Below are positions 1 to 64,000 of a DNA stretch of 64,000 nt, one piece after another (within the stretch, counting starts at the first letter, position 1; each line of letters opens with the position of its first letter). This stretch comes from Microbacterium sp. SY138 (GTDB lineage: Bacteria > Actinomycetota > Actinomycetes > Actinomycetales > Microbacteriaceae), in NCBI RefSeq assembly GCF_039729145.1, contig NZ_CP155793.1:3720001-3784000 (forward strand), given 5' to 3'. The translations under genes and the position numbers were made by a program. The notes under the pieces are model-generated. The model did no database searches and was not told where the DNA came from. It was given only the letters and a program-made list of their open reading frames with translations.

Positions 1-2532
1 CGGGGCGAGCGACGCCGCGCCGGCCGGGCACACGACGGGCGACAGTGTGCCGGTCCCGGAGAAGCTCTCCTCATTCACCGTCACGTTCGCGAGGGTGACG
101 TTGCCGGTGTTCGTGACCACGAAGGAATAGGTGATCTCCTGGCCCACCTGGTAGGCGTCCGGCGTGTTCGGGCTCGCCGATTTCACGACCGTGATCCCGG
201 GCACCGGGTCCGGCGGGACGACGACGGTCGACGGGGGCGACACCGGAGGCTCTCCGGTCGGCGGCGTGCCCGTACCGGTCGCGGTGTTCGTGACACCCCC
301 GGCATCGATGTCGGCCTGGGTCACGACATACGAAGCCGTGCAGGTGACGGTCGCGCCCGCGGCGAGCGATGCCGCGCCCGCGGGGCACGTGACCACGGGG
401 GGTGTCCCCGTTCCGGTGAATGCCGTCTCCGTCACCGTCACACCCGTGAGTGTGACGTTTCCGGTGTTCGTCACCAGGAACGAGTAGTTGATCGTCTCGC
501 CCGCTGCCGTGATCCGCGTGCGGTCGGCGGTCTTGGACACGGTCAGCGCCGGCGCCGAGACGACGGGGATCTCGACCGTGGACGGCGCCGACACGGGCGG
601 AGTGCCCGAGGGCGGGGTTCCCGTCGCGGTGGCGGTGTTGTCGAGGGAATCGGCGGTGTAGTCCGCAGCGGTCGTCGTGTACGACGCGGTGCACGTGATC
701 TGTGCACCCGGGATCATCGACCCGGCACCTGCGGGGCACGTGATCGCCGGAGAGGCACCGGTTCCGGAGAACGCCGTCTCATCGACCGTGACGTTCGTGA
801 GGGTCACGTTGCCGGTGTTGGTGACCACGAAGGAGTAGCCGACCGCCTGACCCGCTGCCGTGATCTCGGAGGTGTCGGCGCTCTTCACGAGGGTGATCGC
901 GGATGTCGCCGTCGACGGCACGTTGACGGTGGAGGGCGGGGAGACGGGAGGCACGAGGATGCCCGGCGGGACACCCGTCGCGGTGGCCGTGTTGGTGAGG
1001 GTCCCGCTGTCGATGTCGGCCTGGGTGAGGGTGTAGCTCGCGGTGCAGGTCGCCTGCGCCCCGGGAGCCAGAGGTGTCGTCGGACACACCGGGGTGGTCA
1101 TGCTCCCCGAGCCGGTGAAGGCGGTCTCGTCGACGCTGATGTCGGCGAGGGGCACGTCACCGGTGTTGGTGACCACGAAGGAGTAGTCGATGACCTGTCC
1201 TACTGTGAAGTCATCGGGCCCCGACGGCGATGCGGACTTGAACAGCGAGATCCCCGGGTTCGCCGCGGCGATGGTGAGGGCATAGTCCTCCACCTCGCCC
1301 ACCCCTCCCGCGCCCGTGGGCATGGAGGTGGTCAGGGCGGTGCCGCTGGAGATCCGGAACCGCGCGAAGGTCGGTCCCGCGACGGTCTGTGCGATGATTC
1401 CCGGCCAGGTGAGCGTGACCGAGGATCCGTCGGGCGTTCCCGCCGGGACCACCGCGGATGCCCCCTCGTTCGCGTCGAAGACGCCGTTGCGGTTGAAGTC
1501 GACCCAGCCGACCAGTGTCGCCGGCTGACCCGGCACCTTGTTCGACGCCAGCACCGACACCGAGTAGCTGCTGGTGATCCCTGCGGTGATCGGCCCGAAC
1601 GTCGCGACGCCGTTCTCGTCGTCGATGAACTGGTTCGGCGCGGTGCCGCCGACCTGATCGTCTCCGGTCGCGTTCGCGCTGTACTGCATCGCCGCCTCGG
1701 TGTCGGCTGACCACCCGAGGTAGGTGGCGGCATTCAGCTCGTGGGACACGGCCCCGTAGCCGGCCGGGGCATCGCCGTAGTCGTCGGGGATGGTGGCGCA
1801 GGAGGGCGTGAAGCCGTCGATGCCCTCGCCGCCTCCCTGCGCACGGTAGCCGCGCACGAGGATGTCGCTGGTCCCGGTGGTGGCCGCAGGCCCGCAACGT
1901 GGCGTCGGGGTATCCAAGCCGCCGGTCGTGTTGAAGTTCTCACCGATGGTGAGGACGGTGGGCGTGGCGGCGAGATCGATCCGCAGCTCGCCCGCCGCGC
2001 TGAAGGTCATCGGCCGGCAGGTGATCTGCACCGATGAGGGCCAGCGGTTCGTGCCGTCGCCGACGAAGGTGGTCCCGGTGATGCGGTGCACGAAGGTGTT
2101 GGCGGGGCACACGCCGGTCTGCACGTTGCCACGGCTCTCGTTGTAGACGGGACCGGTGATCCACGCGGGGTTCACGGTTCCCGTGACGGTCCCGGCGTTG
2201 CTCACGGTGATCGTGGAGCACTGGATGCTGAAACGCACGAGGATCGAGTTGGCGTTGGACGGAGAGTCGGCCGTGCGGTTCTCCGTCTGCACGCCGGTGA
2301 GCACCGAGTTCGACGGACACTCCGTCGGCGCGACGAGGTCTTTGTCGGATCCGACCGTGGCCGCTTCCGTGGAGGGTCCGAGATACAGCTGGGCGGCATC
2401 GCCCGGAGCCGCCGTGGCGGGCGACGCGGGCACGATCAGCGCGGTGAGCACGAGCGTCAGCAGTGCGGCGACGGCCCAGGGCTTGCGACGGTCACGGCTC
2501 GTACGACCATGATGAGTGGCTGGATTCCGCAT
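1..2532 (-). CDS. Secreted surface protein with GEVED domain and DUF11-like repeats (C-terminus cut off by window edge)
   Basis: An 844-codon frame that starts at 2532 and runs off the left edge without a stop, so the C-terminus is not visible. Residues 1 to about 42 form a Sec signal peptide: basic start, hydrophobic VAALLTLVLTALIV, then a small-residue cleavage region. Residues about 250-420 show the GEVED pattern (DYGDAP, GWVDFNRNGVFD, GEVEDY). From about residue 427 there are three complete copies and one partial copy of a repeat of about 117 residues (VTNTGNVTL, TCTASY, TQADID) of the DUF11/DUF7507 type, an Ig-like fold common in actinobacterial wall proteins. The ATG is preceded at 6 bases by GGAGGG. 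Inferred role: an exported stalk or adhesin; ligand and anchoring mode are unknown. No partner gene is visible in the window. Confidence 0.85.
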   Translation of the reverse strand, partial: MRNPATHHGRTSRDRRKPWAVAALLTLVLTALIVPASPATAAPGDAAQLYLGPSTEAATVGSDKDLVAPTECPSNSVLTGVQTENRTADSPSNANSILVRFSIQCSTITVSNAGTVTGTVNPAWITGPVYNESRGNVQTGVCPANTFVHRITGTTFVGDGTNRWPSSVQITCRPMTFSAAGELRIDLAATPTVLTIGENFNTTGGLDTPTPRCGPAATTGTSDILVRGYRAQGGGEGIDGFTPSCATIPDDYGDAPAGYGAVSHELNAATYLGWSADTEAAMQYSANATGDDQVGGTAPNQFIDDENGVATFGPITAGITSSYSVSVLASNKVPGQPATLVGWVDFNRNGVFDANEGASAVVPAGTPDGSSVTLTWPGIIAQTVAGPTFARFRISSGTALTTSMPTGAGGVGEVEDYALTIAAANPGISLFKSASPSGPDDFTVGQVIDYSFVVTNTGDVPLADISVDETAFTGSGSMTTPVCPTTPLAPGAQATCTASYTLTQADIDSGTLTNTATATGVPPGILVPPVSPPSTVNVPSTATSAITLVKSADTSEITAAGQAVGYSFVVTNTGNVTLTNVTVDETAFSGTGASPAITCPAGAGSMIPGAQITCTASYTTTAADYTADSLDNTATATGTPPSGTPPVSAPSTVEIPVVSAPALTVSKTADRTRITAAGETINYSFLVTNTGNVTLTGVTVTETAFTGTGTPPVVTCPAGAASLAAGATVTCTASYVVTQADIDAGGVTNTATGTGTPPTGEPPVSPPSTVVVPPDPVPGITVVKSASPNTPDAYQVGQEITYSFVVTNTGNVTLANVTVNEESFSGTGTLSPVVCPAGAASLAP

Positions 2533-2548
2533 GGGTCGCCCTCCGTTT

Positions 2549-2572
2549 TCTCAGCGTCACCGGAAGCTGAGA
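2549..2572 (-). promoter_or_regulatory. Leader hairpin before the surface-protein RBS
   Basis: On the minus strand TCTCAGC and GCTGAGA form a 7-bp stem with a 10-base loop in the 5' leader, directly upstream of the GGAGGG ribosome binding site. It could modulate translation or mRNA stability of the surface protein. No effect can be shown from sequence alone. Confidence 0.35.
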
Positions 2573-2580
2573 CTTTGCTC

Positions 2581-2609
2581 ACAGTAGCCGACGAATCCCC
2601 TGGGTCCAA
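2581..2609 (-). promoter_or_regulatory. Promoter of the surface-protein gene
   Basis: On the minus strand a -35-like TTGGAC (2604-2609) and a -10-like TACTGT (2581-2586) are separated by exactly 17 bases, which suits a housekeeping sigma factor. It would give a leader of about 40 bases that includes the hairpin at 2549-2572. Confidence 0.55.
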
Positions 2610-2689
2610 CCCCTTTTTTTATGCTGCGACCTCGGTGAAATCACCTCGACCCACCTCGATCCCTCCGCGGCATGCCGGAATACTTTCTT

Positions 2690-2717
2690 TTGAGTTATTC
2701 AAATGAAGAGGTATGCT
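2690..2717 (+). promoter_or_regulatory. Promoter and candidate autoregulatory operator of the Fur-family gene
   Basis: A -35-like TTGAGT (2690-2695), 16 bases, then -10 TATGCT (2712-2717), and 6 bases later the ATG at 2724: the geometry of a leaderless actinobacterial promoter. The -35 lies inside the near-palindrome TTGAGTTATTCAA (2690-2702), a plausible binding site for the regulator's own product. Binding is inferred from position and symmetry. Confidence 0.55.
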
Positions 2718-2723
2718 CGATGG

Positions 2724-3146
2724 ATGGAGACAGAACTCGACTCGGCGCTTCGCGTTGCCGGGTTGCGCGCGACCGCGGGCCGCGTCGCCGTTCTCGAGGC
2801 TCTCGACTCCATGGCCCATTCAGACGCGGAGCGGCTCTACCGTGCCGTGTCTGAGGTGCTGCCGACCACGTCGATCCAGTCGGTGCACAACATCCTCGCG
2901 GACCTGACGACGGCGGGCCTCATCCGCCGGATCGAACCGGCAGGCTCCGCGGCGCTCTACGAGCGGCGCATCAACGACAACCACCACCACGTCGTCTGCA
3001 CCTCCTGCGGTGCCATCGGCGATGTGGACTGCGTCGTCGGCGAAGCGCCGTGTCTCACCCCGTCCTCGACGGGGGGATTCACCGTCCAGACAGCCGAAGT
3101 CACCTTCTGGGGCCTCTGCCCCAGTTGCCAGAACGCCGCGCAATAG
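2724..3146 (+). CDS. Fur-family metalloregulator (CatR/PerR-like) next to catalase
   Basis: 140-residue Fur-family repressor: N-terminal winged helix (about residues 10-80, including TTSIQSVHNILADLTTAGLI), then the metal/dimer domain with a His cluster (HHH, about 87-89) and two CxxC pairs (about C92/C95 and C132/C135) that bind structural zinc in this family. The start at 2724 is preferred over an in-frame ATG at 2703 because the latter lies inside the promoter and the -10 TATGCT is 6 bases upstream of 2724. A catalase follows after 66 bases. In actinomycetes Fur paralogs beside catalase (CatR, FurA) sense peroxide, so this is most likely a peroxide-responsive repressor of itself and katA; a zinc or iron sensor cannot be excluded. 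Confidence 0.85.
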   Translation: METELDSALRVAGLRATAGRVAVLEALDSMAHSDAERLYRAVSEVLPTTSIQSVHNILADLTTAGLIRRIEPAGSAALYERRINDNHHHVVCTSCGAIGDVDCVVGEAPCLTPSSTGGFTVQTAEVTFWGLCPSCQNAAQ

Positions 3147-3212
3147 CAGTCCGCCGATCGCCCGTCCCCGGATGGGGGTAATCGTTGCGCCTGCGCGGAG
3201 AAGGAGAACACC

Positions 3213-4664
3213 ATGACGAAACCTGCCACCACCACGCAGGCCGGAGCCCCGATCGCGAGCGACACGCATTCGCTCACGGTCGGCGCCGACGGCCCCACCG
3301 TCCTGCACGATCACTACCTGGTCGAGAAGATCGCGGCCTTCAACCGCGAGCGGGTGCCGGAGCGCAACCCGCACGCGAAGGGCGGCGGCGCGTTCGGCGA
3401 GTTCGTCGTCACCGAAGACGTGTCGGCCTACACGCGCGCGGCCGTCTTCCAGCCGGGTGCGGCCAGCGAGACCCTCATCCGCTTCTCCTCCGTCGCCGGG
3501 GAGCAGGGCTCGCCCGACACCTGGCGTGACGTGCGCGGGTTCTCGCTCCGCATGTACTCCGACGAGGGCAACCTCGACATCGTCGGCAACAACACCCCGA
3601 CGTTCTTCCTTCGCGACGCGATCAAGTTCCCGGACTTCATCCACTCGCAGAAGCGCCTCGGCGACTCGGGTCTGCGCGATCCCGACATGCAGTGGGACTT
3701 CTGGACGCTGTCGCCGGAGAGCGCCCACCAGGTCACGTATCTGATGGGAGACCGCGGCCTGCCCCTCAGCTGGCGGCACATGAACGGCTACGGCTCGCAC
3801 ACCTACTCGTGGGTCAACGCCGCAGGCGAGGTCTTCTGGGTGAAGTACCACTTCATCTCGCAGCAGGGCGTCGAGGCGATGAGCAACGAAGAGGCCGAGC
3901 AGCTCGCCGGGTCGGACGCCGACCACTACCGGCGCGACCTCTTCCGGTCGATCGCCGACGGTGAGTTCCCGAAGTGGGACCTGTACGTGCAGATCATGCC
4001 CTACGACGAGGCCAAGGCGTACCGGTTCAACCCGTTCGACCTCACCAAGACCATCTCGAAGAAGGACTACCCGCGCATCAAGGTCGGCACGCTGACCCTG
4101 AACCGCAACCCGGAGAACTTCTTCGCACAGATCGAGCAGGCCGCCTTCTCGCCGGGGAACCAGGTGCCGGGCACCGGCATCTCCCCGGACAAGATGCTGA
4201 TGGGGCGCATCTTCGCCTACCCGGACGCGCAGCGCCACCGCATCGGCCCGAACTACAACCAGCTGCCGGTGAACCAGCCGCACGCGAGCGAGACGCGCAA
4301 CTACCAGCACGAGGGCTCGATGCGCTACCAGTTCAACGACGCCGCGCACCGCACCTACCAGCCGAACTCCTATGGAGCAGCAGGAGGCCCGGAGGCCGAC
4401 CCGTCGAAGGGCATCGAGGTGAACTGGGAGGCCGACGGCGAGATCCAGCGCTCCGCCGCGACCCTGCACCCCGAGGACGACGACTTCGGGCAGCCCGGCA
4501 CGCTCTACCGCGAGGTGTTCGACGCCGAGCAGCGGGCACGTTTCCTGGAGACGCTCACCGGCCAGGGGCGTTCGATCACCGTCGACGCCATCCGCGAGCG
4601 CTTCTTCCAGTACTGGACGAACGTCGACGCCGCACTCGGCGCCGCGCTGCGCGACCGCGTCTGA
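3213..4664 (+). CDS. katA: Monofunctional heme catalase
   Basis: 483 residues, the usual size of small-subunit (clade 3) catalases that convert H2O2 to water and oxygen in the cytoplasm. Visible are the distal heme His in [13 protein letters not shown] (H54), the catalytic Asn in [11 protein letters not shown] (about 126), long conserved stretches ([20 protein letters not shown]) and the heme-ligand Tyr in [12 protein letters not shown] (Y336). AAGGAG precedes the ATG by about 8 bases. It follows the Fur-family gene and is probably repressed by it or cotranscribed. A strong intrinsic terminator lies just downstream. Confidence 0.95.
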
Positions 4665-4685
4665 TCCTCGCGATCACCGGAACGG

Positions 4686-4725
4686 AAACGGCCTCCCGGA
4701 GACTTCGGTCTCCGGGAGGCCGTTT
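4686..4725. terminator. Bidirectional terminator between catalase and TetR genes
   Basis: A perfect 18-bp inverted repeat (4686-4703 and 4708-4725) closed by a TTCG tetraloop; the A3 and T3 flanks suit either strand. It sits between the convergent katA and TetR genes. Confidence 0.85.
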
Positions 4726-4751
4726 CGTCGTCCCCGGCACTGCCGGGCGCG

Positions 4752-5411
4752 TCAGGCGCCGACCGGCTCCGGTTCGGGGACGATCGCCTCGAACGCCACC
4801 TCGCCCGCCGGGGTCATCCACGCCCGCAGCATCGCGCGGATGGCGCCGGCCATGTCGATCGACCGGTCGAACAGCCACTGGGTCTGCAGACCGTCCATGG
4901 TCGCGGTCAGGCGCAAAGCCGCGTCGTGCGGATCGATGTCGGGTCGCAGCTGACCGGACGCGATGGCGAGCGCGATCGCCTGTCCGGTGCTCGAACGGAT
5001 CCTCTCGTAACGGCGCCGGAAGTACTCGTGCGCCGGGTGATCGGCAGCCGACGCCTCGGACGACAACCGCACGAAAAGCTCGATCAGACCCGGCACGAGA
5101 CGGTTGTGGTCGGCGAGGTCGACCATTCCGCGCAGCACGCCCATACCGCCGTAGCCGCGGGCGTAGGGACGGAAGCGGTCGCGATCCTCGATGTCGCGGG
5201 CTTCGAGCACGGCTTCGAGCAGGGCTTCCTTGTCGGCGAAGTGGTGCAGCAGTCCCGCGCGTGAGATGCCGCACACCGCGGCGATCTCGAGGATCGTCGC
5301 CGAGAGGAAGCCGCGTTCGGCGAAGTGGTCCGAGGCCACGCGGATGATCTCCTCGCGGCGCGCTCGGCCGTTCGCGTATCCGCGCCCTCGCAGCGTCGTC
5401 GCATCAGCCAT
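4752..5411 (-). CDS. TetR/AcrR-family transcriptional regulator
   Basis: 219 residues starting at MADATTLRG; a longer in-frame start at 5489 would overlap the divergent promoter region and is disfavoured. The N-terminal 15-65 region is a TetR helix-turn-helix (REEIIRVASDHFAERGF, AAVCGISRAGLLHHFADKEALL); the C-terminal ligand domain is variable. It is divergent from the GH3 glycosidase-MFS-hydrolase operon, so it most likely represses that operon, with a glycoside or aglycone as inducer. The inducer is not predictable. No strong Shine-Dalgarno motif is seen. Confidence 0.85.
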   Translation of the reverse strand: MADATTLRGRGYANGRARREEIIRVASDHFAERGFLSATILEIAAVCGISRAGLLHHFADKEALLEAVLEARDIEDRDRFRPYARGYGGMGVLRGMVDLADHNRLVPGLIELFVRLSSEASAADHPAHEYFRRRYERIRSSTGQAIALAIASGQLRPDIDPHDAALRLTATMDGLQTQWLFDRSIDMAGAIRAMLRAWMTPAGEVAFEAIVPEPEPVGA

Positions 5412-5433
5412 GGGGGAAACCGTAGCACCGCTC

Positions 5434-5462
5434 TTGACAAAACCGACACAAGTGTAGATATT
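5434..5462 (+). promoter_or_regulatory. Promoter of the GH3 operon with candidate TetR operator
   Basis: TTGACA at 5434-5439 is a consensus -35; TAGATA (5455-5460) or GATATT (5457-5462, 17-base spacing) can serve as -10. Between them ACACAAGTGT (5447-5456) is a small palindrome (ACAC/GTGT), so a bound TetR dimer would block RNA polymerase. The region is shared with the divergent TetR gene. Confidence 0.5.
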
Positions 5463-5536
5463 TAACCGAACCACCCGCCGCACCCGCACCGCCCGCCGTA
5501 CCCGAAAGACCCGCCGTACCGAACGAAGGAGTTCCC

Positions 5537-7558
5537 GTGAGCGCGATCGCGCACCCGTACCAGGACCGCACCCTGACCGTGGATCAGCGTGTCGAGGACC
5601 TGCTCACCCGAATGACGCTCGAGGACAAGGCGGGGCAGATGTTCCAGCCGATGGCGACCCTCGGCGACGACCTCGACGCCCCCGGCCTGTTCGGCTCCCC
5701 GTCGATGCGCACCATCATCGACCGTGGCATCACGCACGTGAACATCCTGCAGGCCCCGTCGGCGCGGGAGATCGCCGCATGGCACAACGCCCTGCAGGAG
5801 GAGGCCCGGCGACGCGGCCTCGGCATCCCGTTCTCTCTGTCGAGCGATCCGCGTCATTCGTTCTCGAACAACCCGGCCGCCGCGCTCATCGCCGGCCCCT
5901 TCTCGCAGTGGCCGGAGTTCCTCGGTTTCGGCGCCATCGACGACCCCGAGCTCACCCGCCGCTTCGCCGAGGTCGTGCGTCGCGAGTACCTGGCCGTCGG
6001 CATCCGCACCGCCCTGCACCCGCAGATCGACCTCGCCACCGAGCCGCGCTGGGCGCGGGCTTCCGGCACGTTCGGCCAGAGCGCGGAGGTGACCGGGCGT
6101 CTCGGCGTCGCCTACACGCTCGGGTTGCAGGGCGACGAGCTCGGAGCCGAATCGGTCTCGGCCATGGCCAAGCACTTCCCCGGGGGCGGCCCCCAGCTCG
6201 ACGGCGAGGATCCGCACTTCTCATACGGCCGCGAGCAGGTGTACCCGGGCGGACGATTCGACCTGCACCTGCAACCGTTCCGCGACCTGCTGGCCGCCGG
6301 CGTCTCGCAGATCATGCCCTACTACGGCATGCCGATCGGCACCGAGTACGAAGAGGTCGGCTTCGGCTTCAACAAGCAGATCATCCAAGGCCTGCTGCGT
6401 GACGAGCTGGGCTTCGACGGGATCGTGTGCACCGACTGGGGCATCCTGTCCCGCACCTTCTGGGGTGTGGAGTCGCTCACCTACGACGAGCGGATGATGA
6501 AGTCGCTCGATGCCGGTGTGGACCAGTTCGGCGGTGAGTTCAACCCGAAGGCTCTGATCGGGCTCGTCCGGGCGGGCTCGGTGCCCGAGTCCCGGCTCGA
6601 CACCTCGGTGCGCCGGCTGCTGCGTGAGAAGTTCCGTCTCGGGCTGTTCGACGACGCACGGTTCGTCGATGTCGAAGCTGCGGATGCGATCGTCGGTCGG
6701 GAAGACGCCCGCGCCGCCGGACTCGAGGCCCAGGCACGTTCACTCACGTTGCTCACGAACGGCGGCGGGGCGGCGCATCTGCCGCTGCAGGGGCGCCCGA
6801 CCGTCTACGTCGAAGGCCTCGACCCCGTCGAGCTCGCCGGCTGGGCCGATGTGGTCACCGACCCCGACCGCGCTGACGTCGCGATCGTGCGCACCGACGC
6901 CCCGTGGGAACCACGCGGCAACGGGGCCGACATCGAATCGTTCTTCCGCGCCGGATCCCTCGAGTTCCACGACGACGAACTCGCGCACCTGCGCGATCTG
7001 GCCGCCCGCGTGCCGCTCGTGCTCGACGTCTACCTCGATCGTCCGGCGATCCTCGCCCCGCTTCTCGACGTCGCCTCGACGATCATCGCGAACTACGGCG
7101 CATCCGACACCGCGCTCGTGAATGTGCTGTTCGGCGCGGTGGAGCCCCAGGGGTCGCTGCCCTTCGAGGTGCCGTCGTCGATGGAAGCCGTGGCGGCGAG
7201 CCGCCCCGACGTGCCGTCGGACACGGTCGACCCGTCGTTCGCGTTCGGCCACGGCCTCCGGTACCTCGACTGGTCGCCTGCCGCACGACCCGACCCCGCG
7301 TCCACGACGATCGAGATGGCGGATGTCGCCGCACCCGGCGGACGCTTCGACCTCACCAGCGCGACCGTCGCCCAGGTGCTCGCCGATGCCGAGGCGCTCG
7401 CGATCATCGCCGAGCTCGTCCCCGAACTGCCGGGCAACCCCATGCTCGCCGCAGCGCAGAACATGCCGCTCGACACCGTCCTCGGCTTCGCCGGCGCCAC
7501 CCTGCCGGCCGAGACGATCGACACGCTGCGCTCCCGCCTGGTGGCGCTCCCCGCCTGA
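5537..7558 (+). CDS. Glycoside hydrolase family 3 (beta-glucosidase-like)
   Basis: 673 residues, GTG start with AAGGAG 7 bases upstream. The N-terminal TIM-barrel domain has KHFPGGGPQ and the nucleophile Asp in GFDGIVCTDWG (D300); the C-terminal alpha/beta sandwich follows (about 380-580) and ends with FAFGHGLRY, typical of GH3. No signal peptide is seen, so it probably acts in the cytoplasm on imported glycosides. About 95 residues follow the GH3 core (VAQVLADAEALAIIAELVPELPG) and are seen in some actinobacterial GH3 enzymes. It is cotranscribed with an MFS transporter. Specificity (glucoside, xyloside or arabinoside) cannot be assigned. Confidence 0.9.
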   Translation: MSAIAHPYQDRTLTVDQRVEDLLTRMTLEDKAGQMFQPMATLGDDLDAPGLFGSPSMRTIIDRGITHVNILQAPSAREIAAWHNALQEEARRRGLGIPFSLSSDPRHSFSNNPAAALIAGPFSQWPEFLGFGAIDDPELTRRFAEVVRREYLAVGIRTALHPQIDLATEPRWARASGTFGQSAEVTGRLGVAYTLGLQGDELGAESVSAMAKHFPGGGPQLDGEDPHFSYGREQVYPGGRFDLHLQPFRDLLAAGVSQIMPYYGMPIGTEYEEVGFGFNKQIIQGLLRDELGFDGIVCTDWGILSRTFWGVESLTYDERMMKSLDAGVDQFGGEFNPKALIGLVRAGSVPESRLDTSVRRLLREKFRLGLFDDARFVDVEAADAIVGREDARAAGLEAQARSLTLLTNGGGAAHLPLQGRPTVYVEGLDPVELAGWADVVTDPDRADVAIVRTDAPWEPRGNGADIESFFRAGSLEFHDDELAHLRDLAARVPLVLDVYLDRPAILAPLLDVASTIIANYGASDTALVNVLFGAVEPQGSLPFEVPSSMEAVAASRPDVPSDTVDPSFAFGHGLRYLDWSPAARPDPASTTIEMADVAAPGGRFDLTSATVAQVLADAEALAIIAELVPELPGNPMLAAAQNMPLDTVLGFAGATLPAETIDTLRSRLVALPA

Positions 7559-7562
7559 CTCT

Positions 7563-7618
7563 GTTCTGCACGACCTGTTCTGTCCAGCCAGTTCTGCCCC
7601 GCCCGTTCTGCCCGACCT
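7563..7618 (+). repeat. Four tandem copies of a 14-bp repeat between GH3 and MFS genes
   Basis: Four head-to-tail 14-base units start at 7563, 7577, 7591 and 7605. Each begins GTTCTG; the consensus is close to GTTCTGCCCGACCT, with the first and last units most alike. The array fills nearly the whole 78-base gap, immediately upstream of the MFS ribosome binding site. The function is unknown: it may be a slippage product, an RNA spacer or a protein-binding array. Confidence 0.8.
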
Positions 7619-7636
7619 GAGAGGACCACGACGACG

Positions 7637-8953
7637 ATGTCTGGAACGCCCGCAACCCCCGAGAGCACCGTCCCCGAGAGCACCGTCCCGATCACGGAGA
7701 CGACGTTCATCCGCACCGCCGCCGGCAACGACGACCCGCCCCCGCCCCTCAAGGGGATCCGGCGCCTGCTCGGCTGGATCATCCCCGCCAACCTCGGCAT
7801 CTTCCTGATCTGGGGCGCGGTCCCCGGCATCCTCCTCCCCCAGCAGGTCACGATCACGCTCGGCGAGGAGAACAAGGTCGCCAACCTCGCGATCATCGCG
7901 ACGATCGGTGCGTTCGCGGCGATGATCGCGCAGCCGATCGCCGGGCAGATCTCCGACCGGACGCGTTCCCGCTTCGGCCGGCGTGCACCGTGGATGATCG
8001 TCGGCGTCCTCGCCGGAGGCCTGGCCCTGGTCGGCCTCGCCTTTGCGGACTCCCTGGTCGGCATCGCCATCGCGTGGACTCTGGTGCAGATCGCGTACAA
8101 CTTCGCCCAGGGCCCGCTCTCCGCCGTGATGCCCGACCGCGTGCCCCTCAAGCGCCGGGGAACCTTCGCCGCCCTCTCCGGCATCGGCCTCATGGTCGGC
8201 TCGCTCGGCGGTCAGATCGTCGGCTCCCTGTTCTTCAACAGCATCGCCGCGGGCTACGTGGTCTTCGCGGTCTTCGCCCTCGTCGTCATCACACTGTTCG
8301 TCGTGTTCAACCCGGACTACTCGAGCGAACGGATCACGCCCGAGCCGTTCGACCTCAGCGCGTTCCTGCGCACCTTCTGGGTCAGCCCGATCAAGCACCC
8401 CGACTTCTTCTGGGCGTTCCTCGGCCGCCTGCTGCTGTTCACGGGCTACTTCTCCGTGACCGGATATCAGCTCTACATCATGACCGACTATCTGCACATC
8501 GAGAAGCCCGAGACGGTCATCCCGCTGGTCGGGCTCCTCAGCCTCGCCGGCATCCTGATCTCCACGATCATCTCCGGTCCACTCTCCGACAGGGTCGGGC
8601 GACGCAAGCCGTTCGTGTTCGCCTCGTCGGTGGTCACCGGTCTTGCACTGCTGCTGCCGTGGATCTCACCGACGATCGAGGCGTGGATGATCATGTCGTT
8701 CATCGCCGGGCTCGGGTTCGGCATGTTCCAGGCCGTCGACACCGCACTGATGAGCGAGGTGCTCCCCTCGGCGCAGTCGTTCGCGAAAGACCTCGGGGTC
8801 GTGAACATCGCGGCCACCCTGCCCCAGACGCTGGCCCCCGGAGTCTCGGGTCTGATCGTGATCGCATTCGGCTTCGCCGGGCTCTTCCCCGTGGGCATAG
8901 TCCTGTCGGTGCTCGGCGCGTTCGCGGTGTGGCCGATCAGGTCGACGCGCTGA
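7637..8953 (+). CDS. MFS transporter, GPH/SLC45-like sugar permease
   Basis: 438 residues with about 12 hydrophobic segments and a Pro-rich cytoplasmic N-terminus (about 45 residues). The loop between TM2 and TM3 reads SDRTRSRFGRRAPWM, matching the GxxSDRxxxxxGRRxPW signature of GPH and SLC45-type sugar:cation symporters, repeated as SDRVGRRKPF between TM8 and TM9. GAGAGG precedes the ATG. As it lies between a GH3 hydrolase and an alpha/beta hydrolase it probably imports the beta-glycoside that GH3 cleaves. Substrate not known. Confidence 0.88.
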   Translation: MSGTPATPESTVPESTVPITETTFIRTAAGNDDPPPPLKGIRRLLGWIIPANLGIFLIWGAVPGILLPQQVTITLGEENKVANLAIIATIGAFAAMIAQPIAGQISDRTRSRFGRRAPWMIVGVLAGGLALVGLAFADSLVGIAIAWTLVQIAYNFAQGPLSAVMPDRVPLKRRGTFAALSGIGLMVGSLGGQIVGSLFFNSIAAGYVVFAVFALVVITLFVVFNPDYSSERITPEPFDLSAFLRTFWVSPIKHPDFFWAFLGRLLLFTGYFSVTGYQLYIMTDYLHIEKPETVIPLVGLLSLAGILISTIISGPLSDRVGRRKPFVFASSVVTGLALLLPWISPTIEAWMIMSFIAGLGFGMFQAVDTALMSEVLPSAQSFAKDLGVVNIAATLPQTLAPGVSGLIVIAFGFAGLFPVGIVLSVLGAFAVWPIRSTR

Positions 8954-8999
8954 TCCCGCACCTGACGCCGCCGTCCAGGAACAGGGCCAAGATGGAGAG

Positions 9000-9800
9000 G
9001 TGGCCGTCCCTCTCTCCGACCTGACCAGCATGCCCGAACCCCAGCAGGTGTACGCCGCCGACGGCACACGACTGGCGACCTACACCTGGGGCGAGTTCGA
9101 CGCCCCCGTCGTGGTGATCGTGCACGGCTTCGCGTCGAGCGCGCGCGACAACTGGGTGCTCACCGGATGGGTACGCGAGCTGACGCGCGCGGGTTATCGC
9201 GTGCTGGCACTGGATCAGCGCGGCCACGGCCTCAGCGAGAAGCCACATGACCCCGACGGTTACCGGATCCGCACACTCGTGACCGATGTCGAGACCGTGA
9301 TGGACACGTACCTCGTCGACGACGCCCTCTACGTCGGCTACTCGCTCGGCGCACGCGTGGGCTGGGAGGTCGTTCGCGAGCTGCCGCACCGCATCGGACG
9401 TGCAGTGCTGGGAGGGGTGCCGGACGGCATCCCCCTGGCGCGACTCGATCTCGAACAGGTCCGGAAGTACATCGCCGACGGCACCCCGGTGGCCGATCGG
9501 ACCACGCAGAACTACATCGCGCTGACCGAACGGGTACCGGGAAACGACCTGCAGGCACTCGTCGCGCTCGCGGAGGGCATGCGGGCGTCGGGCATGATCG
9601 ACCCCGATCCCTCGGATGCGCCGACGCGGCCGATCCTCTTCGCCACCGGCTCGAAGGACGCGATCATCGAGGGTTCGCGGGCGCTGGCCGCAGCCGCCCC
9701 CGACGGACGGTTCTTCGAGATCCCGAACCGGAACCACTTCAACGCCCCGGGCTCGCGCGACTTCAAGGACGCGGCCGTGGCGTTCCTCGCCGAGGCGTAG
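9000..9800 (+). CDS. Alpha/beta-hydrolase
   Basis: 266 residues of the alpha/beta-hydrolase fold: oxyanion motif VIVHGFASS (about 39-47), DQRGHGLSEKP, nucleophile elbow GYSLGA (Ser about 115), a late Asp (GSKDAI) and the catalytic His in RNHFNAPG. It lies third behind GH3 and MFS, 46 bases after the MFS stop, so probably in the same operon; it could de-esterify an acylated glycoside, but the substrate is unknown. The GTG at 9000 has a GGAG only one base away; a start at the ATG at 9030 (MPEPQQVY) is equally possible. Confidence 0.85.
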   Translation: MAVPLSDLTSMPEPQQVYAADGTRLATYTWGEFDAPVVVIVHGFASSARDNWVLTGWVRELTRAGYRVLALDQRGHGLSEKPHDPDGYRIRTLVTDVETVMDTYLVDDALYVGYSLGARVGWEVVRELPHRIGRAVLGGVPDGIPLARLDLEQVRKYIADGTPVADRTTQNYIALTERVPGNDLQALVALAEGMRASGMIDPDPSDAPTRPILFATGSKDAIIEGSRALAAAAPDGRFFEIPNRNHFNAPGSRDFKDAAVAFLAEA

Positions 9801-9812
9801 ACCGCTCACGAG

Positions 9813-9844
9813 GAATGGCCCGGTCGGATGCGACCGGGCCATTC
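9813..9844. terminator. Bidirectional terminator between hydrolase and msrA
   Basis: A perfect 14-bp inverted repeat (9813-9826 and 9831-9844) with a GATG loop, placed between two convergent transcripts. Confidence 0.8.
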
Positions 9845-9856
9845 TCGGGTTCCGCG

Positions 9857-10405
9857 TCAGACGGTGGCGGCGGCCTCGTCGCGCTTCGGCAGCACCCAAC
9901 CCGCACGCGGGAAGTGGCACGTGTAGCCGTTCGGGTACTTGATCAGGTAGTCCTGGTGCTCTTCCTCGGCCTGCCAGAACGGCCCTGCCGGCTCGATCGT
10001 GGTGACGGCCTTCGCCGGCCACAGGCCCGAAGCGTCGACATCGGCGATGGTGTCGCGCGCGATCGCCTCCTGCTCGGGGGTGAGCGGGAAGATCGCCGAG
10101 CGGTAGCTCGAACCGATGTCGTTGCCCTGACGGTTCAGCGTCGACGGGTCGTGGATCTGGAAGAAGAACGCCAGGATGTCGCGGTAGGTCGTCTTCGTCG
10201 GGTCGAACACGATCTCCACGGCCTCGGCATGGCCGGGGTGGTTGCGGTAGGTCGCGTGCTCGTTCGAGCCGCCGGTGTAGCCGACCCGGGTGTCGAGCAC
10301 ACCGGGCTGACGGCGGATCAGGTCTTCCATCCCCCAGAAACAGCCGCCGGCGAGAACGGCCGTCTCGGTCCCGGGCGTGCGGGTGATGGTTCCGGTGTCG
10401 GTCAT
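9857..10405 (-). CDS. msrA: Peptide-methionine (S)-S-oxide reductase MsrA
   Basis: 182 residues. The catalytic Cys sits in AGGCFWGME (C22); other family motifs are [40 protein letters not shown] and EEEHQDYL. It reduces the S-epimer of methionine sulfoxide in oxidised proteins using thioredoxin. The start ATG overlaps the msrB stop (ATGA, 10402-10405), so the two are translationally coupled and repair both sulfoxide epimers. Confidence 0.95.
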
Positions 10406-10896
10406 GACTGCTCCTCGGTGGTGTCGGAAGGTGCGGGGGTGTCGGTGGTGGGGCGTGCGAAGAGGGCGCTGTAGCGACCGTACCCCTCTTCCTCCAGGCT
10501 TTCGGCCGGGATGAAGCGGAGAGCCGCCGAGTTCATGCAGTAGCGCAGGCCGCCCTCGGCGCGCGGGCCGTCGTCGAACACATGACCGAGGTGGCTGTCG
10601 GCGACGGCCGAGCGCGCCTCGGTGCGCTTCATCCACAGCGAGCGGTCGGTGCGCGTGGTCACGGCATCCGCGTCGATGGGCTTCGTGAAGCTCGGCCATC
10701 CGGTGCCGCTGTCGAACTTGTCGGTCGACGAGAACAGAGGCTCGCCCGAGACGACGTCGACGTAGATGCCGTCGTCGTGGTTGTCCCAGTACGCGTTGCG
10801 GAAGGGCGGCTCGGTCGCGTCCTGCTGGGTCACCCGATACTGCAGAGGGGTGAGGCCGCTGACGGCCTCGGGGGTCGTGCCGTAGTCGTTCGACAT
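10402..10896 (-). CDS. msrB: Peptide-methionine (R)-S-oxide reductase MsrB
   Basis: 164 residues with the MsrB core [10 protein letters not shown] and [12 protein letters not shown], and the catalytic Cys in GGLRYCMNS (C120). This is the only cysteine in the protein: both zinc-binding CxxC pairs of the Zn-type MsrB and any resolving Cys are absent, so it belongs to the zinc-free single-Cys class and must be recycled without an internal disulfide. AAGGAG lies 8 bases before the ATG. First gene of the msrB-msrA pair. Confidence 0.93.
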
Positions 10897-10945
10897 GATC
10901 TGACTCCTTGTCCGACGTCGCTGGCTGCGCCGTCATAGAGGAGAA

Positions 10946-11015
10946 CCGACGAGCGGCCCGTTTTGGTCCCGCGGCCCTGAGAACGGGCTGTGAGTTTCTG
11001 CGGGCCGCTCGTCGG
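10946..11015. repeat. 15-bp perfect inverted repeat (possible large terminator) between nanH and msrB
   Basis: CCGACGAGCGGCCCG at 10946-10960 is perfectly inverted at 11001-11015, with a 40-base centre that may fold further. It lies between the 3' end of the sialidase gene and the msrB start, on the minus strand. Most likely it terminates the nanH transcript, but it is much larger than the other terminators here. Confidence 0.6.
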
Positions 11016-11037
11016 CGGGACAGAAGACGACGAGGGG

Positions 11038-13977
11038 TCAGCGGACCTTCTGCCAGGGGCCGCCGGTCGCCGCGGCATCGGGCTGCTGGTTGCGCGTCCA
11101 CCACTTCGCCTCGAAGCGCGTGCCGGCATGTACGACGACTTCTCCTGCGGTGAAGACGCGGGTGGGCGTCCACACGACTGCCCCGTCGATGTCCGTCGCG
11201 AACTCCTGCCACGGACCCACGGGGTCGCCGGGGCGCTGGTCACGCGTCCACCACGACGCCTGCCACAGCCGCCCGTCGAGCGACACGAGCTCGCCGCCGG
11301 CATAGACGGTCTGCGCGCTCCACCCCGCAGCGGTGGGCAGGGACAGCGTCGCCGGCTCGACGGAGTCCGACACCGAGCGGACTCCGTTGACCCCCGTCAC
11401 CTCGAAGGATGCCGCGGCGATCGAGCCCCGCGCGACGTCTTCTGTCGTGAGCCGGACGACGATCGCCTCGAGGGGTGCCGCCTCACCGGGGACGAGCGAG
11501 CCGACATCCGCTCCGGCAGCGGTCACGGCATCGAGCACGACGTTGCCCGTGTTCTCGACGGTGCGCGTCCAGGTCACGGTGTCGGAGGCATCCGCCACGC
11601 CGTTCCCGTTCTCGTCGGCCCAGTCTCCGACCGTCGCACCGGACAACGCGGGGGTGCGCGCGATCACGTCGATCTCGCCGCCCGCCACCGTCACGCGCTT
11701 CGTGGTCTGCCCTGCCGCCTCGACGGTCCAGGTGGTGTCGGCCACGAAGAAGCCGCGGTCGATTTCGGCCTGGGTCACGGTGTGGCGCGCCGACCCGCAG
11801 TCGTACCCCGCACCGACCGCGAGATCCCGGTAGCGGCAGTTGCCGGCCGCCGGCGGGAGGAAGGGCGAGAAGTCACCGGTCGCGGGAACGACGGTGACCA
11901 CCATCGGGCTGCGGTTGTCGACCCGGAACGTATACGGCACCTGCGTGCCCACCGCGTACGGGTTCGCCGCCAGGTCGCGCCCGGCATCCGCCCGCGCGCC
12001 CGTGATCGTGGCCGCGAGCACGCCGTCGCGCAGCACCACGGGGGCAGCCGCGTGGGTCACGGTGACCGCGGGTGCCGAGCCGTCGACGGGAGCCACGGTG
12101 AACGCGAACTCCGGCGTGTACCAGCCACGATCGATGTCGGCCTGTGTGAGCGTGCGCCGTGGGGTGCTGCAGTTGTAGGCGTCGTAGGCCGCCAGGTTCA
12201 GCCACCGGCAGGCGGTGGGGGCGAAGCCGGTGGTGAAGGTGTTCGCCGCCGGGGTCACGATCGTGTTGCCGCCCGCCGTGCTCACGACCCGCACCTGGAA
12301 GCTCAGCTGCTCCCCCACGGTGTACGGATTCGTCACGACGTTTCGCAGGGCCGAGGTGTTCGTCGCGGTGAGCGTCGCTCCGAGCACCGACGACTGCGGC
12401 AGGGCGAGCGTCGCGGTGGTCTGGCTGAGGCGTCCGTCGGCGGCGGTGAAGGCGGCCTGGAGACGCTGCTCACCAGAGACGCCCTGCGGGGCGGTGACCT
12501 GCACATTCACGGTGGCGCTCGCTCCCGGTGCGAGGCCGGTGATCTGCGCGGTGGTCGCGGTCCATCCGGCGGCGGTGTGGAAGGTCACGGCGCCGCTGAG
12601 CGCGGCCGCCTCCTGATTCGTGATCGTGACCGGGACCGTGGTGGCGACTCCGGCGGTCAGAGCGGTCTTCGGCACCGACAGTGGCGCACACGCCGCGTTC
12701 AGCCACGCGTCGTCGAACGAGGAGAACTGCATCGTGTTCGTGTAGCCCGCCTCCCACAGCACCCCCACCCTGCCGTCATCGATCGCCGTCGCGCTGGAGT
12801 AGGCGAAGGTCCCCGTCTCGAGCGTGCGCAGACCGGGCCAGGTCTCGCCGTCGTCGCAGGAGAGGCGCACCGCTCCGTTCACACGGTTGCTGTTCGCCCC
12901 GTTGGCGGCATTCGTGAAGATCAGCTTCTTCGCGTCGGCGCTGCCCGCGGCGGCGTCCGGATGCAGGCGGGTGATCGAGGCGTTGTTCGTGGGGTCGGGC
13001 AGCTCGGCGTCGCGGGTGACCGGACCATAGCTGTGACCGCCGTCGGTCGAGATCGCGACCTTGCGAAGACGCCCGTCGGAGCTGTCTCGCGAGTTGAGCA
13101 TGACGCGTCCGTCGGAGAGCTCGACGACCTTGTTCTCGTCCATGCCGGTGCCGACGTATTCGCCACGCTGCCAGGTGTCGCCGCCGTCGTCGGAATACAC
13201 CGAGTACGCCTGGATCGCGGTGGATCCGTCGGCCTGACGCACGGTGCCAGCGTACTGCTGGATGAGCCGCCCGGCATGCGCGCCGTAGCGCAGCTGGATC
13301 CCCTCGCCCGAAGTGGCGAACGTGCCCTTCACATCGCCCGCGACGGGCGTGTAGACGCCCCCGCTGGTCGTGCCGTTGGAGGTCTTGGCGACGTCGGTGA
13401 TGAGCCGCGGCGCACTCCAGGTCGCGCCGCCATCGTCGGAATGGATCACGGCCGCTCCCAGAACCTGCCGGTTCGCGTCGTCGTCGCCGTAGGCACTCCC
13501 CTGGAACCCCTGGTCCTGGGAGCGCACGAAGAACGCGAAGACCCGACCGCTCTGCCGGTCGACGACGTAGCTCGGGTCGGAGTAGCCGTACTGGCCGCTC
13601 CCGGTCTTCCCCGCGGCGATGATCTGCAGCGGACCCCAGGTACGACCGTTGTCCGTCGAGCGGCGCTGGATGATCGAGTTGGGGTTGGGGGCGTCAGCGG
13701 CGCTTCCCGGCCGGGCATCCCACGCCGAGAGGACCACGCCGTCGCCGAGGTGGGTGAGCGCGGGGATCCGGTAGAAGTAGTTCGAAGCCGTGCGGTCGGC
13801 GCCGATGTTCAGTTCGAGGTAGTCGCCGGGATCGGCGTTCGGATCGGTCAGATACCCGGGCGCCGGGGCCGCCGAGGCAGCGGCGGCGGGGAGGCTGAGC
13901 GCGAGGACCAGCGCTCCGATCGTGCCGCATCGCAGCAGGCGGCGGCTCCGGGAAGGGGGCGAGGGAGGAACGTGCAT
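11038..13977 (-). CDS. nanH: Secreted exo-alpha-sialidase (GH33) with NEW3-like and two CBM5/12 modules
   Basis: 979 residues. Residues 1-37 are a Sec signal peptide ([20 protein letters not shown], cleavage near ASA-AP). The GH33 propeller covers about 45-430: RIP motif at R70-P72 and five Asp boxes (STDNGRTW 107-114, SDDGGATW 180-187, SDDGGDTW 262-269, STDGGHSY 310-317, SCDDGETW 373-380); GEGIQLR and FAYSS probably carry active-site residues. A NEW3-like region (about 435-510) and DUF11-like segments follow. The last 95 residues hold two CBM5/12-type modules ([26 protein letters not shown]). It releases sialic acid from host or dietary glycans outside the cell. The promoter has the same operator as the nan transporter operon. 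Confidence 0.93.
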
Positions 13978-14000
13978 GGACAGACCTTTCTGTTCGTGCG

Positions 14001-14029
14001 GAAATATGACGTCTGATGTCAGATTTCAA
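14001..14029 (-). promoter_or_regulatory. nanH promoter with NanR-type operator inside the spacer
   Basis: On the minus strand TTGAAA (14024-14029) and TATTTC (14001-14006) are 17 bases apart. Between them, read on the plus strand, lies GACGTCTGATGTC (14008-14020), which differs at one base from GACATCTGATGTC in the divergent transporter/regulator promoter near 23.18 kb; the overlapping TCTGATGTCAGA is itself an inverted repeat. A repressor bound here would sit between -35 and -10. Confidence 0.7.
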
Positions 14030-14160
14030 GTCACTCTAGCGAGGGGTCTCCCCACGGACAAGGCCGGATCTCGTCGTCCCGCGAGCGGCGTTCGACTCCC
14101 CGGGCTCACTCGGCGAGCCGTCGACGACACCGCGCCGACGGCTGCCGCCGTTCCCTCCGG

Positions 14161-15081
14161 TCAGCCTGCGGCGCGCACCACCTCGAGGTTCCGCGCGACC
14201 GTGCGCAAGGCATCCGCCGCGGTGGTGTCGTCGGGGCGGCGGGCCGTCTTCAACCCCAGCCACTCGACGTCGCCCGCAGCGGCGAGCGCTGCGGCGACGT
14301 GCGCGTCGTCGAGGAGCGAAGCGGATTCCGGGTGGGTCGAGGCGATCGGCAGGTGCGCATCGCTCCACGGGTGGCCATACGGACTCTGCACCGGAGCGGC
14401 CCCTGAGAACGCCAGGCCGACGAGGAGGCCGGACGCCGCCGCCGCCGCGATCTGCGCGGTGACGGCATCCGCATCGCGCAGCTCGATCGCGGAACGCCCC
14501 CAATTGAGCCACACTCCGATCGGCAGTCCCGACGAGCGGATCGCGGCGATCTCGGCGTCCAAGGGCAGGAAACCCTTCTCAGGGACCCGGCCGGGCACGA
14601 ACGCATCGCAGTGTTCGATGACCAGGCGCGCGCCGGACCAGTCGAGCGCGGCGACCTCCCCCAGCGAGCGCACGAGCGGCTCCATGGCGGCCGTAGCTCG
14701 CGGCGCGGAGTGCACCGTCACCACCGCGACGGATGCGGCGCTCTCGCCGTCGATGCGCGCGACGTCGGCGGCGACCCTCCGAAGATCGGCGACCGCCGCC
14801 GCGCGCCCCTCCTCATCGGCCGAGGCGAGGCCATACCCGGGGTGTGCCCCGACGCGTCCCATGACAAACGGGATCGGAGTGACGGCGAGCGGCACGGCCG
14901 GCACGTTCGCGAGGAACCAGGCGTCATCGTGCGGATGCAGGCGCCCCATCCACGGCACCTCGAGCCCGGCGATCCCGGGAAGCGCGCACAATGCGGGCAG
15001 CAGCGCGCCTTCGAGCACCGGATCCCAGTGCGCGTGGGCGGGAGAGGCCGGGTAGGCGCTGACGAGAATGGGCGCGGTCAT
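14161..15081 (-). CDS. DUF4862 family protein, last gene of the sialic-acid operon
   Basis: 306 residues resembling DUF4862 proteins (opening ILVSAYPASPAHAHWDPVLE). No signal peptide or membrane segment. Several motifs suggest a TIM-barrel-like enzyme (VTVHSAPR, RLVIEHCDAFVPG, GVWLNWGRSAIE) with possible metal or acid/base residues (VIEHCD, VHS), but the reaction is unknown to me. It overlaps nanE by ATGA (15078-15081), so it belongs with the sialic-acid genes; a role in handling a sialic-acid variant or in sugar isomerisation is an inference from context only. After its stop there is a weak hairpin (14117-14142). Confidence 0.75.
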   Translation of the reverse strand: MTAPILVSAYPASPAHAHWDPVLEGALLPALCALPGIAGLEVPWMGRLHPHDDAWFLANVPAVPLAVTPIPFVMGRVGAHPGYGLASADEEGRAAAVADLRRVAADVARIDGESAASVAVVTVHSAPRATAAMEPLVRSLGEVAALDWSGARLVIEHCDAFVPGRVPEKGFLPLDAEIAAIRSSGLPIGVWLNWGRSAIELRDADAVTAQIAAAAASGLLVGLAFSGAAPVQSPYGHPWSDAHLPIASTHPESASLLDDAHVAAALAAAGDVEWLGLKTARRPDDTTAADALRTVARNLEVVRAAG

Positions 15082-15764
15082 GCGCGTGCGCCCGCGATGG
15101 CATCGGCGAACCAGGTGGTGATCGTGGACGGATGCGTGATGGCGGTGCCGACGCACACCGAGAACGCCCCGGCGGCGATCGCGGCCGCGGCGTGCTCGGG
15201 TGTGTGGACGCGCCCCTCGGCGACGATCGGGCGGCGGCAACGGGCGGCGATCAGCGCGATGAGCTCCAGGTCGGGCCCGGTGGTCTTCGGGCGCTCTCCG
15301 GTGTATCCCGACAGGGTGGTGCCGAGGATATCGGCGCCGGCGGCCTCGGCGGCGATCGCGTCGTCGAGGGAGCCGCAGTCGGCCATGATCAGCGCGTCGG
15401 TGTGCGCGCGAAGGCCCGCGATCGTCTCCGCGAGCGTCAGCCCGTCCGGGCGGGGGCGCCGCGTCCCGTCGACCGCGACGATGTCGGCGCCCGCGTCGGC
15501 CACGGCCTGAGCGTGCCGGAGCGTCGGAGTGATGAAAACTTCGGCGTCGCCGTCCTTCCACAGCCCCACGATCGGAACAGGGAGGTGTGCCGTCGCGCGG
15601 ATGTCATCGAGCCCCTGCACGCGGATTCCGGCTGCTCCTCCGGCCAGGGCGGACGCCGCGACCTGCGCCATCGTGCGGGGGTCGCGCATGGCCTCACCCG
15701 GGTAGGCCTGGCACGAGACGATCAGTCCTCCCCGCAGTCGTTCGAGGGTGTCGGTGAATCTCAT
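15078..15764 (-). CDS. nanE: N-acetylmannosamine-6-phosphate 2-epimerase
   Basis: 228 residues, a single TIM barrel as usual for NanE. Motifs: GLIVSCQAYPGEAMRDP at the start, GAAGIRVQG, PIVGLWKDGD (catalytic Lys region), DIVAVDGTRRPRP, LIMADCGSLDDA and PIVAEGRVHTPEHA. It converts ManNAc-6-P to GlcNAc-6-P in the cytoplasm. It overlaps nanK upstream and the DUF4862 gene downstream, both by ATGA. No nagA/nagB is in the window, so GlcNAc-6-P must be processed by enzymes encoded elsewhere. Confidence 0.93.
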   Translation of the reverse strand: MRFTDTLERLRGGLIVSCQAYPGEAMRDPRTMAQVAASALAGGAAGIRVQGLDDIRATAHLPVPIVGLWKDGDAEVFITPTLRHAQAVADAGADIVAVDGTRRPRPDGLTLAETIAGLRAHTDALIMADCGSLDDAIAAEAAGADILGTTLSGYTGERPKTTGPDLELIALIAARCRRPIVAEGRVHTPEHAAAAIAAGAFSVCVGTAITHPSTITTWFADAIAGARA

Positions 15765-16696
15765 GGTCGCCTCCAGGCGGATGCCGCGGCTCCGCGCAGC
15801 GGTGCGTAGTCGCCGAGCGTGCCCGGCAGGATGGGGGTGTTCTGCAGCGCATCGATCGCCTCGGCGTGGAAGGCGGCGCGCATCGGAAGCCACCAGGACT
15901 CACCGATGTTCGGCACGCCCCCGGTGACCACGATGCGCTCCGGGTCGAGAAGCGTCGCCGCCCCCGCGAGGGCCCGACCCACCGCCGCGGCCGACTCGTC
16001 GAGGGCCCGGCGGGCGATGGGGTCCGCGGCCGCAGCTGCCATCGCGACCCCCCGCGCATCGGTGATGCCGGGATCGCCTCCGAGAGACCGGAAGTGCCGA
16101 TGCATCCCGATGCCGGAGCCGATGGCCTCGAGGTGCCCGAAGCGCCCGCAGGGGCAGCGCAGGTGTGCGGCTCCCGGCACGGGCAGGTGCGCGATCTCCC
16201 CCGCGACGTGATGCGCACCCCGCACGGCCCTGTCGTCGAGCACGACTCCTGCACCGACACCGGTGCCGACCGCGACGACGAGCGCACTCGCCGCCCCGGC
16301 CGCGGCACCGTGTCGATGCTCTCCTGCCGCGTGCGCGTCGACGTCGTTCTGCACGGCGACGGGAGCGTCGGGGAGCAGAAGCGCGCCGAGTCCCGAGCGC
16401 ACGAGTGCGGCCAGCGGTGTACCCGGCCAGTCCGCGAACGTATCCGTGGCGGAAACGATCGTCCCGGTTCCGGCATCCACGACCCCGGCCGTGCCGATGC
16501 CGACGCCCGAAAGGCGCAGCCCGCTGCCGGCGAGGAGACGTCCGGCGAGCGCGACGACGGTGGCGACGACCGCCACCGGCCCCTGGGCCGCCGGCGTCGC
16601 GGCCACCTCGGTCCGCAGCAGTGCATCGTCGCGGTCGGCGAGGGCCGCGGCCGTCTTGGTGCCGCCGATGTCGACGGCGAGGACGACCTCGCCCAT
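15761..16696 (-). CDS. nanK: ROK-family N-acetylmannosamine kinase
   Basis: 311 residues with the N-terminal phosphate motif LAVDIGGTKTAAAL, NDVDAHAAGE, a second glycine motif VVAVGTGVGAGVVLD, HVAGEIAHLPV and the ROK zinc site CPCGRFGHLE. In the zinc site the usual third Cys (GC) is replaced by His (GH), as in some NanK enzymes, so a CxC..H ligand set is likely. It phosphorylates ManNAc from NanA using ATP. The start shares one base with the nanA stop (TGATG), and its own stop overlaps nanE. Assignment as NanK rather than glucokinase rests on context. Confidence 0.88.
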   Translation of the reverse strand: MGEVVLAVDIGGTKTAAALADRDDALLRTEVAATPAAQGPVAVVATVVALAGRLLAGSGLRLSGVGIGTAGVVDAGTGTIVSATDTFADWPGTPLAALVRSGLGALLLPDAPVAVQNDVDAHAAGEHRHGAAAGAASALVVAVGTGVGAGVVLDDRAVRGAHHVAGEIAHLPVPGAAHLRCPCGRFGHLEAIGSGIGMHRHFRSLGGDPGITDARGVAMAAAAADPIARRALDESAAAVGRALAGAATLLDPERIVVTGGVPNIGESWWLPMRAAFHAEAIDALQNTPILPGTLGDYAPLRGAAASAWRRP

Positions 16697-17643
16697 CAGC
16701 CGACGGCGACCGGGAGCAGATGCAGCTCGTCGAGGATGTCGCGGATGCGGGCGACCGCGTCGACGTCGAGCGCCTGCACGGTGTTCGCCATCGTGGCGTG
16801 ATCGATGATGCCACGGGCGCGCATGGCCGCCTTGAACGCGCCGACACCGGTCGCATCGCCCGAGAGGCCCTTCGGCTGGAACACGATGTCGAACAGGCGG
16901 TTGATGCGCTCCTGCTCGGCCCGAGCCGTCTCCCAGTCGCCGCTCTTCGCGGCCTCCCACAGTCGCACGTACCCCGCGGCCTCCACGTTCGCGAGCCCGG
17001 GAACCACGCCGTCGGCACCGGCGAGGGCCATGGCGTCGACGACGACCTCGTGTCCGGTGAGCAGCTGCAGCGGACCCCCTGCGGCATCGTTCGCCGCGAT
17101 CAGGCGCCGGAACGAGACGTCGTCACCCGAGGAATCCTTCACGCCGTGGATGACCCCTTCGGTGCCCAGCTGCACGAGCAGGTCGATGCCGAGCTTGGAG
17201 TGCACGCGCACCGGCACGTCGTAGGCCCACAGCGGGGCGTCGATGGCCGCCGCGATGGTGCGGAAGTGGTCGGCGACCTCGGCTGCCGAGTTCAGCGTGT
17301 ACAGCGGAGCCGTCGTGACGATCGCCTGGGCGCCGGCATCGATCAGACGGCGGGCGGTCTCGATGATGCGCGGCGCCGTGAGCTCGATCGCGCCGGCGAT
17401 GACCGGCACCCGACCGGCGTTCGCGGCGACGATCGTGCGGAGCAGCTCGACGCGCTGGTCGTCGGTGAAGTACGCGGTCTCGCCGGTGGAGCCGAGCGCG
17501 AACAGTCCTGACACCCCCTCGGCGACCAGACGGTCGACGAGGCGGGAGAGGGAGACGTGATCGATCGATCCGTCCTCGAGCAGCGGGGTGGCGACGGGCG
17601 GGACGACGCCCGCGAAGACGGGGGCGGGAGAGGCAGCAGACAT
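16696..17643 (-). CDS. nanA: N-acetylneuraminate lyase (DapA family)
   Basis: 315 residues of the DapA/NanA TIM-barrel family: GSTGE carboxylate-binding motif at about 51-55, Tyr in WAYDVP (Y141) and Schiff-base Lys in HGVKDSSGD (K169). With nanE and nanK adjacent it most likely cleaves Neu5Ac to ManNAc plus pyruvate. The start is MSAASPAPVF at 17643; a longer frame reaches into the upstream ATPase gene and is rejected. The Shine-Dalgarno is weak and the gap to the upstream ATPase gene is 16 bases, consistent with read-through in one operon. Confidence 0.88.
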   Translation of the reverse strand: MSAASPAPVFAGVVPPVATPLLEDGSIDHVSLSRLVDRLVAEGVSGLFALGSTGETAYFTDDQRVELLRTIVAANAGRVPVIAGAIELTAPRIIETARRLIDAGAQAIVTTAPLYTLNSAAEVADHFRTIAAAIDAPLWAYDVPVRVHSKLGIDLLVQLGTEGVIHGVKDSSGDDVSFRRLIAANDAAGGPLQLLTGHEVVVDAMALAGADGVVPGLANVEAAGYVRLWEAAKSGDWETARAEQERINRLFDIVFQPKGLSGDATGVGAFKAAMRARGIIDHATMANTVQALDVDAVARIRDILDELHLLPVAVG

Positions 17644-17659
17644 GTGTGTTCCGGTCGTT

Positions 17660-18460
17660 TCAGTGGTGGGGTTCGAGCAGCGAGGGCGCAGCGCCCAGCA
17701 GCGTTCTGGTGTACTCGTCGGAGGGCGCGTCGAACACGCGGGCCGCATCGCCGAATTCGACGACGCGCCCCTTGTTCATCACGGCGATCTCGTCGGAGAG
17801 ATAGCGGACGGTCTGGATGTCGTGGGAGATGAACACCATCCCGAGGCCGAGTTGATCCTTCAGATCGGTCAGCAGATTGAGGATCTGGGCACGCACCGAG
17901 ACGTCGAGCGCCGAGGTGGGCTCGTCGGCGACGATCACCTGCGGGTCGAGCACGAGCGCCCTGGCGATCGCCACACGCTGGCGCTGGCCCCCCGAGAGCT
18001 GGCTGGGCAGGGCGTCCAGGGCCGATGCCGGCAGTCCGACGAGACCGATCAGGTCGCGCACCTTTCGGCTCCGGGTCGACGGGCTGCCGAGGCGGTGCAC
18101 CTGCATCGGGTCGAGCAGCGCATCGCGCACCGTCATCCGCGCGTTCAGGGCGGTCGCCGGATCCTGGAACACCACGGAGAGGATGCGGCCGAGTCGTCTG
18201 CGCACGGCGGGCGTGAACGATCGCACCGGCTCTCCCCCGAACACGACCTGCCCGCTCGTGGGCTTCTCGAGGCCGATGAGCACCTTGGCCGAGGTCGACT
18301 TGCCCGACCCCGACTCGCCGACGATGCCGAGCGTCTGCCCGCGCTTCACGGTGAGCGAGACCCCCGCAAGCGCATCCACGTACTGCGGCCGGAAGAGCGA
18401 GGAGGCACGGGTCTTGTAGCGGACGTGCACGTCCTTGAGCTCGATGACGGGTTCGCTCAT
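17660..18460 (-). CDS. ABC transporter ATPase (peptide/sialic-acid type, DppF-like)
   Basis: 266 residues: Walker A GESGSGKS (about 48-55), Q-loop VVFQDPATALN, signature LSGGQRQRVAIARAL, Walker B VIVADEPTSALD and switch His in FISHDIQ. The C-terminal tail (YTRTLLGAAPSL) is typical of oligopeptide-type ATPases. It works with the ATPase half of the upstream fusion protein to power import; its position between nanA and the transporter genes makes sialic acid the likely substrate, as in Sat/SiaEFGI-type systems of other bacteria. Its ATG overlaps the fusion gene's stop. Confidence 0.9.
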   Translation of the reverse strand: MSEPVIELKDVHVRYKTRASSLFRPQYVDALAGVSLTVKRGQTLGIVGESGSGKSTSAKVLIGLEKPTSGQVVFGGEPVRSFTPAVRRRLGRILSVVFQDPATALNARMTVRDALLDPMQVHRLGSPSTRSRKVRDLIGLVGLPASALDALPSQLSGGQRQRVAIARALVLDPQVIVADEPTSALDVSVRAQILNLLTDLKDQLGLGMVFISHDIQTVRYLSDEIAVMNKGRVVEFGDAARVFDAPSDEYTRTLLGAAPSLLEPHH

Positions 18461-20508
18461 CGTCCTGCTCCGATCGGCTCGACGGGCGCATCGTCGGGAT
18501 GCGCGGAGTAGTAGTGCTCGGTTCCTGCGATGTGCCGCCGCACCGGGGCGACGCCCGCGTACCGGGCGGGGTCGCTGGAGCGCGGCGCGAAGCGGTCGCC
18601 CGTCGGGAAGTCTCGCGGCGACGGCACGACGCCCGAGACCTGATGAAGACGATCGGAACCGGCCTCGATCGAGAGCACCGCGCCGAGGAGCCCCTGCGTG
18701 TACTCGTGCACCGGCTGGGTCAGCACCTCTCTGGTCGTGCCCTGCTCGACGACCTGGCCCGCGTACATCACCGTGATCCTGTGCGTGAGCTCGGCGACGA
18801 GCGCGAGGTCGTGAGAGACGAACAGGAGCGCGAATCCGAGCTCCTTCTGCAACCGCATGAGCAGGTCGACGACCTGCGCCTGCACCGTGACGTCGAGGGC
18901 CGTGGTCGGCTCATCGGCGATCACCAGTCGCGGGTTCCGGGTGAGCGCCATGGCGATGAGCACGCGCTGCCGTTGGCCTCCCGAGAGCTCGTGCGGGTAC
19001 GAGGCGAGGGTGCGGTCGGGGTCGAGACCCACGAGCTCCAGCAGCTCCCTGGCGGTGCGGGTGCCGCCGCGCGACGTGAGCTGCTTCATCTGCGAGCGGA
19101 TGAGCATCGCCGGGTTGAGGGAGCTCAGCGCGTCCTGGTAGACCATCGCGATGTCGTGGCCGCGCAGCGCGTTGCGCTCCTTGGGTGCCATCTGCAGCAG
19201 GTCCTCGCCGTCGAACAGGATGCGCCCGCGGATGTCGGCTTTCGGATCGAGCAGGCCCATGATCGCGAGCGAGGTGATCGACTTGCCGCAGCCCGACTCC
19301 CCCACCAGCGACATCGTCTCGCCGGGGCGTACCGTGAAGCTGACGTGGTCGACCACGTCCACGTCGCCATGACGGGGGAACGAGATGCACAGATCCTGCA
19401 CGTCGAGCAGAGGCTTCTCCTCCGCCGTGTACACCAGGCGGTCGGTGCGCGAGAGCTCGCGCTGACGGAGCTCGGCCAGTCGCTCGGCGAGAGGGACGTC
19501 CTCTGCGCGCGGCACCAGGGTGTCGGGCACCCCGCTCGGAACGGAGAGGTTCACCGCCGTGTCGACGGTGGGGATCACGTGGGTGTCGTCGGGGATCGCT
19601 GCGACCTCGAGCTCGTGCGTGGACTCCTCGGTGCCCGCGGCATCCGCGGTGATCTTGCGTGCCCGCGGCGACACCATCGCATCGGTCATCCCCTCCGAGA
19701 GGATGTTGAGGCACAGCACCGTGAGCATGATGAGGATGCCGGGGAAGAAGGTCGCCCACCACGCGCCGCTCATCAGCAGATTGCGGCCGGCGGCGATCAC
19801 GTTACCCCACGACGGCTCGGGGTCGGGAACCCCGGCCTGCAGGAACGACAGCGAAGCCTCGAACACGATCGCGTCGGCGACGAGCACGGTCGCGAACACC
19901 AGCACGGGGGCCATGGCGTTGCGCGCCACGTGGCGGACGATGATGCGCGGGGTGCCCGCGCCCATCACGCGCACGGCCGAGACGTAGTCCTCGCCGTACT
20001 GGTCGAGGATGTTGGCGCGGACGATGCGGGTGAGCTGCGGCACATAGAGGAACGCGATCGTGAGCACGAGCACGGGGAGCGACTTGCCGAACACCGCCAC
20101 GAAGACGGCGGCGAGCGCGATGCCGGGGAACGACATCACGACGTCCATGACGCGCATGAGCGTCTCGGAGATCCACCTCGGGGCCGTGGCGGCGATCGTC
20201 CCGAGCACGCAGGCAGCCAGCAGCGCGACGAGTGTCGCGCCGATGCCGATCACGAGCGAGTAGCGGGCACCGAAGACGAGACGGGAGAAGATGTCGCGGC
20301 CCTGACGGTCGGTGCCGAACCAGTGCTCCGCGCTCGGCGGCTGCACCGGAGTCCCGGACGCCAGCGGGTCGAAGGGCGCGATGAGCGGTGCGAAGATCGC
20401 CGCCAGCCCGATGATCGCCAGCACGGCGATGCAGATGATCGATCCAAGGGACAGCCGGCCCCAGCGGAGACCGGGAACGGAGAGACGTTTCGTGAGTTTG
20501 CGTCGCAT
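18457..20508 (-). CDS. ABC transporter permease-ATPase fusion (DppC-DppD type)
   Basis: 683 residues joining two normally separate subunits. Residues 1 to about 290 are a DppC-like permease: TM near residue 25, HWFGTDRQGRDIFSRL, then the EAA-type loop (ANILDQYGEDYVSAVRVMGAG). An acidic, unstructured linker (about 290-370) leads to an ATPase half (about 371-620) with Walker A GESGCGKS, LSGGQRQR, IADEPTTALD and VSHD. About 60 further residues end the protein. The fusion ensures 1:1 stoichiometry; the same arrangement occurs in actinobacterial sialic-acid ABC systems as far as I recall. It follows the first permease gene after a single base. Confidence 0.9.
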   Translation of the reverse strand: MRRKLTKRLSVPGLRWGRLSLGSIICIAVLAIIGLAAIFAPLIAPFDPLASGTPVQPPSAEHWFGTDRQGRDIFSRLVFGARYSLVIGIGATLVALLAACVLGTIAATAPRWISETLMRVMDVVMSFPGIALAAVFVAVFGKSLPVLVLTIAFLYVPQLTRIVRANILDQYGEDYVSAVRVMGAGTPRIIVRHVARNAMAPVLVFATVLVADAIVFEASLSFLQAGVPDPEPSWGNVIAAGRNLLMSGAWWATFFPGILIMLTVLCLNILSEGMTDAMVSPRARKITADAAGTEESTHELEVAAIPDDTHVIPTVDTAVNLSVPSGVPDTLVPRAEDVPLAERLAELRQRELSRTDRLVYTAEEKPLLDVQDLCISFPRHGDVDVVDHVSFTVRPGETMSLVGESGCGKSITSLAIMGLLDPKADIRGRILFDGEDLLQMAPKERNALRGHDIAMVYQDALSSLNPAMLIRSQMKQLTSRGGTRTARELLELVGLDPDRTLASYPHELSGGQRQRVLIAMALTRNPRLVIADEPTTALDVTVQAQVVDLLMRLQKELGFALLFVSHDLALVAELTHRITVMYAGQVVEQGTTREVLTQPVHEYTQGLLGAVLSIEAGSDRLHQVSGVVPSPRDFPTGDRFAPRSSDPARYAGVAPVRRHIAGTEHYYSAHPDDAPVEPIGAGR

Positions 20509-20509
20509 G

Positions 20510-21466
20510 TCACACCGCCCGGATTCGAGGATTGATGAGCACGTACAGGAGGTCGACGATGATGTTGATCACGACGAAGGCGAGCGCCACGGCGAGCGTC
20601 ACACCCTGCACGAGGTTGGGTTCGTTGTTGGTGACGCCGTTGAGGATGAGCGTTCCCATTCCCGGGATGGCGAAGATGATCTCGATCACGACCGCACCGC
20701 CGAGCAGGTAGCCGATGCGGAGTCCGAGCACGGTGACCGGGGTGATCAGGGCGTTGCGCAGCACATTGCGACCGACGACGATCACTCGCGGGATGCCGGC
20801 GCCCAGGGCGGTGCGCACGTAGTCGCGGTCGAGCTCCTCGACCATCGAGGTGCGCACGACGCGGGAGAGCTGACCGATCACCGGCACGGCGAGCGCGATG
20901 GCGGGGAGGGTCATGCGGGCGAGCCATCCGGAGGGGTCGCTCCAGAAATCCGGGAGCGGCCCGGAGGCCGGCAGCAGGTTCAGCCCCAGGGTGAAGACCT
21001 GGATGAGCAGGATGGCGAGCCAGAACGACGGCGTGGAGAGCGCCGCGACGCCGAACACGCGGATCACCTGATCGGGCCAGCGGTCGCGGTAGACGGCGGC
21101 GAGGACGCCGATCACGAAGGCGACGATCACCGCGATGAGGAGCCCGAGGAAGGTGAGGGCCAAGGTCACCGGGAAGGCGCGGGCGACCTCGTCGATCACC
21201 GGGAGACTGCGTGCGGAGTAGGCGCCGAGGTCGCCCTGCACGAGTCCGAGCAGGAAGTTCACGTAGCGGACGAACAGCGGGAGGTCGAGGCCGTGGTCCT
21301 CGCGGTACGCCTCGAGGGCTTCGGGTGACGCCGTCTCGCCGAGCGCGGTGCGCGCCGGGTCTACGGGGGAGAACGACATCACGAAGAACACGAGGAACGT
21401 GATGCCGAGGATCATCAGCGGCAGCTGCAGCAGTCGCCGGCCGATGAGGCGGAGCGTGTGGGACAC
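20510..21466 (-). CDS. ABC transporter permease (DppB type)
   Basis: 318 residues, about six TM segments, beginning LRLIGRRLLQLPLMILGITFLVFF as in DppB-like permeases, with the EAA-like loop RTSMVEELDRDYVRTALGAGI. GTG at 21466 is chosen because GGAAGGAG lies 6 bases upstream; a longer frame starting at 21508 lacks this. It pairs with the permease half of the fusion protein to form the sialic-acid import channel. Confidence 0.9.
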   Translation of the reverse strand: MSHTLRLIGRRLLQLPLMILGITFLVFFVMSFSPVDPARTALGETASPEALEAYREDHGLDLPLFVRYVNFLLGLVQGDLGAYSARSLPVIDEVARAFPVTLALTFLGLLIAVIVAFVIGVLAAVYRDRWPDQVIRVFGVAALSTPSFWLAILLIQVFTLGLNLLPASGPLPDFWSDPSGWLARMTLPAIALAVPVIGQLSRVVRTSMVEELDRDYVRTALGAGIPRVIVVGRNVLRNALITPVTVLGLRIGYLLGGAVVIEIIFAIPGMGTLILNGVTNNEPNLVQGVTLAVALAFVVINIIVDLLYVLINPRIRAV

Positions 21467-21497
21467 GTGCCGCTCCTTCCGGGGGTATGGGAGAGAC

Positions 21498-21530
21498 AGG
21501 GGGCGCACTCGTCGGGTGAGCGCGCCCCCT
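21498..21530 (-). terminator. Attenuating hairpin between binding-protein and permease genes
   Basis: AGGGGGCGC (21498-21506) and GCGCCCCCT (21522-21530) form a 9-bp GC-rich stem. It lies 8 bases after the binding-protein stop (21539) and before the permease start at 21466. With no clear U-tract it probably acts as a partial terminator or 3' stabiliser, keeping the binding protein more abundant than the membrane parts. Confidence 0.6.
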
Positions 21531-21538
21531 GGTGCGGG

Positions 21539-23137
21539 CTACTTCGCCGCCACGCCGACGTCGAGGAACGACAGTCCGGTGGTGGGGACGGGCTGGAATC
21601 CGACCAGCTCCTGGCTGCTCCATGCGGTCGGCAGCTTGCGGTGGAACAGCGGGTAGAGCACGGCCTGGTCGGAGAGCAGGTCGTAGGCCTCGTCCCAGGT
21701 CTTCTGCTGCTCCTCGCCCTCCTGCTGGACGGCGGTGTCGAGGAGCGTGCGCAGCTGGGCGTACTCGGGAGAGTCGGCCCAGTTGGTGCGGGTCTGGGTC
21801 CAGACGTTCTCGCCGTACCACCAGTTCATGAGCAGGTCGGGGTCGACGCCGAAGACCGAGGGGTCACCGGGGGCCACGGCCACCGTGTAGTCGCCGGAGT
21901 CGACCTTCTCGTACATCGACGCGGACTGCCCGATGTCGAGCGTCGTGTCGATGCCGATCGCGTCGAGGGACTCCTTGATCAGCGGGGCGACCTCCTTGAC
22001 CCATCCGGTGTCGGTGGTGAGCAGGGTGATGGACAGGTCGGAGACGCCCGCGTCGGCGAGCAGTTCCTTCGCCTTCTCGGGGTCGTAGGTGTAGACCGTG
22101 GAGGCCTCGTGGTAGTTCGGGTAGGTCTCGGGCAGGAACGAGGTCGCGGGCGTGGCGTTGCCGAGCATGCCGGTGCCGATGATCTTGTCCATGTCGAGGG
22201 CGTAGTGCAGGGCCTGGCGCACGCGGACGTCGTCGAACGGCGCCGCCTTGGTGTTGAACATCATGAACAGCAGGCCGAACGACTGCACGCTGTCGACGTC
22301 GGCCGAGGAGGCGAGCGCGTCGACGTCGATGTACGGCACGTCCTCGATCGCCTGCACGGTGCCCGTGGACATCGCGGTGACGCGAGCGGAGGCGTCGGAG
22401 AGCAGGTTCCAGTTCATGCCGGCGGCGAGCGCGGGGCGCGGCCCGTTGTAGTCGTCGTAGCGCTCGAAGACGAGCTTGTCCTCGGGAACGGCCGACACCA
22501 GCGAGTACGGGCCGGAACCGACGGGGTTGGTGGCGAAGCCCTCGGGGTCGGCTTCGACGACCGACTTCGGGACGATCTTGACGACACCGAGGCGGTCGTT
22601 GATCAGCGAGAACGGGTAGTCGGTGGTGATCCGCACGGTGTCGTCGTCGACCGCGGTGACGGTGTCGATGAAGTCGACGAACGACAGGAAGAGCGAGTTG
22701 TTGTTCGGGTCGAGCACGCGGTCGTAGCTGAAGACCACGTCGTCGGCGGTGACCGGATCGCCGTTCTGGAAGGTGGCGCCTTCGCGGAGGTCGATCTCGT
22801 AGGTCGTGTCGTCGATCTTCGTCGGGAGGTCGGCGGCGAGGGCGGGGGCAGATTTCTGGGTGACGGGGTCGAGGTCGACCAGCCCCTCGAAGATGTGCCA
22901 GTTCGCCGAGACCGTGACGGCGCCCGACGCGACCATCGGGTCGAAGCTGCCGTTCAGCGTGTACGAGATGCCCGCTTCGATGATGCCGTCGGGGTCGATC
23001 TCGCTCGCGGCTGCGCTCTCGTCGGGAGTGCTGGTGGTGCCCGCGCCGCAGCCGGCGAGGGCGACGGACGCGGCGACTGTGCCGGCGACCGCCATCGCGA
23101 ATCGACCCGCGCGGCGGCGGGTGATGTGTCGGTTCAT
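21539..23137 (-). CDS. Sialic-acid (peptide-type) ABC transporter substrate-binding lipoprotein
   Basis: 532 residues, family 5 (SBP_bac_5) solute-binding protein. Starts MNRHITRRRAGR with GGAG 5 bases before ATG; the lipoprotein signal ends in the lipobox LAGC, so the mature protein is anchored to the membrane outer face. Family motifs: SYTLNGSFDPM, YEIDLREGATFQNGDPVTADDVVFSYDR, NPVGSGPYSL and VRQALHYALDMDKI. It is first in the transporter-nan operon, divergent from the GntR repressor, which supports sialic acid as ligand although the family more often binds peptides. Confidence 0.9.
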   Translation of the reverse strand: MNRHITRRRAGRFAMAVAGTVAASVALAGCGAGTTSTPDESAAASEIDPDGIIEAGISYTLNGSFDPMVASGAVTVSANWHIFEGLVDLDPVTQKSAPALAADLPTKIDDTTYEIDLREGATFQNGDPVTADDVVFSYDRVLDPNNNSLFLSFVDFIDTVTAVDDDTVRITTDYPFSLINDRLGVVKIVPKSVVEADPEGFATNPVGSGPYSLVSAVPEDKLVFERYDDYNGPRPALAAGMNWNLLSDASARVTAMSTGTVQAIEDVPYIDVDALASSADVDSVQSFGLLFMMFNTKAAPFDDVRVRQALHYALDMDKIIGTGMLGNATPATSFLPETYPNYHEASTVYTYDPEKAKELLADAGVSDLSITLLTTDTGWVKEVAPLIKESLDAIGIDTTLDIGQSASMYEKVDSGDYTVAVAPGDPSVFGVDPDLLMNWWYGENVWTQTRTNWADSPEYAQLRTLLDTAVQQEGEEQQKTWDEAYDLLSDQAVLYPLFHRKLPTAWSSQELVGFQPVPTTGLSFLDVGVAAK

Positions 23138-23166
23138 GTGTGCTCCAGGGTGGTGGGGGGAACATC

Positions 23167-23220
23167 TTGAGGACATCTGATGTCTGATGTACTCTAAACA
23201 CAGGTTCGATCAGATCACAA
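23167..23220. promoter_or_regulatory. Divergent promoters and NanR operator of the sialic-acid locus
   Basis: GACATCTGATGTC at 23172-23184 is a palindrome around one central base, followed by a further TCTGATGT half-site (to 23190). On the plus strand TTGAGG (23167-23172) and TACTCT (23190-23195) frame the operator as -35 and -10 for the regulator gene. On the minus strand TTGTGA (23215-23220) and TAGAGT (23191-23196, 18-base spacer) place the operator at the transcription start of the transporter operon. The same motif occurs at the nanH promoter. Confidence 0.7.
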
Positions 23221-23266
23221 GAGTGAGATGATCGGAGCGTTTCTGCCAGGCACGAGAGGGAGCCCC

Positions 23267-23992
23267 ATGAAGTCCACCACGAGTAGGGCGTCACGCATGC
23301 GGCGCTCGACCACGGCGGATCAGATCAAGCAGCTCATCCTGACCCGGGGGCTCACGCCGGGCGACCCGCTGCCGACCGAGGCGGAGCTCTGCGAGGAGCT
23401 CGACGTCTCGCGATCCTCCGTGCGCGAGGCGATCCGCACGCTCTCGACCCTCGACATCGTCGATGTGCGTCACGGCCACGGCACGTATGTCGGACCGATG
23501 TCGCTGGACCCGATGGTGGAAGCCCTCGTGTTCCGCGGGGTGCTGTCGCCGGAGGGATCCCTGCAGGCGCTGCGGGAGGTCGTCGAAGTGCGCCTGGCGC
23601 TGGATCTGTCGATGGCCGAACGCGTGGTGGCCGCCGCTCAGGACGACCCCGACCCCGAGCTCGACGCCCTGGTGGCCGACATGGTCGCCAAGGCTGAGCG
23701 CGGGGAGCACTTCCTCGACGAGGACCGCGCGTTCCACACCCGCCTCTTCGGCGCGATCGGCAACCGCCTGGTCGGTCAGCTGGTCGGCGCCTTCTGGGAT
23801 GTGCACACGGCCGTGCTCCCCCAGCTGGGCATCCCTCAGCCCGACGACATCCACAAGACGGCGAAGGCGCACGGCGACATGCTCGACGCCGCACGTTCGG
23901 GTGATGTCGAACGCTATCGGCAGGCCGTCATCGAGCACTATCAGCCGCTGCAGCGTGTGCTCGCGAGCGCGGCGGAGGAATCCCAGGGCTGA
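23267..23992 (+). CDS. nanR: GntR/FCD-family repressor of the sialic-acid locus (NanR-like)
   Basis: 241 residues. The N-terminal winged helix (about 12-80) shows TADQIKQLILTRGLTPGDPLPTEAELCEELDVSRSSVREAIRTLSTLDIVDVRHGHGTYV; to stay short, the key part is the recognition helix SRSSVREAIRTL. The C-terminal FCD domain (about 100-225) has D/H metal-ligand candidates in FHTRLF and HGDMLDA. The start at 23267 follows GAGGGAG. It is divergent from the transporter-nan operon with a shared palindrome between, so it most likely represses both itself, that operon and nanH, with sialic acid or ManNAc(-6-P) as inducer. The name is by analogy, not by close sequence match. Confidence 0.8.
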   Translation: MKSTTSRASRMRRSTTADQIKQLILTRGLTPGDPLPTEAELCEELDVSRSSVREAIRTLSTLDIVDVRHGHGTYVGPMSLDPMVEALVFRGVLSPEGSLQALREVVEVRLALDLSMAERVVAAAQDDPDPELDALVADMVAKAERGEHFLDEDRAFHTRLFGAIGNRLVGQLVGAFWDVHTAVLPQLGIPQPDDIHKTAKAHGDMLDAARSGDVERYRQAVIEHYQPLQRVLASAAEESQG

Positions 23993-24087
23993 GGTCGCCG
24001 GCCGGATCCCTCCTCCGACTCGACAGCCGTGCCCCTCCGACTCGATAGAGTTGCCTCCGCACTGCACACCACGAGGGGGATCCGCCC

Positions 24088-25005
24088 ATGTCCGTTGGAC
24101 TTCTGGCCGTCGTCGACGACATCCTGAGCGCAGCGATGAAGGCGTCGGCCAAGGCGGCCGGCGTCGTGATCGACGACGCCGCGGTGACTCCGCAGTACGT
24201 GCAGGGCCTCACGCCCGCGAGGGAGCTGCCCGTCGTCGGCAAGATCGCCCTCGGGTCGCTGGCGAACAAGTTCGTGATCATCATCCCGGCGGCGCTGCTG
24301 CTGACCGCGTTCGCGCCGTGGGTGCTGCCGTATCTGCTGATCCTGGGCGGGGCGTACCTGTGCTTCGAGGGCGCCGAGAAGGTGCTCGAGTGGTTCGGCG
24401 TGCAGCACGGTCACGCCGACGAGGGAGCGCGCGATGAGAGGAAGCTCGTGCTCGGTGCGGTGCGCACCGACCTGATCCTCTCGACCGAGATCATGCTCAT
24501 CTCGCTCGCGAGCCTTGAGAAGGGGCTCGACATCTGGGCGACGCTGGCGATCCTCGCCGTGATCGCCCTCCTCATGACGGGTGTCGTCTACGGCGCTGTC
24601 GCACTGCTGGTGAAGATCGACGACATCGGTCTGAAGATGGCGAAGAACCCGGTGCAGCGTGTGCGGCACACCGGCACCAGGATCGTGCGCTCGATGCCCG
24701 GGGTGTTCCGCTTCATCAGCATCCTCGGCACGGTCGCCATGCTCTGGGTCGGCGGCCATCTCGTTCTGGTGAACCTCGGCGAGGTGGGGTGGCATTTCCC
24801 GGTCGACGTGCTGCACGCGGTGGAGCAGGCGCTCCATGGCCTCGGTCCGGTCGTGGTCTGGATCGTGGACACCATCATCTCCGCGATCGCCGGTCTCATC
24901 CTGGGGCTGCTCGTCGTCGGGATCGTGCTCGGCATCGCCCGCCTGTTCGGCAAGACCCCCAGCTTCCACGAGGGCGAGGCATCCCCCGCCGACGTGCACG
25001 TTTGA
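24088..25005 (+). CDS. DUF808 (YedI-like) inner-membrane protein
   Basis: 305 residues matching the DUF808 family closely (MSVGLLAVVDDILSAAMKAS, GVVIDDAAVTPQYVQGL, LPVVGKIALGSLANKF), with about six TM segments (near 65-105, 155-175, 210-235, 250-295). Function unknown in the family. GAGGGGG precedes the ATG by 7 bases. Upstream, CCTCCGACTCGA occurs twice, 22 bases apart (24012 and 24034), the second running into a possible -10 TAGAGT. It is transcribed with or after the nanR-like gene, but nothing links it to sialic acid. Confidence 0.9.
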   Translation: MSVGLLAVVDDILSAAMKASAKAAGVVIDDAAVTPQYVQGLTPARELPVVGKIALGSLANKFVIIIPAALLLTAFAPWVLPYLLILGGAYLCFEGAEKVLEWFGVQHGHADEGARDERKLVLGAVRTDLILSTEIMLISLASLEKGLDIWATLAILAVIALLMTGVVYGAVALLVKIDDIGLKMAKNPVQRVRHTGTRIVRSMPGVFRFISILGTVAMLWVGGHLVLVNLGEVGWHFPVDVLHAVEQALHGLGPVVVWIVDTIISAIAGLILGLLVVGIVLGIARLFGKTPSFHEGEASPADVHV

Positions 25006-25059
25006 ACATCGAGACACGACTGTCCGCACAGGCCAGAACACGAATCCACGCCGGCGCAC

Positions 25060-26409
25060 TCACGCCGCGATGTCGTACCGGGCTCGGCCGCCGAGCCTCG
25101 GCCTGCGCTCGGGGTCGACGTGCAGCGGCGGAATGAGCCACACCCGCGCCGCGAACCCCCGTCCCTCGATCCTGATCTCCCAGTCGTTGTCGTGGATGCG
25201 ATGATGGCAGCTCTCGCAGAGCAGCACTCCGTTGTCGAGATCGGTCGGTCCGGCATCCCGCTGCCACCAGCGCAGGTGATGCGCCCTGGCGAGTTGCGGG
25301 GGCAGCCCGCACATCACGCAACCGCCGTCGCGTTCTACGAGCGCGAGCCTCTGGGCGCGGGTGAACAGCCGCTTCTCACGCCCCCAGTCGAGGATCTCGC
25401 CCTCACCGCCGAGCACGACGGGGATGATGCCCCCACCCGCCGCCATCCGACGACATGAGGCGATGCTGACCGGCTCATCGAGGCCGTCGACCGTCGCGAA
25501 TCCGGTGCCGGCGGTCAGGTCGTCGAGCCCCACGCGGACGACGACGGTCGCACCGGATACCGGAAGCCCGCCGTTGTCGCATCCGCTCGCATGCGCGCAG
25601 ATCTCGACGAGCGCATCGGCCTGGATCATCGCGACCGTGTGACGGTCGGCATCGGGCGCTTCGGGGTCGAGCACGTGCGCCCGCGCGTGGAACGTGGCCG
25701 TCACGTACGCCTGGATCGCTGCCTTCACGGGAGCGCCGGACGCGGTGTCGGTCTGCAGCGTCAGATGCAGCGACCCGTCGCGCTCGAACATCGTCAGCGA
25801 GCGCCGCGACCGGGCCTCACCTTCTCGCGGAGCCACGCCGTCGGGGTCGAGCCAGGCCTCGGCGTGCACGACGAGCTTGCGCACGTCATCGAGCGACAGC
25901 CCTGCCGCACGTTCGACGAGCAGTCGCTCGGCATCGACGATCCGCTCGATCCCGACCTTCACGCGCGCCCGGTCGAGCAGGGCCACGATCAGCGCCGCGG
26001 CCGCCGCACTGAGCTCGCCGGCGCCGATCGCCCGCTGCACCTCGGGGTACCGCGGGGGCAGCTTCTCGCCGATGAGGTTCGCCCGCGGCGCGGTCGCCTC
26101 CCCCACCTTCACGAGCCGCACCGCATCGCCCGTCGATCCGCCGGTCGTGGCGGCGATCATGGTCGCCGAGTTGCGGAATCCCTGCTGCTTCGCGAGACCC
26201 GCAGACCCCAGTTCCGGACGCGATTCCCGCGCGATGCCCGCCGCGATCTCGGCATGGATGCCGTCGAGCCGACGCTGTACCAGTCCCATCGCCCGGTGCG
26301 CATCGAGCAGCTGCGCGCGGCTCAGATCGGCCGCGTTCGTCGCATCGCCCCACGCGTCTTCGAGGTACGTCATCGCCTCGAGGAGCGGGTTCAGATGCGG
26401 GTTCGCCAT
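25060..26409 (-). CDS. DUF222 / HNH endonuclease-domain protein (13E12 type)
   Basis: 449 residues. The N-terminal two thirds is DUF222 (helical; RAQLLDAHRAMGLVQRRLDGIHAEIA, VRLVKVGEATAPR); the C-terminus (about 365-415) is an HNH nuclease motif: CVMCGLPPQLARAHHLRWW followed by LDNGVLLCESCHHRIHDNDW, with four Cys for zinc and the HH/H catalytic set. Such proteins are abundant and often multicopy in actinobacteria, sometimes DNA-damage inducible; cellular role unsettled. A LexA-box-like site overlaps its promoter and TAAGAT lies 6 bases before the ATG (leaderless). Confidence 0.9.
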   Translation of the reverse strand: MANPHLNPLLEAMTYLEDAWGDATNAADLSRAQLLDAHRAMGLVQRRLDGIHAEIAAGIARESRPELGSAGLAKQQGFRNSATMIAATTGGSTGDAVRLVKVGEATAPRANLIGEKLPPRYPEVQRAIGAGELSAAAAALIVALLDRARVKVGIERIVDAERLLVERAAGLSLDDVRKLVVHAEAWLDPDGVAPREGEARSRRSLTMFERDGSLHLTLQTDTASGAPVKAAIQAYVTATFHARAHVLDPEAPDADRHTVAMIQADALVEICAHASGCDNGGLPVSGATVVVRVGLDDLTAGTGFATVDGLDEPVSIASCRRMAAGGGIIPVVLGGEGEILDWGREKRLFTRAQRLALVERDGGCVMCGLPPQLARAHHLRWWQRDAGPTDLDNGVLLCESCHHRIHDNDWEIRIEGRGFAARVWLIPPLHVDPERRPRLGGRARYDIAA

Positions 26410-26419
26410 ACCTCTATCT

Positions 26420-26435
26420 TAGAAGATATGTTCGA
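26420..26435 (-). promoter_or_regulatory. LexA (SOS) box-like site in the HNH gene promoter
   Basis: Read on the minus strand this is TCGAACATATCTTCTA; the actinobacterial SOS box is TCGAAC-N4-GTTCGA. The left half is perfect, the right half matches 4 of 6. It directly abuts the -10-like TAAGAT (26416-26421), where LexA binding would block initiation. Recognition by LexA is an inference. Confidence 0.5.
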
Positions 26436-26479
26436 ATTTCAGGAAAGCCTGTGGATAACTCCGCGCCTCGTCATTGCCG

Positions 26480-26493
26480 TAGTCTCATCGCCA
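26480..26493 (+). promoter_or_regulatory. -10 box of a leaderless promoter
   Basis: TAGTCT at 26480-26485 fits TANNNT and lies 7 bases before the ATG at 26493, which would be the transcription start. No clear -35 is visible. This decides the start of the downstream membrane protein. Confidence 0.5.
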
Positions 26494-27692
26494 TGTCCGC
26501 GTCCCCGAAGCTGCGCAGCACGAAGCGCGATGCCGACCGCTGGTTCCGTGAACAGGGCCTTCCGACGTTCGTTCCGCTGCGCCGCTGGTTCACCGACCTC
26601 CCCCGCCGTGTCGCGCCACTGATCGCGTGGGTCGCGGTGGCCGCGTACCTCTTCCAGGACGGGCTCGAGGTCGTCTTCGACTTCGCCCTCGACGACGACT
26701 CCACGGAGTGGGAGATCCTGCTCGTCCTCTTCGCCGTCGTGATCTTCCTGCTCGCGATCGGGCTCGCGTGGGCCGCCTACTACCTCGTGCGCACCCTGCT
26801 GCGTCGCCTCCCGGTGGGCATCGGCACCGCGGTCGCGCTCGTCCTGATCGCCTCGTGCCTCGCCTTCACGATCGTCTACGGCTACATCGCCCAGCCCGAC
26901 GCGACCGTCGGGCCGGTCCTGCGCACGATCCTGGTGCTCGGCCTCTGCATCCTGGTGACCGGCATGGGCGGAGGGGCCATGATCTCCTGGGCCTCGCGCC
27001 TCGCGGTGCGCAACGCCTCGGCGATAGGCCACATGGCGTCGATCGCCCTCCCGGTCATCCTCATGCTCGTCGTGTTCTCGTTCTTCTCGGCCGAGGTCTG
27101 GCAGATGGCATCCGCCCTCTCCTGGGGGTCTATCGCCCTGCTCGGCCTCGTCGTCGCGGTGCTCGCGGGGATCGTCGTGCTGCGGGTCAGCGCCTCCGAG
27201 ATCGACGATGACGCGCAGGCACCGAGCGCCGAACAGCGCGCCACCCTGCTCATCGGCACGCCCGCCGAAGGCCGCCCCGCCACCCCCGGCACTCCGGGAC
27301 GGCTGCGCGCACCGCAGCGCATCAACATCCTGCTCGCGATGACCGTGGCGCAGCTGGTGCAGGCCCTGTTCTTCGCCGGGCTCCTCGCGGCGCTGCTGAT
27401 CGTGATCGGAGGCATCGCCGTCCCCACGGGCGTCGTCGGCATCTGGCTCGGACCCGGCAGCACCGCACAGCCCCTCGCGGTGCAGCCGCTGGAGTTCTTC
27501 GGGGCGAAGCTGCCGCTCACCGTCAACCTGCTCAAGGCGGCCACCCTGCTCTCGGTGATCGCCGCCCTCCCCTTCGTGTTCTCCGCCGTGAGCGAGGCCC
27601 GCTACCGGGAGCGCTTCTTCGACCCGATCATGGCCGACATGCGGCGTGCGATCCTCGTGCGCGAAGCCGTCAGCACGACGACGGCAGGCTGA
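26493..27692 (+). CDS. Hypothetical integral membrane protein
   Basis: 399 residues starting MSASPKLRSTKRDADRWF, with a cytoplasmic basic N-terminus and about eight hydrophobic segments (around 40-60, 75-100, 110-130, 145-170, 185-205, 210-230, 285-310, 345-365). A 40-residue polar loop (about 235-280, Pro/Ala/Asp rich) divides it. I do not recognise a family. It is expressed from its own probable leaderless promoter, divergent from the HNH gene. Its 3' end marks the left border of the islet at 27.7-32.4 kb. Confidence 0.75.
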   Translation: MSASPKLRSTKRDADRWFREQGLPTFVPLRRWFTDLPRRVAPLIAWVAVAAYLFQDGLEVVFDFALDDDSTEWEILLVLFAVVIFLLAIGLAWAAYYLVRTLLRRLPVGIGTAVALVLIASCLAFTIVYGYIAQPDATVGPVLRTILVLGLCILVTGMGGGAMISWASRLAVRNASAIGHMASIALPVILMLVVFSFFSAEVWQMASALSWGSIALLGLVVAVLAGIVVLRVSASEIDDDAQAPSAEQRATLLIGTPAEGRPATPGTPGRLRAPQRINILLAMTVAQLVQALFFAGLLAALLIVIGGIAVPTGVVGIWLGPGSTAQPLAVQPLEFFGAKLPLTVNLLKAATLLSVIAALPFVFSAVSEARYRERFFDPIMADMRRAILVREAVSTTTAG

Positions 27693-27697
27693 GCTCT

Positions 27698-27722
27698 GTA
27701 ACTGTTCGGTCGCAGCACGCCC
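27698..27722 (+). repeat. Left 25-bp direct repeat flanking the MacB/I36 islet
   Basis: The unit is GTAACTGTTCGG, then T, then CGCAGCACGCCC. It recurs at 32441-32465 with one mismatch (C at position 13), 4,743 bases away in the same orientation. It lies 5 bases after the stop of the membrane protein. Interpreted as a duplicated target or attachment site; no integrase or transposase gene is present between the copies. Confidence 0.75.
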
Positions 27723-27743
27723 GGACGGCGTCCAGCGAGGATG

Positions 27744-29687
27744 TCAGCTGCGGAGGTTCTCCGCGGGGCGCAGACGCGCGGCGCGGATGGAGGCCAGTCC
27801 GCCTCCCCCGGCACCGACGATCAGGCCGACAGCGATGGCGATCGGAAGCAGCACGATGTCGAACACGGGGGCCCATCGTTGGCTCACGGTGACGACGAGG
27901 ATTGCCGCCATGCCGAGCACGAGACCTGCAGCCCCTCCGACGACACCGACGATTGCGGATTCGAGGGTGATGAGTTCCCCGATCTGTCGGTCTCGGGCTC
28001 CGAGCGCTTTGCGCATGCCGATCTCACCCCGGCGTGCGTTGACAGCGAGGAGCGTGGCGTTCATGAGTGCGGCGATCGCGACGATCAGCGCGAGCAGCGT
28101 GAACGCGGTGAGGGTGGCCTGCACCCCTTGTTCGACCTGCCCCCTCAGCTGTGCGGAATCGGTCGGCGCAACGACGACGATCCGCTCCGGCTCGAACGGG
28201 TTCAACGCCGAAGGCAATTGCTTGGCGACCTGCTGCGCTGCGCCGGAGGACGTCACGGCCAGCATCGTCACGTCTACGGCCCCCTTTGCTGTGAGGCCGT
28301 CGCGGGGTCCCACGACCACCTCGCCGCGGAGCAGGGGGAGGCGCGCGGACGTGGTGATGATGCCAGCGACGACATATGTGACGCCATCAACCGAGATCGT
28401 GGGAGCGCCATCAATGCTGCTGAGCCGCATGTCCTTCGCGAGAAGATCTCCGATGTAGGCCTCGCCGCCCGCTAGGGGTCCCGCATGCCACGGAGCCTCG
28501 TCGACCGTGAGACGCGCAGCACCGACGATATCTCCGATGGCGACGTGCGGCCGGATCTGGCGTGCCTCCGCGAACGTCGAGACCGTGCTGACGTTGAGAT
28601 CGATGACGACCGCAGCCGCATCCACTCCGCTGAGTCGCTCGATCGCCTGCGGAACCTCCTCGGGCGGAAGCGAGTTCTTGGCCCCCGTCGACCACGTCGC
28701 CGAGACCTCACGATTCAGGTGGGCATCGAATGTGGCGGATACCTGCGCTCGCGCCGATGCCGCAAGCCCGAGAGTGGTGATCGTCAATGCCACGGCGATG
28801 GCGACGGCGAGCCCCTGTCCGATCGATTGATACCTTCTCGACGTCACGGATGCCCAGGCGTCGCGAAGCATGTCGGCGAACCGGATGCGCCCGGTGAGCC
28901 GCACCCGCTCATCTTCTCTCGTGCGGGACGTGCGGGCATCATTCGAAGGAGAAGCCGGCGGCCCGTCCGCAGGGGCTTTCGATGCCGTACTCGCTCCGCT
29001 GCCGGACTGTCGCTCGTCGGACACGATCGCACCGTCGGCGATGTGGACCACACGACGCGCCCGTGCCGCGACCTCGGCCGAATGAGTGACGACGACGACC
29101 GTCGCCCCATCGCGATTGATACGTTCGAGCTCATCGAGAACCCGAGCGGCGTTGACCGAGTCGAGGTTGCCGGTCGGCTCGTCGGCGAGAATCAGCTTCG
29201 CATCCCCGGCGATCGCACGGGCGATGGCGATGCGTTGACGCTGCCCGCCCGACAGTGTCGAGGTGCTTTGGAAGGCGCGGTCTGCGAGGCCGACAGAGTC
29301 GATGGCGCCGAGAACGCTCTCACGCCGCTGCACACGGGGCACGCCCCGGTAGAGCAGGTTCAACTCGACACTGTCGACGGCCGGCCTGGCCTCGAGAAGG
29401 TGGAAGGCCTGGAACACGAATCCGATCTTCCGTGCGCGCACGCTCGCCGCGCGGCGACCGTCGCCGGCACGAGCTTCCTCGCCGTCGAGAACATAACTAC
29501 CCGCCGTCGGGTCGTCGAGAAGCCCCAGGATGTTCATCAGCGTCGTCTTGCCACCGCCCGATGGCCCGACGATCGCAACGAACTCCCCCTGGTCGATTTC
29601 CAGGTCGATGCCGCGAAGCGCATCGACCTCGGGCCGACCCGCCGAGGAGTACGTCCGACGCACTCCCCGCAACTGAATCAGCGACAC
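27744..29687 (-). CDS. MacB-type ABC exporter (ATPase fused to FtsX-like permease)
   Basis: 647 residues. ATPase at 1-230: Walker A GPSGGGKTT, signature LSGGQRQRIAIARAI, Walker B LILADEPTGNLD, His loop THSAE. A Ser/Ala linker (about 230-265) leads to TM1 (AVAIAVALTITTLGLA, about 290), a large extracytoplasmic domain (about 310-515) and three C-terminal TM segments with FtsX signatures (ARRGEIGMRKALGARDRQI). MacB proteins work by mechanotransmission, driving substrates outside the membrane together with a membrane-fusion protein, here encoded one base upstream. GTG start at 29687. Last gene of the four-gene islet. Substrate unknown; see neighbours. Confidence 0.9.
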   Translation of the reverse strand: MSLIQLRGVRRTYSSAGRPEVDALRGIDLEIDQGEFVAIVGPSGGGKTTLMNILGLLDDPTAGSYVLDGEEARAGDGRRAASVRARKIGFVFQAFHLLEARPAVDSVELNLLYRGVPRVQRRESVLGAIDSVGLADRAFQSTSTLSGGQRQRIAIARAIAGDAKLILADEPTGNLDSVNAARVLDELERINRDGATVVVVTHSAEVAARARRVVHIADGAIVSDERQSGSGASTASKAPADGPPASPSNDARTSRTREDERVRLTGRIRFADMLRDAWASVTSRRYQSIGQGLAVAIAVALTITTLGLAASARAQVSATFDAHLNREVSATWSTGAKNSLPPEEVPQAIERLSGVDAAAVVIDLNVSTVSTFAEARQIRPHVAIGDIVGAARLTVDEAPWHAGPLAGGEAYIGDLLAKDMRLSSIDGAPTISVDGVTYVVAGIITTSARLPLLRGEVVVGPRDGLTAKGAVDVTMLAVTSSGAAQQVAKQLPSALNPFEPERIVVVAPTDSAQLRGQVEQGVQATLTAFTLLALIVAIAALMNATLLAVNARRGEIGMRKALGARDRQIGELITLESAIVGVVGGAAGLVLGMAAILVVTVSQRWAPVFDIVLLPIAIAVGLIVGAGGGGLASIRAARLRPAENLRS

Positions 29688-29688
29688 G

Positions 29689-30927
29689 TCAACCGACTCG
29701 AACCAGTTCGCCGGCCTTCAGGGCACCTTCGTCGCGCGGCTCGACGGCTACCTCGCCCTGCAGTGTGCCCAGGACTGTGACCGGCACCTCGAGGAGCGTT
29801 CCGTCGGCCTGCTGCTTCGTCAGAACGTTCTTGTCAGGCCCCCGGTCCGACACGGCGAGAACCGGGACGATCAGCGCGTCCTCGGCCACGATCTGCTTGA
29901 TCACCGCCACCCGCGCCCGCCCCGACGACCCCGGCAGCGCTGTTTTCGGAACCACGGCGAAAGTGACCTCGGGTGCGGCCTGTTCCGCATCACCGTTCGA
30001 GCCCGATCCCTCTGAGTCTTCGGCCGAGTCAGAGGGGCGGATGTCTCCCACGATGCCCTCGACCTCAGTGCCACCGATCGAGATCACAGCCGCGTCTCCT
30101 GCGACCACATCCCCGAGATCGGTGACGGGAACCGTGATCGTGACCACCAGATCCGCCGACCCGAGGATGAAGTCCGGCACACCCTCCGCCGCCAAACGCT
30201 GCCCGACCTGAACACCTTTCACGACCTGCGCGGACGCAGAAGGCATCGCCAGAATTTCGGCGACAGGAACATACCCCTCGGCAGCCGGCGCCTTCTCGCT
30301 CGGATCCGCCGCCTTCTCGTCCCCCTCCGAGCTCGTCTTCTCCGCCGCGGAACTGCGAGTGGGGGCCTCATAGCCATTGTCCTGATACCAGCGCTTCACC
30401 GCCGCAGCCGTCTCGCCTCCGAACCGCCCATCGGCGTTGAGCTGGTACGACCGCGCCACGAGTGCAGCCTGCAATGCCTCGACATCCGGGCCACGATCCC
30501 CGACGCCCATGTCGCGGTAGAAGGAGAAGGCCGACTGCACACCGAAGAGAGGGCGCCCGTTGACCTCGGTGAGAACCTGCCCCGAAGAAGCGGTCGCACC
30601 CGTTGCCAGTGGGCGTCCGGTGACGACGGTGAGCGACGCTTCCGCGACAGGGAGCACCGTCACCGGAGTCTGCGTCGACGGCCCCGCCTGCCCGGTGAAG
30701 CCGACCTCGCCAGCCAGCGCCCCCTGCGTGACCTCTGCGAAGACCGGCCCGGGGGCGGGCGCCTTGGCGTTGGCCTCCTGCTGCGCCGACGACTGGAACT
30801 GCGCCGCAAACCAAAACCCGGCACCGATCAGCGCCACAATCAGCACCACAGCGATCACGACGATCCAGCGTGACCGTCTCGCCGTCTCCGGCACACCTAC
30901 TTCATCCATCGGACTCTCATCACTCAC
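29689..30927 (-). CDS. Membrane-fusion (adaptor) protein with peptidoglycan-binding domain
   Basis: 412 residues: N-terminal TM anchor (WIVVIAVVLIVALIGAGFWFA, about 21-41), a hairpin/lipoyl-like region, a PG_binding_1 module (DVEALQAALVARSYQLNADGRFGGETAAAVKRWY; key positions about 145-180), a charged Ser/Glu/Lys linker, then beta-rich MFP domains (VGQRLAAEGVPDFIL, VPKTALPGSSGRARVAV). In Gram-positive bacteria such proteins link a MacB-type exporter to the cell wall. GTG start at 30927, with the ATG at 30909 an alternative. Coupled to the MacB gene (1-base gap). Confidence 0.85.
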   Translation of the reverse strand: MSDESPMDEVGVPETARRSRWIVVIAVVLIVALIGAGFWFAAQFQSSAQQEANAKAPAPGPVFAEVTQGALAGEVGFTGQAGPSTQTPVTVLPVAEASLTVVTGRPLATGATASSGQVLTEVNGRPLFGVQSAFSFYRDMGVGDRGPDVEALQAALVARSYQLNADGRFGGETAAAVKRWYQDNGYEAPTRSSAAEKTSSEGDEKAADPSEKAPAAEGYVPVAEILAMPSASAQVVKGVQVGQRLAAEGVPDFILGSADLVVTITVPVTDLGDVVAGDAAVISIGGTEVEGIVGDIRPSDSAEDSEGSGSNGDAEQAAPEVTFAVVPKTALPGSSGRARVAVIKQIVAEDALIVPVLAVSDRGPDKNVLTKQQADGTLLEVPVTVLGTLQGEVAVEPRDEGALKAGELVRVG

Positions 30928-30973
30928 TGATCGGCCAGGACTCCTTGCCGAGCCCGCTCTCGCGACGCCTCTT

Positions 30974-31885
30974 CTAAGGCGCGGCTGGCGCGTTCTCCGC
31001 CACGATCGTCAGCAGCTTCTTCTTCCGTTCGATCGCGTCCGCACGGATCCGATCGAGCTTGTCCCTGTTCTCCGCGACGAGCTTCTCCTGCTCCTCCCAA
31101 TTCCGCTCATACCAGAGCGAGGCCCACCCACTCGACTCCTGGCACTCCGCATCAGCAACAGCCGCAGCAAGCTCCTCCGCCGAAGGCGCGGACGACGACC
31201 CGGTCACCGCACCCCACACCTCTGCCACCTCATAAGGAGCTCCTTCCCAAGGTTGCTCTTGAGTCACCGCGTAATCCACCCGTGGGGTCAGACACTCCCG
31301 CCAGGCTTTCACCGCCTTGACCACATCCGGATCCTGCTCCACGATGTCCCAAGCCTGGGCGGATAGCTCAGCGTTGTAGTTCAGCCCGTCGGCGGTGGAT
31401 GCGAAGTCCTTGTCTTTCGCGCGGATCTTGTCAGTGCAGGCCACGAGCGCGTCATCCAGTTCCTGATTCGGAAAGTACGAATCCACTGTCTCTGTGTATG
31501 TCAACCACAGCTCAGCGCTCTCCGGATCATCCAGCCGCGCGAAATGGTAACCCCACTTCTTTGCCAGTTCCAGATTGAACAGCCGCAGACCTACCCGGTT
31601 GAAGTCTTCCGCACGGGGGAAGTCGGTATCCTGCCACGGCACCGGCCACTCATACCCCTGCGCACCCAGACAATCCGAGATCAACAACTGCTCCGCATAG
31701 TTGTCCAGGTCCGGGGAATACACGACGAACTCATCAAGAGGCATCTTCCAAGCCGCTTGATTCCTCACCCCCGCATCCGCCTCACTGTCGGACGCGGTAC
31801 ACCCCACCAGACCCCCGGCAACCGTGACCGCAAGGACGGTCGCCATGACCAGGCGGCCACCTACGCGCGGAGAAGTCACCGGCAT
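30974..31885 (-). CDS. Cysteine-containing lipoprotein of unknown function (islet)
   Basis: 303 residues. Signal peptide with lipobox GLVGC (Cys about 29) indicates a lipid-anchored outer-face protein. Four further Cys occur in patterned settings (ISDCLGAQGYEWPV, LVACTDKI, WRECLTPRVDY, DAECQESSGW), suggesting two disulfides. The last 60 residues are charged and helical (YERNWEEQEKLVAENRDKLDRIR; coiled-coil-like). I do not recognise a characterised family. Its start overlaps the end of the I36-like gene by 10 bases, so the two are cotranslated; it could be a receptor, chaperone or immunity factor for the secreted partner. GC content is visibly lower than in neighbouring housekeeping genes. Confidence 0.75.
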   Translation of the reverse strand: MPVTSPRVGGRLVMATVLAVTVAGGLVGCTASDSEADAGVRNQAAWKMPLDEFVVYSPDLDNYAEQLLISDCLGAQGYEWPVPWQDTDFPRAEDFNRVGLRLFNLELAKKWGYHFARLDDPESAELWLTYTETVDSYFPNQELDDALVACTDKIRAKDKDFASTADGLNYNAELSAQAWDIVEQDPDVVKAVKAWRECLTPRVDYAVTQEQPWEGAPYEVAEVWGAVTGSSSAPSAEELAAAVADAECQESSGWASLWYERNWEEQEKLVAENRDKLDRIRADAIERKKKLLTIVAENAPAAP

Positions 31886-32325
31886 AGAGCCGAACCAACG
31901 CTACTGAGGGTGCCGCTGAAGTATCCCGACTCGATCTCGTCGTTGTAGCTACCCACATTGCCGAAGCCCTGCCCCCGGAGGATAAGGAGGCCCTTCCCTC
32001 CTGTCTGGTTCTGTCCTTTGTAGAGGTAGGAGTTCTGGGAGCGCCCGTTGTTGAAGGTGGAGGAGATGACGTCGCCGTAGGACCTCCAGCCGATGGCCAT
32101 GACATCCACGCAGTTCGCGAACTTGTGCGTGGATGGCTGCTGCCATGCGTCGTTGGTGTAGTTGTAACCCGAGTAACTGCACGTGTACCCGGATGGGCAA
32201 TCACTCGGCGCGGCTGCGGCAGGGCCCGCCAAGGCGAGAACTCCCACCCCGGACAGGACGAGTGCGATCAGCGCGCTGGCCGCTCTTGTGCGCCAGGTTG
32301 CGCGACGCGCGTGTTCCAAAGACAT
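31876..32325 (-). CDS. Secreted peptidase-inhibitor-I36-like protein (islet)
   Basis: 149 residues; start MSLEHARRATWR with GGAGG 6 bases before ATG. Residues 1 to about 40 are a signal peptide (ASALIALVLSGVGVLALAGPAAAA). The mature part of about 110 residues has four Cys (SDCPSGYTC, FANC, final ALC) and Tyr/Asn/Gly-rich beta strands (CSYSGYNYTNDAW, ISSTFNNG) like the crystallin-fold I36 family that includes the Streptomyces metalloproteinase inhibitor; resemblance is by pattern, not by alignment. Possible roles are protease inhibitor, toxin or wall-active protein. First gene of the islet operon, upstream of the lipoprotein, MFP and MacB genes. Confidence 0.7.
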   Translation of the reverse strand: MSLEHARRATWRTRAASALIALVLSGVGVLALAGPAAAAPSDCPSGYTCSYSGYNYTNDAWQQPSTHKFANCVDVMAIGWRSYGDVISSTFNNGRSQNSYLYKGQNQTGGKGLLILRGQGFGNVGSYNDEIESGYFSGTLSSVGSALCR

Positions 32326-32362
32326 GAGATCCTCCGATGCACCCGTCAACTAAAACAATACG

Positions 32363-32377
32363 TTCTACACAGTAGAA
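32363..32377. promoter_or_regulatory. 15-bp palindrome in the promoter region of the I36-like operon
   Basis: TTCTACACAGTAGAA is a perfect inverted repeat (TTCTAC/GTAGAA) with a 3-base centre, in an AT-rich stretch 38 bases upstream of the I36-like start. A possible -10 TATTGT lies next to it on the minus strand. It looks like an operator, but no regulator gene is present inside the islet. Confidence 0.5.
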
Positions 32378-32440
32378 ATGGTTCGTGTGCGCGTCTGTAG
32401 GCCGTTCGGGGGACAAGCGCGGTGCCCGCACGTCGCCCCC

Positions 32441-32465
32441 GTAACTGTTCGGCCGCAGCACGCCC
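32441..32465 (+). repeat. Right 25-bp direct repeat flanking the MacB/I36 islet
   Basis: GTAACTGTTCGG, then C, then CGCAGCACGCCC; identical to the copy at 27698-27722 except at position 13. It separates the low-GC islet from the GNAT gene leader. If the islet were removed by recombination between the repeats, the membrane-protein gene would directly precede the GNAT gene with one copy left. Confidence 0.75.
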
Positions 32466-32482
32466 AGCGCCCGTTCCTCCTG

Positions 32483-32545
32483 CTAGCGTCGGCGATGCGC
32501 ACCCGAAGCGCCGAAGAAGGATGCGCACCCGAAGCGCAGAAGAAG
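32483..32545 (+). repeat. GNAT leader: -10-like box and 26-bp tandem duplication
   Basis: A 26-base unit starting GATGCGCACCCGAAGCGC is present at 32494-32519 and again at 32520-32545 with a single mismatch. TAGCGT (32483-32488) lies 6 bases before the ATG of the first copy (32495), so leaderless translation could begin there in frame with the GNAT protein, 22 codons earlier than the annotated start. The ATG in the second copy is in a different frame because 26 is not a multiple of three. Confidence 0.65.
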
Positions 32546-32560
32546 AGAGAACGCCCGCCG

Positions 32561-33088
32561 ATGACAGCCGTGCGAATCAGGGACGCCGAGACCGCCGATC
32601 TCGAGACCATCACCGCGATCCACAACCATGCCGTGCTGCACACCACCGCGATCTGGAACGAAGAGGCGGTCGACCTCGCCGACCGCGTCGCCTGGCTCGC
32701 CGATCGCACCGCCCGCGGCTACCCGGTCATCGTCGCCGTCGACGACACGGGGGTGCTGGGCTACGCGTCGTACGCGCAATGGCGTCCGCACAGCGGCTAT
32801 CGCCACACGGTCGAGCACTCGGTCTACGTCCTCGACGGCCAGCACGGTCGCGGCATCGGCACCGACCTCATGTCGGCGCTCGTCGATCGTGCGCGGGACG
32901 CGGGGATGCACGTGATGATCGCCGGGATCGAAAGCGGGAACGCCGCCTCCATCGCCCTGCACGAGCGCCTGGGCTTCGTCGAGGTCGGACGCATGCCGCA
33001 GGTCGGTGCCAAGTTCGGACGCTGGCTCGATTTGAACATGCTGCAGCTGGTGCTCGACGACCGCCCCGAACCCGACGCCGGATCCTGA
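32561..33088 (+). CDS. GNAT-family N-acetyltransferase (phosphinothricin acetyltransferase-like)
   Basis: 175 residues from MTAVRIRDAETADLE. GNAT motifs: ITAIHNHAV and TAIWNEE (PAT/Bar-like N-terminus), VLGYASYAQWRPHSGYRHTVEHSVYV, acetyl-CoA loop QHGRGIGTDLMSALVD, and SIALHERLGFVEVGRMPQVGAKFGRW. The pattern is that of the phosphinothricin/methionine-sulfone acetyltransferase group, which acetylates amino-acid analogues; the real substrate here is unknown. A leaderless start at 32495 would add 22 residues. It is followed after 2 bases by the pnuC-like gene, so the two are coupled. Confidence 0.85.
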   Translation: MTAVRIRDAETADLETITAIHNHAVLHTTAIWNEEAVDLADRVAWLADRTARGYPVIVAVDDTGVLGYASYAQWRPHSGYRHTVEHSVYVLDGQHGRGIGTDLMSALVDRARDAGMHVMIAGIESGNAASIALHERLGFVEVGRMPQVGAKFGRWLDLNMLQLVLDDRPEPDAGS

Positions 33089-33090
33089 CG

Positions 33091-33804
33091 ATGAACCTGC
33101 TGCAGTGGTTCGTCGACGCCTTCAACTCGCAGTGGATGCTGCCCGGCGGGCAGACGCTCCTGGTGCGGGAGGTCGTGGGCAACGCGTTCGGTCTCGCCAG
33201 CGCGCTCGGCGGCATGCGACGCAAGGTGTGGGCATGGCCGGTCGGCATCATCGGCAACCTGCTGCTGCTCACCGTCTTCCTCGGCTCCGCCCTCAGCCCC
33301 GATCCGTCACTGCCGCACCTGCTCGGCCAGGCCGGGCGGCAGATCATGTTCATCGCGGTCGCCATCTACGGATGGGTGCGCTGGCGGAACCTCGACGGCG
33401 GACGCGTGGTCCCGCGCTGGGCGCCGACGAGCGCCCGCATCGGCATGGTGCTGGTGATGGTCGTCGGCACGGTCGCCCTGACCCCGCTGTTCCGCCTGCT
33501 GGGATCGTGGGAGCCGGTGTGGGCCGACGCCTGGACGTTCGTCGGCTCGCTGCTGGCCACCTACGGCATGGCGAAGGGCTGGACCGAGTTCTGGCTGGTC
33601 TGGATCGCTGTCGACGTCGTCGGGGTGCCGCTGCTGTTCAGCTCCGGCTACTACGCCACCGGCTTCATGTACGTCTTCTACGGCGTCTTCACCGCGATCG
33701 GCTTCGTGATCTGGTGGCGGGCGCAGCGCACCGCCGCGCATCCGATCGAGATCCTGCCGCCCGACCCGAGCCCGCGACGGCCGGAGGAGGAAGAGCTCGC
33801 CTGA
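33091..33804 (+). CDS. pnuC: PnuC-family nicotinamide riboside/mononucleotide transporter
   Basis: 237 residues with about seven TM segments. Family features: opening WFVDAFNSQWMLPGG, GNAFGLASALGGMRRKVWAWPVGIIGN, YGWVRWRN and the late WTEFWLVWIAVDVVGVPLLF. PnuC imports NAD precursors by facilitated diffusion, trapped by phosphorylation inside the cell. The C-terminal 20 residues are Pro/Glu rich. It sits 2 bases behind the GNAT gene; no NAD-salvage kinase is nearby, and the ATG has no clear ribosome site of its own, which points to translational coupling. Confidence 0.88.
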   Translation: MNLLQWFVDAFNSQWMLPGGQTLLVREVVGNAFGLASALGGMRRKVWAWPVGIIGNLLLLTVFLGSALSPDPSLPHLLGQAGRQIMFIAVAIYGWVRWRNLDGGRVVPRWAPTSARIGMVLVMVVGTVALTPLFRLLGSWEPVWADAWTFVGSLLATYGMAKGWTEFWLVWIAVDVVGVPLLFSSGYYATGFMYVFYGVFTAIGFVIWWRAQRTAAHPIEILPPDPSPRRPEEEELA

Positions 33805-33872
33805 GCTCCCCTCCCCCCGGACGCCCCCCCTCCGCCGCCTCGATGTCGCCCCTCCTCGACACGAGGCCGTCT

Positions 33873-35240
33873 TCAGTCCCGGCGCTTCGCCGTGCGCGTC
33901 GTCTTCGCTGTCAGCGCCATGGCGTCGGCTGCCCACGCTGTGAGTCGTTCGAGCGGGCCCTTGCCGACCGTGCGCGTCCAGATGAGCGCGCCGGCCATCA
34001 TGAGCAGTGAGAGCGCGATCCACGGCAGCACCGGGTTGGGCAGCCAGGTCGCCGCCCCCGCCAGGATGAGGATCGCCTGGACGACGTAGCCGGTGAGCGG
34101 AACCGCGCCGTAGGCCGCCAGCGGGAGAACGGCCCACCGCGCATAACGGGTCACCAGCAGGCACAGGCCGAGGACGGCCACCGCGAAGCCGCCGGATGCC
34201 AGCACCTCCAGCACGCCGCCGGAGTGGGCCGAGACGCTGATGACCGCTTCGAGCATCTTCGCGGGCGGGTCCTCCGAAGCCACGCGATCGATGTACGACT
34301 GCCCCTCTTCGATGCCGCCGCCGTCGTCCGTGAACAGCGAGGCCTTCTCCGGCGGGAAGCAGACGACGACGCCGTCACTGGTCTGGCACGCCAGTCCGGA
34401 GACGTCGACCTCGTCCCCGGGGATCATGCTGATCGAACCCGAACCCGAACCCGAACCGGACGTGGAGCTCGACGACGCGACTTCCTGCGGCGGCGACGTG
34501 AGGAGCGCACCCAGCGCGTAACCGCCGATCGCGATCAGTCCTCCGCAGACGAGCATGACGACTGCCGTCTTCACCCGGGTCAGGTCGAGGCGTCCGATCA
34601 CGAGACCAGCGCAGAGCAGCGCAGCCCAGACCGTGATCGGGTAGGTGCCGAACAGCACCAGCGACAGCCCCGGGCCGCCCAGATCCGGCGAGAGCGTGCC
34701 GATCAGGGCGAGCAGCGGCGGACCGAGGATGCCGAGTGCCGCCCCCGCGATCACCAGCACCCTGGTGCGCAGGTGCACCGTGAACGCCGCCAGGATGTAC
34801 AGCACGCCGTAGAGCGTGAGGATCACGGCGATTCCCGAGCCCAGCAGCTCGACCACGAGCCCGATCACGAAGATCGCCGCCCCGCGACCGACCAGGCGCA
34901 ACCGGATCTTCCGGAGCTCGTCCGGTGACGCGGTACGGGCACCGCCCGTCATCAGCGCGAGCGAGACCCCGGCCAGCAGGGCGAACAGGATCGAGGAGCG
35001 ACCGTTGACGATGTCCAGCCATGTCGACGGGTCGGTCAGGGTCAGGTCGGGACCGCTCGCGACCATCAGATGTGCGCCGAACATCCCCACCAGGGCGAGT
35101 CCGCGCGCGACGTCGACGCCGACGATGCGGCGCCTGCCCGTGGGGGCGCCTCCGCCGCGGCGCGGGCCGTCGCCGGAGTCGGCTGCGGAGGCGTCGGCCG
35201 TCGGCGCGGCGGAAGACGGGATGATGTGGGGCGTGCTCAC
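33873..35240 (-). CDS. DUF1624/DUF418-type multi-TM membrane protein
   Basis: 455 residues with about ten TM segments. After a 35-residue low-complexity N-terminus comes RRIVGVDVARGLALVGMFGAHL, the opening of heparan-alpha-glucosaminide acetyltransferase-like (DUF1624) proteins, with NGRSSILFALLAGVSLAL. Between TM halves lies an external loop with a Ser/Gly linker (encoded by a GAACCC-type hexamer run near 34435) and two Cys (LACQTSDGVVVC). The C-terminal part is DUF418-like. Probably an acyl-transfer membrane enzyme, substrate unknown. GTG start with GAGAGG 7 bases upstream. Confidence 0.8.
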   Translation of the reverse strand: MSTPHIIPSSAAPTADASAADSGDGPRRGGGAPTGRRRIVGVDVARGLALVGMFGAHLMVASGPDLTLTDPSTWLDIVNGRSSILFALLAGVSLALMTGGARTASPDELRKIRLRLVGRGAAIFVIGLVVELLGSGIAVILTLYGVLYILAAFTVHLRTRVLVIAGAALGILGPPLLALIGTLSPDLGGPGLSLVLFGTYPITVWAALLCAGLVIGRLDLTRVKTAVVMLVCGGLIAIGGYALGALLTSPPQEVASSSSTSGSGSGSGSISMIPGDEVDVSGLACQTSDGVVVCFPPEKASLFTDDGGGIEEGQSYIDRVASEDPPAKMLEAVISVSAHSGGVLEVLASGGFAVAVLGLCLLVTRYARWAVLPLAAYGAVPLTGYVVQAILILAGAATWLPNPVLPWIALSLLMMAGALIWTRTVGKGPLERLTAWAADAMALTAKTTRTAKRRD

Positions 35241-35371
35241 GTGGGGACCTCTCGAGGAATCGGCGGAGACCTCAAGCTCAGCACGCGCCTCCGAGGGCGC
35301 GCATCCACCCTCAGTACCGCTTCGATCCGTCGAGCGGATGAGCGTCGACGCCGCGCGCTTCCCGCCGGGCG

Positions 35372-36109
35372 TCAGTGCTGCACGCGCGCCAGGAACTCCG
35401 CCGTGGCCGCCTGCTGCGGGGCATCGAACACCTGGGTGGGCGGTCCCTGCTCGACGACGACACCGTGCTCGAGGAACACGATGCGGTCGGCGACCTCACG
35501 CGCGAACGACATCTCGTGGGTCGCCATCACGATCGTGGCGCCCTGCTGCTTCAGCTGTCGCACCAGATCGAGCACCTCGCCCACCAGCTGCGGGTCGAGG
35601 GCGCTGGTGATCTCGTCGAGCAGCAGCACCTCGGGCTGCGTGAGCACCGCGCGCACGATCGCCACGCGCTGCTGCTGTCCGCCGGAGAGCCGGTCGGGGT
35701 ACTCGTCGGCTTTGGCGCCGAGGCCGAGCGTGTCGAGCAACGCGCGTGCCTGGGCGCGCGCCTCCGTCTTGCGCATGCCGTGCACGCGCACGGCGGCGAG
35801 CGTGACGTTGTCGAGCACGGTCAGGTGCGGGAACAGGTTGAAGTGCTGGAACACGACCCCGATCCGGGCCCGCACCGCGTCGGCGTCCACCCGCGGGTCG
35901 GTGATGTCCTCGCCGGAGAGGAAGATCTGCCCGTCGTCGATGCCCTCGATGAGGTTCATGGTCTTGAGGAGGGTCGACTTGCCCGAGCCGGACGCGCCGA
36001 TCAGCACGACCACCTCGTGTGTGCCGACCGCGAGGTCGATGCCGCGCAGCACGTCATGATCGCCGAAGCGCTTGCGCACACCCCTGGCCTCGATCACGGG
36101 CACGTTCAT
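35372..36109 (-). CDS. Polar amino-acid-type ABC transporter ATPase
   Basis: 245 residues, GlnQ-like: Walker [10 protein letters not shown]-loop [17 protein letters not shown], signature [15 protein letters not shown], Walker [13 protein letters not shown] and His loop [19 protein letters not shown]. In Walker B the usual DEPTSALD reads DEITSALD (Pro to Ile), a change seen in some members. GGAGGAG precedes the ATG; the start overlaps the permease stop (ATGA). Energises import of the ligand bound by the lipoprotein at 36969-37820. Confidence 0.9.
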
Positions 36110-36972
36110 ACGACTCCTCCGGCTTGCTCGCGCTTGTTCAGACGCGCGGTGACGACATCGGTGAGGCGGATCATCGGCCAGCTGAGCACGATGAACATGA
36201 GGCCGGCGACGACGTACGGTGTGAAGTTGTAGGTCTCGGCGACCATCAGCTGTGCCGCACGGACCGCATCGACGGCGCCGAGCACCGAGATCAGCCCCAC
36301 GTCCTTCTGCATCGAGACGAAGTCGTTCATGAGGGCGGGGACGACCTTGCGCACGCCCTGCGGGATCACGACGATCCGGAGCGTCTGCCCGTGGGTCAGC
36401 CCGAGCGACCGCGCGGCGATGCGCTGCGAGGGATGCACGGCCTCCATGCCTGCACGGAGCACCTCGGCGACATAGGCGGAGTAGGTGAGGACCAGCGCGA
36501 TCGTGCCCCAGAACATCGGGGGCATGCGCGGGAAGATCATCAGCGCGGGGATGCCGAACCCCACGAGGTACAGCACGATCAGCAGCGGGATGCCACGGAA
36601 GAAGTCGGTGTAGGCCGCGGCGATCGCGCGCAGAGGGAAGAACACCGGGCCGCGCAGCGAGCGCATGGTGGCCAGGAGCGTGCCGAGGATCGCGACGCAC
36701 ACCACGGCGATGACGAGCACCAGGAGGTTGACGAGCAGTCCCTGGAAGATCGGACCGATGCTCTCCAGCGCGACCTGCGGATCGAAGAACGTCTGGCTGA
36801 CGATCGCCCAGCCGGGGGTGTTGACGACGACGACGACGAGCACCGCCAACAGGGCGATGCTGCTGCCGAACGCGATCAGGATGGATCGGGTGGTCGCCCG
36901 ACGCCGCAGAGCGCGGCGTGACAGCTCGAGTTCGCTCGGCTGCCACTCCGCGTCGACGGAGGTCGAGGTCAT
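36106..36972 (-). CDS. Polar amino-acid-type ABC transporter permease
   Basis: 288 residues with about six TM segments and the HisM/GlnP signature: FQGLLVNLLVLVIAVVCVAILGT, DFFRGIPLLIVLY, YSAYVAEVLRAGMEAVHPSQRIAARSLGLTHGQ (key part EVLRAGMEAV and ARSLGLT). Start at 36972 (MTSTSVDAEW) overlaps the binding-protein stop by ATGA. Only one permease gene is present, so the channel is probably a homodimer. Confidence 0.9.
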   Translation of the reverse strand: MTSTSVDAEWQPSELELSRRALRRRATTRSILIAFGSSIALLAVLVVVVVNTPGWAIVSQTFFDPQVALESIGPIFQGLLVNLLVLVIAVVCVAILGTLLATMRSLRGPVFFPLRAIAAAYTDFFRGIPLLIVLYLVGFGIPALMIFPRMPPMFWGTIALVLTYSAYVAEVLRAGMEAVHPSQRIAARSLGLTHGQTLRIVVIPQGVRKVVPALMNDFVSMQKDVGLISVLGAVDAVRAAQLMVAETYNFTPYVVAGLMFIVLSWPMIRLTDVVTARLNKREQAGGVV

Positions 36973-37820
36973 TTCAGGACGGGGACGTCGACCGCGTCGC
37001 TGAGCCACTTCTGCTGCAGCTCGTCGAGCGTGCCATCGTCACGCAGGGCGTCGACGGCCTTGGTGACGTCGGCCGTGAGCGCGGAGCCCTTGGGAAGGAC
37101 GATGCCGAAGTCGTCGCCGCCGTTCGCGTCGGCGAACTGACCGGTCACCACGCCGTCGTCGAGCTGGGCGCCGACGACGTAGAAGGCGCCGGGGAGGTCG
37201 GTGATCATGGCGTCGATCTGCCCGCCCTTGAGCGCGAGCACCACGTCGTCGACCGAGTTGAAGACGTTGAGGTTCGCTTCGCCGAGCTGGGCCTTGGCGA
37301 CCGTGTAGCTGGTGGTCCCGCTGGCCACGCCGACCTTGGTGGCCTTGAGCTCGTCGATCGTGGTCGCCGATGCCGCGGGCGAGCCGCCGACCGCGACGAC
37401 GGCCTGCGTGGTCGTGTAGTACGGCGACGAGAAGTCGACGGCCTTCTTGCGGTCATCCGTGATGGAGAACTGCTGCAGGTTGATGTCCCAGTCCTTGGGG
37501 CCCGGTGCGATGGCGCCGTCGAAGGTGGTGCGCACCCAGACGATGTCGTCGGCCGTGTAGCCGAGCTGCTCGGCGACGGCGTTGGCGACGGCGCCTTCGA
37601 AGCCCTCACCGTTGGAGGGGTCGTCGTCGACGAACCACGGCTCGTAGTTGGGCTCGCCCGTCGCGATCGTGAGCTTGCCCTCGGTCACGGTCGGAAGGCC
37701 CGAGCCGTCTCCGCTGCCGGAGCCGGTGGACGGCGAGCTGCAGGCGGAGAGGGTGAGGGCGACGGCTGCGGCAGCAGCGGCGACGGCTGCAGCGCGGCGG
37801 AGGGCGGGAGCGAAGGGCAC
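36969..37820 (-). CDS. Family 3 solute-binding lipoprotein (amino-acid-like ligand)
   Basis: 283 residues, GTG start at 37820 with CTGGAG 6 bases upstream. Signal peptide with Ala-rich core and lipobox LSAC; a Gly/Ser linker follows. SBP_bac_3 features: KLTIATGEPNYEPWFVDD, FEGAVANAVAEQLGY, DWDINLQQFSITDDRKKAVDFSSPYY, VGVASGTTSY and GGQIDAMITDLPGA. Ligands of this family are amino acids or small polar compounds. The transporter is followed upstream by DUF985, amidohydrolase and SAH-hydrolase-like genes on the same strand, so the ligand may be a nucleoside-linked or sulfur amino acid (inference). Confidence 0.88.
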   Translation of the reverse strand: MPFAPALRRAAAVAAAAAAVALTLSACSSPSTGSGSGDGSGLPTVTEGKLTIATGEPNYEPWFVDDDPSNGEGFEGAVANAVAEQLGYTADDIVWVRTTFDGAIAPGPKDWDINLQQFSITDDRKKAVDFSSPYYTTTQAVVAVGGSPAASATTIDELKATKVGVASGTTSYTVAKAQLGEANLNVFNSVDDVVLALKGGQIDAMITDLPGAFYVVGAQLDDGVVTGQFADANGGDDFGIVLPKGSALTADVTKAVDALRDDGTLDELQQKWLSDAVDVPVLK

Positions 37821-37897
37821 GATGACTCCAGGGCGAGAAAGGGTATGGAGAAGACGGCGAGGCAGGACGGGTCTGCCTCTGCAGACACGGTCTGCCT

Positions 37898-38326
37898 CTA
37901 CAGAGTAGGCGATGCGGCGAGTCGCCAATCGGCGAAGTCGAAACCTGGGGACACGAAGCACGACACCAGCACCTCGTCGGCGTCGAGCGGCCTCGCGGCC
38001 TGCCAGACACCGGCCGGCACACGCACCTGCGCCGCCTCTCCGGGGCCGAGCACGATCGCCGTCCCCTCGCCCGGTTCCGCACCGTCTCCGCCGAGGCGGA
38101 GTTCGAGTCGGCCCGGCCCGTGCCACAGCCACAGCTCGTCGCTGGTCACGACGTGCCATTCGCTCTTCTCCGATGGCAGGAGGAGGTAGTGGATGCAGGT
38201 GGCCGCCGGCCGCTGACCGTTCGGCGTCTCGACGGGAAGCGGGCTCGTCCAGGTGCGGCGGAACCAGCCGCCTTCCGGATGCGGGGCGAGGTCGAGCCGC
38301 TCGGCGGTGGTGGGGCGCTGTGTCAT
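37898..38326 (-). CDS. DUF985 cupin-domain protein
   Basis: 142 residues, single-domain DUF985 cupin: LDLAPHPEGGWFRRTWTSP, ATCIHYLLLPSEKSEWHVV, DELWLWHGPGRLEL, GVWQAARP and VSCFVSPGFDFADW. The family resembles sugar-epimerase-like cupins but its reaction is not established. It overlaps the amidohydrolase by ATGA and sits 77 bases before the transporter genes, so it belongs to the same unit. Confidence 0.88.
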   Translation of the reverse strand: MTQRPTTAERLDLAPHPEGGWFRRTWTSPLPVETPNGQRPAATCIHYLLLPSEKSEWHVVTSDELWLWHGPGRLELRLGGDGAEPGEGTAIVLGPGEAAQVRVPAGVWQAARPLDADEVLVSCFVSPGFDFADWRLAASPTL

Positions 38327-39636
38327 GCGACATCTCCGGGTTCGGGGGCGACCGCGGCGCGGTCGAAGGACTCGATCGCGTAGCGCACCTCGCCCGACAC
38401 GACCGTGGCGGCGGTGCGACCGGCCCCGTGGTCGACGAGTTCGGCGACGGCATCCGGTCCGGCCGGCACGTCGAAGAAGGTGAGGTCGGCGAGCGCGCCG
38501 ACGGCGAGATAGCCGGTGCGATCGGGGCCGACGTCGATGCCCATCGCGTGCGCGCCGCCGAGCGTGGCCGCTCCGAGCAGGCGAGCGTGCAGGTCGCGGT
38601 CGGTGTATCCCTGCGAGCGGGCGATGCGGGCGAGCTCGGCGACGTCGGCGAGCACGTCGAGCGAGGGGCTGGACGACAGCGAATCCGTGCCGACCGCGAT
38701 CGGGCTTCCCTCGCGCAGGTACGCCGCGATCGGCGGCTCCTCGAGCCCGATGACGGCGTTCGACCGCGGACACAGCGCGACCGTCGTGCGGCGCTCCCGC
38801 AGGATCGCGCGGTCCCTGGCGCTCATGTAAACGCCGTGCGCGATGTGGCAGTCGGGCCCGAGCACGCCGAGCTGGTCGACGAACTCGGTCGCGCTGGTGC
38901 CGAATCCGGCCTTGCGCAGCTCCTGGAAGCTGGCGAGCCCCGCCGTATGCCATGCCTGCGGGTGCTCGTGCGCGAACTCGCTCTCGAATGCGGCCTCACC
39001 GAGATGGATGTGGATGCGCCCGCCGCGCTCGCGCACGATGTCGGGGATCTCGAGGAGCGGTTCGATGTCGAGCGAGTAGGGGGCGTGCGGCGACAGACCC
39101 GTGCCCGGCGGGGTCGGCAGTGCGTCGAGGGCCTGCTCGACCTGTGTGCGACCGGTGCGCGCCCAGTCGGCGTTGGTCCAGCTCATCACCTCCCAGTAGG
39201 TGATGCCGTGCAGACCGGCGTCGTGCAGGGCGGTCGCCGCGGCCCGGTCGGTCACCACGTCGGCCACAGCGGTCGTGCCGGACCGCAGCGCCTGCGCCGC
39301 GCCGTCGGCGGCATCCACCGCCCAGTCGCGCCCGCCTTCGTACACGGGGTCGAACGCCCGCACCCAGTCGTCGAAGCCGTCGTACTGCCCGCGCCCGACC
39401 GAGGCCATGCCGGTGTACTGCAGGTGCGTGTGCGCGTTGACGAGGCCGGGGGTCAGGACGCCGGGCCAGTGCACCTCGTCGGCGTCGATGCCGCGCTCGG
39501 AGAGCGACCGCAGCACCCAGGCCCGCTCTCCGACGTGCATGATCCTGCCGTCGCGCACGGCCACGGCGCCATCGACGATCGGCGGCGCGGTGATCGGCAC
39601 CACGAGTCCTGCCGAGTACACGGTGACGGCGGTCAT
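38323..39636 (-). CDS. Amidohydrolase of the SAH/MTA deaminase type
   Basis: 437 residues of the metal-dependent amidohydrolase (TIM-barrel) superfamily: first metal site NAHTHLQYTGMASVG, HIHLGEAAFESEF, third His in HIAHGVYMS, and the Asp in AVGTDSLSSSPSLDVLADV. The pattern fits the cytosine/adenosine deaminase branch (S-adenosylhomocysteine or methylthioadenosine deaminase, TrzN-like). It overlaps the SAH-hydrolase-like gene by ATGA, which suggests they share a pathway: deamination of a homocysteine-nucleoside before hydrolysis. Real substrate unproven. Confidence 0.82.
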   Translation of the reverse strand: MTAVTVYSAGLVVPITAPPIVDGAVAVRDGRIMHVGERAWVLRSLSERGIDADEVHWPGVLTPGLVNAHTHLQYTGMASVGRGQYDGFDDWVRAFDPVYEGGRDWAVDAADGAAQALRSGTTAVADVVTDRAAATALHDAGLHGITYWEVMSWTNADWARTGRTQVEQALDALPTPPGTGLSPHAPYSLDIEPLLEIPDIVRERGGRIHIHLGEAAFESEFAHEHPQAWHTAGLASFQELRKAGFGTSATEFVDQLGVLGPDCHIAHGVYMSARDRAILRERRTTVALCPRSNAVIGLEEPPIAAYLREGSPIAVGTDSLSSSPSLDVLADVAELARIARSQGYTDRDLHARLLGAATLGGAHAMGIDVGPDRTGYLAVGALADLTFFDVPAGPDAVAELVDHGAGRTAATVVSGEVRYAIESFDRAAVAPEPGDVA

Positions 39637-41075
39637 GCGGAGACTCCTCGGAATCGTGGCGAGCGCCACTCCTGCTGCGCCTCGACCTGCGCCTCGCTGC
39701 GTTCGTCGATGCGCTCGCCCCGTGCGGCGAGGGCGGCCGTGCCGATCGTGACGTCGGCATCGGCCGGGAGCGCGTGCACGCCGGGAACCAGGTCGCGCGC
39801 GAGCAGGTGCTCGACGGCGAAGAGCTGCACCGAGAACGACAGGTCCATGATCTCGATCGGGTTGCCCTCGCCGGCCGACAGGTTCACGCAGCCGCCGCGG
39901 GCGATCACGAGGGCGCCGTCTCCGGCACGCTCGACGAAGGAGGAGGCTTCGCCCCTAGGCCCGGCGTACGGTCGCAGCGTCGACACATCGAGGTCGACCT
40001 CGTGCGGGACGCCACCGGCGACAGCGACGATCGCCGCCGCACGCACCACCGCGGCGTCGATCGTGTGCGGCGCTCCGGTCGCAGAGACGACCAGCGCTCC
40101 GGGGGCCAGTTCATGAAGCCGGCCGATCCGGTAGCCGTCGTGGGCGGCTCGCAGCGCACGGACGGGGTCCGTCTCGGTGACGGAGATCTGTACACCGAGG
40201 GCGCGCAGGTGCGCGGCGACCCCCTCGCCGACGGGCCCGTAGCCGACCACGACGGCCGGCTGGTCGCGGAGGTCGATGCCCGCGGCGTCCAGCGCATCGG
40301 CGATCGCGAACACGCACGACTGACCGGTGCCGTACCGGTTGTCGAAGGAGGTCTTGGTCAGGGCGTCGTTCACCGCGATGATCGGGATCTCGAGCACCCC
40401 CTCGCGCTCCATCAGCCGCAACGGCGTGAGTCCGCTCGTGGTCTCTTCGGCGGCGCCGCGCAGCCCCGCGGCGAGACCCTCCTCATGGGCGAGGCGGATC
40501 AGGTGCGAGCCGTCGTCGAGCAGCAGGTCGAAGCCGCGGCGCAGGAACGAGAGGGCGGCGGCGCGCTCGGCCGCACCGGTGAGCGTCGGATCGCCATCGA
40601 CGGGGATGCCGCGAGCGCGCAGCACCGCGGCGACCTCGACGTCGATCTCATCGGGGTGGGCGTAGACGGCGACGACTGCGCCCGCGTCCCGCAGCAGCAG
40701 GGCGAGCTGGGCCGTCTTGGGCTCGAGCACCATCGCGATGCCGATCCGGACCCCGCGCACCGTGCCGGCCTCGCGCAGGCGCCGTGCGAGATCGGTCGCG
40801 ACCAGCATGTGCCGTCCGGCCGCATCCACACGATCCTCGGCGGTCTCCCGCACGGGCAGCGGCGTGCCGTCGAGCAGGATGTCCGGCGTCTCCCCCGGCG
40901 CGAGGACCACACCGCCGTCTCCGAGGTGCGCACCGAGCGCTGGGAGCAGGGTGCGCAGCGCATCCGCCACGGCATCCGTCCCGACCACCGAGAAATCTCG
41001 ACCGGACACGAGCAGGTTGGTCTCGCGGGCGAAACGGCGCACCAGACGCTGGGCGGTCAGGATCTCGTCGGTCAC
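39633..41075 (-). CDS. Divergent S-adenosyl-L-homocysteine hydrolase-like enzyme
   Basis: 480 residues with the SAH-hydrolase core: EETTSGLTPLRLMEREG, INV-type NDALTKTSFDNRYGTGQS (conserved catalytic Lys, Asp, Asn), Rossmann motif VVVGYGPVGEGVAAHL, and a C-terminal GEGNPIEIMDLSFSVQLFA. In ordinary SAH hydrolases the last motif reads GHP; the His that contacts adenine is Asn here, and the usual C-terminal Lys/Tyr tail is absent, implying an altered base, possibly hypoxanthine (S-inosylhomocysteine). GTG start at 41075; TACCCT ends 6 bases upstream, a leaderless-type promoter. First gene of the six-gene unit. Confidence 0.82.
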   Translation of the reverse strand: MTDEILTAQRLVRRFARETNLLVSGRDFSVVGTDAVADALRTLLPALGAHLGDGGVVLAPGETPDILLDGTPLPVRETAEDRVDAAGRHMLVATDLARRLREAGTVRGVRIGIAMVLEPKTAQLALLLRDAGAVVAVYAHPDEIDVEVAAVLRARGIPVDGDPTLTGAAERAAALSFLRRGFDLLLDDGSHLIRLAHEEGLAAGLRGAAEETTSGLTPLRLMEREGVLEIPIIAVNDALTKTSFDNRYGTGQSCVFAIADALDAAGIDLRDQPAVVVGYGPVGEGVAAHLRALGVQISVTETDPVRALRAAHDGYRIGRLHELAPGALVVSATGAPHTIDAAVVRAAAIVAVAGGVPHEVDLDVSTLRPYAGPRGEASSFVERAGDGALVIARGGCVNLSAGEGNPIEIMDLSFSVQLFAVEHLLARDLVPGVHALPADADVTIGTAALAARGERIDERSEAQVEAQQEWRSPRFRGVSA

Positions 41076-41159
41076 CAGTCAAGGGTAGAGCCACACGAGG
41101 AGGCCCTCGCACGACAACGCATCGGGTCGCGGAACGGGATCCACCTGAGGGTAGAAACT

Positions 41160-41188
41160 GTTCTGTACAGGCACGAAGGTGCTAGTAT
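41160..41188 (+). promoter_or_regulatory. Promoter upstream of the Abi_2 gene
   Basis: TAGTAT at 41183-41188 fits a -10; GTTCTG or TTCTGT (41160-41166) stands 16-17 bases upstream as a weak -35, in a locally AT-richer stretch. Transcription would start near 41195, just before the hairpin at 41201-41240. The stretch AACTGTTCTGTACAGGCACG (41156-41175) resembles the islet repeats at 27.7 and 32.4 kb. Confidence 0.45.
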
Positions 41189-41200
41189 CGGACCATCACG

Positions 41201-41240
41201 ATCAGCCCGCTCGCCTCACGGCTCGGGCTGATTTTCTTTT
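41201..41240 (+). terminator. Intrinsic terminator/attenuator inside the Abi_2 leader (candidate small RNA end)
   Basis: ATCAGCCCG (41201-41209) and CGGGCTGAT (41224-41232) form a 9-bp stem, with a possible inner GCC/GGC pairing, directly followed by TTTTCTTTT. This is a textbook rho-independent terminator, yet it lies between the promoter and the GTG start of the Abi_2 gene (41251). Either it limits expression or it ends a short RNA of about 45 nt, comparable in position to RNAs described upstream of AbiF/Abi_2 genes. Confidence 0.7.
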
Positions 41241-41250
41241 GGGGAGACGC

Positions 41251-42252
41251 GTGGTCGAGTACACCAAGCCCTGGATGTCGATACGGCAGCAGGTTGCACA
41301 GCTCCAGGGCAGAGGCCTGATCGTTGATGACGAGGCGGCCGCCGAGCAGTTGCTCGAAGAGGTCGGCTATTACCGCCTCACGGGGTATCTTTACCCGTCT
41401 CGCCAGTCCGAGAGATTGACGGATGACCGTGGCCGCGCGTCGACTCGTGTCTTGAGCGCCTATCGGCCGAACACACATCTCGAGCACGCCGCTGCCCTGA
41501 TCGCATTCGATCGCGCACTGCGTCTGCACGTCTTGGAAGCCGTTGAACGCATCGAAGTGTCCCTTCGCACCCAAGTCGGCTACATCCTTGGCCAGACTTC
41601 CGCCTTCGCGCATCTCGATGAGCGAGTATTCACTCCGGCATTCACGGCATCGTCTGTCGACCCAGTAACTGGTGCTTTGACGAGCAGACATGCCGAGTGG
41701 ATACGCCGCGTGGATGAACGGCGCGCCAGTTCGAAAGAAGCCTTCGTCGAGCACTTTCGACGAAAGTACGACGACCAGATGCCGATCTGGGCACTGACCG
41801 AGATCCTTGAGCTCGGGCATCTTGCCAGGCTTTATCGAGGTCTGCAGAACGATCTCGCCACCCGGATCGCCCATCACTACGCAGTTCCCAGCAAGACCAT
41901 CCTCGCAAGCTGGATCGCGAGCACCAACTACGTGCGCAACGTCGCCGCACACCAGGCGCGATTGTTCAATAGGAAGCTCGTGGACGCTCCTACGAGGCCG
42001 AAGAACGACATGGTTCCGGTACTTGCACACCTGCGCGACGACGGGGCACCAAAGCAGGACTTCGGTCTTTACAATTCGTTGGCCGTCATCGCGTACCTGC
42101 TCCGGAGCATCGATGGTTCCGGAGATTGGACGCGACGTCTCAAGGAACTCGTGGCCACGTTCCCGAGCGTCCCCCACTTGGGGATCGACAGCATGGGTTT
42201 CCCAAAGGGGTGGACTCAGCTGGAGCTCTGGAGCACCAACAATTCGAACTAG
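41251..42252 (+). CDS. Abi_2 (AbiD/AbiF-like) abortive-infection protein with HEPN motif
   Basis: 333 residues from GTG 41251 (GGGGAG 6 bases upstream). Abi_2 pattern: YTKPWMSIRQQVAQLQGRGL, EEVGYYRLTGYLYP, FDRALRLHVLEAVERIEVSLRTQ, MPIWALTEILELGHLARLY, and RNVAAHQARLFNR, where R229-N230...H234 is the Rx4H HEPN RNase signature. Such proteins abort phage infection or act as RNase toxins. Codon use is less GC-biased than in neighbours (more A/T third positions), which suggests horizontal gain. An earlier in-frame start at 41179 would run through the terminator and is rejected. No separate antitoxin protein gene is visible; the upstream hairpin RNA may serve. Confidence 0.88.
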   Translation: MVEYTKPWMSIRQQVAQLQGRGLIVDDEAAAEQLLEEVGYYRLTGYLYPSRQSERLTDDRGRASTRVLSAYRPNTHLEHAAALIAFDRALRLHVLEAVERIEVSLRTQVGYILGQTSAFAHLDERVFTPAFTASSVDPVTGALTSRHAEWIRRVDERRASSKEAFVEHFRRKYDDQMPIWALTEILELGHLARLYRGLQNDLATRIAHHYAVPSKTILASWIASTNYVRNVAAHQARLFNRKLVDAPTRPKNDMVPVLAHLRDDGAPKQDFGLYNSLAVIAYLLRSIDGSGDWTRRLKELVATFPSVPHLGIDSMGFPKGWTQLELWSTNNSN

Positions 42253-42337
42253 ATTCTTCGACCTACCGCACCCGGAATGTGTCCGCGCATTTCGGCGGCC
42301 CTGGATTCGCCTCCTCCCATCGCCTTTCATGGAGCCC

Positions 42338-43720
42338 ATGACCCGTCAGATCCGCTTCAACGCCTTCGACATGAACTGCGTCGCCCACCAGTCGTCCGGC
42401 CTGTGGCGGCACCCCGACGACCGGTCGCGGCAGTACAACACCATCTCGTACTGGACCGATCTGGCGCAGCTGCTGGAGAGCGCGACCTTCGACGGCATCT
42501 TCATCGCCGACGTGCTCGGCACCTACGACGTCTACGGCGGCACGAACGAGGCCGCGATCCGCAACGGCGCGCAGGTGCCGGTGAACGACCCGATCCTGCT
42601 GGTGAGCGCGATGGCGGCCGTCACCGAGAACCTGGGCTTCGGCATCACGGCCGGCACCGCGTTCGAGCACCCCTATCCGTTCGCGCGCCGGCTGAGCACG
42701 CTCGACCACCTCACGCAGGGCCGCGTCGGCTGGAACGTCGTGACCGGCTATCTGCCCAGCGCCGCGCGCAACATGGGTCAGGAGGACCAGCTCGCCCACG
42801 ACGACCGCTACGACCACGCGGACGAGTACGTCGAGGTGCTCTATAAGCTCTGGGAGGGCTCGTGGGAAGACGACGCCGTTGTCGAAGACCGGGAGCGCGG
42901 CATCTTCACCGACCCGGGCAAGGTGCACCCGATCGGGCATGAGGGCAAGCACTTCAGCGTTCCCGGCATCCACATCTCCGAGCCGTCGCCGCAGCGCACG
43001 CCGGTGATCTACCAGGCCGGCGCGAGCCCGCGGGGCGTGAAGTTCGCGGCCGAGAACGCCGAGGCCATCTTCGTCGCCGCGCCCTCGAAGGAGGTGCTCG
43101 CCGGCACCGTGAAGCGCATCCGCGATGCCCTCGAAGCGGCGGGCCGCGACCGGTACGACGCCCGCATCTACACGCTTCTCACCGTGATCACCGCCGCGAC
43201 GAGCGAGGAGGCGACGGCGAAGCACGCCGAGTACCTCTCCTACGCGAGCCCCGAGGGCGCGCTCACATTCATGTCGGGATGGATGGGCGTCGACCTGTCG
43301 CAGTACGCCGAGGACGAGCCGGTCGGCAACGTCGAGTCCAACGCGATCCAGTCCGTGCTGCAGCACCTCAAGGAAGAGGCCGACCTCGGTCGCGAGTGGA
43401 CGGTCGGCGACTTCGGACGCCACAACGCGATCGGCGGCCTCGGGCCCACGATCGTCGGATCCGGCACTGAGATCGCCGACGAGCTGCAGTCCTGGGTCGA
43501 CGAGACCGACATCGACGGCTTCAATCTCGCCTACGCGGTCACCCCCGGCACCTGGCAGGACATCATCGAGCACGTGATCCCGGTGCTGCGCGAGCGCGGC
43601 GCCTACCCCGAGGAATACGCACCCGGGACGCTCCGCAACAAGCTCCACGGCCGTGGCGACCGCGTGCAGGACACGCACCGCGCCGCGAAATACCGGGTCG
43701 GCACGTTCGCCAAGGCGTAG
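42338..43720 (+). CDS. Flavin-dependent monooxygenase, NtaA/SnaA/DszA family
   Basis: 460 residues from MTRQIRFNAFDMNCVAHQSSGLWRHP; ATG at 42329 (9 bases earlier, in frame) is an alternative and supplies a GGAG. The bacterial-luciferase fold is evident: ADVLGTYDVYGG, NDPILLVSAMAAVTENLGFGIT, EHPYPFARRLSTLDHLTQGRVGWNVVTGYLPSAARNMG, and TPVIYQAGASPRGVKFAAENAEAIFVAAPS. Members use reduced FMN from a separate reductase to attack nitrilotriacetate, EDTA, pristinamycin or sulfones; substrate here is unknown and no reductase gene is adjacent. Confidence 0.88.
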   Translation: MTRQIRFNAFDMNCVAHQSSGLWRHPDDRSRQYNTISYWTDLAQLLESATFDGIFIADVLGTYDVYGGTNEAAIRNGAQVPVNDPILLVSAMAAVTENLGFGITAGTAFEHPYPFARRLSTLDHLTQGRVGWNVVTGYLPSAARNMGQEDQLAHDDRYDHADEYVEVLYKLWEGSWEDDAVVEDRERGIFTDPGKVHPIGHEGKHFSVPGIHISEPSPQRTPVIYQAGASPRGVKFAAENAEAIFVAAPSKEVLAGTVKRIRDALEAAGRDRYDARIYTLLTVITAATSEEATAKHAEYLSYASPEGALTFMSGWMGVDLSQYAEDEPVGNVESNAIQSVLQHLKEEADLGREWTVGDFGRHNAIGGLGPTIVGSGTEIADELQSWVDETDIDGFNLAYAVTPGTWQDIIEHVIPVLRERGAYPEEYAPGTLRNKLHGRGDRVQDTHRAAKYRVGTFAKA

Positions 43721-43727
43721 CCGCTCT

Positions 43728-43782
43728 CGAATCGCGCACGTGGTCGCTTCCGCGGCGAATCGGCGACCAGGTGCGCGATTCG
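43728..43782. terminator. Large bidirectional terminator hairpin
   Basis: A 20-bp inverted repeat (43728-43747 and 43763-43782) with one central mismatch and a 15-base loop. It lies between the convergent monooxygenase gene and the small membrane-protein gene. Confidence 0.75.
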
Positions 43783-43793
43783 ACGGCCGTGGG

Positions 43794-43970
43794 TCAGTCG
43801 TCGCTGCGGGCGAAGATCCCACGCAGGACGAGGAAGACCACCACGGCCACGACCGCGACGATCGCGAGCTTGAAGATGAACGCGAGGACCGAGAACAGGG
43901 CGCTCACGATCCACCACGCGATCACGACGGCGAGGATGACGCCGAGGATGGTCCAGAGGTTCTTGGTCAT
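43794..43970 (-). CDS. Small hydrophobic membrane protein (58 aa)
   Basis: 58 residues: MTKNLWTILGVILAVVIAWW, then two close hydrophobic stretches (about 5-30 and 32-50) ending LRGIFARSDD. GGAGGT precedes the ATG by 0-2 bases. The short size, clear start and terminator make it a plausible real gene; it resembles small LiaI/PspC-neighbour-type membrane peptides only in general shape. Function unknown. It is downstream of the DUF4406 gene by being its nearest same-strand neighbour (17-base gap). Confidence 0.65.
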   Translation of the reverse strand: MTKNLWTILGVILAVVIAWWIVSALFSVLAFIFKLAIVAVVAVVVFLVLRGIFARSDD

Positions 43971-43987
43971 ACCTCCAGCCTACGGAA

Positions 43988-44356
43988 TCACCGCCGGGGG
44001 ATCTCCTCGAGGGAGCGGTAGACAGGCAGCCCGCGCTGCTGCGCGATCTCGACGTCCTTGTCGGCACCGGACGACTCCCCCGGCAGGCGCAGCACGGCGT
44101 CGCAGTGCTGCAGCAGGCGGTGCGCGGTCTCGTACATGACGTCACCGGCATCGGCATCGGCATCGGCATCGGCCGGCTCGAGCGTGCGCAGGATCGGCAG
44201 CGCGACCCACTCCCCGATCATCGGCACGTGGCCGAGGCGGAAGATCGGGCCCGAGACCTCCTCCAGGCGCGCGAGGTTCCGGGCGATGAGGTCGGGGTCG
44301 CCGTTCGTCCCGGAGCGATAGGGGCCGGCGATGAGGATCAGGAGTGGCTTCGTCAT
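43988..44356 (-). CDS. DUF4406 (nucleoside deoxyribosyltransferase-like) protein
   Basis: 122 residues: LLILIAGPYRSGTNGDPDLI, GPIFRLGHVPMIGEWVALPI, MYETAHRLLQHCDAVLRLPG, GADKDVEIAQQRGLPVY. This is the DUF4406/NDT-like fold (GPYR and CDAVLRLPG motifs) that may bind nucleotides; reaction unknown. Residues about 71-80 are a run of Asp-Ala pairs encoded by a hexanucleotide repeat. The -10 TACAGT (44364-44369) is 7 bases before the ATG: a leaderless start. Divergent from the DeoR repressor, which probably controls it. Confidence 0.8.
   Translation of the reverse strand: MTKPLLILIAGPYRSGTNGDPDLIARNLARLEEVSGPIFRLGHVPMIGEWVALPILRTLEPADADADADAGDVMYETAHRLLQHCDAVLRLPGESSGADKDVEIAQQRGLPVYRSLEEIPRR
44147..44173. 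repeat. GGCATC hexanucleotide microsatellite in the DUF4406 gene
   Basis: Four tandem GGCATC units plus a partial GGC, encoding Asp-Ala repeats on the minus strand. As the unit is 6 bases, length changes would keep the frame and only add or remove Asp-Ala pairs. Confidence 0.8.
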
Positions 44357-44363
44357 GGAGATG

Positions 44364-44393
44364 ACTGTAGTCTGAATCATGCACAATCGTGCA
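44364..44393. promoter_or_regulatory. Divergent promoter/operator between DUF4406 and DeoR genes
   Basis: TGCACAATCGTGCA (44380-44393) is a perfect 5-bp-arm inverted repeat with a 4-base centre, 17 bases before the DeoR start and directly upstream of the -10 TACAGT (44364-44369, minus strand) of the DUF4406 gene. A DeoR-type dimer bound here would control both genes. Confidence 0.6.
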
Positions 44394-44410
44394 ACTTCGT
44401 GAGGAAACAA

Positions 44411-45160
44411 ATGCTCGCTGCGCAACGCAAGGACCACCTGCTCGACCTTCTCGCCCGCGACGGACGCGTCGTCGCGAAAGCGGTGGCCGACGAGCTCGGA
44501 GTGTCGGAAGACGCCATCCGCCGAGATCTCCGCGAACTCGCCGAGGAGGGGAAGCTCCAGCGGGTGTACGGCGGCGCCCTGCCGATCCCCGAGCCCGAAC
44601 GACCGGTGCGCGACCGGCACGGCCTCGCGACCGAGAGCAAGGAGCGGGTGGCACGTGCGGCCGTCGCGCGCATCCGTCCCGGAGCGACGATCGTGCTGGA
44701 CGCCGGGACCACGACCCTCGCGATGGCTCGGCTGCTCCCCTCCGGCGCCGGCATCACGGTCATCACCCCGAGTCCCGTCGTCGCGCTCTCCGTGGCCGAA
44801 CACTCCGACGCCCGTGTGGTCATGATCGGCGGGGAGCTCACCCGGCACTCCCTGGTCACCGGCGGAGGACTCGCGATGGAGGCCATCCAGCACCTCGCCG
44901 CCGATGTGTTCTTCCTCGGCGTGACCGGCGTCGATCCCGTGCACGGTCTCACGACGGGTGAGCTCGACGACGCGGTGACGAAGCGGGCACTCGCTTCGCG
45001 GTGCACGGAGACCGTGGTGCTGGCCAGCGAGGAGAAGGTCGGTGCCGCCGCTCGCTTTCCTGTCCTCCCGTTCGAGGCGATCACCGCGATCATCACCGAT
45101 CCGCTCGACGCGAATCCGATCGTCGAGCGGCTCGCCGCACTGATCAGCGCTCGGGAGTGA
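44411..45160 (+). CDS. DeoR/GlpR-family transcriptional repressor
   Basis: 249 residues, start at 44411 with GAGGA 6 bases upstream. N-terminal winged helix (about 1-57): AAQRKDHLLDLLARDGRVVAKAVADELGVSEDAIRRDLRELAEEGKLQRVYGGAL, with key helix SEDAIRRDLREL; C-terminal sugar-phosphate sensor domain with ATIVLDAGTTTLAMARLL, MIGGEL, ADVFFLGVTGVDPVHGLTTGELDDA and ASEEKVG. It likely senses a phosphorylated sugar or nucleoside derivative and represses the divergent DUF4406 gene. The 3' end overlaps the convergent MerR gene by 17 bases. Confidence 0.88.
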   Translation: MLAAQRKDHLLDLLARDGRVVAKAVADELGVSEDAIRRDLRELAEEGKLQRVYGGALPIPEPERPVRDRHGLATESKERVARAAVARIRPGATIVLDAGTTTLAMARLLPSGAGITVITPSPVVALSVAEHSDARVVMIGGELTRHSLVTGGGLAMEAIQHLAADVFFLGVTGVDPVHGLTTGELDDAVTKRALASRCTETVVLASEEKVGAAARFPVLPFEAITAIITDPLDANPIVERLAALISARE

Positions 45161-45890
45161 CCGACGATCCCGCCCCGGGGAGACGTTCGGAGAGCAGGTC
45201 GTGCAGGTGCCCCGCGGTACCGAGCAGGGCGACGCTACGGCGCGTGAGGTCGGCCAGCCTCTCCGTGAGGATCCGCTGAACTTCGGAGGTGCGACCGTGC
45301 GTGCGCACCTCGTCGAGGATGCGGGCGATCGCCGGAATGCCGTAGCCGCCGGAGCGGAGAGCCGCTGCCACCCGCGCCTCGGTGATCGCGGCGGAACCGT
45401 AGGAACGGGTCGACGCCGCACCCCGCAGCGGATGCACGAGCTCCTCGCGCTCCCAGTGACGCAAGGCCGACGGACGGATGCCCAGCGCCTGGGCGAGTTC
45501 GCCGATCGTCATCGCGTCCTCCTCGGCGAACACGTCGTCGGCCTCGGCCACGGCGACATCGAGTCCGCTCAGCGCCTCCCGCACCCGAGAACGCTCACGG
45601 GAGAGGTTCGCGTGCAGATCGTCGATCCGCTCGGCGGCTCGCTCGAGCGTCCCCTCGATCAGGTCCGGCATGAGCCGGCGGGCGGGCACCGGGCCGAGCG
45701 CGGCTGCCATCGCGCGGTACGCCTGCACGGCCGTGACATGCGGCATCCGATACCGGCGATACCCGTTCGCACCGCGCTCTGCCGCGGGGATGACGCCGAG
45801 GCGCTCGAGATCGCGCACCTGCTGGGTCGAGTAGTCGACCAGCCGTCCGAGCTGCACCGTCGTGAATGTCGCCTCTTGAGGGTTTTGCAC
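45144..45890 (-). CDS. MerR-type regulator with two HTH domains (TioE-like)
   Basis: 248 residues with two MerR-like winged helices: residues about 8-70 (TTVQLGRLVDYSTQQVRDLERLGVIP, key YSTQQVRDLERLG) and about 125-195 (MTIGELAQALGIRPSALRHWEREELVHPLR, key RPSALRHWEREE), separated by a coiled-coil-like segment (LIEGTLERAAERIDDLHANLSRERSRVREAL). Tandem MerR HTHs occur in TioE-like proteins; no metal or drug-binding Cys pair is seen. GTG start behind GGGGGAGAAG. Divergent from DUF6194/Imm5-like genes. Confidence 0.82.
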   Translation of the reverse strand: MQNPQEATFTTVQLGRLVDYSTQQVRDLERLGVIPAAERGANGYRRYRMPHVTAVQAYRAMAAALGPVPARRLMPDLIEGTLERAAERIDDLHANLSRERSRVREALSGLDVAVAEADDVFAEEDAMTIGELAQALGIRPSALRHWEREELVHPLRGAASTRSYGSAAITEARVAAALRSGGYGIPAIARILDEVRTHGRTSEVQRILTERLADLTRRSVALLGTAGHLHDLLSERLPGAGSSVTPER

Positions 45891-45957
45891 CTTCTCCCCC
45901 TTCGTTTACGGACAGAAGTCAACATAAGCACTTCCACCTCACCATTGAAGGATGGAA

Positions 45958-46392
45958 ATGCAGAAGATCATCGAGACGGTCCGCGGGCTCGACGGTGTCC
46001 TGATCGTCGAGCCCGAAGCAGGCAGCGACTTTCCGGAGCTGTCATGGGGAGACGCCTACCTCTATTACGCACCCGATGGGCGGATGCCGGAGCGCACCCA
46101 GCCATACGGGACGATCATCACGAAGGACTACCCGGAAGACACCTCGTCCGCCTTGGACGCTCCAGGACGCTTCCGGGTGAACATCCACGTCGGGCGCGCA
46201 CAGACCGAGTCGATCGTGGATGCTGACGCCGATCCGACCGAGGCCGACGTGTTCCACCGGCATCCGCTCTACGGCACGTCCGGTTGGGTGTGCGTGATCA
46301 ACCCTGCGGAACGGACGGCGGATGCGGTGCTCACCCTTCTTCGGGAGGCGCACGAGGCCGCACGATCACGCATCGAACGCCGAGCGAGGTGA
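45958..46392 (+). CDS. DUF6194 family protein
   Basis: 144 residues: IIETVRGLDGVLIVEPEAGS, SWGDAYLYYAPDGRMPERTQPYGTIITKDYPEDTSSALDAPGRFRVNIHVGR (key GDAYLYYAPDG and FRVNIHVGR), HPLYGTSGWVCVINP. These fit DUF6194, an actinobacterial family without known activity. The ATG at 45958 is preferred over 45952 since AAGG is 7 bases upstream. It is followed after 2 bases by the Imm5-like gene, so both are likely cotranslated. Confidence 0.82.
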   Translation: MQKIIETVRGLDGVLIVEPEAGSDFPELSWGDAYLYYAPDGRMPERTQPYGTIITKDYPEDTSSALDAPGRFRVNIHVGRAQTESIVDADADPTEADVFHRHPLYGTSGWVCVINPAERTADAVLTLLREAHEAARSRIERRAR

Positions 46393-46394
46393 GC

Positions 46395-46928
46395 ATGACG
46401 ACCCCACAGGGCATGACCGACGCAGACCGCCGCACCGTCGCGGTGTGGGCCGCTGACTGCGCAGAGCGGGTGCTGCCCTTGTTCGAGGCCGAGGCGCCCG
46501 ACGACGCTCGGGCCCGGGACGCCATCGCCAGGGCACGGGCGTTCGCGCGGGGCGAGCTCACGGCTGCGGGCGAGATCCGTCGACGTTTCGTCGCCGGCCG
46601 GGCTGCCCACAGCGCCACATCGCCCGCCGGAGTCGCCGCGGCCCGCTCGGCAGCCCAGGCCGCAGGAGTCGCACACATGGGCGCGCACGCGCTCGGAGCA
46701 GCCGCCTACGCCGCGAAGGCCGTCGAGCTGGCCCACCCGAATGCTCGCGGAGCACGTGTCGAAGAGGTGCGATGGCAGCTCCGCATGCTCTCCGTCGACG
46801 CCGCCACCGCACTCCGACGCCTGCCGCCCCTCGGCACCGACTCCGCCGGCCCGCTCGGCCCCGGGCTGCTCGACTCCGGCACCCTCGGCGAAGTGATCCG
46901 TGAGATCCAGGCTGCTCTCGCCGACTGA
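46395..46928 (+). CDS. Imm5-like putative immunity protein
   Basis: 177 residues, Ala/Arg rich and helical: RTVAVWAADCAERVLPLFEAEAPDDARARDAIARARAFARGEL, key part WAADCAERVLPLFE; then AARSAAQAAGVAHMGAHALGAAAYAAKAVELA. This matches the Imm-5-like family found in polymorphic-toxin loci, but no toxin or secretion gene is nearby, so it is an orphan. Coupled to the DUF6194 gene upstream. Confidence 0.75.
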   Translation: MTTPQGMTDADRRTVAVWAADCAERVLPLFEAEAPDDARARDAIARARAFARGELTAAGEIRRRFVAGRAAHSATSPAGVAAARSAAQAAGVAHMGAHALGAAAYAAKAVELAHPNARGARVEEVRWQLRMLSVDAATALRRLPPLGTDSAGPLGPGLLDSGTLGEVIREIQAALAD

Positions 46929-46961
46929 CTTCTTCGAGTCGGAGTATGGCGAGGCGACCGC

Positions 46962-46977
46962 TTCAGCCCGGATTCAG
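46962..46977 (+). promoter_or_regulatory. TTCAG direct repeats before the response-regulator gene
   Basis: TTCAG at 46962-46966 and again at 46973-46977, 11 bases apart, about one helical turn, as expected for an OmpR-type dimer site. The same repeats occur before the gene at 49067. Probably the autoregulatory site of the two-component system. Confidence 0.55.
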
Positions 46978-47000
46978 CGTGGAGCCACCACACTGGAGGG

Positions 47001-47678
47001 ATGCGGATCCTGGTGGTGGACGACGAGGTGCGTCTCGCCGAGGGCGTACGCCGCGGCCTCGAGGCCGAGGGCTTCGCCGTCGACGTGGCACACAACGGCG
47101 TCGACGGACTCTGGCGCGCACGCGAGACGCGGTACGACGCGATCGTGCTCGACCTCATGATGCCCGGCATGAGCGGCTGGAAGGTGTGCGAGGCGCTTCG
47201 GGCCGAGGAGAACTGGACGCCCGTGCTGATGCTCACGGCGAAGGACGGCGAGTGGGATCAGGTGGAGGCGCTCGAGACCGGCGCCGACGACTACGTCACC
47301 AAGCCGTTCTCGTTCGCGATCCTCGTCGCACGCCTGCGGGCCCTCGTGCGCCGCGGTGCCGTCGCCCGTCCGGCCGTTCTGGAAGCCGGCGATCTCCGAC
47401 TCGACCCCGCCGCGCACCGCGTCTGGCGCGGGGAGACGCCCGTGACCCTGACCGCACGGGAGTTCTCGGTGCTCGAGTACCTCATGCGTCATCGCGGCCA
47501 GGTGCTGTCGAAGCGGGCTCTCATCGACGGCGTCTGGGACGACGACTTCGACGGCGACCCCAATATCGTCGAGGTCTACGTCGGACACCTGCGCCGCAAG
47601 CTCGACAAACCGTTCGGGCGCGAGGCCATCGAGACCATCCGCGGGGCGGGCTATCGGCTGGCGGCTGACGGTGGCTAG
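47001..47678 (+). CDS. OmpR-family response regulator
   Basis: 225 residues: receiver domain 1-115 with acidic pair DDE (7-9), phosphoacceptor D51 (VLDLMMPGMSG), T (LTAKDGE) and K in DYVTKPF; winged-helix output domain about 125-220 (LEAGDLRLDPAAHRVWRGETPVTLTAREFSVLEYL, key TAREFSVLEYL, and VEVYVGHLRRKLDKPFG). GGAGGG lies directly before the ATG. The histidine-kinase gene overlaps its end by 8 bases. Likely binds TTCAG direct repeats. Confidence 0.93.
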   Translation: MRILVVDDEVRLAEGVRRGLEAEGFAVDVAHNGVDGLWRARETRYDAIVLDLMMPGMSGWKVCEALRAEENWTPVLMLTAKDGEWDQVEALETGADDYVTKPFSFAILVARLRALVRRGAVARPAVLEAGDLRLDPAAHRVWRGETPVTLTAREFSVLEYLMRHRGQVLSKRALIDGVWDDDFDGDPNIVEVYVGHLRRKLDKPFGREAIETIRGAGYRLAADGG

Positions 47679-48987
47679 CCGCGGCTGGCGCTCAGTGCGC
47701 GGCAGGACGACGCTCGGCGCCACCGTCGTCGTCGCCGTCGCCCTGCTCATCGGCGCCTTCTCGTTCTACGGCGTGCTGAGCGCGAGCATCCACGGCAGCA
47801 CCGAACGCGCCGCGGAGCAGCGGCTCAGCGAGCTCGCCGAACGTGCCGGTGGGCCGGGCGGCAAGGGCGTGGACGCGCTCGACGACGAGATCCTGCAGAT
47901 CCTCGGTCCGGACGGGTCGGTACGCGCGGCGAGCGAGGAGGCTCGCGACAAGCTGGGTTCGACGCCGCTCCCCGCCGATGACGACCCGCAGACGACCACC
48001 GTCGACGGCGACACCGTCGTGGTGGTCTCGGAAGACATCGACGGCGATCAGACGCTCGTGCTCGCCGTCTCGATGGATGACGATTCCGAGACCCTGGCGA
48101 CGGTCGCGACGCTGCTCGCAATCGCGGTCCCCCTGCTGCTGCTGCTCGTGGCCGTGACCACCTGGCTCGTGGTCGGTCGCGCGCTCCGCCCTGTCGAGCG
48201 CATCCGCGAAGAGGTCGACGGCATCACCGCCGAGCGCCTGCACCAGCGGGTGCCGGTGCCGGAGACCGCGGATGAGATCGCCGCACTCGCGACCACCATG
48301 AACGGCATGCTCGACCGACTCGACGCCGCGGCCACCGCGCAACGGCGCTTCGTCTCGGATGCCTCGCACGAACTGCGATCCCCGCTCGCGACCATCCGTC
48401 AACACGCCGAGCTCGCCCAGGCCCACCCCGACGTGACGAGCATCGGCGAACTCGCCGAGGTCGTGTCGGAGGAAGGGCTGCGTCTGCAGGGGATCGTCGA
48501 ATCGCTGCTGCTGCTCGCCCGTCTCGACGAAGGCGCGAGCACGCTGGACGAAGCGGTCGACCTCGACGACATCGCGCTCAGCGAGGTGCGCCGGCTGCGT
48601 GCGGCCGGGCTCGACGTCGACGGTTCCGGCGTCCAAGCCGCAAGGGTGCACGCAGACCCGCGCCTGCTCGGCCAACTGGTGCGCAACCTTGCAGACAATG
48701 CCGTGCGCCACAGCCGAGGACGCATCGCGATCGGGGTGATCCCGTCCGACGGCCACGTGTTCGTCACGGTCGAGGACGACGGCACCGGGGTGCCGGCCGA
48801 GGAACGCGAGCGCATCTTCGAGCGCTTCGTGCGCCTCGACGAAGCCCGCAGCCGCGACGCCGGAGGCAGCGGACTGGGGCTCGCGATCGCCCGCGGCATC
48901 GCCACCCGCAGTCGGGGAACCCTCACGGTCGACGACTCCCGTTGGGGCGGCGCACGCTTCGTCCTCACCCTCCCCCTCAGCACCTGA
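47671..48987 (+). CDS. Sensor histidine kinase
   Basis: 438 residues. TM1 about 14-37 (LGATVVVAVALLIGAFSFYGVL), extracytoplasmic acidic sensor about 38-145 (DDDPQTTTVDGD, DIDGDQ), TM2 about 148-170, HAMP (RALRPVERIREEVDGI), phosphoacceptor His in SDASHELRSPLA, N-box RNLADNAVRHSRG, G1 DDGTGVP and G2 GGSGLGLAIARG. GTG start inside the regulator gene. Senses an unknown envelope signal; partner gene at 49067 is probably controlled by the same system. Confidence 0.92.
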   Translation: MASRGWRSVRGRTTLGATVVVAVALLIGAFSFYGVLSASIHGSTERAAEQRLSELAERAGGPGGKGVDALDDEILQILGPDGSVRAASEEARDKLGSTPLPADDDPQTTTVDGDTVVVVSEDIDGDQTLVLAVSMDDDSETLATVATLLAIAVPLLLLLVAVTTWLVVGRALRPVERIREEVDGITAERLHQRVPVPETADEIAALATTMNGMLDRLDAAATAQRRFVSDASHELRSPLATIRQHAELAQAHPDVTSIGELAEVVSEEGLRLQGIVESLLLLARLDEGASTLDEAVDLDDIALSEVRRLRAAGLDVDGSGVQAARVHADPRLLGQLVRNLADNAVRHSRGRIAIGVIPSDGHVFVTVEDDGTGVPAEERERIFERFVRLDEARSRDAGGSGLGLAIARGIATRSRGTLTVDDSRWGGARFVLTLPLST

Positions 48988-49017
48988 CCGGCCGGAAGTC
49001 CGGTTCCTGAAGAGGTC

Positions 49018-49043
49018 TTCAGGACGCTTCAGGATGGCTTCAG
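49018..49043 (+). promoter_or_regulatory. Three TTCAG direct repeats before the PepSY-like gene
   Basis: TTCAG at 49018, 49028 and 49039, spaced 10 and 11 bases, 24 bases before the ATG at 49067. They repeat the motif in front of the response-regulator gene at 46962, so the 49067 gene is a likely target of this two-component system. TTCCTGAAG (49004-49012) may be another partial site. Confidence 0.6.
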
Positions 49044-49066
49044 CGCCTGCGCGGCACCATCGAGAC

Positions 49067-49903
49067 ATGGACGACAAAACACCTACTCCCGACCAGACGC
49101 CAGCTTCCGACCAGACCGCACAGGGCACCCCGGATGCGCAGACCGTACCGGTGACCCCGACTCCGGATGCGGCTGCCACGGCAGCAGGTTCCGGGCAGCA
49201 CCCGACCTTCCCCGCGGCGGAGCCGGTCGCCGTCCCCACGACATCCGCACCGAAGCCCGGGCGCAAGCGCGCACTGCTCATCGGCGGGGGCATCGCGGCA
49301 GCCGTGGTCCTGGCGGGCGGCGGCATCGCGGTCGGTGCCGCGATCGGCGACGAGTTCGGCGACGACGACCGCTCCTCCATGGCCGACGGTCCCCGCCACG
49401 ACGACGCGGATGACCACGCCCAGCGCGACGGCAACCGCGGCGACGACCGCGGCGCCGCCCCCTCGAACGGCCGCGGCCCGGTGACAGGCATCGGCACGGC
49501 ATCCGCCGACGAACTCATCACGATCGCGGATGCCGCACGCGGAGCCGCCGACGGCGAGGTCACCTCGATCGATGCGAAGCGCGACGGTACGTGGGAGGTG
49601 CAGCTCACGACGACCGCGGGCGATGAGACCGAGGTCCGTGTCGACAAGGACCTCGCCGCATCCGTCATCTCGACCGATGTGGCCGACGGCGATGACACCG
49701 GCCCCGCGCTCACGCTCGACGACGAGACGATCCGCGCCCTCGTCTCGGCGGCACTCGCCGAGGCCGAAGGCATGATCACCGACCTCGATGTCGACGGCGA
49801 CGACGTGAGCCCCTACGACGCCTCCGTCCTCACGTCGGACAACCGTTCGATCGACATCGACTTCGGCGTCGACTTCGCGGTCGTCGGAACCGACACCGAC
49901 TGA
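49067..49903 (+). CDS. PepSY-like membrane-anchored acidic protein, likely target of the two-component system
   Basis: 278 residues: cytoplasmic low-complexity N-terminus (Pro/Thr/Asp, about 1-65), one TM segment (RALLIGGGIAAAVVLAGGGIAVGAAIG, about 70-92), a His/Asp/Arg-rich linker (HDDADDHAQRDGNRGDD) and a C-terminal region with PepSY-like elements (GEVTSIDAKRDGTWEVQLTT, VRVDKDLAASVIS). The many Asp residues suggest cation binding. It may modulate the upstream sensor kinase, as PepSY proteins often do; not shown here. Confidence 0.75.
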   Translation: MDDKTPTPDQTPASDQTAQGTPDAQTVPVTPTPDAAATAAGSGQHPTFPAAEPVAVPTTSAPKPGRKRALLIGGGIAAAVVLAGGGIAVGAAIGDEFGDDDRSSMADGPRHDDADDHAQRDGNRGDDRGAAPSNGRGPVTGIGTASADELITIADAARGAADGEVTSIDAKRDGTWEVQLTTTAGDETEVRVDKDLAASVISTDVADGDDTGPALTLDDETIRALVSAALAEAEGMITDLDVDGDDVSPYDASVLTSDNRSIDIDFGVDFAVVGTDTD

Positions 49904-49926
49904 GCCGAGCCGGCCGGGCCGATTAG

Positions 49927-49954
49927 CAGCACCCTCGTTTCGCCGGGGGTGCTG
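49927..49954. terminator. Bidirectional terminator
   Basis: CAGCACCC (49927-49934) and GGGTGCTG (49947-49954) form an 8-bp stem with a 12-base loop between two convergent genes. Confidence 0.65.
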
Positions 49955-49961
49955 TCGTCGT

Positions 49962-50603
49962 TCAGGGCGTGGCCTCGCGCACCGCGGCGAGCGCGGCCTC
50001 GGCTCGTACCCGGAGACCTTTCAGGTCGCCGCTCGCGACGGCATCACCAAGCAGGGGCGACCCCATCCCGACGGCGAGCGCACCTGTGGCCAGATAGTCG
50101 GCGATGTCGTCGATGCGGACACCCCCGGTGGGGATCAGCGGGATGTCGTCGAGCGGCGCGCGCACCTCGCGGATGAAGCGCACACCCCCGAGGACGCCGG
50201 CCGGGAAGACCTTCACGGCCGTGGCACCGGCGGTCCACGCCGTCTCGATCTCGGTCGGGGTGGCAGCGCCGGGGTACCAACGCATACCCGCTTCCTGCGC
50301 GGCGAGCCCGACCGGCAGCGAGACCGTTGGGGTGACGATGAAGGATGCTCCGGCGTCGGCGGCCTGGCGCACGTGCTCGACGGTGCGCACCGTTCCCATG
50401 CCCACCTCGGTCGCGCCCGCAGCGATGAGATCCGCCACGACCCCTGCGGCACCGGGAGTGTTGGTCGTCACCTCGAGCACGGACACCCCGGCTTCGAGGA
50501 GCGTGTCGCACGCTGCGCGGAGGTGCACCCCGGTGCGGTCTCGCACGATCGCCACGATCCGGGTGCTGCGGACGCCGTCGCCGGGTTCGAGTCTGGTCAC
50601 CAT
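49962..50603 (-). CDS. dgoA: 2-keto-3-deoxy-6-phosphogalactonate/gluconate aldolase (Eda/DgoA family)
   Basis: 213 residues of the KDPG-aldolase TIM barrel: IVAIVRDRTG, catalytic Glu in VLEVTTNTPGA, GMGTVRT, SFIVTPTVS, Schiff-base Lys in ATAVKVFPAGVLGG, and PTGGVRIDDI. It cleaves a 2-keto-3-deoxy-6-phospho sugar acid to pyruvate and glyceraldehyde-3-P. It overlaps the galactonate-dehydratase gene by 7 bases, so KDPGal is the most likely substrate. No adjacent KDGal kinase is seen. Confidence 0.88.
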   Translation of the reverse strand: MVTRLEPGDGVRSTRIVAIVRDRTGVHLRAACDTLLEAGVSVLEVTTNTPGAAGVVADLIAAGATEVGMGTVRTVEHVRQAADAGASFIVTPTVSLPVGLAAQEAGMRWYPGAATPTEIETAWTAGATAVKVFPAGVLGGVRFIREVRAPLDDIPLIPTGGVRIDDIADYLATGALAVGMGSPLLGDAVASGDLKGLRVRAEAALAAVREATP

Positions 50604-51739
50604 TCGGCGAAGCTCCCGTCATCGTGACGCCACAACGGCGAGCGCCAGAGTCCCACACCGGCAGCCCTGCGTACGGCGGCCTCGTCGACCTCGATGCCCA
50701 GGCCCGGACGCATCGGACGCTCGAACCAGCCTTCCTTCACCGTGAGCGGTTCGGGGTCGATGAGGTAGTCGAGCAGGTCGGCACCCTCGTTGTAGTGGAC
50801 GCCGAGACTGGATTCCTGCAGCACCGCGTTCGGGCTGGCGATGTCGACCTGGAGGCAGGCGGCCAGGGCGATCGGTCCGAGCGGAGAGTGCGGTGCGAGC
50901 CCCACCCCGTGCAGCTCTGCGAGCGCGGCGATGCGTCGGGTCTCGGAGATGCCACCGGCGTGTGAGACATCGGGCTGGGCGAGCGCGATACCGGCTTCGA
51001 GCGCCGACCGGAAGTCCCACCGTGAGTACAGGCGCTCTCCGGTCGCGATCGCCACCGACGTGCCGCCGCACAGCCCGTCGAGGCGGTGGGTGAGTTCGGG
51101 GACGAGCGGCTCTTCGAGGAACAGCGGTGCGACGTGGGCCTCGAGCGCCCGGCACATGGTCTTTGCGACGCTGACCGACCACCGACCGTGTGCGTCGATC
51201 GCGACATCGCCACCATCCATCGCCGCCGTGGCTGACTCGACGCGGTCGACCACGCCCTGCACGGCGGCTCGCGACTCGAGGTGGCGCATCCGACCGGAGG
51301 CGTTCATCTTGACAGCGGTGTAGCCCTCGGCGGCGCGGGCGGCCGCCTGCGCGGCGACCTCGGCCGGATCGTCTCCGCCGACCCACACGTAGGCTCTGAT
51401 CCGGTCGCGGACCGGTCCGCCCAGCAGGTCGTACACCGGCACGCCCAGCGCTTTGCCGCGGATGTCCCACAGCGCCTGGTCGATGCCGGAGATCGCGGAG
51501 GAGCGCTCAGGACCGCCGCGGTAGAAGCCGCCGCGGGTCATCGTCTGCCACAGATCTTCGATGCGGGTCGGGTCGGAACCGATCAGGATCTCGGACAGGG
51601 AATCGACCGCCGCAGCCACGACGTCTGCGCTTCCCTCCACGATAGGCTCGCCCCAACCGACCACTCCGTCGTCGGTCTCCATGCGAAGGAACTGCCAGCG
51701 CGGGGCCACGCTGAACGTTTCGATCCGACTGATGCGCAT
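50597..51739 (-). CDS. dgoD: D-galactonate dehydratase (enolase superfamily)
   Basis: 380 residues from MRISRIETFSVAPRWQFLR; GGGAG precedes the ATG. It follows E. coli DgoD along its length as I recall it: GVVGWGEPIVEG, RGGFYRGGPE, SAISGIDQALWDIRGKALG, AVKMNASG, AIDAHGRW (metal Asp), LFLEEPLV (Glu), GERLYSRWDF, QPDVSHAGGISE, LAPHSPLGPIALAACLQVD, VLQESSLGVHYN and the C-terminal WRSPLWRHDDGSFAEW. It converts galactonate to 2-keto-3-deoxygalactonate. A longer frame from 51868 would run through the operator and is rejected. Confidence 0.93.
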   Translation of the reverse strand: MRISRIETFSVAPRWQFLRMETDDGVVGWGEPIVEGSADVVAAAVDSLSEILIGSDPTRIEDLWQTMTRGGFYRGGPERSSAISGIDQALWDIRGKALGVPVYDLLGGPVRDRIRAYVWVGGDDPAEVAAQAAARAAEGYTAVKMNASGRMRHLESRAAVQGVVDRVESATAAMDGGDVAIDAHGRWSVSVAKTMCRALEAHVAPLFLEEPLVPELTHRLDGLCGGTSVAIATGERLYSRWDFRSALEAGIALAQPDVSHAGGISETRRIAALAELHGVGLAPHSPLGPIALAACLQVDIASPNAVLQESSLGVHYNEGADLLDYLIDPEPLTVKEGWFERPMRPGLGIEVDEAAVRRAAGVGLWRSPLWRHDDGSFAEW

Positions 51740-51785
51740 CCGGCTCCCTCGCTGAGATGTCTCCGGCGCCGGGCAATCGACGCGA

Positions 51786-51800
51786 GATAATACTATTATC
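51786..51800. promoter_or_regulatory. Operator palindrome in the divergent galactonate promoter
   Basis: GATAATACTATTATC is a perfect inverted repeat (GATAAT/ATTATC) with a 3-base centre, in a very AT-rich spot of a GC-rich region, between the divergent dgoD and SDR genes. It also contains -10-like TATTAT. It is the probable binding site of the GntR regulator encoded at 52662. Confidence 0.65.
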
Positions 51801-51852
51801 ACAGTATGCGCACCGACGGGTGTCGGCGATGCGAGGAAGCAGAGGGTTGAGC

Positions 51853-52662
51853 ATGACGACAGTGGCACCTTCCCGAGAAGGGGGCGGCGGCATGAACGGT
51901 GCCGATCTTCTCCGAGGAGAAGTGATCCTCGTCACCGGGGGCGCCCAGGGCATCGGCAACGCCGTCGTCCGCACCGCACGCGAGCAGGGAGCGACCGTGT
52001 CGTTCTGCGACCTCGACCCCGCACGCGTCGAAGCCGCGGTCGCCGCCCTCGCCGCAGACGGCCTCGACGTGCACGGCACCGTCGCCGACGTGACCGACGA
52101 AGCCGCAGTCGCCCACTGGGTGGAGGAGGCGACGACGGCCCTCGGCGCACCGAGCGGTCTCGTGAACAACGCCGGCCGCAACGCCTACAGCGATCCCACG
52201 ACCATGAGCGTCGCCGAATGGGACGACTTCTTCGACCTCGACCTGAAGGCGTCCTGGCTGTGTGCGCGGGCTGTCCTTCCGGTCATGCTCACCGCCGAGC
52301 ACGGATCCATCGTCTCGATCTCCAGCATCCACTCCAAGATGACCATGGCGGGGATGTTCCCCTACGCCGCAGCCAAGGCGGGGCAGCTGGGGTTCACCCG
52401 CTCGCTCGCCCTCGACGTCGCCGGTCGGGGCGTCCGCGTGAACGCCGTCTCCCCCGGACTCGTCTGGACCCCTCTCTCCGAGACCCACTTCGCCGAGCGT
52501 CCGGAAGAGCTCGCCGCCACGCTCGCGGTCCAGCCGACCGGGCGTCCGGCGCAGCCGTCGGAGATCGCGGCCGTCGTGTGCTTCCTGCTCTCGAGAGCCG
52601 CGTCCTACGTCAACGGCGCCGACTGGGCCGTCGACGGCGCCTACAGCGCGAGGTTCGCGTGA
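51853..52662 (+). CDS. Short-chain dehydrogenase/reductase
   Basis: 269 residues from MTTVAPSREGG (AGAGGG upstream); a shorter start at 51892 (MNGADLLRG, AAGGGGG upstream) is also good. Classical SDR: ILVTGGAQGIGNAV (cofactor loop), CDLDP (Asp, NAD preference), VNNAGRNA, catalytic Ser in VSISSIHS, YxxxK as YAAAKAGQ, and VNGADWAVDGAYS. In context it may oxidise galactose or a sugar lactone before DgoD; this is an inference. Divergent from dgoD, operon with GntR and mutarotase-like genes. Confidence 0.87.
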   Translation: MTTVAPSREGGGGMNGADLLRGEVILVTGGAQGIGNAVVRTAREQGATVSFCDLDPARVEAAVAALAADGLDVHGTVADVTDEAAVAHWVEEATTALGAPSGLVNNAGRNAYSDPTTMSVAEWDDFFDLDLKASWLCARAVLPVMLTAEHGSIVSISSIHSKMTMAGMFPYAAAKAGQLGFTRSLALDVAGRGVRVNAVSPGLVWTPLSETHFAERPEELAATLAVQPTGRPAQPSEIAAVVCFLLSRAASYVNGADWAVDGAYSARFA

Positions 52663-53345
52663 TGGCCGCCCGGCGTGGGCTGCACGGCGTGCTCGTCGAC
52701 GACCTCGGCCGCCGCATCGTGCACCATGAGATCGCCCCCGGCTCGCAACTGCCGCTCGATGAGCTCGGCGAGCAGTACGGGGTGTCGCGCACAGTGGTCA
52801 GGGAGACCATGCGCGTGCTCGAGGCGAAGGGGCTCATCGTCGCTCGACAGAACGTCGGCACGCGCGTGCTCGCCGATGACGCCTGGCACGCCCTCGACGT
52901 CGACGTGCTCCGCTGGCGACTCTCCGGACCGGACGCCAAGGATGCCAGGCAGGATCTGCTGGAGCTGCGCTCGGCCGTGGAACCGACGGCCTCTCGACTT
53001 GCGGCCCTTCGCCGCGATGACGCGACCGCCGAACGTCTCGTCGCCGCCTCTCAACGGATGCGCGATGCGCTCGAGCCGGAAGATGTCGACGCCTTCACGG
53101 CCGCAGATGTCGACTTCCACGCGACGCTGTTCGAAGCGGCGGGCAACCCCCTGATCGCCGAGTTGCTCTCGCTGGTCGGCGCGGCACTCGACGACCGCAT
53201 CCAGGTGGTCGCGAGTCACGGCATCTCGGCCGTCGCCGTCGATCTGCACTGCGAGCTCGCCGCAGCCGTCGCCGCGGGCGATGCCGACCAGGCCGCCCGC
53301 ACCGCCGGCGACCTCATCGTCCGCTCCTACGAAGACTCTCTGTGA
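52662..53345 (+). CDS. GntR/FCD-family regulator (DgoR-like)
   Basis: 227 residues; ATG at 52662 overlaps the SDR stop (TGATG). N-terminal winged helix: HHEIAPGSQLPLDELGEQYGVSRTVVRETMRVLEAKGLIVARQNVGTRV (key VSRTVVRETMRVL); FCD domain with D/H ligand candidates in VDFHATLFEAAG. It is placed with galactonate genes as E. coli dgoR is, so it probably represses the divergent promoter through GATAATACTATTATC and responds to galactonate. Confidence 0.87.
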   Translation: MAARRGLHGVLVDDLGRRIVHHEIAPGSQLPLDELGEQYGVSRTVVRETMRVLEAKGLIVARQNVGTRVLADDAWHALDVDVLRWRLSGPDAKDARQDLLELRSAVEPTASRLAALRRDDATAERLVAASQRMRDALEPEDVDAFTAADVDFHATLFEAAGNPLIAELLSLVGAALDDRIQVVASHGISAVAVDLHCELAAAVAAGDADQAARTAGDLIVRSYEDSL

Positions 53346-54124
53346 CCGCACTCTCGTTCGGCGCCATCGACCTGGCGGACGGTGCGAGAGCGAACAGCCT
53401 GCGCGGCGCCGAGGAGTGGCTGCACCAGCCGGTCGGTGAGCGCACGCCCACGGACTTCACCGCCACCTCGCTGGGCGGCTGGGACGAGATGCTGCCGACC
53501 ATCGACGCCTGCCGCGTCCCGCGAGGCAACGGCTTCGAGGAGTGGGGCGATCACGGCGAAGCCTGGAACCGGCGCTGGGCGGGCGACGGCGGATCGCACG
53601 CGGTCGAGGTCGACGGCATGACGCTTCGCCGACGCATCCACCACGACTCCACAGGTGCGCGCCTCGACTACTCCCTCACGTCCGACGAGGTGCGCCCGGT
53701 GCAGTGGGCCGCGCATCCGCAGTTCATCTGGACCCCGGGCACGATCATCGAACTCGGTGCGGCGGCTCCATGGCGGCGCGTCTATCCGACGGACATGACA
53801 CGGGTCATCGAGGCGGACAACGACCCGGCAGCGCTCCTCAACTCGCTCGGCGGAGCGAAGTGGTGGTCGACCACCCCGATCGATCGCATCGTGCTGCGTC
53901 GACCCGACCGAACCGGTCTGCGCGTCAGCTGGGATGCAGAGTCCCTCCCCTGCGTCGCCCTCTGGATCGACCCCGGCACCTTCGCCTCCGCGCCGGTGAT
54001 CGCGATCGAGCCGGCGCTGACGCCGTACGACTCTCTCGCAGATGCCGTCGAGGCAGGCGCGGCGCCGACTGTCGGCCCCGGTCGGCCGCTCTCCTGGTGG
54101 TTGCATCTGGAGGAGATCGGCTGA
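53342..54124 (+). CDS. Galactose mutarotase-like (aldose 1-epimerase) protein
   Basis: 260 residues from GTG 53342, overlapping the GntR stop. Features typical of mutarotase-like beta proteins: GGWDEMLPTIDACRVP, DHGEAWNRRW (His/Glu candidates), RIHHDSTGARLDYSLTSDEV, and AHPQFIWTPG. It may interconvert sugar anomers feeding the galactose-to-galactonate route. Family assignment is by motif; catalytic residues cannot be proven. Confidence 0.72.
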   Translation: MTALSFGAIDLADGARANSLRGAEEWLHQPVGERTPTDFTATSLGGWDEMLPTIDACRVPRGNGFEEWGDHGEAWNRRWAGDGGSHAVEVDGMTLRRRIHHDSTGARLDYSLTSDEVRPVQWAAHPQFIWTPGTIIELGAAAPWRRVYPTDMTRVIEADNDPAALLNSLGGAKWWSTTPIDRIVLRRPDRTGLRVSWDAESLPCVALWIDPGTFASAPVIAIEPALTPYDSLADAVEAGAAPTVGPGRPLSWWLHLEEIG

Positions 54125-54174
54125 TCTCCCGAAGCCGTGGTGCGGAGCAGACTCGCCGCCCCGCACCACGCGCA

Positions 54175-55227
54175 TCATCCGGGGATGCCGATGCGCCGCT
54201 CGCCGGAGCGGAGCTGCTGGATCACGACCGCGATCACGAGCAGTGCGCCCTGGGCGACGTTCTGCCAGAACGTGTTCACCCCGAGCAGGGTCATGCCGTT
54301 GGTCAGCACGCCGAGGAGCACGACCGCGAGAATCGTCCCGGCGATGGTTCCCTTGCCGCCCTTCAGCGCCGCGCCACCGAGCGCCGCGGCCGTGATGGCC
54401 TGCAGCTCGAGCCCCTCGGAACCGGAGATCGGCTGCCCCGAGCCCGTGCGCGCGGTGATGAGGATGCCGGCTACCGCGGCGATCGCCCCGGTGACCATGT
54501 AGACGCCGATGATGTAGCGGTTGATGTTGATGCCGGCCAGGCGGGAGGCGATGTTGTTGCCGCCGACAGCGTAGATGTTCCGGCCGATCGAGGTATACCG
54601 CAGCACGATGTGCGCGAGCACCGCGACGATCACGAGCACCCAGATGAGGGTCGGGATGCCGATGATCGCCCCTCGCGCCAGGAAGATGAAGAACGGGTCG
54701 GCGCCCGTGTAGCCCTGCGCACGTCCGTCGGAGAGCAGCTGCGAGATCCCCTTGAAGGCCGCGAGCGTCGCCAGTGTCGCGATCACCGGGTTCACCCGGC
54801 CGAACACGATGATGCAGCCGTTGATCAGACCGCACAGCACGCCGATGGCGACGGCGCCGACCACCCCGATCGCGGGTCCTGCGACGGTGAAGATCATCGC
54901 CGAGGTGACGGAGGTGAGACCGGCGATCGACCCGACCGAGATGTCGAGCGCGCCGAGGATGATCACGATGGTCTGCACCACGGCGAGCAGACCCATGATC
55001 GAGATCGCCGTTCCGATGACCTTGAGGTTCTGCACCCCGAAGAACAACGGGTTCTGGATGCCGATGATCGCGACGACGACGGCGATCGCGAGGATGAGGG
55101 AGAGGTTCTGCACACCGATCGCGGCGATGACGCGCCGGACCGGTGAGAGGGGCTGCGTCTCCACTGATGTGGTGTTCGCGGCGGTGGTGGTCACGGTCGA
55201 TGTTTCCTTTCGGGAATCGATGCTCAT
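54175..55227 (-). CDS. Ribose/sugar-type ABC transporter permease (RbsC-like)
   Basis: 350 residues with about ten TM segments; family motifs QTIVIILGALDISVGSIAGL, GRVNPVIATLATLAAFKGI, YAVGGNNIASRLAGIN, and ALGGAALKGGKGTIAGTILAV. The start overlaps the ATPase stop by ATGA (55224-55227). Carbohydrate-uptake type 2 (CUT2) permease working with the ATPase and binding protein upstream; sugar unknown. Confidence 0.92.
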   Translation of the reverse strand: MSIDSRKETSTVTTTAANTTSVETQPLSPVRRVIAAIGVQNLSLILAIAVVVAIIGIQNPLFFGVQNLKVIGTAISIMGLLAVVQTIVIILGALDISVGSIAGLTSVTSAMIFTVAGPAIGVVGAVAIGVLCGLINGCIIVFGRVNPVIATLATLAAFKGISQLLSDGRAQGYTGADPFFIFLARGAIIGIPTLIWVLVIVAVLAHIVLRYTSIGRNIYAVGGNNIASRLAGININRYIIGVYMVTGAIAAVAGILITARTGSGQPISGSEGLELQAITAAALGGAALKGGKGTIAGTILAVVLLGVLTNGMTLLGVNTFWQNVAQGALLVIAVVIQQLRSGERRIGIPG

Positions 55228-56723
55228 GCGGCGGCCTCTTCGTCCATCGCGAGCGCCAGGATGTTCTCTTCAGTGGCCTCGGCGCGCGACAGCTCGCCGC
55301 TGATGCGCCCACCCGCCATGACGTAGATGCGGTCGGAGACGCCCAGGATCTCGGGGAGCTCGCTGGAGACGACGATCACTGCGACGCCTTCGTGGGCGAG
55401 GCGGTCGATGATCGCGTAGATCTCGGACTTCGCTCCGACGTCGATGCCACGGGTGGGCTCGTCGAGGAGGAGCAGCTTGGGCTTGGTCGCCAGCCAGCGC
55501 GCCAGCACCACCTTCTGCTGATTGCCGCCGGAGAGCTTCCCGACGAGCTGATCGGTGGAGGGCGTGCGGATGCGGAGCGCATCCACGTACTCCTGCGCGA
55601 GCGCGCGCTCGGCGCGATCCTTCACGAAGATCCAGCGCGAGAGTTGACGGAGCACGACGAGCGCCGCATTGTCCCGCACCGAACGTTCGAGCAGCAGGGC
55701 CTCGGCCTTGCGCTCCTCGGGTGCGAATCCGATGCCGGCCCTGATGCTGTCGGCGGGCTGGCGGATGCGACGGCGCTTGCCCTGCACGCGGATCTCGCCC
55801 GAGTGCACGACGAAGTCGCCCGCGATCGTCTTCATCAACTCGCTGCGTCCCGCACCGACCAGCCCCGCTATGCCCACCACCTCGCCCGCACGGACGGTGA
55901 GGGAGATGTCGCTGACGTGCTGATTGGAGACGCCGGCGAGTTCGAGGACGACATCGCCGAGGGCTGCGGGCTCGCGGTGGAAGAACTGGGTGAGGTCACG
56001 CCCCACCATCATCCGCACGAGTTCGTCGTGGTCGGTCTCGCCGACCAGCTTCGTGCCGACGAACGCGCCGTCACGCAGGACGGTGATCCGGTCGGCGAGC
56101 TGGAAGATCTCGCCCATCCGATGCGAGACGTAGGCGATCGCGACGCCCTCGCTCTGCAGCTTCTTGATCAGCGCGAACAGCAGCGACACCTCCTCGTCAC
56201 CGAGGGACGATGTGGGCTCGTCGAAGCACATGATCTTCGGGCGCGTGATCACCGCGCGCATGATCTCCACGATCTGCCGCTGTGCCGGCGAGAGCTCCGA
56301 TCCGAGCGTCTCCGCCTTAATCACACGATGGAAACCCCAGCGGGTCAGCTCTTCGCGCGCCCGCTTCAGCACGTCGCCACGACGATACGCGAGACCGCCG
56401 AGAGCGCCGACGTAGATGTTCTCGGCGACCGAGACCCACGGGATGATCTCCGGTTCCTGCGCGATGACGCGCAGACCGGCAGCACGCGCATCGGCCGGAT
56501 CCGAGAAGTGCACGGCTTCTCCGTCGATGCGCAGCTCGCCCTCGTCGGGGCGGTAGTCCCCGTTGAGGATCTTCAGGAGCGTCGACTTGCCCGCCCCGTT
56601 CTCGCCCATCAGCGCGGTGACCTCACCAGCGCGCAGTTCCAGCTCGACGCCGCGGAGGGCCCGCACGACGCCGAAGTTCTTCGCGACACCAACGGCCTGC
56701 AAAACGATCGACTCTTCCGACAC
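55224..56723 (-). CDS. Sugar ABC transporter ATPase with two nucleotide-binding domains (RbsA-like)
   Basis: 499 residues with two ABC domains as in RbsA/AraG. First domain (about 1-240): Walker A GENGAGKS, signature LSPAQRQIVEIMRAV, Walker B IMCFDEPTSSL. Second domain (about 245-490): degenerate Walker A AGLVGAGRSEL, LSGGNQQKVVLARWL, LLLDEPTRGIDVGAK. It drives a CUT2-type sugar importer. First of the pair after the hairpin at 56760-56784. Confidence 0.93.
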   Translation of the reverse strand: MSEESIVLQAVGVAKNFGVVRALRGVELELRAGEVTALMGENGAGKSTLLKILNGDYRPDEGELRIDGEAVHFSDPADARAAGLRVIAQEPEIIPWVSVAENIYVGALGGLAYRRGDVLKRAREELTRWGFHRVIKAETLGSELSPAQRQIVEIMRAVITRPKIMCFDEPTSSLGDEEVSLLFALIKKLQSEGVAIAYVSHRMGEIFQLADRITVLRDGAFVGTKLVGETDHDELVRMMVGRDLTQFFHREPAALGDVVLELAGVSNQHVSDISLTVRAGEVVGIAGLVGAGRSELMKTIAGDFVVHSGEIRVQGKRRRIRQPADSIRAGIGFAPEERKAEALLLERSVRDNAALVVLRQLSRWIFVKDRAERALAQEYVDALRIRTPSTDQLVGKLSGGNQQKVVLARWLATKPKLLLLDEPTRGIDVGAKSEIYAIIDRLAHEGVAVIVVSSELPEILGVSDRIYVMAGGRISGELSRAEATEENILALAMDEEAAA

Positions 56724-56759
56724 TTCCTCATCACCTTTCTGTCGTCACGGTCATGACGC

Positions 56760-56784
56760 GGGGGCGATCCGTCGGATCGCCCCC
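56760..56784 (-). terminator. Attenuating hairpin between sugar-binding-protein and ATPase genes
   Basis: A perfect 11-bp stem (GGGGGCGATCC and GGATCGCCCCC) with a 3-base loop, in the gap after the binding-protein stop (56799). No U-tract. As in the sialic-acid operon, this should let the binding protein be made in excess over the membrane complex. Confidence 0.65.
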
Positions 56785-56798
56785 ATGTGTTCAGACGA

Positions 56799-57836
56799 TC
56801 AGGTGCAGACCACGCCCTTCGCCTCCCAGTTGCTCGCGTCGACGATCTCCGTGTTCGCGACCGTCTTGGGAGGAAGCTCGGTTCCGTCGCGCAGCAGCGC
56901 GATCATCGAGCCGACGGCCGCCTTGCCGACCTCGACGCCGGAGATGAACAGTGCCGACTTGTTGCCGGTCTCCTGTCCGGCATTCCAGTCCTTGCAGGTC
57001 AGGTAGGCGCCGAGTCCGACGCCGGCGATGTCGGTGGATGCGACGCCCGAGTTCTGCAGCGCCGTCACGACGCCGGTCTCGTTCTCGTCGTTGCAGCCCC
57101 AGACGACCCAGTGCTTGACGCCGGCGTTCGCCGTGATCACGGCTCCGGCCTTGTCCTGGGCGTCGGTGGCCGAGTTGTCGGTGCCGATGTCGATGACCTC
57201 AGGACCGTCGGGGACGGCGTCGGCGAAGGCGGAAGCGGCACCCTCGATCCGCTCGACGCAGTTCGGCTGGTCCTGGCGGTAGGCCGAGAGGATGCGGGTG
57301 TCGGCTGCCGTCCATCCGGCCTCCTGGTACAGGCGTGCGGCTTCAGCGCCGACCTTCTCGCCCATCGATGCGCCGTCGAACCCGGTGAACGCGGCGGCGA
57401 CACCGGCAGCGTCCTCGATCGGGTCGTCGGCCGCCATGATCGGGATGCCGGCCTCGTTCGCGAGCTGGATCACCTGCGGGCCGATCTTCCCGTCGGGAAC
57501 GACGATGATGATGCCGTCGACCTGCTGCGCGATGGCGGCCTCCACCTCGGAGATCGCCTTGTTGGCATCGGTGCCCAGATCGACGACGTTGACCGTGACA
57601 TCGCCGGCATCTTTCGCCGCGTCCTTCGCGCCGGTGGCCTCGTCGATGAAGTACTGCTGGTCGCCCTGCTTCTGCAACAGGGCGATCGTGAGCGTGCCGT
57701 CCTTGGTTCCGCCCGAATCTGCGGGTCCGGCCGTCTCCTGGCCGGAGGAACAGGCGGCGAGCGCCGCGATGGTGAATGCCGTGACCCCGACGGCGGCGAG
57801 CCGGAACCAAGTGGGGCGAGCTGCATGCTGCTTCAT
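56799..57836 (-). CDS. Sugar ABC transporter substrate-binding lipoprotein (arabinose-type)
   Basis: 345 residues; lipoprotein signal ending ALAAC (lipobox LAAC). Periplasmic-binding-protein type 1 fold: GTLTIALLQKQGDQQYFIDEATGAKDAA, VEAAIAQQVDGIIIVVPDGKIGPQVI, AGIPIMAADDPI, WVVWGCNDENETG. The overall pattern (NDENETG, TCKDWNAG) resembles AraF-like proteins, which suggests a pentose or related aldose. First gene of the transporter operon; divergent from the sugar-acid dehydratase. Confidence 0.88.
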   Translation of the reverse strand: MKQHAARPTWFRLAAVGVTAFTIAALAACSSGQETAGPADSGGTKDGTLTIALLQKQGDQQYFIDEATGAKDAAKDAGDVTVNVVDLGTDANKAISEVEAAIAQQVDGIIIVVPDGKIGPQVIQLANEAGIPIMAADDPIEDAAGVAAAFTGFDGASMGEKVGAEAARLYQEAGWTAADTRILSAYRQDQPNCVERIEGAASAFADAVPDGPEVIDIGTDNSATDAQDKAGAVITANAGVKHWVVWGCNDENETGVVTALQNSGVASTDIAGVGLGAYLTCKDWNAGQETGNKSALFISGVEVGKAAVGSMIALLRDGTELPPKTVANTEIVDASNWEAKGVVCT

Positions 57837-57907
57837 CAGCGATCCTTATCTTCTTCGATACTCCGGCGGCTGTGCCGGGGGATGTGATCCGCTCTCGGGC
57901 GGGTAAA

Positions 57908-57951
57908 CATATAATATGCCTAATCAACGACAACGCAACGAATGTTGCGTT
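57908..57951. promoter_or_regulatory. Two palindromes in the divergent sugar-transporter/dehydratase promoter
   Basis: CATATAATATG (57908-57918) is a perfect palindrome around one base and includes -10-like sequences on both strands. AACGCAACGAATGTTGCGTT (57932-57951) is a perfect 8-bp-arm inverted repeat with a 4-base centre. Either may be an operator for a regulator encoded outside the window, or for the GntR protein at 52662. Confidence 0.6.
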
Positions 57952-58038
57952 TTCGAGATTCCCGATGGCGCCAGGCACACGCCAGCACCCCGACATCGAT
58001 CAATGGAGAACGACTGTGCGGCCGAGACGAGTGACAGC

Positions 58039-59775
58039 ATGAACGCCGAGAACATCGGACGCAGCCCGCTGCGGTCTCGATCCTGGCTGGGCGAGAGGGG
58101 CAAGAACGGCTTCATCGCTCGCCATCATCTCCGACAGTCCGGCCTGTCCGGCCGGCAATTCGACGGGCGCCCTGTCATCGGTATCGCGAACACCTGGTCG
58201 GAGCTCACGCCCTGCAACATCCACCTGAAGGGGCTCGCCGACGCGGCCCGCCGCGGCATCCAGCAGGCAGGCGGCACGGCACTCGAGTTTCCCGTGCTCT
58301 CGCTCGGCGAACCGTTCATGCGCCCGTCGTCGATGATCTACCGCAACATGATGGCGATGGAGCTCGAAGAGCTCTGCCGCGCGAACCCCCTCGACGCCGT
58401 CGTGGTCCTCACCGGCTGCGACAAGACGACCCCGGCAGCCCTGATGGCCCTCGCGAGCGTCGACATCCCCTCGATCGTGCTCACCGGCGGCCCGATGCTG
58501 AACGGCCGGTTCCGCGGGCGCCCGGTAGGCAGCGGCACCGACATCTGGCGGATGACCGAGGCGCTGCGAGCAGGCGACGTGACCCAGGAGGAGTTCACCG
58601 AGTTCGAGAGCTGCCTGAACCGCTCCGCCGGCCACTGCATGACCATGGGCACGGCCTCGACGATGGCGAGCATCACCGAGGCGCTGGGGATGCAGCTGCC
58701 CGGTGGCGCCGCCCTTCCCGCCGTCGACTCGCGGCGGCTCGTCCTCGCCGAGGACACCGGAGCCCGCGCCGTCGAACTCGCCCTCGAATGCCTGCGTCCC
58801 TCGATGATCATGACCCGGGAGGCGATCGAGAACGCCCTCGTCGTCAACGCCGCGTGCGGCGGATCGACGAACGCCGTGCTGCACCTGCTGGCCATCGCCG
58901 GGCGGCTCGGGGTGCCGCTCTCGCTCGACGACATCGACGAGTTCAGCCGCGCCATCCCGCTGCTGGTCGACCTCATGCCGAGCGGGCGATTCCTGATGGA
59001 GGAGTTCGCGTACGCCGGCGGGGTCCCCGCCTTGATGAAGGAGCTCGGCGACCTGCTCCACACCGGCGCGCCTTCGGTGACGGGTCGGACCCTGGGCGAG
59101 AACGTCGCCTCGGCCCGCAACGACGACCCCGAGGTCATCCGTCCACTGTCGAACCCTGTGCAGCCCGCGGGATCGGGCACCGCCGTGCTGCGCGGCAACC
59201 TCGCGCCCGACGGCGCCGTGCTCAAGGTGAGCGCGGCCGAGCCGCACCTTCTCGACCACACGGGTCCGGCACTCGTCTTCGACGACCTCGAGTCATACCT
59301 CGCCGTGGCCGGAGACCCCGACCTCGACGTCACCGCCGACACCGTGCTCGTCGTGCGCGGCTGCGGCCCCCGCGGCTACCCCGGCATGCCCGAGGTCGGC
59401 AACCTTCCCCTCCCGAAGAAACTGCTCGACCAGGGAGTGCGCGATCTCGTGCGGATCTCGGATGCGCGCATGAGCGGCACGGCATACGGCGCGTGCGTGC
59501 TGCACGTCGCGCCGGAGTCGGCAGCCGGCGGTCCGCTCGCACTGATCCACACGGGAGACCTCGTGCGGCTGGATGTTGCAGGGAGATCGCTCGACATGCT
59601 CGTCGATGACGAAGAGCTCGAACGCCGACGCGCCGAGCTCCCTGCACCCGTGGTCGCGAGCACGCGCGGCTGGACCCGGCTCTACACCGACCACGTGCTC
59701 CAGGCCGATCAGGGCGTCGACCTCGACTTCCTCGTCGGCTCCAGCGGCGACGAGCCCTCGCGCAGCCCGTTCTGA
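58039..59775 (+). CDS. IlvD/Edd-family sugar-acid dehydratase (arabinonate/galactonate-type)
   Basis: 578 residues from MNAENIGRSPLRSRSW; in-frame ATGs at 58003 and 57916 are alternatives, but none has a clear ribosome site and the 57916 start lies within the palindromes. Iron-sulfur Cys are visible in LTPCNIH, LTGCDKTTPA and AGHCMTMGTAST; other motifs are NAACGGSTNAVLHL, GGVPALMKEL, RGCGPRGYPGMPEVGN and ISDARMSGTAYG. Such enzymes dehydrate aldonates to 2-keto-3-deoxy acids. Paired with a DapA-family enzyme, which suggests an arabinonate or related pathway. Confidence 0.88.
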   Translation: MNAENIGRSPLRSRSWLGERGKNGFIARHHLRQSGLSGRQFDGRPVIGIANTWSELTPCNIHLKGLADAARRGIQQAGGTALEFPVLSLGEPFMRPSSMIYRNMMAMELEELCRANPLDAVVVLTGCDKTTPAALMALASVDIPSIVLTGGPMLNGRFRGRPVGSGTDIWRMTEALRAGDVTQEEFTEFESCLNRSAGHCMTMGTASTMASITEALGMQLPGGAALPAVDSRRLVLAEDTGARAVELALECLRPSMIMTREAIENALVVNAACGGSTNAVLHLLAIAGRLGVPLSLDDIDEFSRAIPLLVDLMPSGRFLMEEFAYAGGVPALMKELGDLLHTGAPSVTGRTLGENVASARNDDPEVIRPLSNPVQPAGSGTAVLRGNLAPDGAVLKVSAAEPHLLDHTGPALVFDDLESYLAVAGDPDLDVTADTVLVVRGCGPRGYPGMPEVGNLPLPKKLLDQGVRDLVRISDARMSGTAYGACVLHVAPESAAGGPLALIHTGDLVRLDVAGRSLDMLVDDEELERRRAELPAPVVASTRGWTRLYTDHVLQADQGVDLDFLVGSSGDEPSRSPF

Positions 59776-59796
59776 CCCACCCGAAGGAGTCCCGCC

Positions 59797-60735
59797 GTGA
59801 TGAACACACGCATCGAGGGCGTCTGCCCCGTCGTCGAAACGCCATTCACCAACGATGGGCGGATCGACGTCGAGTCGCTCCGCCACCTCGTGCGCTCGCT
59901 TGCGGATGCGGGAGTGCGAAGCGTGATGTACCCCGGTTTCGCGAGCGAGTTCTACAAGCTAACCGACCTCGAGCGCGATGAACTCACCGGGGCACTCCTC
60001 GACGAGGCGCACCGGCACGGCATCGTCGTGGTGGTCTCGGTGCCCGACCACGCCACTGTGGTCGCAGTGGAGCGTGCTCGCCGCGCCGTCGAGCAGGGCG
60101 CCGACATGATCAACATCCTTCCGCCCCACACCCAGAGCCCCAGTCGCACGGCCGTTCGCGCGCATATCGGTGCGATCCTCGACACGACCGGATCGACGCC
60201 GGCGATCCTCCAATACGCTCCGGCTCAGACAGGCACGGCGCTCGATGCGGCCGTCATCGCCGAGCTGGCAGCAGCCCACCCGAACCTCGTGCAGGTGAAG
60301 GTGGAATCCGTTCCACCCGGCCAGCTCATCTCGGCGCTGCGCGAGGCGGCCCCCGGTCTCTCCTGCCTCGTCGGCTACGCCGGCGTCCAGCTCATCGATG
60401 CGCTGCGCCGCGGGGCGGTCGGTGTGCAACCCGGTTCGTCGTTCCCCGAGATCTACCTCGCCATCTGCGACGCATGGGAGAACGGTGATCGCCAGCGGGC
60501 GGCGGCACTGCACGCGCGGCTCCTCCCTTACATCTCGTATTGGATGCAGTCGGTCGAACTCATCATCGCGGCGGAGAAGGAGATCTCCGCACAGCGCGGC
60601 CTCCTTCGATCGGCGACCTGCCGCGCGCCCTCGCGCGAGCTCGACAGCGAGGAGCAGGAGATGATCACCCGCTTCCTGGTCGACTTCGACGAGTTCCTCC
60701 GGCCCGCGCCTCGTGCGATTAGCATTCAAGGATGA
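59797..60735 (+). CDS. DapA-family aldolase/dehydratase acting on a 2-keto-3-deoxy sugar acid
   Basis: 312 residues; GTG 59797 or the adjacent ATG 59800 behind AAGGAG. TIM-barrel DapA family: GVCPVVETPFTNDGRIDVESLRHLV, VVVVSVPDHATVVAVERARR, ADMINILPPHTQSPS, and Schiff-base Lys in LVQVKVESVPPG. The GxTGE motif of NanA/DapA is replaced by GFASEFYKL, so specificity differs; 2-keto-3-deoxyarabonate dehydratase or a KDG-type aldolase are the best guesses. It follows the IlvD-type gene by 21 bases and overlaps the S4 gene by ATGA. Confidence 0.82.
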   Translation: MMNTRIEGVCPVVETPFTNDGRIDVESLRHLVRSLADAGVRSVMYPGFASEFYKLTDLERDELTGALLDEAHRHGIVVVVSVPDHATVVAVERARRAVEQGADMINILPPHTQSPSRTAVRAHIGAILDTTGSTPAILQYAPAQTGTALDAAVIAELAAAHPNLVQVKVESVPPGQLISALREAAPGLSCLVGYAGVQLIDALRRGAVGVQPGSSFPEIYLAICDAWENGDRQRAAALHARLLPYISYWMQSVELIIAAEKEISAQRGLLRSATCRAPSRELDSEEQEMITRFLVDFDEFLRPAPRAISIQG

Positions 60736-60959
60736 CGAACTCCGCACCGATCGACGACATCTCCATCGGCGGTGAGGTGATCCGCCTCGGGCAGTTCCTC
60801 AAATTCGCCGGCCTCCTCGATTCGGGCGGCGACGCCAAAGAGGTGATCATCGACGGATACGTCACCGTGAACGGCGAGGTCGATCGCCGACGCGGGCGCC
60901 AGCTGCGCGACGGCGACCTGGTGACCTTCGAGGGACGCACGGTCCGCGTCCGCCCCTGA
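60732..60959 (+). CDS. S4-domain RNA-binding protein (YbcJ-like)
   Basis: 75 residues: IRLGQFLKFAGLLDSGGDAKEVIIDGYVTVNGEVDRRRGRQLRDGDLVTFEGRTVRV, a single S4 domain (key IRLGQFLKFAGL and VNGEVDRRRGRQL). Similar short S4 proteins bind RNA near ribosomes. Start overlaps the previous stop (ATGA), so it is translated from the sugar-acid operon mRNA, an odd combination without known functional link. Confidence 0.87.
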   Translation: MTNSAPIDDISIGGEVIRLGQFLKFAGLLDSGGDAKEVIIDGYVTVNGEVDRRRGRQLRDGDLVTFEGRTVRVRP

Positions 60960-60969
60960 CCGAACATCG

Positions 60970-61003
60970 ACGTGCGGTGGATTCCGAAGAACCCACCGCA
61001 CGT
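60970..61003. terminator. Bidirectional terminator after the S4 gene
   Basis: ACGTGCGGTGG (60970-60980) and CCACCGCACGT (60993-61003) form a perfect 11-bp stem with a 12-base loop between convergent genes. Confidence 0.8.
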
Positions 61004-61016
61004 GTCAACGGCCGAT

Positions 61017-61610
61017 TCAGCCGATGACGGTGTTCGTGTCGCTGATCTGCGACATCGGACCCGAGAGGTCCTGATAGATGTAGGCGCGGGTCTGCAGAGT
61101 GGTTCCGGGGGCGACGTCACCGACCTCGGCCGTGATGACCGCCGTGCCGGTCTCGCCCGGCTCCAGCTCGCCAAAGGAGGCGAAGACATGGCTGCTGCTG
61201 ACGATTGGCTCGCCGAGGGACGATTCGGCACCGGTCACGGTCAGACCGTAGGCCGTCGGGATCGCCGTGGAGATCAGGCGAGTGAAGCTGGAGCGGTTGG
61301 TCGCGGTGACCGTGATGCGCACCTTCTCTCCGGCCTGGACCACATCGACGTTGTCGTCGAGAGTGACCTTCGCGGCCGATCCGAAGGTCTGCTCGGACTC
61401 CTGGCCCAGCGTGCCGTCGGCAAGTCGCACCCAGCCGATTCCCGCCTGGCCGACGCTCGTGTCATCGCTCGGCGCGAAGGGGTAGTTCACGGCTCCGTAG
61501 TTGTCGACCTGGGCTTCGGCAGCGTTGGCGGCCGGTGCGCCGATGAGCGCGACACCCGCGGCCACGGCGATGGTGATGCCGGTAGCGGCGATTCGGTTCT
61601 TCAGTTTCAT
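61017..61610 (-). CDS. Secreted protein with Ig-like/DUF11-type domain
   Basis: 197 residues from MKLKNRIAATGITIAVAAGVAL; GGAGG 6 bases upstream. Signal peptide about 1-31 with cleavage near ANA-AEA. The mature part has an aromatic/Gly-rich N-terminus (DNYGAVNYPFAPSDDTSVGQAGIGWV) and then a beta-sandwich (AGEKVRITVTATNRSSFTRL, ELEPGETGTAVITAEVG) like DUF11/CARDB modules. No Cys after the signal, no anchor. Function unknown; an exported structural or adhesion protein is plausible. Confidence 0.75.
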   Translation of the reverse strand: MKLKNRIAATGITIAVAAGVALIGAPAANAAEAQVDNYGAVNYPFAPSDDTSVGQAGIGWVRLADGTLGQESEQTFGSAAKVTLDDNVDVVQAGEKVRITVTATNRSSFTRLISTAIPTAYGLTVTGAESSLGEPIVSSSHVFASFGELEPGETGTAVITAEVGDVAPGTTLQTRAYIYQDLSGPMSQISDTNTVIG

Positions 61611-61755
61611 GGTGTTCCTCCGGTTGATGTCCGGCCAGGATCCGGCCGGCAACATTCAACATTTCACTGCCGTGATGGAGGTGGCCGCGTTCAGGGAATC
61701 TGTATGCCGATAGATCGGAATGCGTGGGCTTTCGGAAGAGGTGCGGAGCGGTCGA

Positions 61756-62217
61756 CTATCGCGCTTCCGACGGCAGGACCCGCCGCACGGTGACGACGAC
61801 CAATGCGATGAGGAGCCCGATGATCGCCACGTCGGCGGCGATGTACGCATAGTGCGCCCAATTCGTGCCCGGCGCCTCGGCCCCGGCGATCACCAGATCG
61901 CTGCGCCGGTTGAGCACCGGGCGGATGACGGCGATCTCGAGAAGGAACACCAGCCAGATCACACCGAGGATCACCAGGGTCGTGCGTCCGGCCTTCGCCC
62001 GGGCACTCACGGCTGTGAGCACGACCAGGACGACACCCGCGAGCACGTTCAGCGCGGTGAAGACGAGTCGACCGATGCCGAGACCGATCGGGATCGTGAC
62101 GCCGGGCGCGAGGAACTTCAACGGGGCTTCGAGGAAGGAGATCGCGATGATCGCCCCGAGCAGGAACGCCGGCAGCAGCAATTGCAGAGCCGCGTTCGTC
62201 CGTCCATTGGAAGTCAT
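61756..62217 (-). CDS. Hypothetical four-TM membrane protein
   Basis: 153 residues with four hydrophobic segments (about 10-30, 45-68, 78-98, 122-145): LLLPAFLLGAIIAISFLEAP, ALNVLAGVVLVVLTAVS, VILGVIWLVFLLEIAVIRPVL. AGGG precedes the ATG. I do not recognise a characterised family. It stands alone between the secreted protein and the LysE gene. Confidence 0.7.
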   Translation of the reverse strand: MTSNGRTNAALQLLLPAFLLGAIIAISFLEAPLKFLAPGVTIPIGLGIGRLVFTALNVLAGVVLVVLTAVSARAKAGRTTLVILGVIWLVFLLEIAVIRPVLNRRSDLVIAGAEAPGTNWAHYAYIAADVAIIGLLIALVVVTVRRVLPSEAR

Positions 62218-62334
62218 GAAGCCCTCTTCTCCCGCCGATCGCCGCCCTCCCTCCGACGCTACTGCGGCAGGTCGAGGTCGCAGACGATATCGACCGGAGA
62301 AAAGACGGCATCGACGGGAGAGACACGTACGCGC

Positions 62335-62958
62335 TCACAGCCACTCGATCACCTGCTCCGCGAGGATGCCGACGCCGATGACGGTCATGGCGATGCCCGC
62401 GATCCGGGTGACCACAGAGCTCGCACGCGGCCGGGTGCGCAGGAGACGACGGGCGAGCAGCCCCACTGTCGTGTAGACGATCGCGATGTTGAACAGGTGC
62501 AAGCCGCCGAGGGCGAGCATCTGTGTCGTCGACGGCCAGCCGTGCGGGCTCGTGAACTGCGGCAACAGGGCGAGCAGCAGCAGGAGCCCCTTCGGGTTGA
62601 TCCCGCTCACACCGGATCCCCGCAGGAACTGCCCCCACCCCCCGGTGGCGACCGGTTCGCCGCTCTCCGCGATCGCCGCAGGGCGTGTGGCCAGCGTCGT
62701 CGCACCGAGGAAGATCAGATAGAACGCGCCGATCACGGTCAGGGTCGTGAGGGTTACCGGATACGCGGTGACCAGCGCTCCGAGACCGAGCGCGACGGCG
62801 ACGATCACGACGGTGTACCCGGCGATCATCCCGAGGATGGAAGGCGCGATCGAGCGGGCGCGCAGGCCGGCGGAGATCGCATACGCCCAGTCCGCTCCGG
62901 GGGTCAGCGCCAGCATCACGGCGACCACCCAGAACTGCATGACCAGAGCGATATCCAT
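62335..62958 (-). CDS. LysE/RhtB-family amino-acid exporter
   Basis: 207 residues, six TM segments, with the family opening LVMQFWVVAVMLALTPGADWAYAISAGLRA and GINPKGLLLLLALLPQF; the TPGAD motif (about 20-24) is diagnostic. GAGGAGG lies 5 bases before the ATG. Divergent from an Lrp-family regulator, the usual pairing for LysE-type exporters, so amino-acid excess probably induces it. Confidence 0.9.
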   Translation of the reverse strand: MDIALVMQFWVVAVMLALTPGADWAYAISAGLRARSIAPSILGMIAGYTVVIVAVALGLGALVTAYPVTLTTLTVIGAFYLIFLGATTLATRPAAIAESGEPVATGGWGQFLRGSGVSGINPKGLLLLLALLPQFTSPHGWPSTTQMLALGGLHLFNIAIVYTTVGLLARRLLRTRPRASSVVTRIAGIAMTVIGVGILAEQVIEWL

Positions 62959-62992
62959 CGGTCCTCCTCAATCCGAGGAAGAGACTACGAAG

Positions 62993-63028
62993 GATCACGC
63001 GAAAGGTGCTCCGATTCTTCGGGTGATC
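62993..63028. promoter_or_regulatory. Inverted repeat in the LysE/Lrp divergent promoter
   Basis: GATCACGCGAA (62993-63003) and TTCGGGTGATC (63018-63028) are inverted copies matching at 10 of 11 positions, centred between the two divergent starts. A plausible Lrp-family operator. AAGAAT (63044-63049) lies 7 bases before the Lrp ATG and may be its leaderless -10. Confidence 0.55.
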
Positions 63029-63056
63029 GCGCCCTTCACCTGCAAGAATTGTCACC

Positions 63057-63512
63057 ATGGACGCACTTGACCGGGAGATCCTCTCCCTGCTGCAGGATGA
63101 CGGACGAATGAGTGCGACGCACCTCGCCTCCCAGGTCGGGTTGAGCCTGTCCGCGTGCCATCGCCGACTCAAGGAACTGGAGCAGTCCGGAGCGATCGAG
63201 CGATACCGCGCGGTCGTCGCGCCCGCAGCCGTCGGCCTCACGTTCGAGGCCATCGTGTTCGTGACGATCGGACGCACCGACAAGGACACGATCGTGGCGT
63301 TCGAGGAGGCCGTCGTGGCGATCCCCGCGGTGGTCGAGGCCCAGCGCCTGTTCGGCGACCCCGACTACATGCTGCGCATCCTCACCCGCGACATGAGCGC
63401 CTACCAGGAGCTCTACGACAACACCCTCGGGGCCCTGCCGGGCGTGCAGCGGCTCACCTCGACCATGGTCATGAAGCGCCTCGGAGCGGACCGGGCGGTG
63501 CCGATCCCCTGA
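63057..63512 (+). CDS. Lrp/AsnC-family transcriptional regulator
   Basis: 151 residues: N-terminal HTH (MDALDREILSLLQDDGRMSATHLASQVGLSLSACHRRLKELEQSGAIE; key LSLSACHRRLKELEQSG) and RAM ligand-binding domain (about 65-140: EAIVFVTIGRT, VVEAQRLFGDPDYMLRI, YQELYDNTLGALPGVQRLTSTMVMKRL). Probably activates or represses the divergent LysE exporter in response to an amino acid. ATG without Shine-Dalgarno, consistent with a leaderless mRNA. Confidence 0.9.
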   Translation: MDALDREILSLLQDDGRMSATHLASQVGLSLSACHRRLKELEQSGAIERYRAVVAPAAVGLTFEAIVFVTIGRTDKDTIVAFEEAVVAIPAVVEAQRLFGDPDYMLRILTRDMSAYQELYDNTLGALPGVQRLTSTMVMKRLGADRAVPIP

Positions 63513-63523
63513 GGCGGGTGCGG

Positions 63524-64000
63524 TCAGACGGGGGCCTGGCAGATGCGTGCCACGAGCTCTTCGGGCGCAGCATCCACGGTCACCGCGATCCCCTGCTCGT
63601 CCGGCCCGAGGGGCTCCAGCGTCTGCAGCTGCGACGCCAGCAGCGCCGGCGGCATGAAGTGGTCCCGGCGCGCGGTGGTCTGCGCGACCACCCGTTCTCG
63701 GGGCGCGTCGAGGTGCACGAAGAAGACGGTCGGGGCCGAGGCGCGCAGCCGGTCACGGTAGCTGCGCTTCAGGGCCGAGCAGGCGACGACGACCACCGGA
63801 TCTGCGGCGAGCGCCGCCCCCACCCGGTCGAGCCACGGCCATCGGTCGTCGTCGTCGAGCGGAGCACCGGCTGCCATCTTCGCGATGTTCTCCGGCCCGT
63901 GCAGATCATCCGCATCGATGAACGCGACACCCATCCGGCGCGCGAGTTCCCGACCCACCGTAGTCTTGCCCACCCCGGACACCCCCATGACGACGATCGG
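63524..64000 (-). CDS. gntK: Gluconate kinase (partial; N-terminus beyond the right edge)
   Basis: At least 158 residues; the frame stays open to position 64000 (PIVVMGVSGVGKTTVG), so a few N-terminal residues are missing. The internal ATG at 63988 is not the likely start. Walker A GVSGVGKTT, DADDLHGPENIAKMAAGAPLDDDDRWPWL, ACSALKRSYRDRLR and RRDHFMPPALLASQLQTLEPL are diagnostic of thermoresistant gluconokinase, which makes 6-phosphogluconate. Convergent with the Lrp gene after an 11-base gap. Whether it serves the sugar-acid genes upstream is unclear. Confidence 0.92.
   Translation of the reverse strand, partial: PIVVMGVSGVGKTTVGRELARRMGVAFIDADDLHGPENIAKMAAGAPLDDDDRWPWLDRVGAALAADPVVVVACSALKRSYRDRLRASAPTVFFVHLDAPRERVVAQTTARRDHFMPPALLASQLQTLEPLGPDEQGIAVTVDAAPEELVARICQAPV

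Follow-up and report, generated by a model that had tools for sequence, protein, structure and literature searches.

The window, by which we mean the whole 64-kb stretch of DNA analysed, contains four genes, all encoded on the minus strand (ORFs 27744-29687, 29689-30927, 30974-31885, and 31876-32325), that are bracketed by a 25-bp direct repeat. The left copy (27698..27722, plus strand) and the right copy (32441..32465, plus strand) have the same orientation and differ by a single T/C substitution, as the initial annotation had reported. Its observation that both outer neighbours point the other way likewise agrees with the ORF strands: to the left of the insert lies a plus-strand ORF for a membrane protein (26493..27692), and to the right a plus-strand gene for a GNAT acetyltransferase (32561..33088; Pfam Acetyltransf_1, 1.9e-18), followed by a pnuC-like gene (33091-33804; Pfam NMN_transporter). 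Known RNA families and sigma-70-like promoters were also looked for, with zero matches to either.

At up to three mismatches, the 25-mer has just two matches in the 64-kb window and none in 100 shuffles. The ungapped repeat score at the islet ends is 21, a value reached in 0 of 300 random placements of two 200-bp windows set 4,743 bp apart within the 64-kb window (maximum 14). In the host's own genome (3.92 Mb), the 25-mer is found, again at up to three mismatches, only at the two islet ends, which rules out the dispersed repeat that had been raised as an alternative. Seven genomes were matched by the 25-mer, and in two of them (G036 and G111) it lies in unrelated surroundings.

The gene next to the left repeat copy (27744..29687, minus strand) encodes a MacB-like ABC transporter, in which the ATPase is fused to an FtsX-type permease (Pfam ABC_tran, 8.6e-28; FtsX, 4.8e-16). 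Its match to MacB_PCD (Pfam, 1.1e-4) falls under the cut-off of that model, as does each of its best NCBIfam models (MacB, DarD, and L_ocin_972_ABC). It is also the sole islet protein to match anti-phage models, the best being mad3 (7.7e-33), in the ATPase part. The adjacent gene (29689..30927, minus strand) encodes an adaptor-like protein with a peptidoglycan-binding domain (Pfam PG_binding_1, 6.1e-7), for which we infer a HlyD/MacA-like role from the position of the gene. The third gene (30974..31885, minus strand) encodes a lipoprotein with an invariant cysteine, C29, and an all-helical model. The family has no match in Pfam or NCBIfam, and a structure search with the model returned none. 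There was also no match to the lipoprotein among 72,556 plasmid and 50,697 phage records, so that an origin as plasmid or phage cargo, as judged by this protein, is unsupported.

The first gene of the operon (31876..32325, minus strand), which overlaps the start of the lipoprotein gene by 10 nt, encodes a small secreted protein of the I36/beta-gamma-crystallin type (Pfam Inhibitor_I36, 1.9e-7 on ORF 31876-32349; 31.3 bits against a cut-off of 21.1), a putative inhibitor. The start of the protein resembles a signal peptide, as judged by eye, and the best fold match of its poor model (pLDDT 58.9) is a weak one, to spherulin 3A. Inhibitor_I36 was the only Pfam domain found at an E-value of 0.001, with the lactococcin 972 domain absent, and a literature search for Microbacterium together with "peptidase inhibitor family I36" returned nothing. 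A perfect palindrome, TTCTAC-N3-GTAGAA (32363..32377), precedes this gene; of the 13 cassettes, that of the window alone has it in exact form, and it is a possible operator. Close to the right end of the islet is the motif TGTCCCCC-N3-CGGCCTA-N-AGACG (32392..32415, minus strand), which is also found in the cassette of genome G002 and upstream of two cell-wall peptidase genes of the host's own genome. By analogy with lactococcin 972-type loci, the secreted protein may target either other cells or the envelope, and the lipoprotein and ABC machine may serve in protection or export.

Filled and empty sites in related genomes

We read the site between the membrane protein and GNAT genes in 27 genomes, the host's own included. 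Three sites carry the islet with two repeat copies (G000, which is the genome of the window, G328, and G040). At seven others (G253, G252, G077, G002, G186, G197, and G310) the same two genes are joined without the islet, with the 12-bp core of the repeat present between them in a single exact copy, and this is the empty site that the initial annotation had predicted. Another 11 sites have neither islet nor repeat core, and the remaining six hold other DNA in the gap. This comparison of sites, which was made between species, not strains, establishes at the level of sequence that the islet is an inserted cassette with a target duplication of at least 25–29 bp. The earlier proposal of a cassette inserted at a fixed site with its target duplicated was correct as to the insertion and the duplication; the fixed site is taken up below.

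The duplication was probably once longer. M. oxydans NBRC 15586 has an exact repeat of 29 bp, with a gapped similarity of 86% over 51 columns. In the window, the right inner edge (32417..32440, plus strand) resembles the 24 bp in front of the lone repeat copy at the G077 empty site, which gave the best of 18 upstream comparisons; a likeness as good arose in 1 of 1000 shuffles for the window and in none of 1000 for the corresponding edge in G040. In both G000 and G040, these further 24 bp are closer to G077 than to their own left edge. The duplication was probably about 49 bp originally, and the additional 24 bp have since decayed. Both repeat copies carry bases of the host's own target: at repeat position 20, both read A in G000 and G in G040, the latter as in the empty sister G253, and the copies around a related cassette in G292 also share lineage bases. 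The T/C difference lies in opposite copies in G000 vs G040.

The common right inner edge suggests, from sequence, that G000 and G040 inherited one insertion, and we give an even chance to a single old insertion in a common ancestor that was then lost by deletion between the repeats in several lineages. The two right edges have the same decayed extension, which resembles the G077 empty site; the exporter genes of the two genomes differ by 9%, and their host neighbours by 8–14%. Each of the two sister lineages has an empty site with a single copy, and short direct repeats for which empty alleles exist have been described as a class (PMC2884548). However, such a history needs losses in several lineages and a parallel change at position 20, which would have had to change in both copies of one lineage, and a transfer of the islet between lineages would look similar. 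An old insertion concerns the history of the site and is compatible with the capture mechanism proposed below.

A tract at 30975..32376, comprising the lipoprotein and secreted-protein pair, is near-identical in the window and in M. oxydans NBRC 15586 (9 differences in 1,273 aligned bases; 99.3% identical), whereas 303 of 3,273 bases differ to its left and 68 of 723 to its right (~9%). This contrast indicates that the pair was exchanged recently. As a pattern in the alignment, an exchange of the pair with retention of the exporter is shown; the swap would have taken place between species, through homologous recombination within the islet. The right part of the islet is indeed less GC-rich, as first noted (58–63% vs 66–69% G+C). 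Yet in all 13 cassettes examined the lipoprotein gene has a lower G+C than either exporter gene, and the same is true of the secreted-protein gene in all 11 where it was detected. Since this is a property of the whole cassette family, low G+C does not mark a foreign half, and we rejected it as a sign of a composite islet.

Homologous recombination could also have spread the cassette itself, if a molecule with the cassette and one flank copy recombined with the single resident copy to give two repeats, the duplication dating from a time when the cassette occupied this site in a different lineage. The opposite placement of the T/C difference in G000 and G040, a right inner edge nearer to G077 than to its own left edge, and the evident homologous exchange inside the islet would all fit. 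We nevertheless regard such spread as unlikely, given that 25–49 bp is short for RecA pairing and that it leaves both the first insertion and the cassette of Microbacterium sp. SZ1, described next, unexplained.

Related cassettes and the route of insertion

Among the genomes fetched, the same operon lies away from this site in 11 further Microbacterium genomes, with the secreted-protein gene detected in 9 of these 11 cassettes. The make-up of the family is a secreted beta-gamma-crystallin-like protein, a lipoprotein, a peptidoglycan-binding adaptor, and a MacB-like ABC transporter. In Microbacterium sp. SZ1 (G292), the cassette has a 97-bp host-type target duplication, unrelated in sequence to the 25-mer, and 4 of 21 compared loci are contiguous through a single copy, as expected of empty sites in relatives. 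Our survey of flanking repeats around 13 cassettes yielded target duplications in G000 and G040 (the same site) and in G292, while 8 of the 13 have no flanking repeat above the control maximum. The G002 cassette, which is flanked by two transposase genes, has a 30-bp flanking repeat that is a candidate duplication. A 107-bp imperfect repeat around the G100 cassette was rejected as a target duplication, since it belongs to a dispersed family that matches at many other places in G100. Empty-site searches for other cassette loci covered SZ1 and G100.

The duplications are thus not of fixed length (25–29 bp, or about 49 bp with the decayed part, vs 97 bp), and the related cassettes have no attachment sequence in common, the 25-bp and 97-bp sequences being unrelated. 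Because related cassettes lie elsewhere, one of them with the unrelated 97-bp duplication, and because unrelated genes occupy the membrane–GNAT gap in other species, we see no sign of a fixed attachment site, and this part of the initial annotation is not supported. The gap looks instead like a permissive insertion gap. The repeats could still be the halves of an attachment site, with the cassette carried from one such site to another in circular form by a site-specific recombinase whose gene lies elsewhere: the empty site is precise, and orientation and position are the same in two species. Core lengths like that of this repeat are usual for attachment sites. Even so, we consider this very improbable, in view of the SZ1 cassette at its unrelated 97-bp sequence, the 25-mer found nowhere else in the genome, the lack of a tRNA gene in positions 20000-40000 of the window, and the eight cassettes of 13 without repeats above control. 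In addition, the four inner genes contain no integrase, transposase, or recombinase domain (Pfam, E-value of 0.001), in accord with the earlier remark that the islet has no integrase or transposase.

Mobilization in trans by a transposase of the type that makes long and variable duplications (IS1549/IS1634, IS1202 group), with the cassette as a passenger, has precedent in published accounts of such duplications, one element being from Mycobacterium smegmatis (PMC2266710; PMC10132070), and in the position of the G002 cassette between two transposase genes. We judge it quite unlikely, since no terminal inverted repeats beyond random controls were found, in any register, in G000, G040, or G292. 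Comparing the ends of G000 and G292 jointly gave at best 18 matching letters of 28, an uncontrolled figure.

Our preferred reading, which we hold to be somewhat more probable than its converse, is an illegitimate insertion of an accessory operon with copying of the target, most likely by Ku/LigD-type capture, with later precise loss and exchange of the pair. The entry of the islet into the membrane–GNAT gap would have been illegitimate and would have left a copy of part of the host target at its other end: most likely, a linear fragment became trapped at a break with staggered ends, and the single strands were then filled in and joined by Ku/LigD-type repair. Lying between direct repeats, the islet could occasionally drop out precisely, leaving one copy. 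Ku is encoded in all five genomes searched and in one of the 14 named control genomes. A LigD-type primase-polymerase was likewise present in all five, with one copy adjoining Ku in each. Against capture, the LigD phosphoesterase model had no match in any of the five, and most cassettes are without a flanking repeat.

More speculatively, and with considerable doubt on our part, the cassettes might be natural footprints of end-joining capture, by which actinobacteria with Ku/LigD acquire entire operons at breaks with staggered ends; the filled overhangs would become host-type repeats of ~25–100 bp that make the cassette a precisely reversible allele, in which the secreted-protein/lipoprotein pair is swapped and the exporter is kept. 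The routes by which genes that lack their own mobility functions reach new chromosomal positions are mostly unexplained. The two related cassettes, whose host-derived duplications differ in length and whose genomes encode end-joining enzymes, make a concrete and testable case. The cassette, with its unnamed lipoprotein family and recently exchanged effector-like pair, is also a candidate competition or envelope system in Microbacterium.

Comparison with known systems

Insertions flanked by short repeats are a known class, although the details here are unusual. PMC2884548 describes small variable segments with short direct repeats, which are accessory, lie between backbone genes, have no mobility gene, and have empty alleles. 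The islet resembles them in its place between backbone genes, its short direct repeat, its lack of a mobility gene, and its empty alleles elsewhere. It differs in that the repeats are discussed there mainly as a cause of deletion, whereas the host-type duplication and the 97-bp case point to formation at insertion, and in that the islet was compared between species, not strains.

Target duplications of 8–514 bp for IS1549/IS1634, and of 16–28 bp for the IS1202 group, are given in PMC2266710 and PMC10132070. The duplications of the cassettes, at tens of bases and of variable length, are similar, but the islet has no transposase, and neither terminal inverted repeats nor fixed ends were seen. 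A variable duplication length is permitted for IS1634-type elements.

Breaks in Streptomyces DNA that are healed by end joining can acquire inserts of 30 bp to 18.8 kb, and the host there, as here, is an actinobacterium with Ku (PMC5869714). Unlike the islet, those inserts originated within the genome that received them, at breaks introduced enzymatically, and target duplications of the length seen at the islet do not appear in the available part of that report.

With regard to the encoded machine, all 25 of the NCBIfam scores listed are under cut-off. The combination of an ATPase and FtsX-like permease with an adaptor resembles MacAB/FtsEX/Lol-type machines, and a small exported beta-rich protein encoded first in the operon, with TIGR03608 among the best models, recalls the export loci of the lactococcin 972 type. 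What sets the cassette apart from both is that it adds a peptidoglycan-binding adaptor and a lipoprotein family, and that its secreted protein is I36/crystallin-like.

A repeat-bracketed insert between two host genes

Between two plus-strand host genes, encoding a membrane protein (26493-27692) and a GNAT protein (32561-33088), lie four tightly packed minus-strand genes that constitute an insert, the islet (27698-32465). The direct repeat GTAACTGTTCGG-T/C-CGCAGCACGCCC is present as a left copy at 27698-27722 and a right copy at 32441-32465, confirming the initial annotation of a repeat pair with a single T/C difference that brackets four co-oriented genes. The genome-wide search which it had proposed was run, and returned just the two flanking copies of the 25-mer in 3,919,071 bp with 3 mismatches allowed. 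An equally strong repeat was seen in 0 of 300 random placements of two 200-bp windows set 4,743 bp apart.

The 25-mer matched seven of 295 genus genomes at the same threshold. Two copies were found in our own genome (G000) and in M. oxydans NBRC 15586 (G040), a single copy lay between the same two host genes in G253, G252, and G077, and the matches in G036 and G111 sit in unrelated surroundings. The left neighbour is present in 34 of 366 genus genomes (E 1e-100), and the membrane-GNAT gap was read in 27 of these. Three sites carry the islet with two copies (G000, G040, and G328, the genome with the M. maritypicum MF109 contig); seven lack the islet and have one exact 12-bp core (G253, G252, G077, G002, G186, G197, G310); eleven lack both the islet and an exact core (G149, G127, G066, G116, G228, G250, G005, G196, G014, G160, G349); and six hold other DNA (G166, G143, G108, G083, G319, G329). 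At the locus, our genome and MF109 are 98.8% identical over 12 kb, and G328 was graded "same species". The earlier reading, that the islet is a cassette whose insertion duplicated its target, is therefore upheld by empty sites with one repeat copy in relatives, and the gap itself is an insertion hot spot.

In an exact search, the 12-bp core GTAACTGTTCGG (27698-27709) was kept by the seven relatives, with varying bases around it, and by eye G127 has a seemingly diverged version. Lying ahead of the GNAT gene, the core may serve as a binding site. Upstream of the GNAT start, at 32494-32545, stand two tandem 26-bp repeats (GATGCGCACCCGAAGCG...); by eye, close relatives have them with variation and more distant ones have a single unit.

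The other occupants of the gap are diverse (loci L063, L060, L059, and L062). G083 carries a PemK/MazF-like toxin and a MazE-like antitoxin, and G143 a similar pair by eye. G166 has a beta-lactamase-family gene, which ORFs of G143 and G108 resemble by eye, and G319 and G329 have ~1.1-1.3 kb of DNA in the gap. In G186 and G310, a decayed remnant of the cassette, with adaptor residues 24-53 and lipoprotein residues 267-303, stands directly before the membrane gene. A DUF222/HNH endonuclease gene (25060-26409) adjoins the left neighbour in the window; it was not found in the fetched G186 and G310 stretches.

Extent and history of the target duplication

Position 20 of the repeat is A in both copies of our genome, and G in both copies of NBRC 15586, as well as in the one copy that its sister G253 has. 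The T/C difference runs in opposite directions (T left and C right in our genome, C left and T right in NBRC 15586). In the latter, 29 bp are repeated exactly, and with gaps allowed the similarity extends over 51 columns (86%). The 24 bp inside the right copy were aligned to the 24 bp that precede the lone copy at empty sites (18 comparisons, 1000 shuffles). The right inner edge of G040 matched G077 with a score of 16 (0/1000 shuffles as good) and its own left edge with a score of 10 (1/1000), and that of the window matched G077 with a score of 11 (1/1000); the best of the remaining 15 comparisons reached only 28/1000. No similarity stood out among 18 comparisons on the opposite side of the repeat. 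The duplicated target was thus probably ~49 bp, ran into the 3′ terminus of the membrane gene, and has since decayed to 25-29 bp.

In a tree of the flanks, G040 groups with G253 (support 1.0) and G000 weakly with G077 (0.72), and both partners are empty. Between G000 and G040, neighbouring host genes differ by 8-14%. The decayed edge common to the two genomes and the ~9% divergence of their exporter genes fit a single old insertion followed by losses, or movement of the islet from lineage to lineage by way of its flanks. That each lineage has its own base at position 20, in the left copy as in the right, fits separate insertion events, or conversion between repeat copies. We lean tentatively to one old insertion.

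Gene content and exchange of the inner pair

The first gene product carries an I36 domain and, judged by eye, a signal-peptide-like start. Its predicted structure is of low quality (pLDDT 58.9). Beta-gamma-crystallins head its structural matches, all at E 0.05 or above, and a profile matches spherulin 3A weakly (E 0.09). Residue 29 of the lipoprotein is an invariant cysteine; the lipoprotein model is confident and all-helical, and no structural match to it was found. A protein search gave 75 relatives, which among the organisms listed belong to Microbacterium and one Terrimesophilobacter; one distant relative comes from an Actinomycetales metagenome bin. A peptidoglycan-binding domain is present in the adaptor, and the product of the fourth gene is a MacB-like ABC protein. 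Anti-phage models did not match three of the four proteins, and those matching the ABC protein were ATPase-containing ones only.

A 24-bp motif, TGTCCCC-Y-N3-CGGCCTACAGACG, has three genome copies, at window 32392-32415, C1:2918897-2918920, and C1:3609533-3609556 (contig coordinates; loci L115, L116). The latter two, with one mismatch each, lie shortly before VanY-type carboxypeptidase and M23 peptidase genes, and the motif is possibly a promoter element of a cell-wall regulon.

Relative to NBRC 15586, the window differs at 303 of 3,273 positions over 27701-30974 and at 68 of 723 over 32377-33100, whereas only 9 of 1,273 differ over 30975-32376, a tract that takes in the lipoprotein gene, the secreted-protein gene, and the region upstream of the latter. 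The same tract differs from MF109 at 14 of 1,402 positions, so that here the two species resemble each other as closely as two genomes of one species do. Given this near-identity against a diverged exporter (adaptor and ABC protein), the pair seems to move separately, as an effector and its partner would. The secreted-protein gene of NBRC 15586 has an in-frame deletion of 43 codons, which it shares with a 106-residue database entry with 10 member sequences.

Related cassettes and the route of insertion

The lipoprotein matched 34 of 295 genus genomes, our own included. Lipoprotein, adaptor, and ABC genes occur in the same order at 11 other fetched loci (L065-L075), 9 of them with a detected secreted-protein gene; a twelfth, L076, is interrupted by a contig end. 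Neither the membrane nor the GNAT neighbour was found in any of the 11 fetched cassette stretches. We scanned 2.8 kb of each flank of 13 cassettes for repeats (control maximum 35.6 bits, 60 random window pairs). Five exceeded the control, namely the window (41.9 bits), G040 (61.7), G292 (171), G100 (100), and G002 (46.4); the other eight reached at most 31.0 bits.

The G100 repeat was rejected as a target duplication, being a member of a dispersed, partly clustered family of ~80-100 bp with many copies in that genome (e.g., C8:86980-88592). In G002, a 30-bp direct repeat (L066 3394-3423 and 9248-9277; 28/30 identical) encloses the cassette and ~1 kb upstream, with two transposase genes outside it (L066 2141-2917, 9789-10658). 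By eye, the region upstream of this cassette holds the 24-bp motif in both orientations.

In Microbacterium sp. SZ1 (G292; L067, L078), the repeat is 97 bp with one difference, and corresponds to the 3′-terminal part of the beta-lactamase-family gene that lies upstream. We compared 21 of 24 other loci matching that gene. Four (L090, L093, L094, L095) run contiguously or nearly so from a single copy into the SZ1 downstream gene, L092 reaches it with ~220 bp between, and 16 match the gene end alone. The two SZ1 copies have in common bases that the four aligned relatives lack. Hence a second, unrelated target was duplicated here, at a different length. The "fixed site" of the initial annotation is not upheld, as related cassettes lie elsewhere.

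Such differing targets argue against a site-specific recombinase as the agent that moved the cassette. A transposase acting in trans would find precedent in long, variable target duplications (8-514 bp for IS1549/IS1634, 16-28 bp for the IS1202 group; PMC2266710, PMC10132070), but the missing terminal inverted repeats argue against it: none beyond random controls was found in any register in G000, G040, or G292. The best joint end match between G000 and G292 was 18/28 letters, a figure without a control.

The most likely route, which we infer, is that a staggered break was filled in and a linear fragment then joined; this would leave host-type direct repeats of any length. Ku is encoded in all five genomes considered (G000, G040, G253, G077, G292) versus 1 of 14 named controls. 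The five also have two copies each of a LigD-type primase-polymerase, one adjoining Ku, and none matched the LigD phosphoesterase model. For break repair in Streptomyces, PMC5869714 describes five inserted pieces of the same genome, between 30 bp and 18.8 kb long, and puts forward the idea that horizontal transfer may be fostered by end joining.

PMC2884548 reports that in three species 10-18% of variable segments are repeat-flanked, with repeats of at least 5 bp, and proposes segment deletion via short-homology illegitimate recombination; precise loss of the islet between its repeats would follow the same route. The islet falls within this known class, the small variable segments flanked by repeats. 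Less usual are the target duplications of different length in related cassettes, and the exchange of the inner gene pair.
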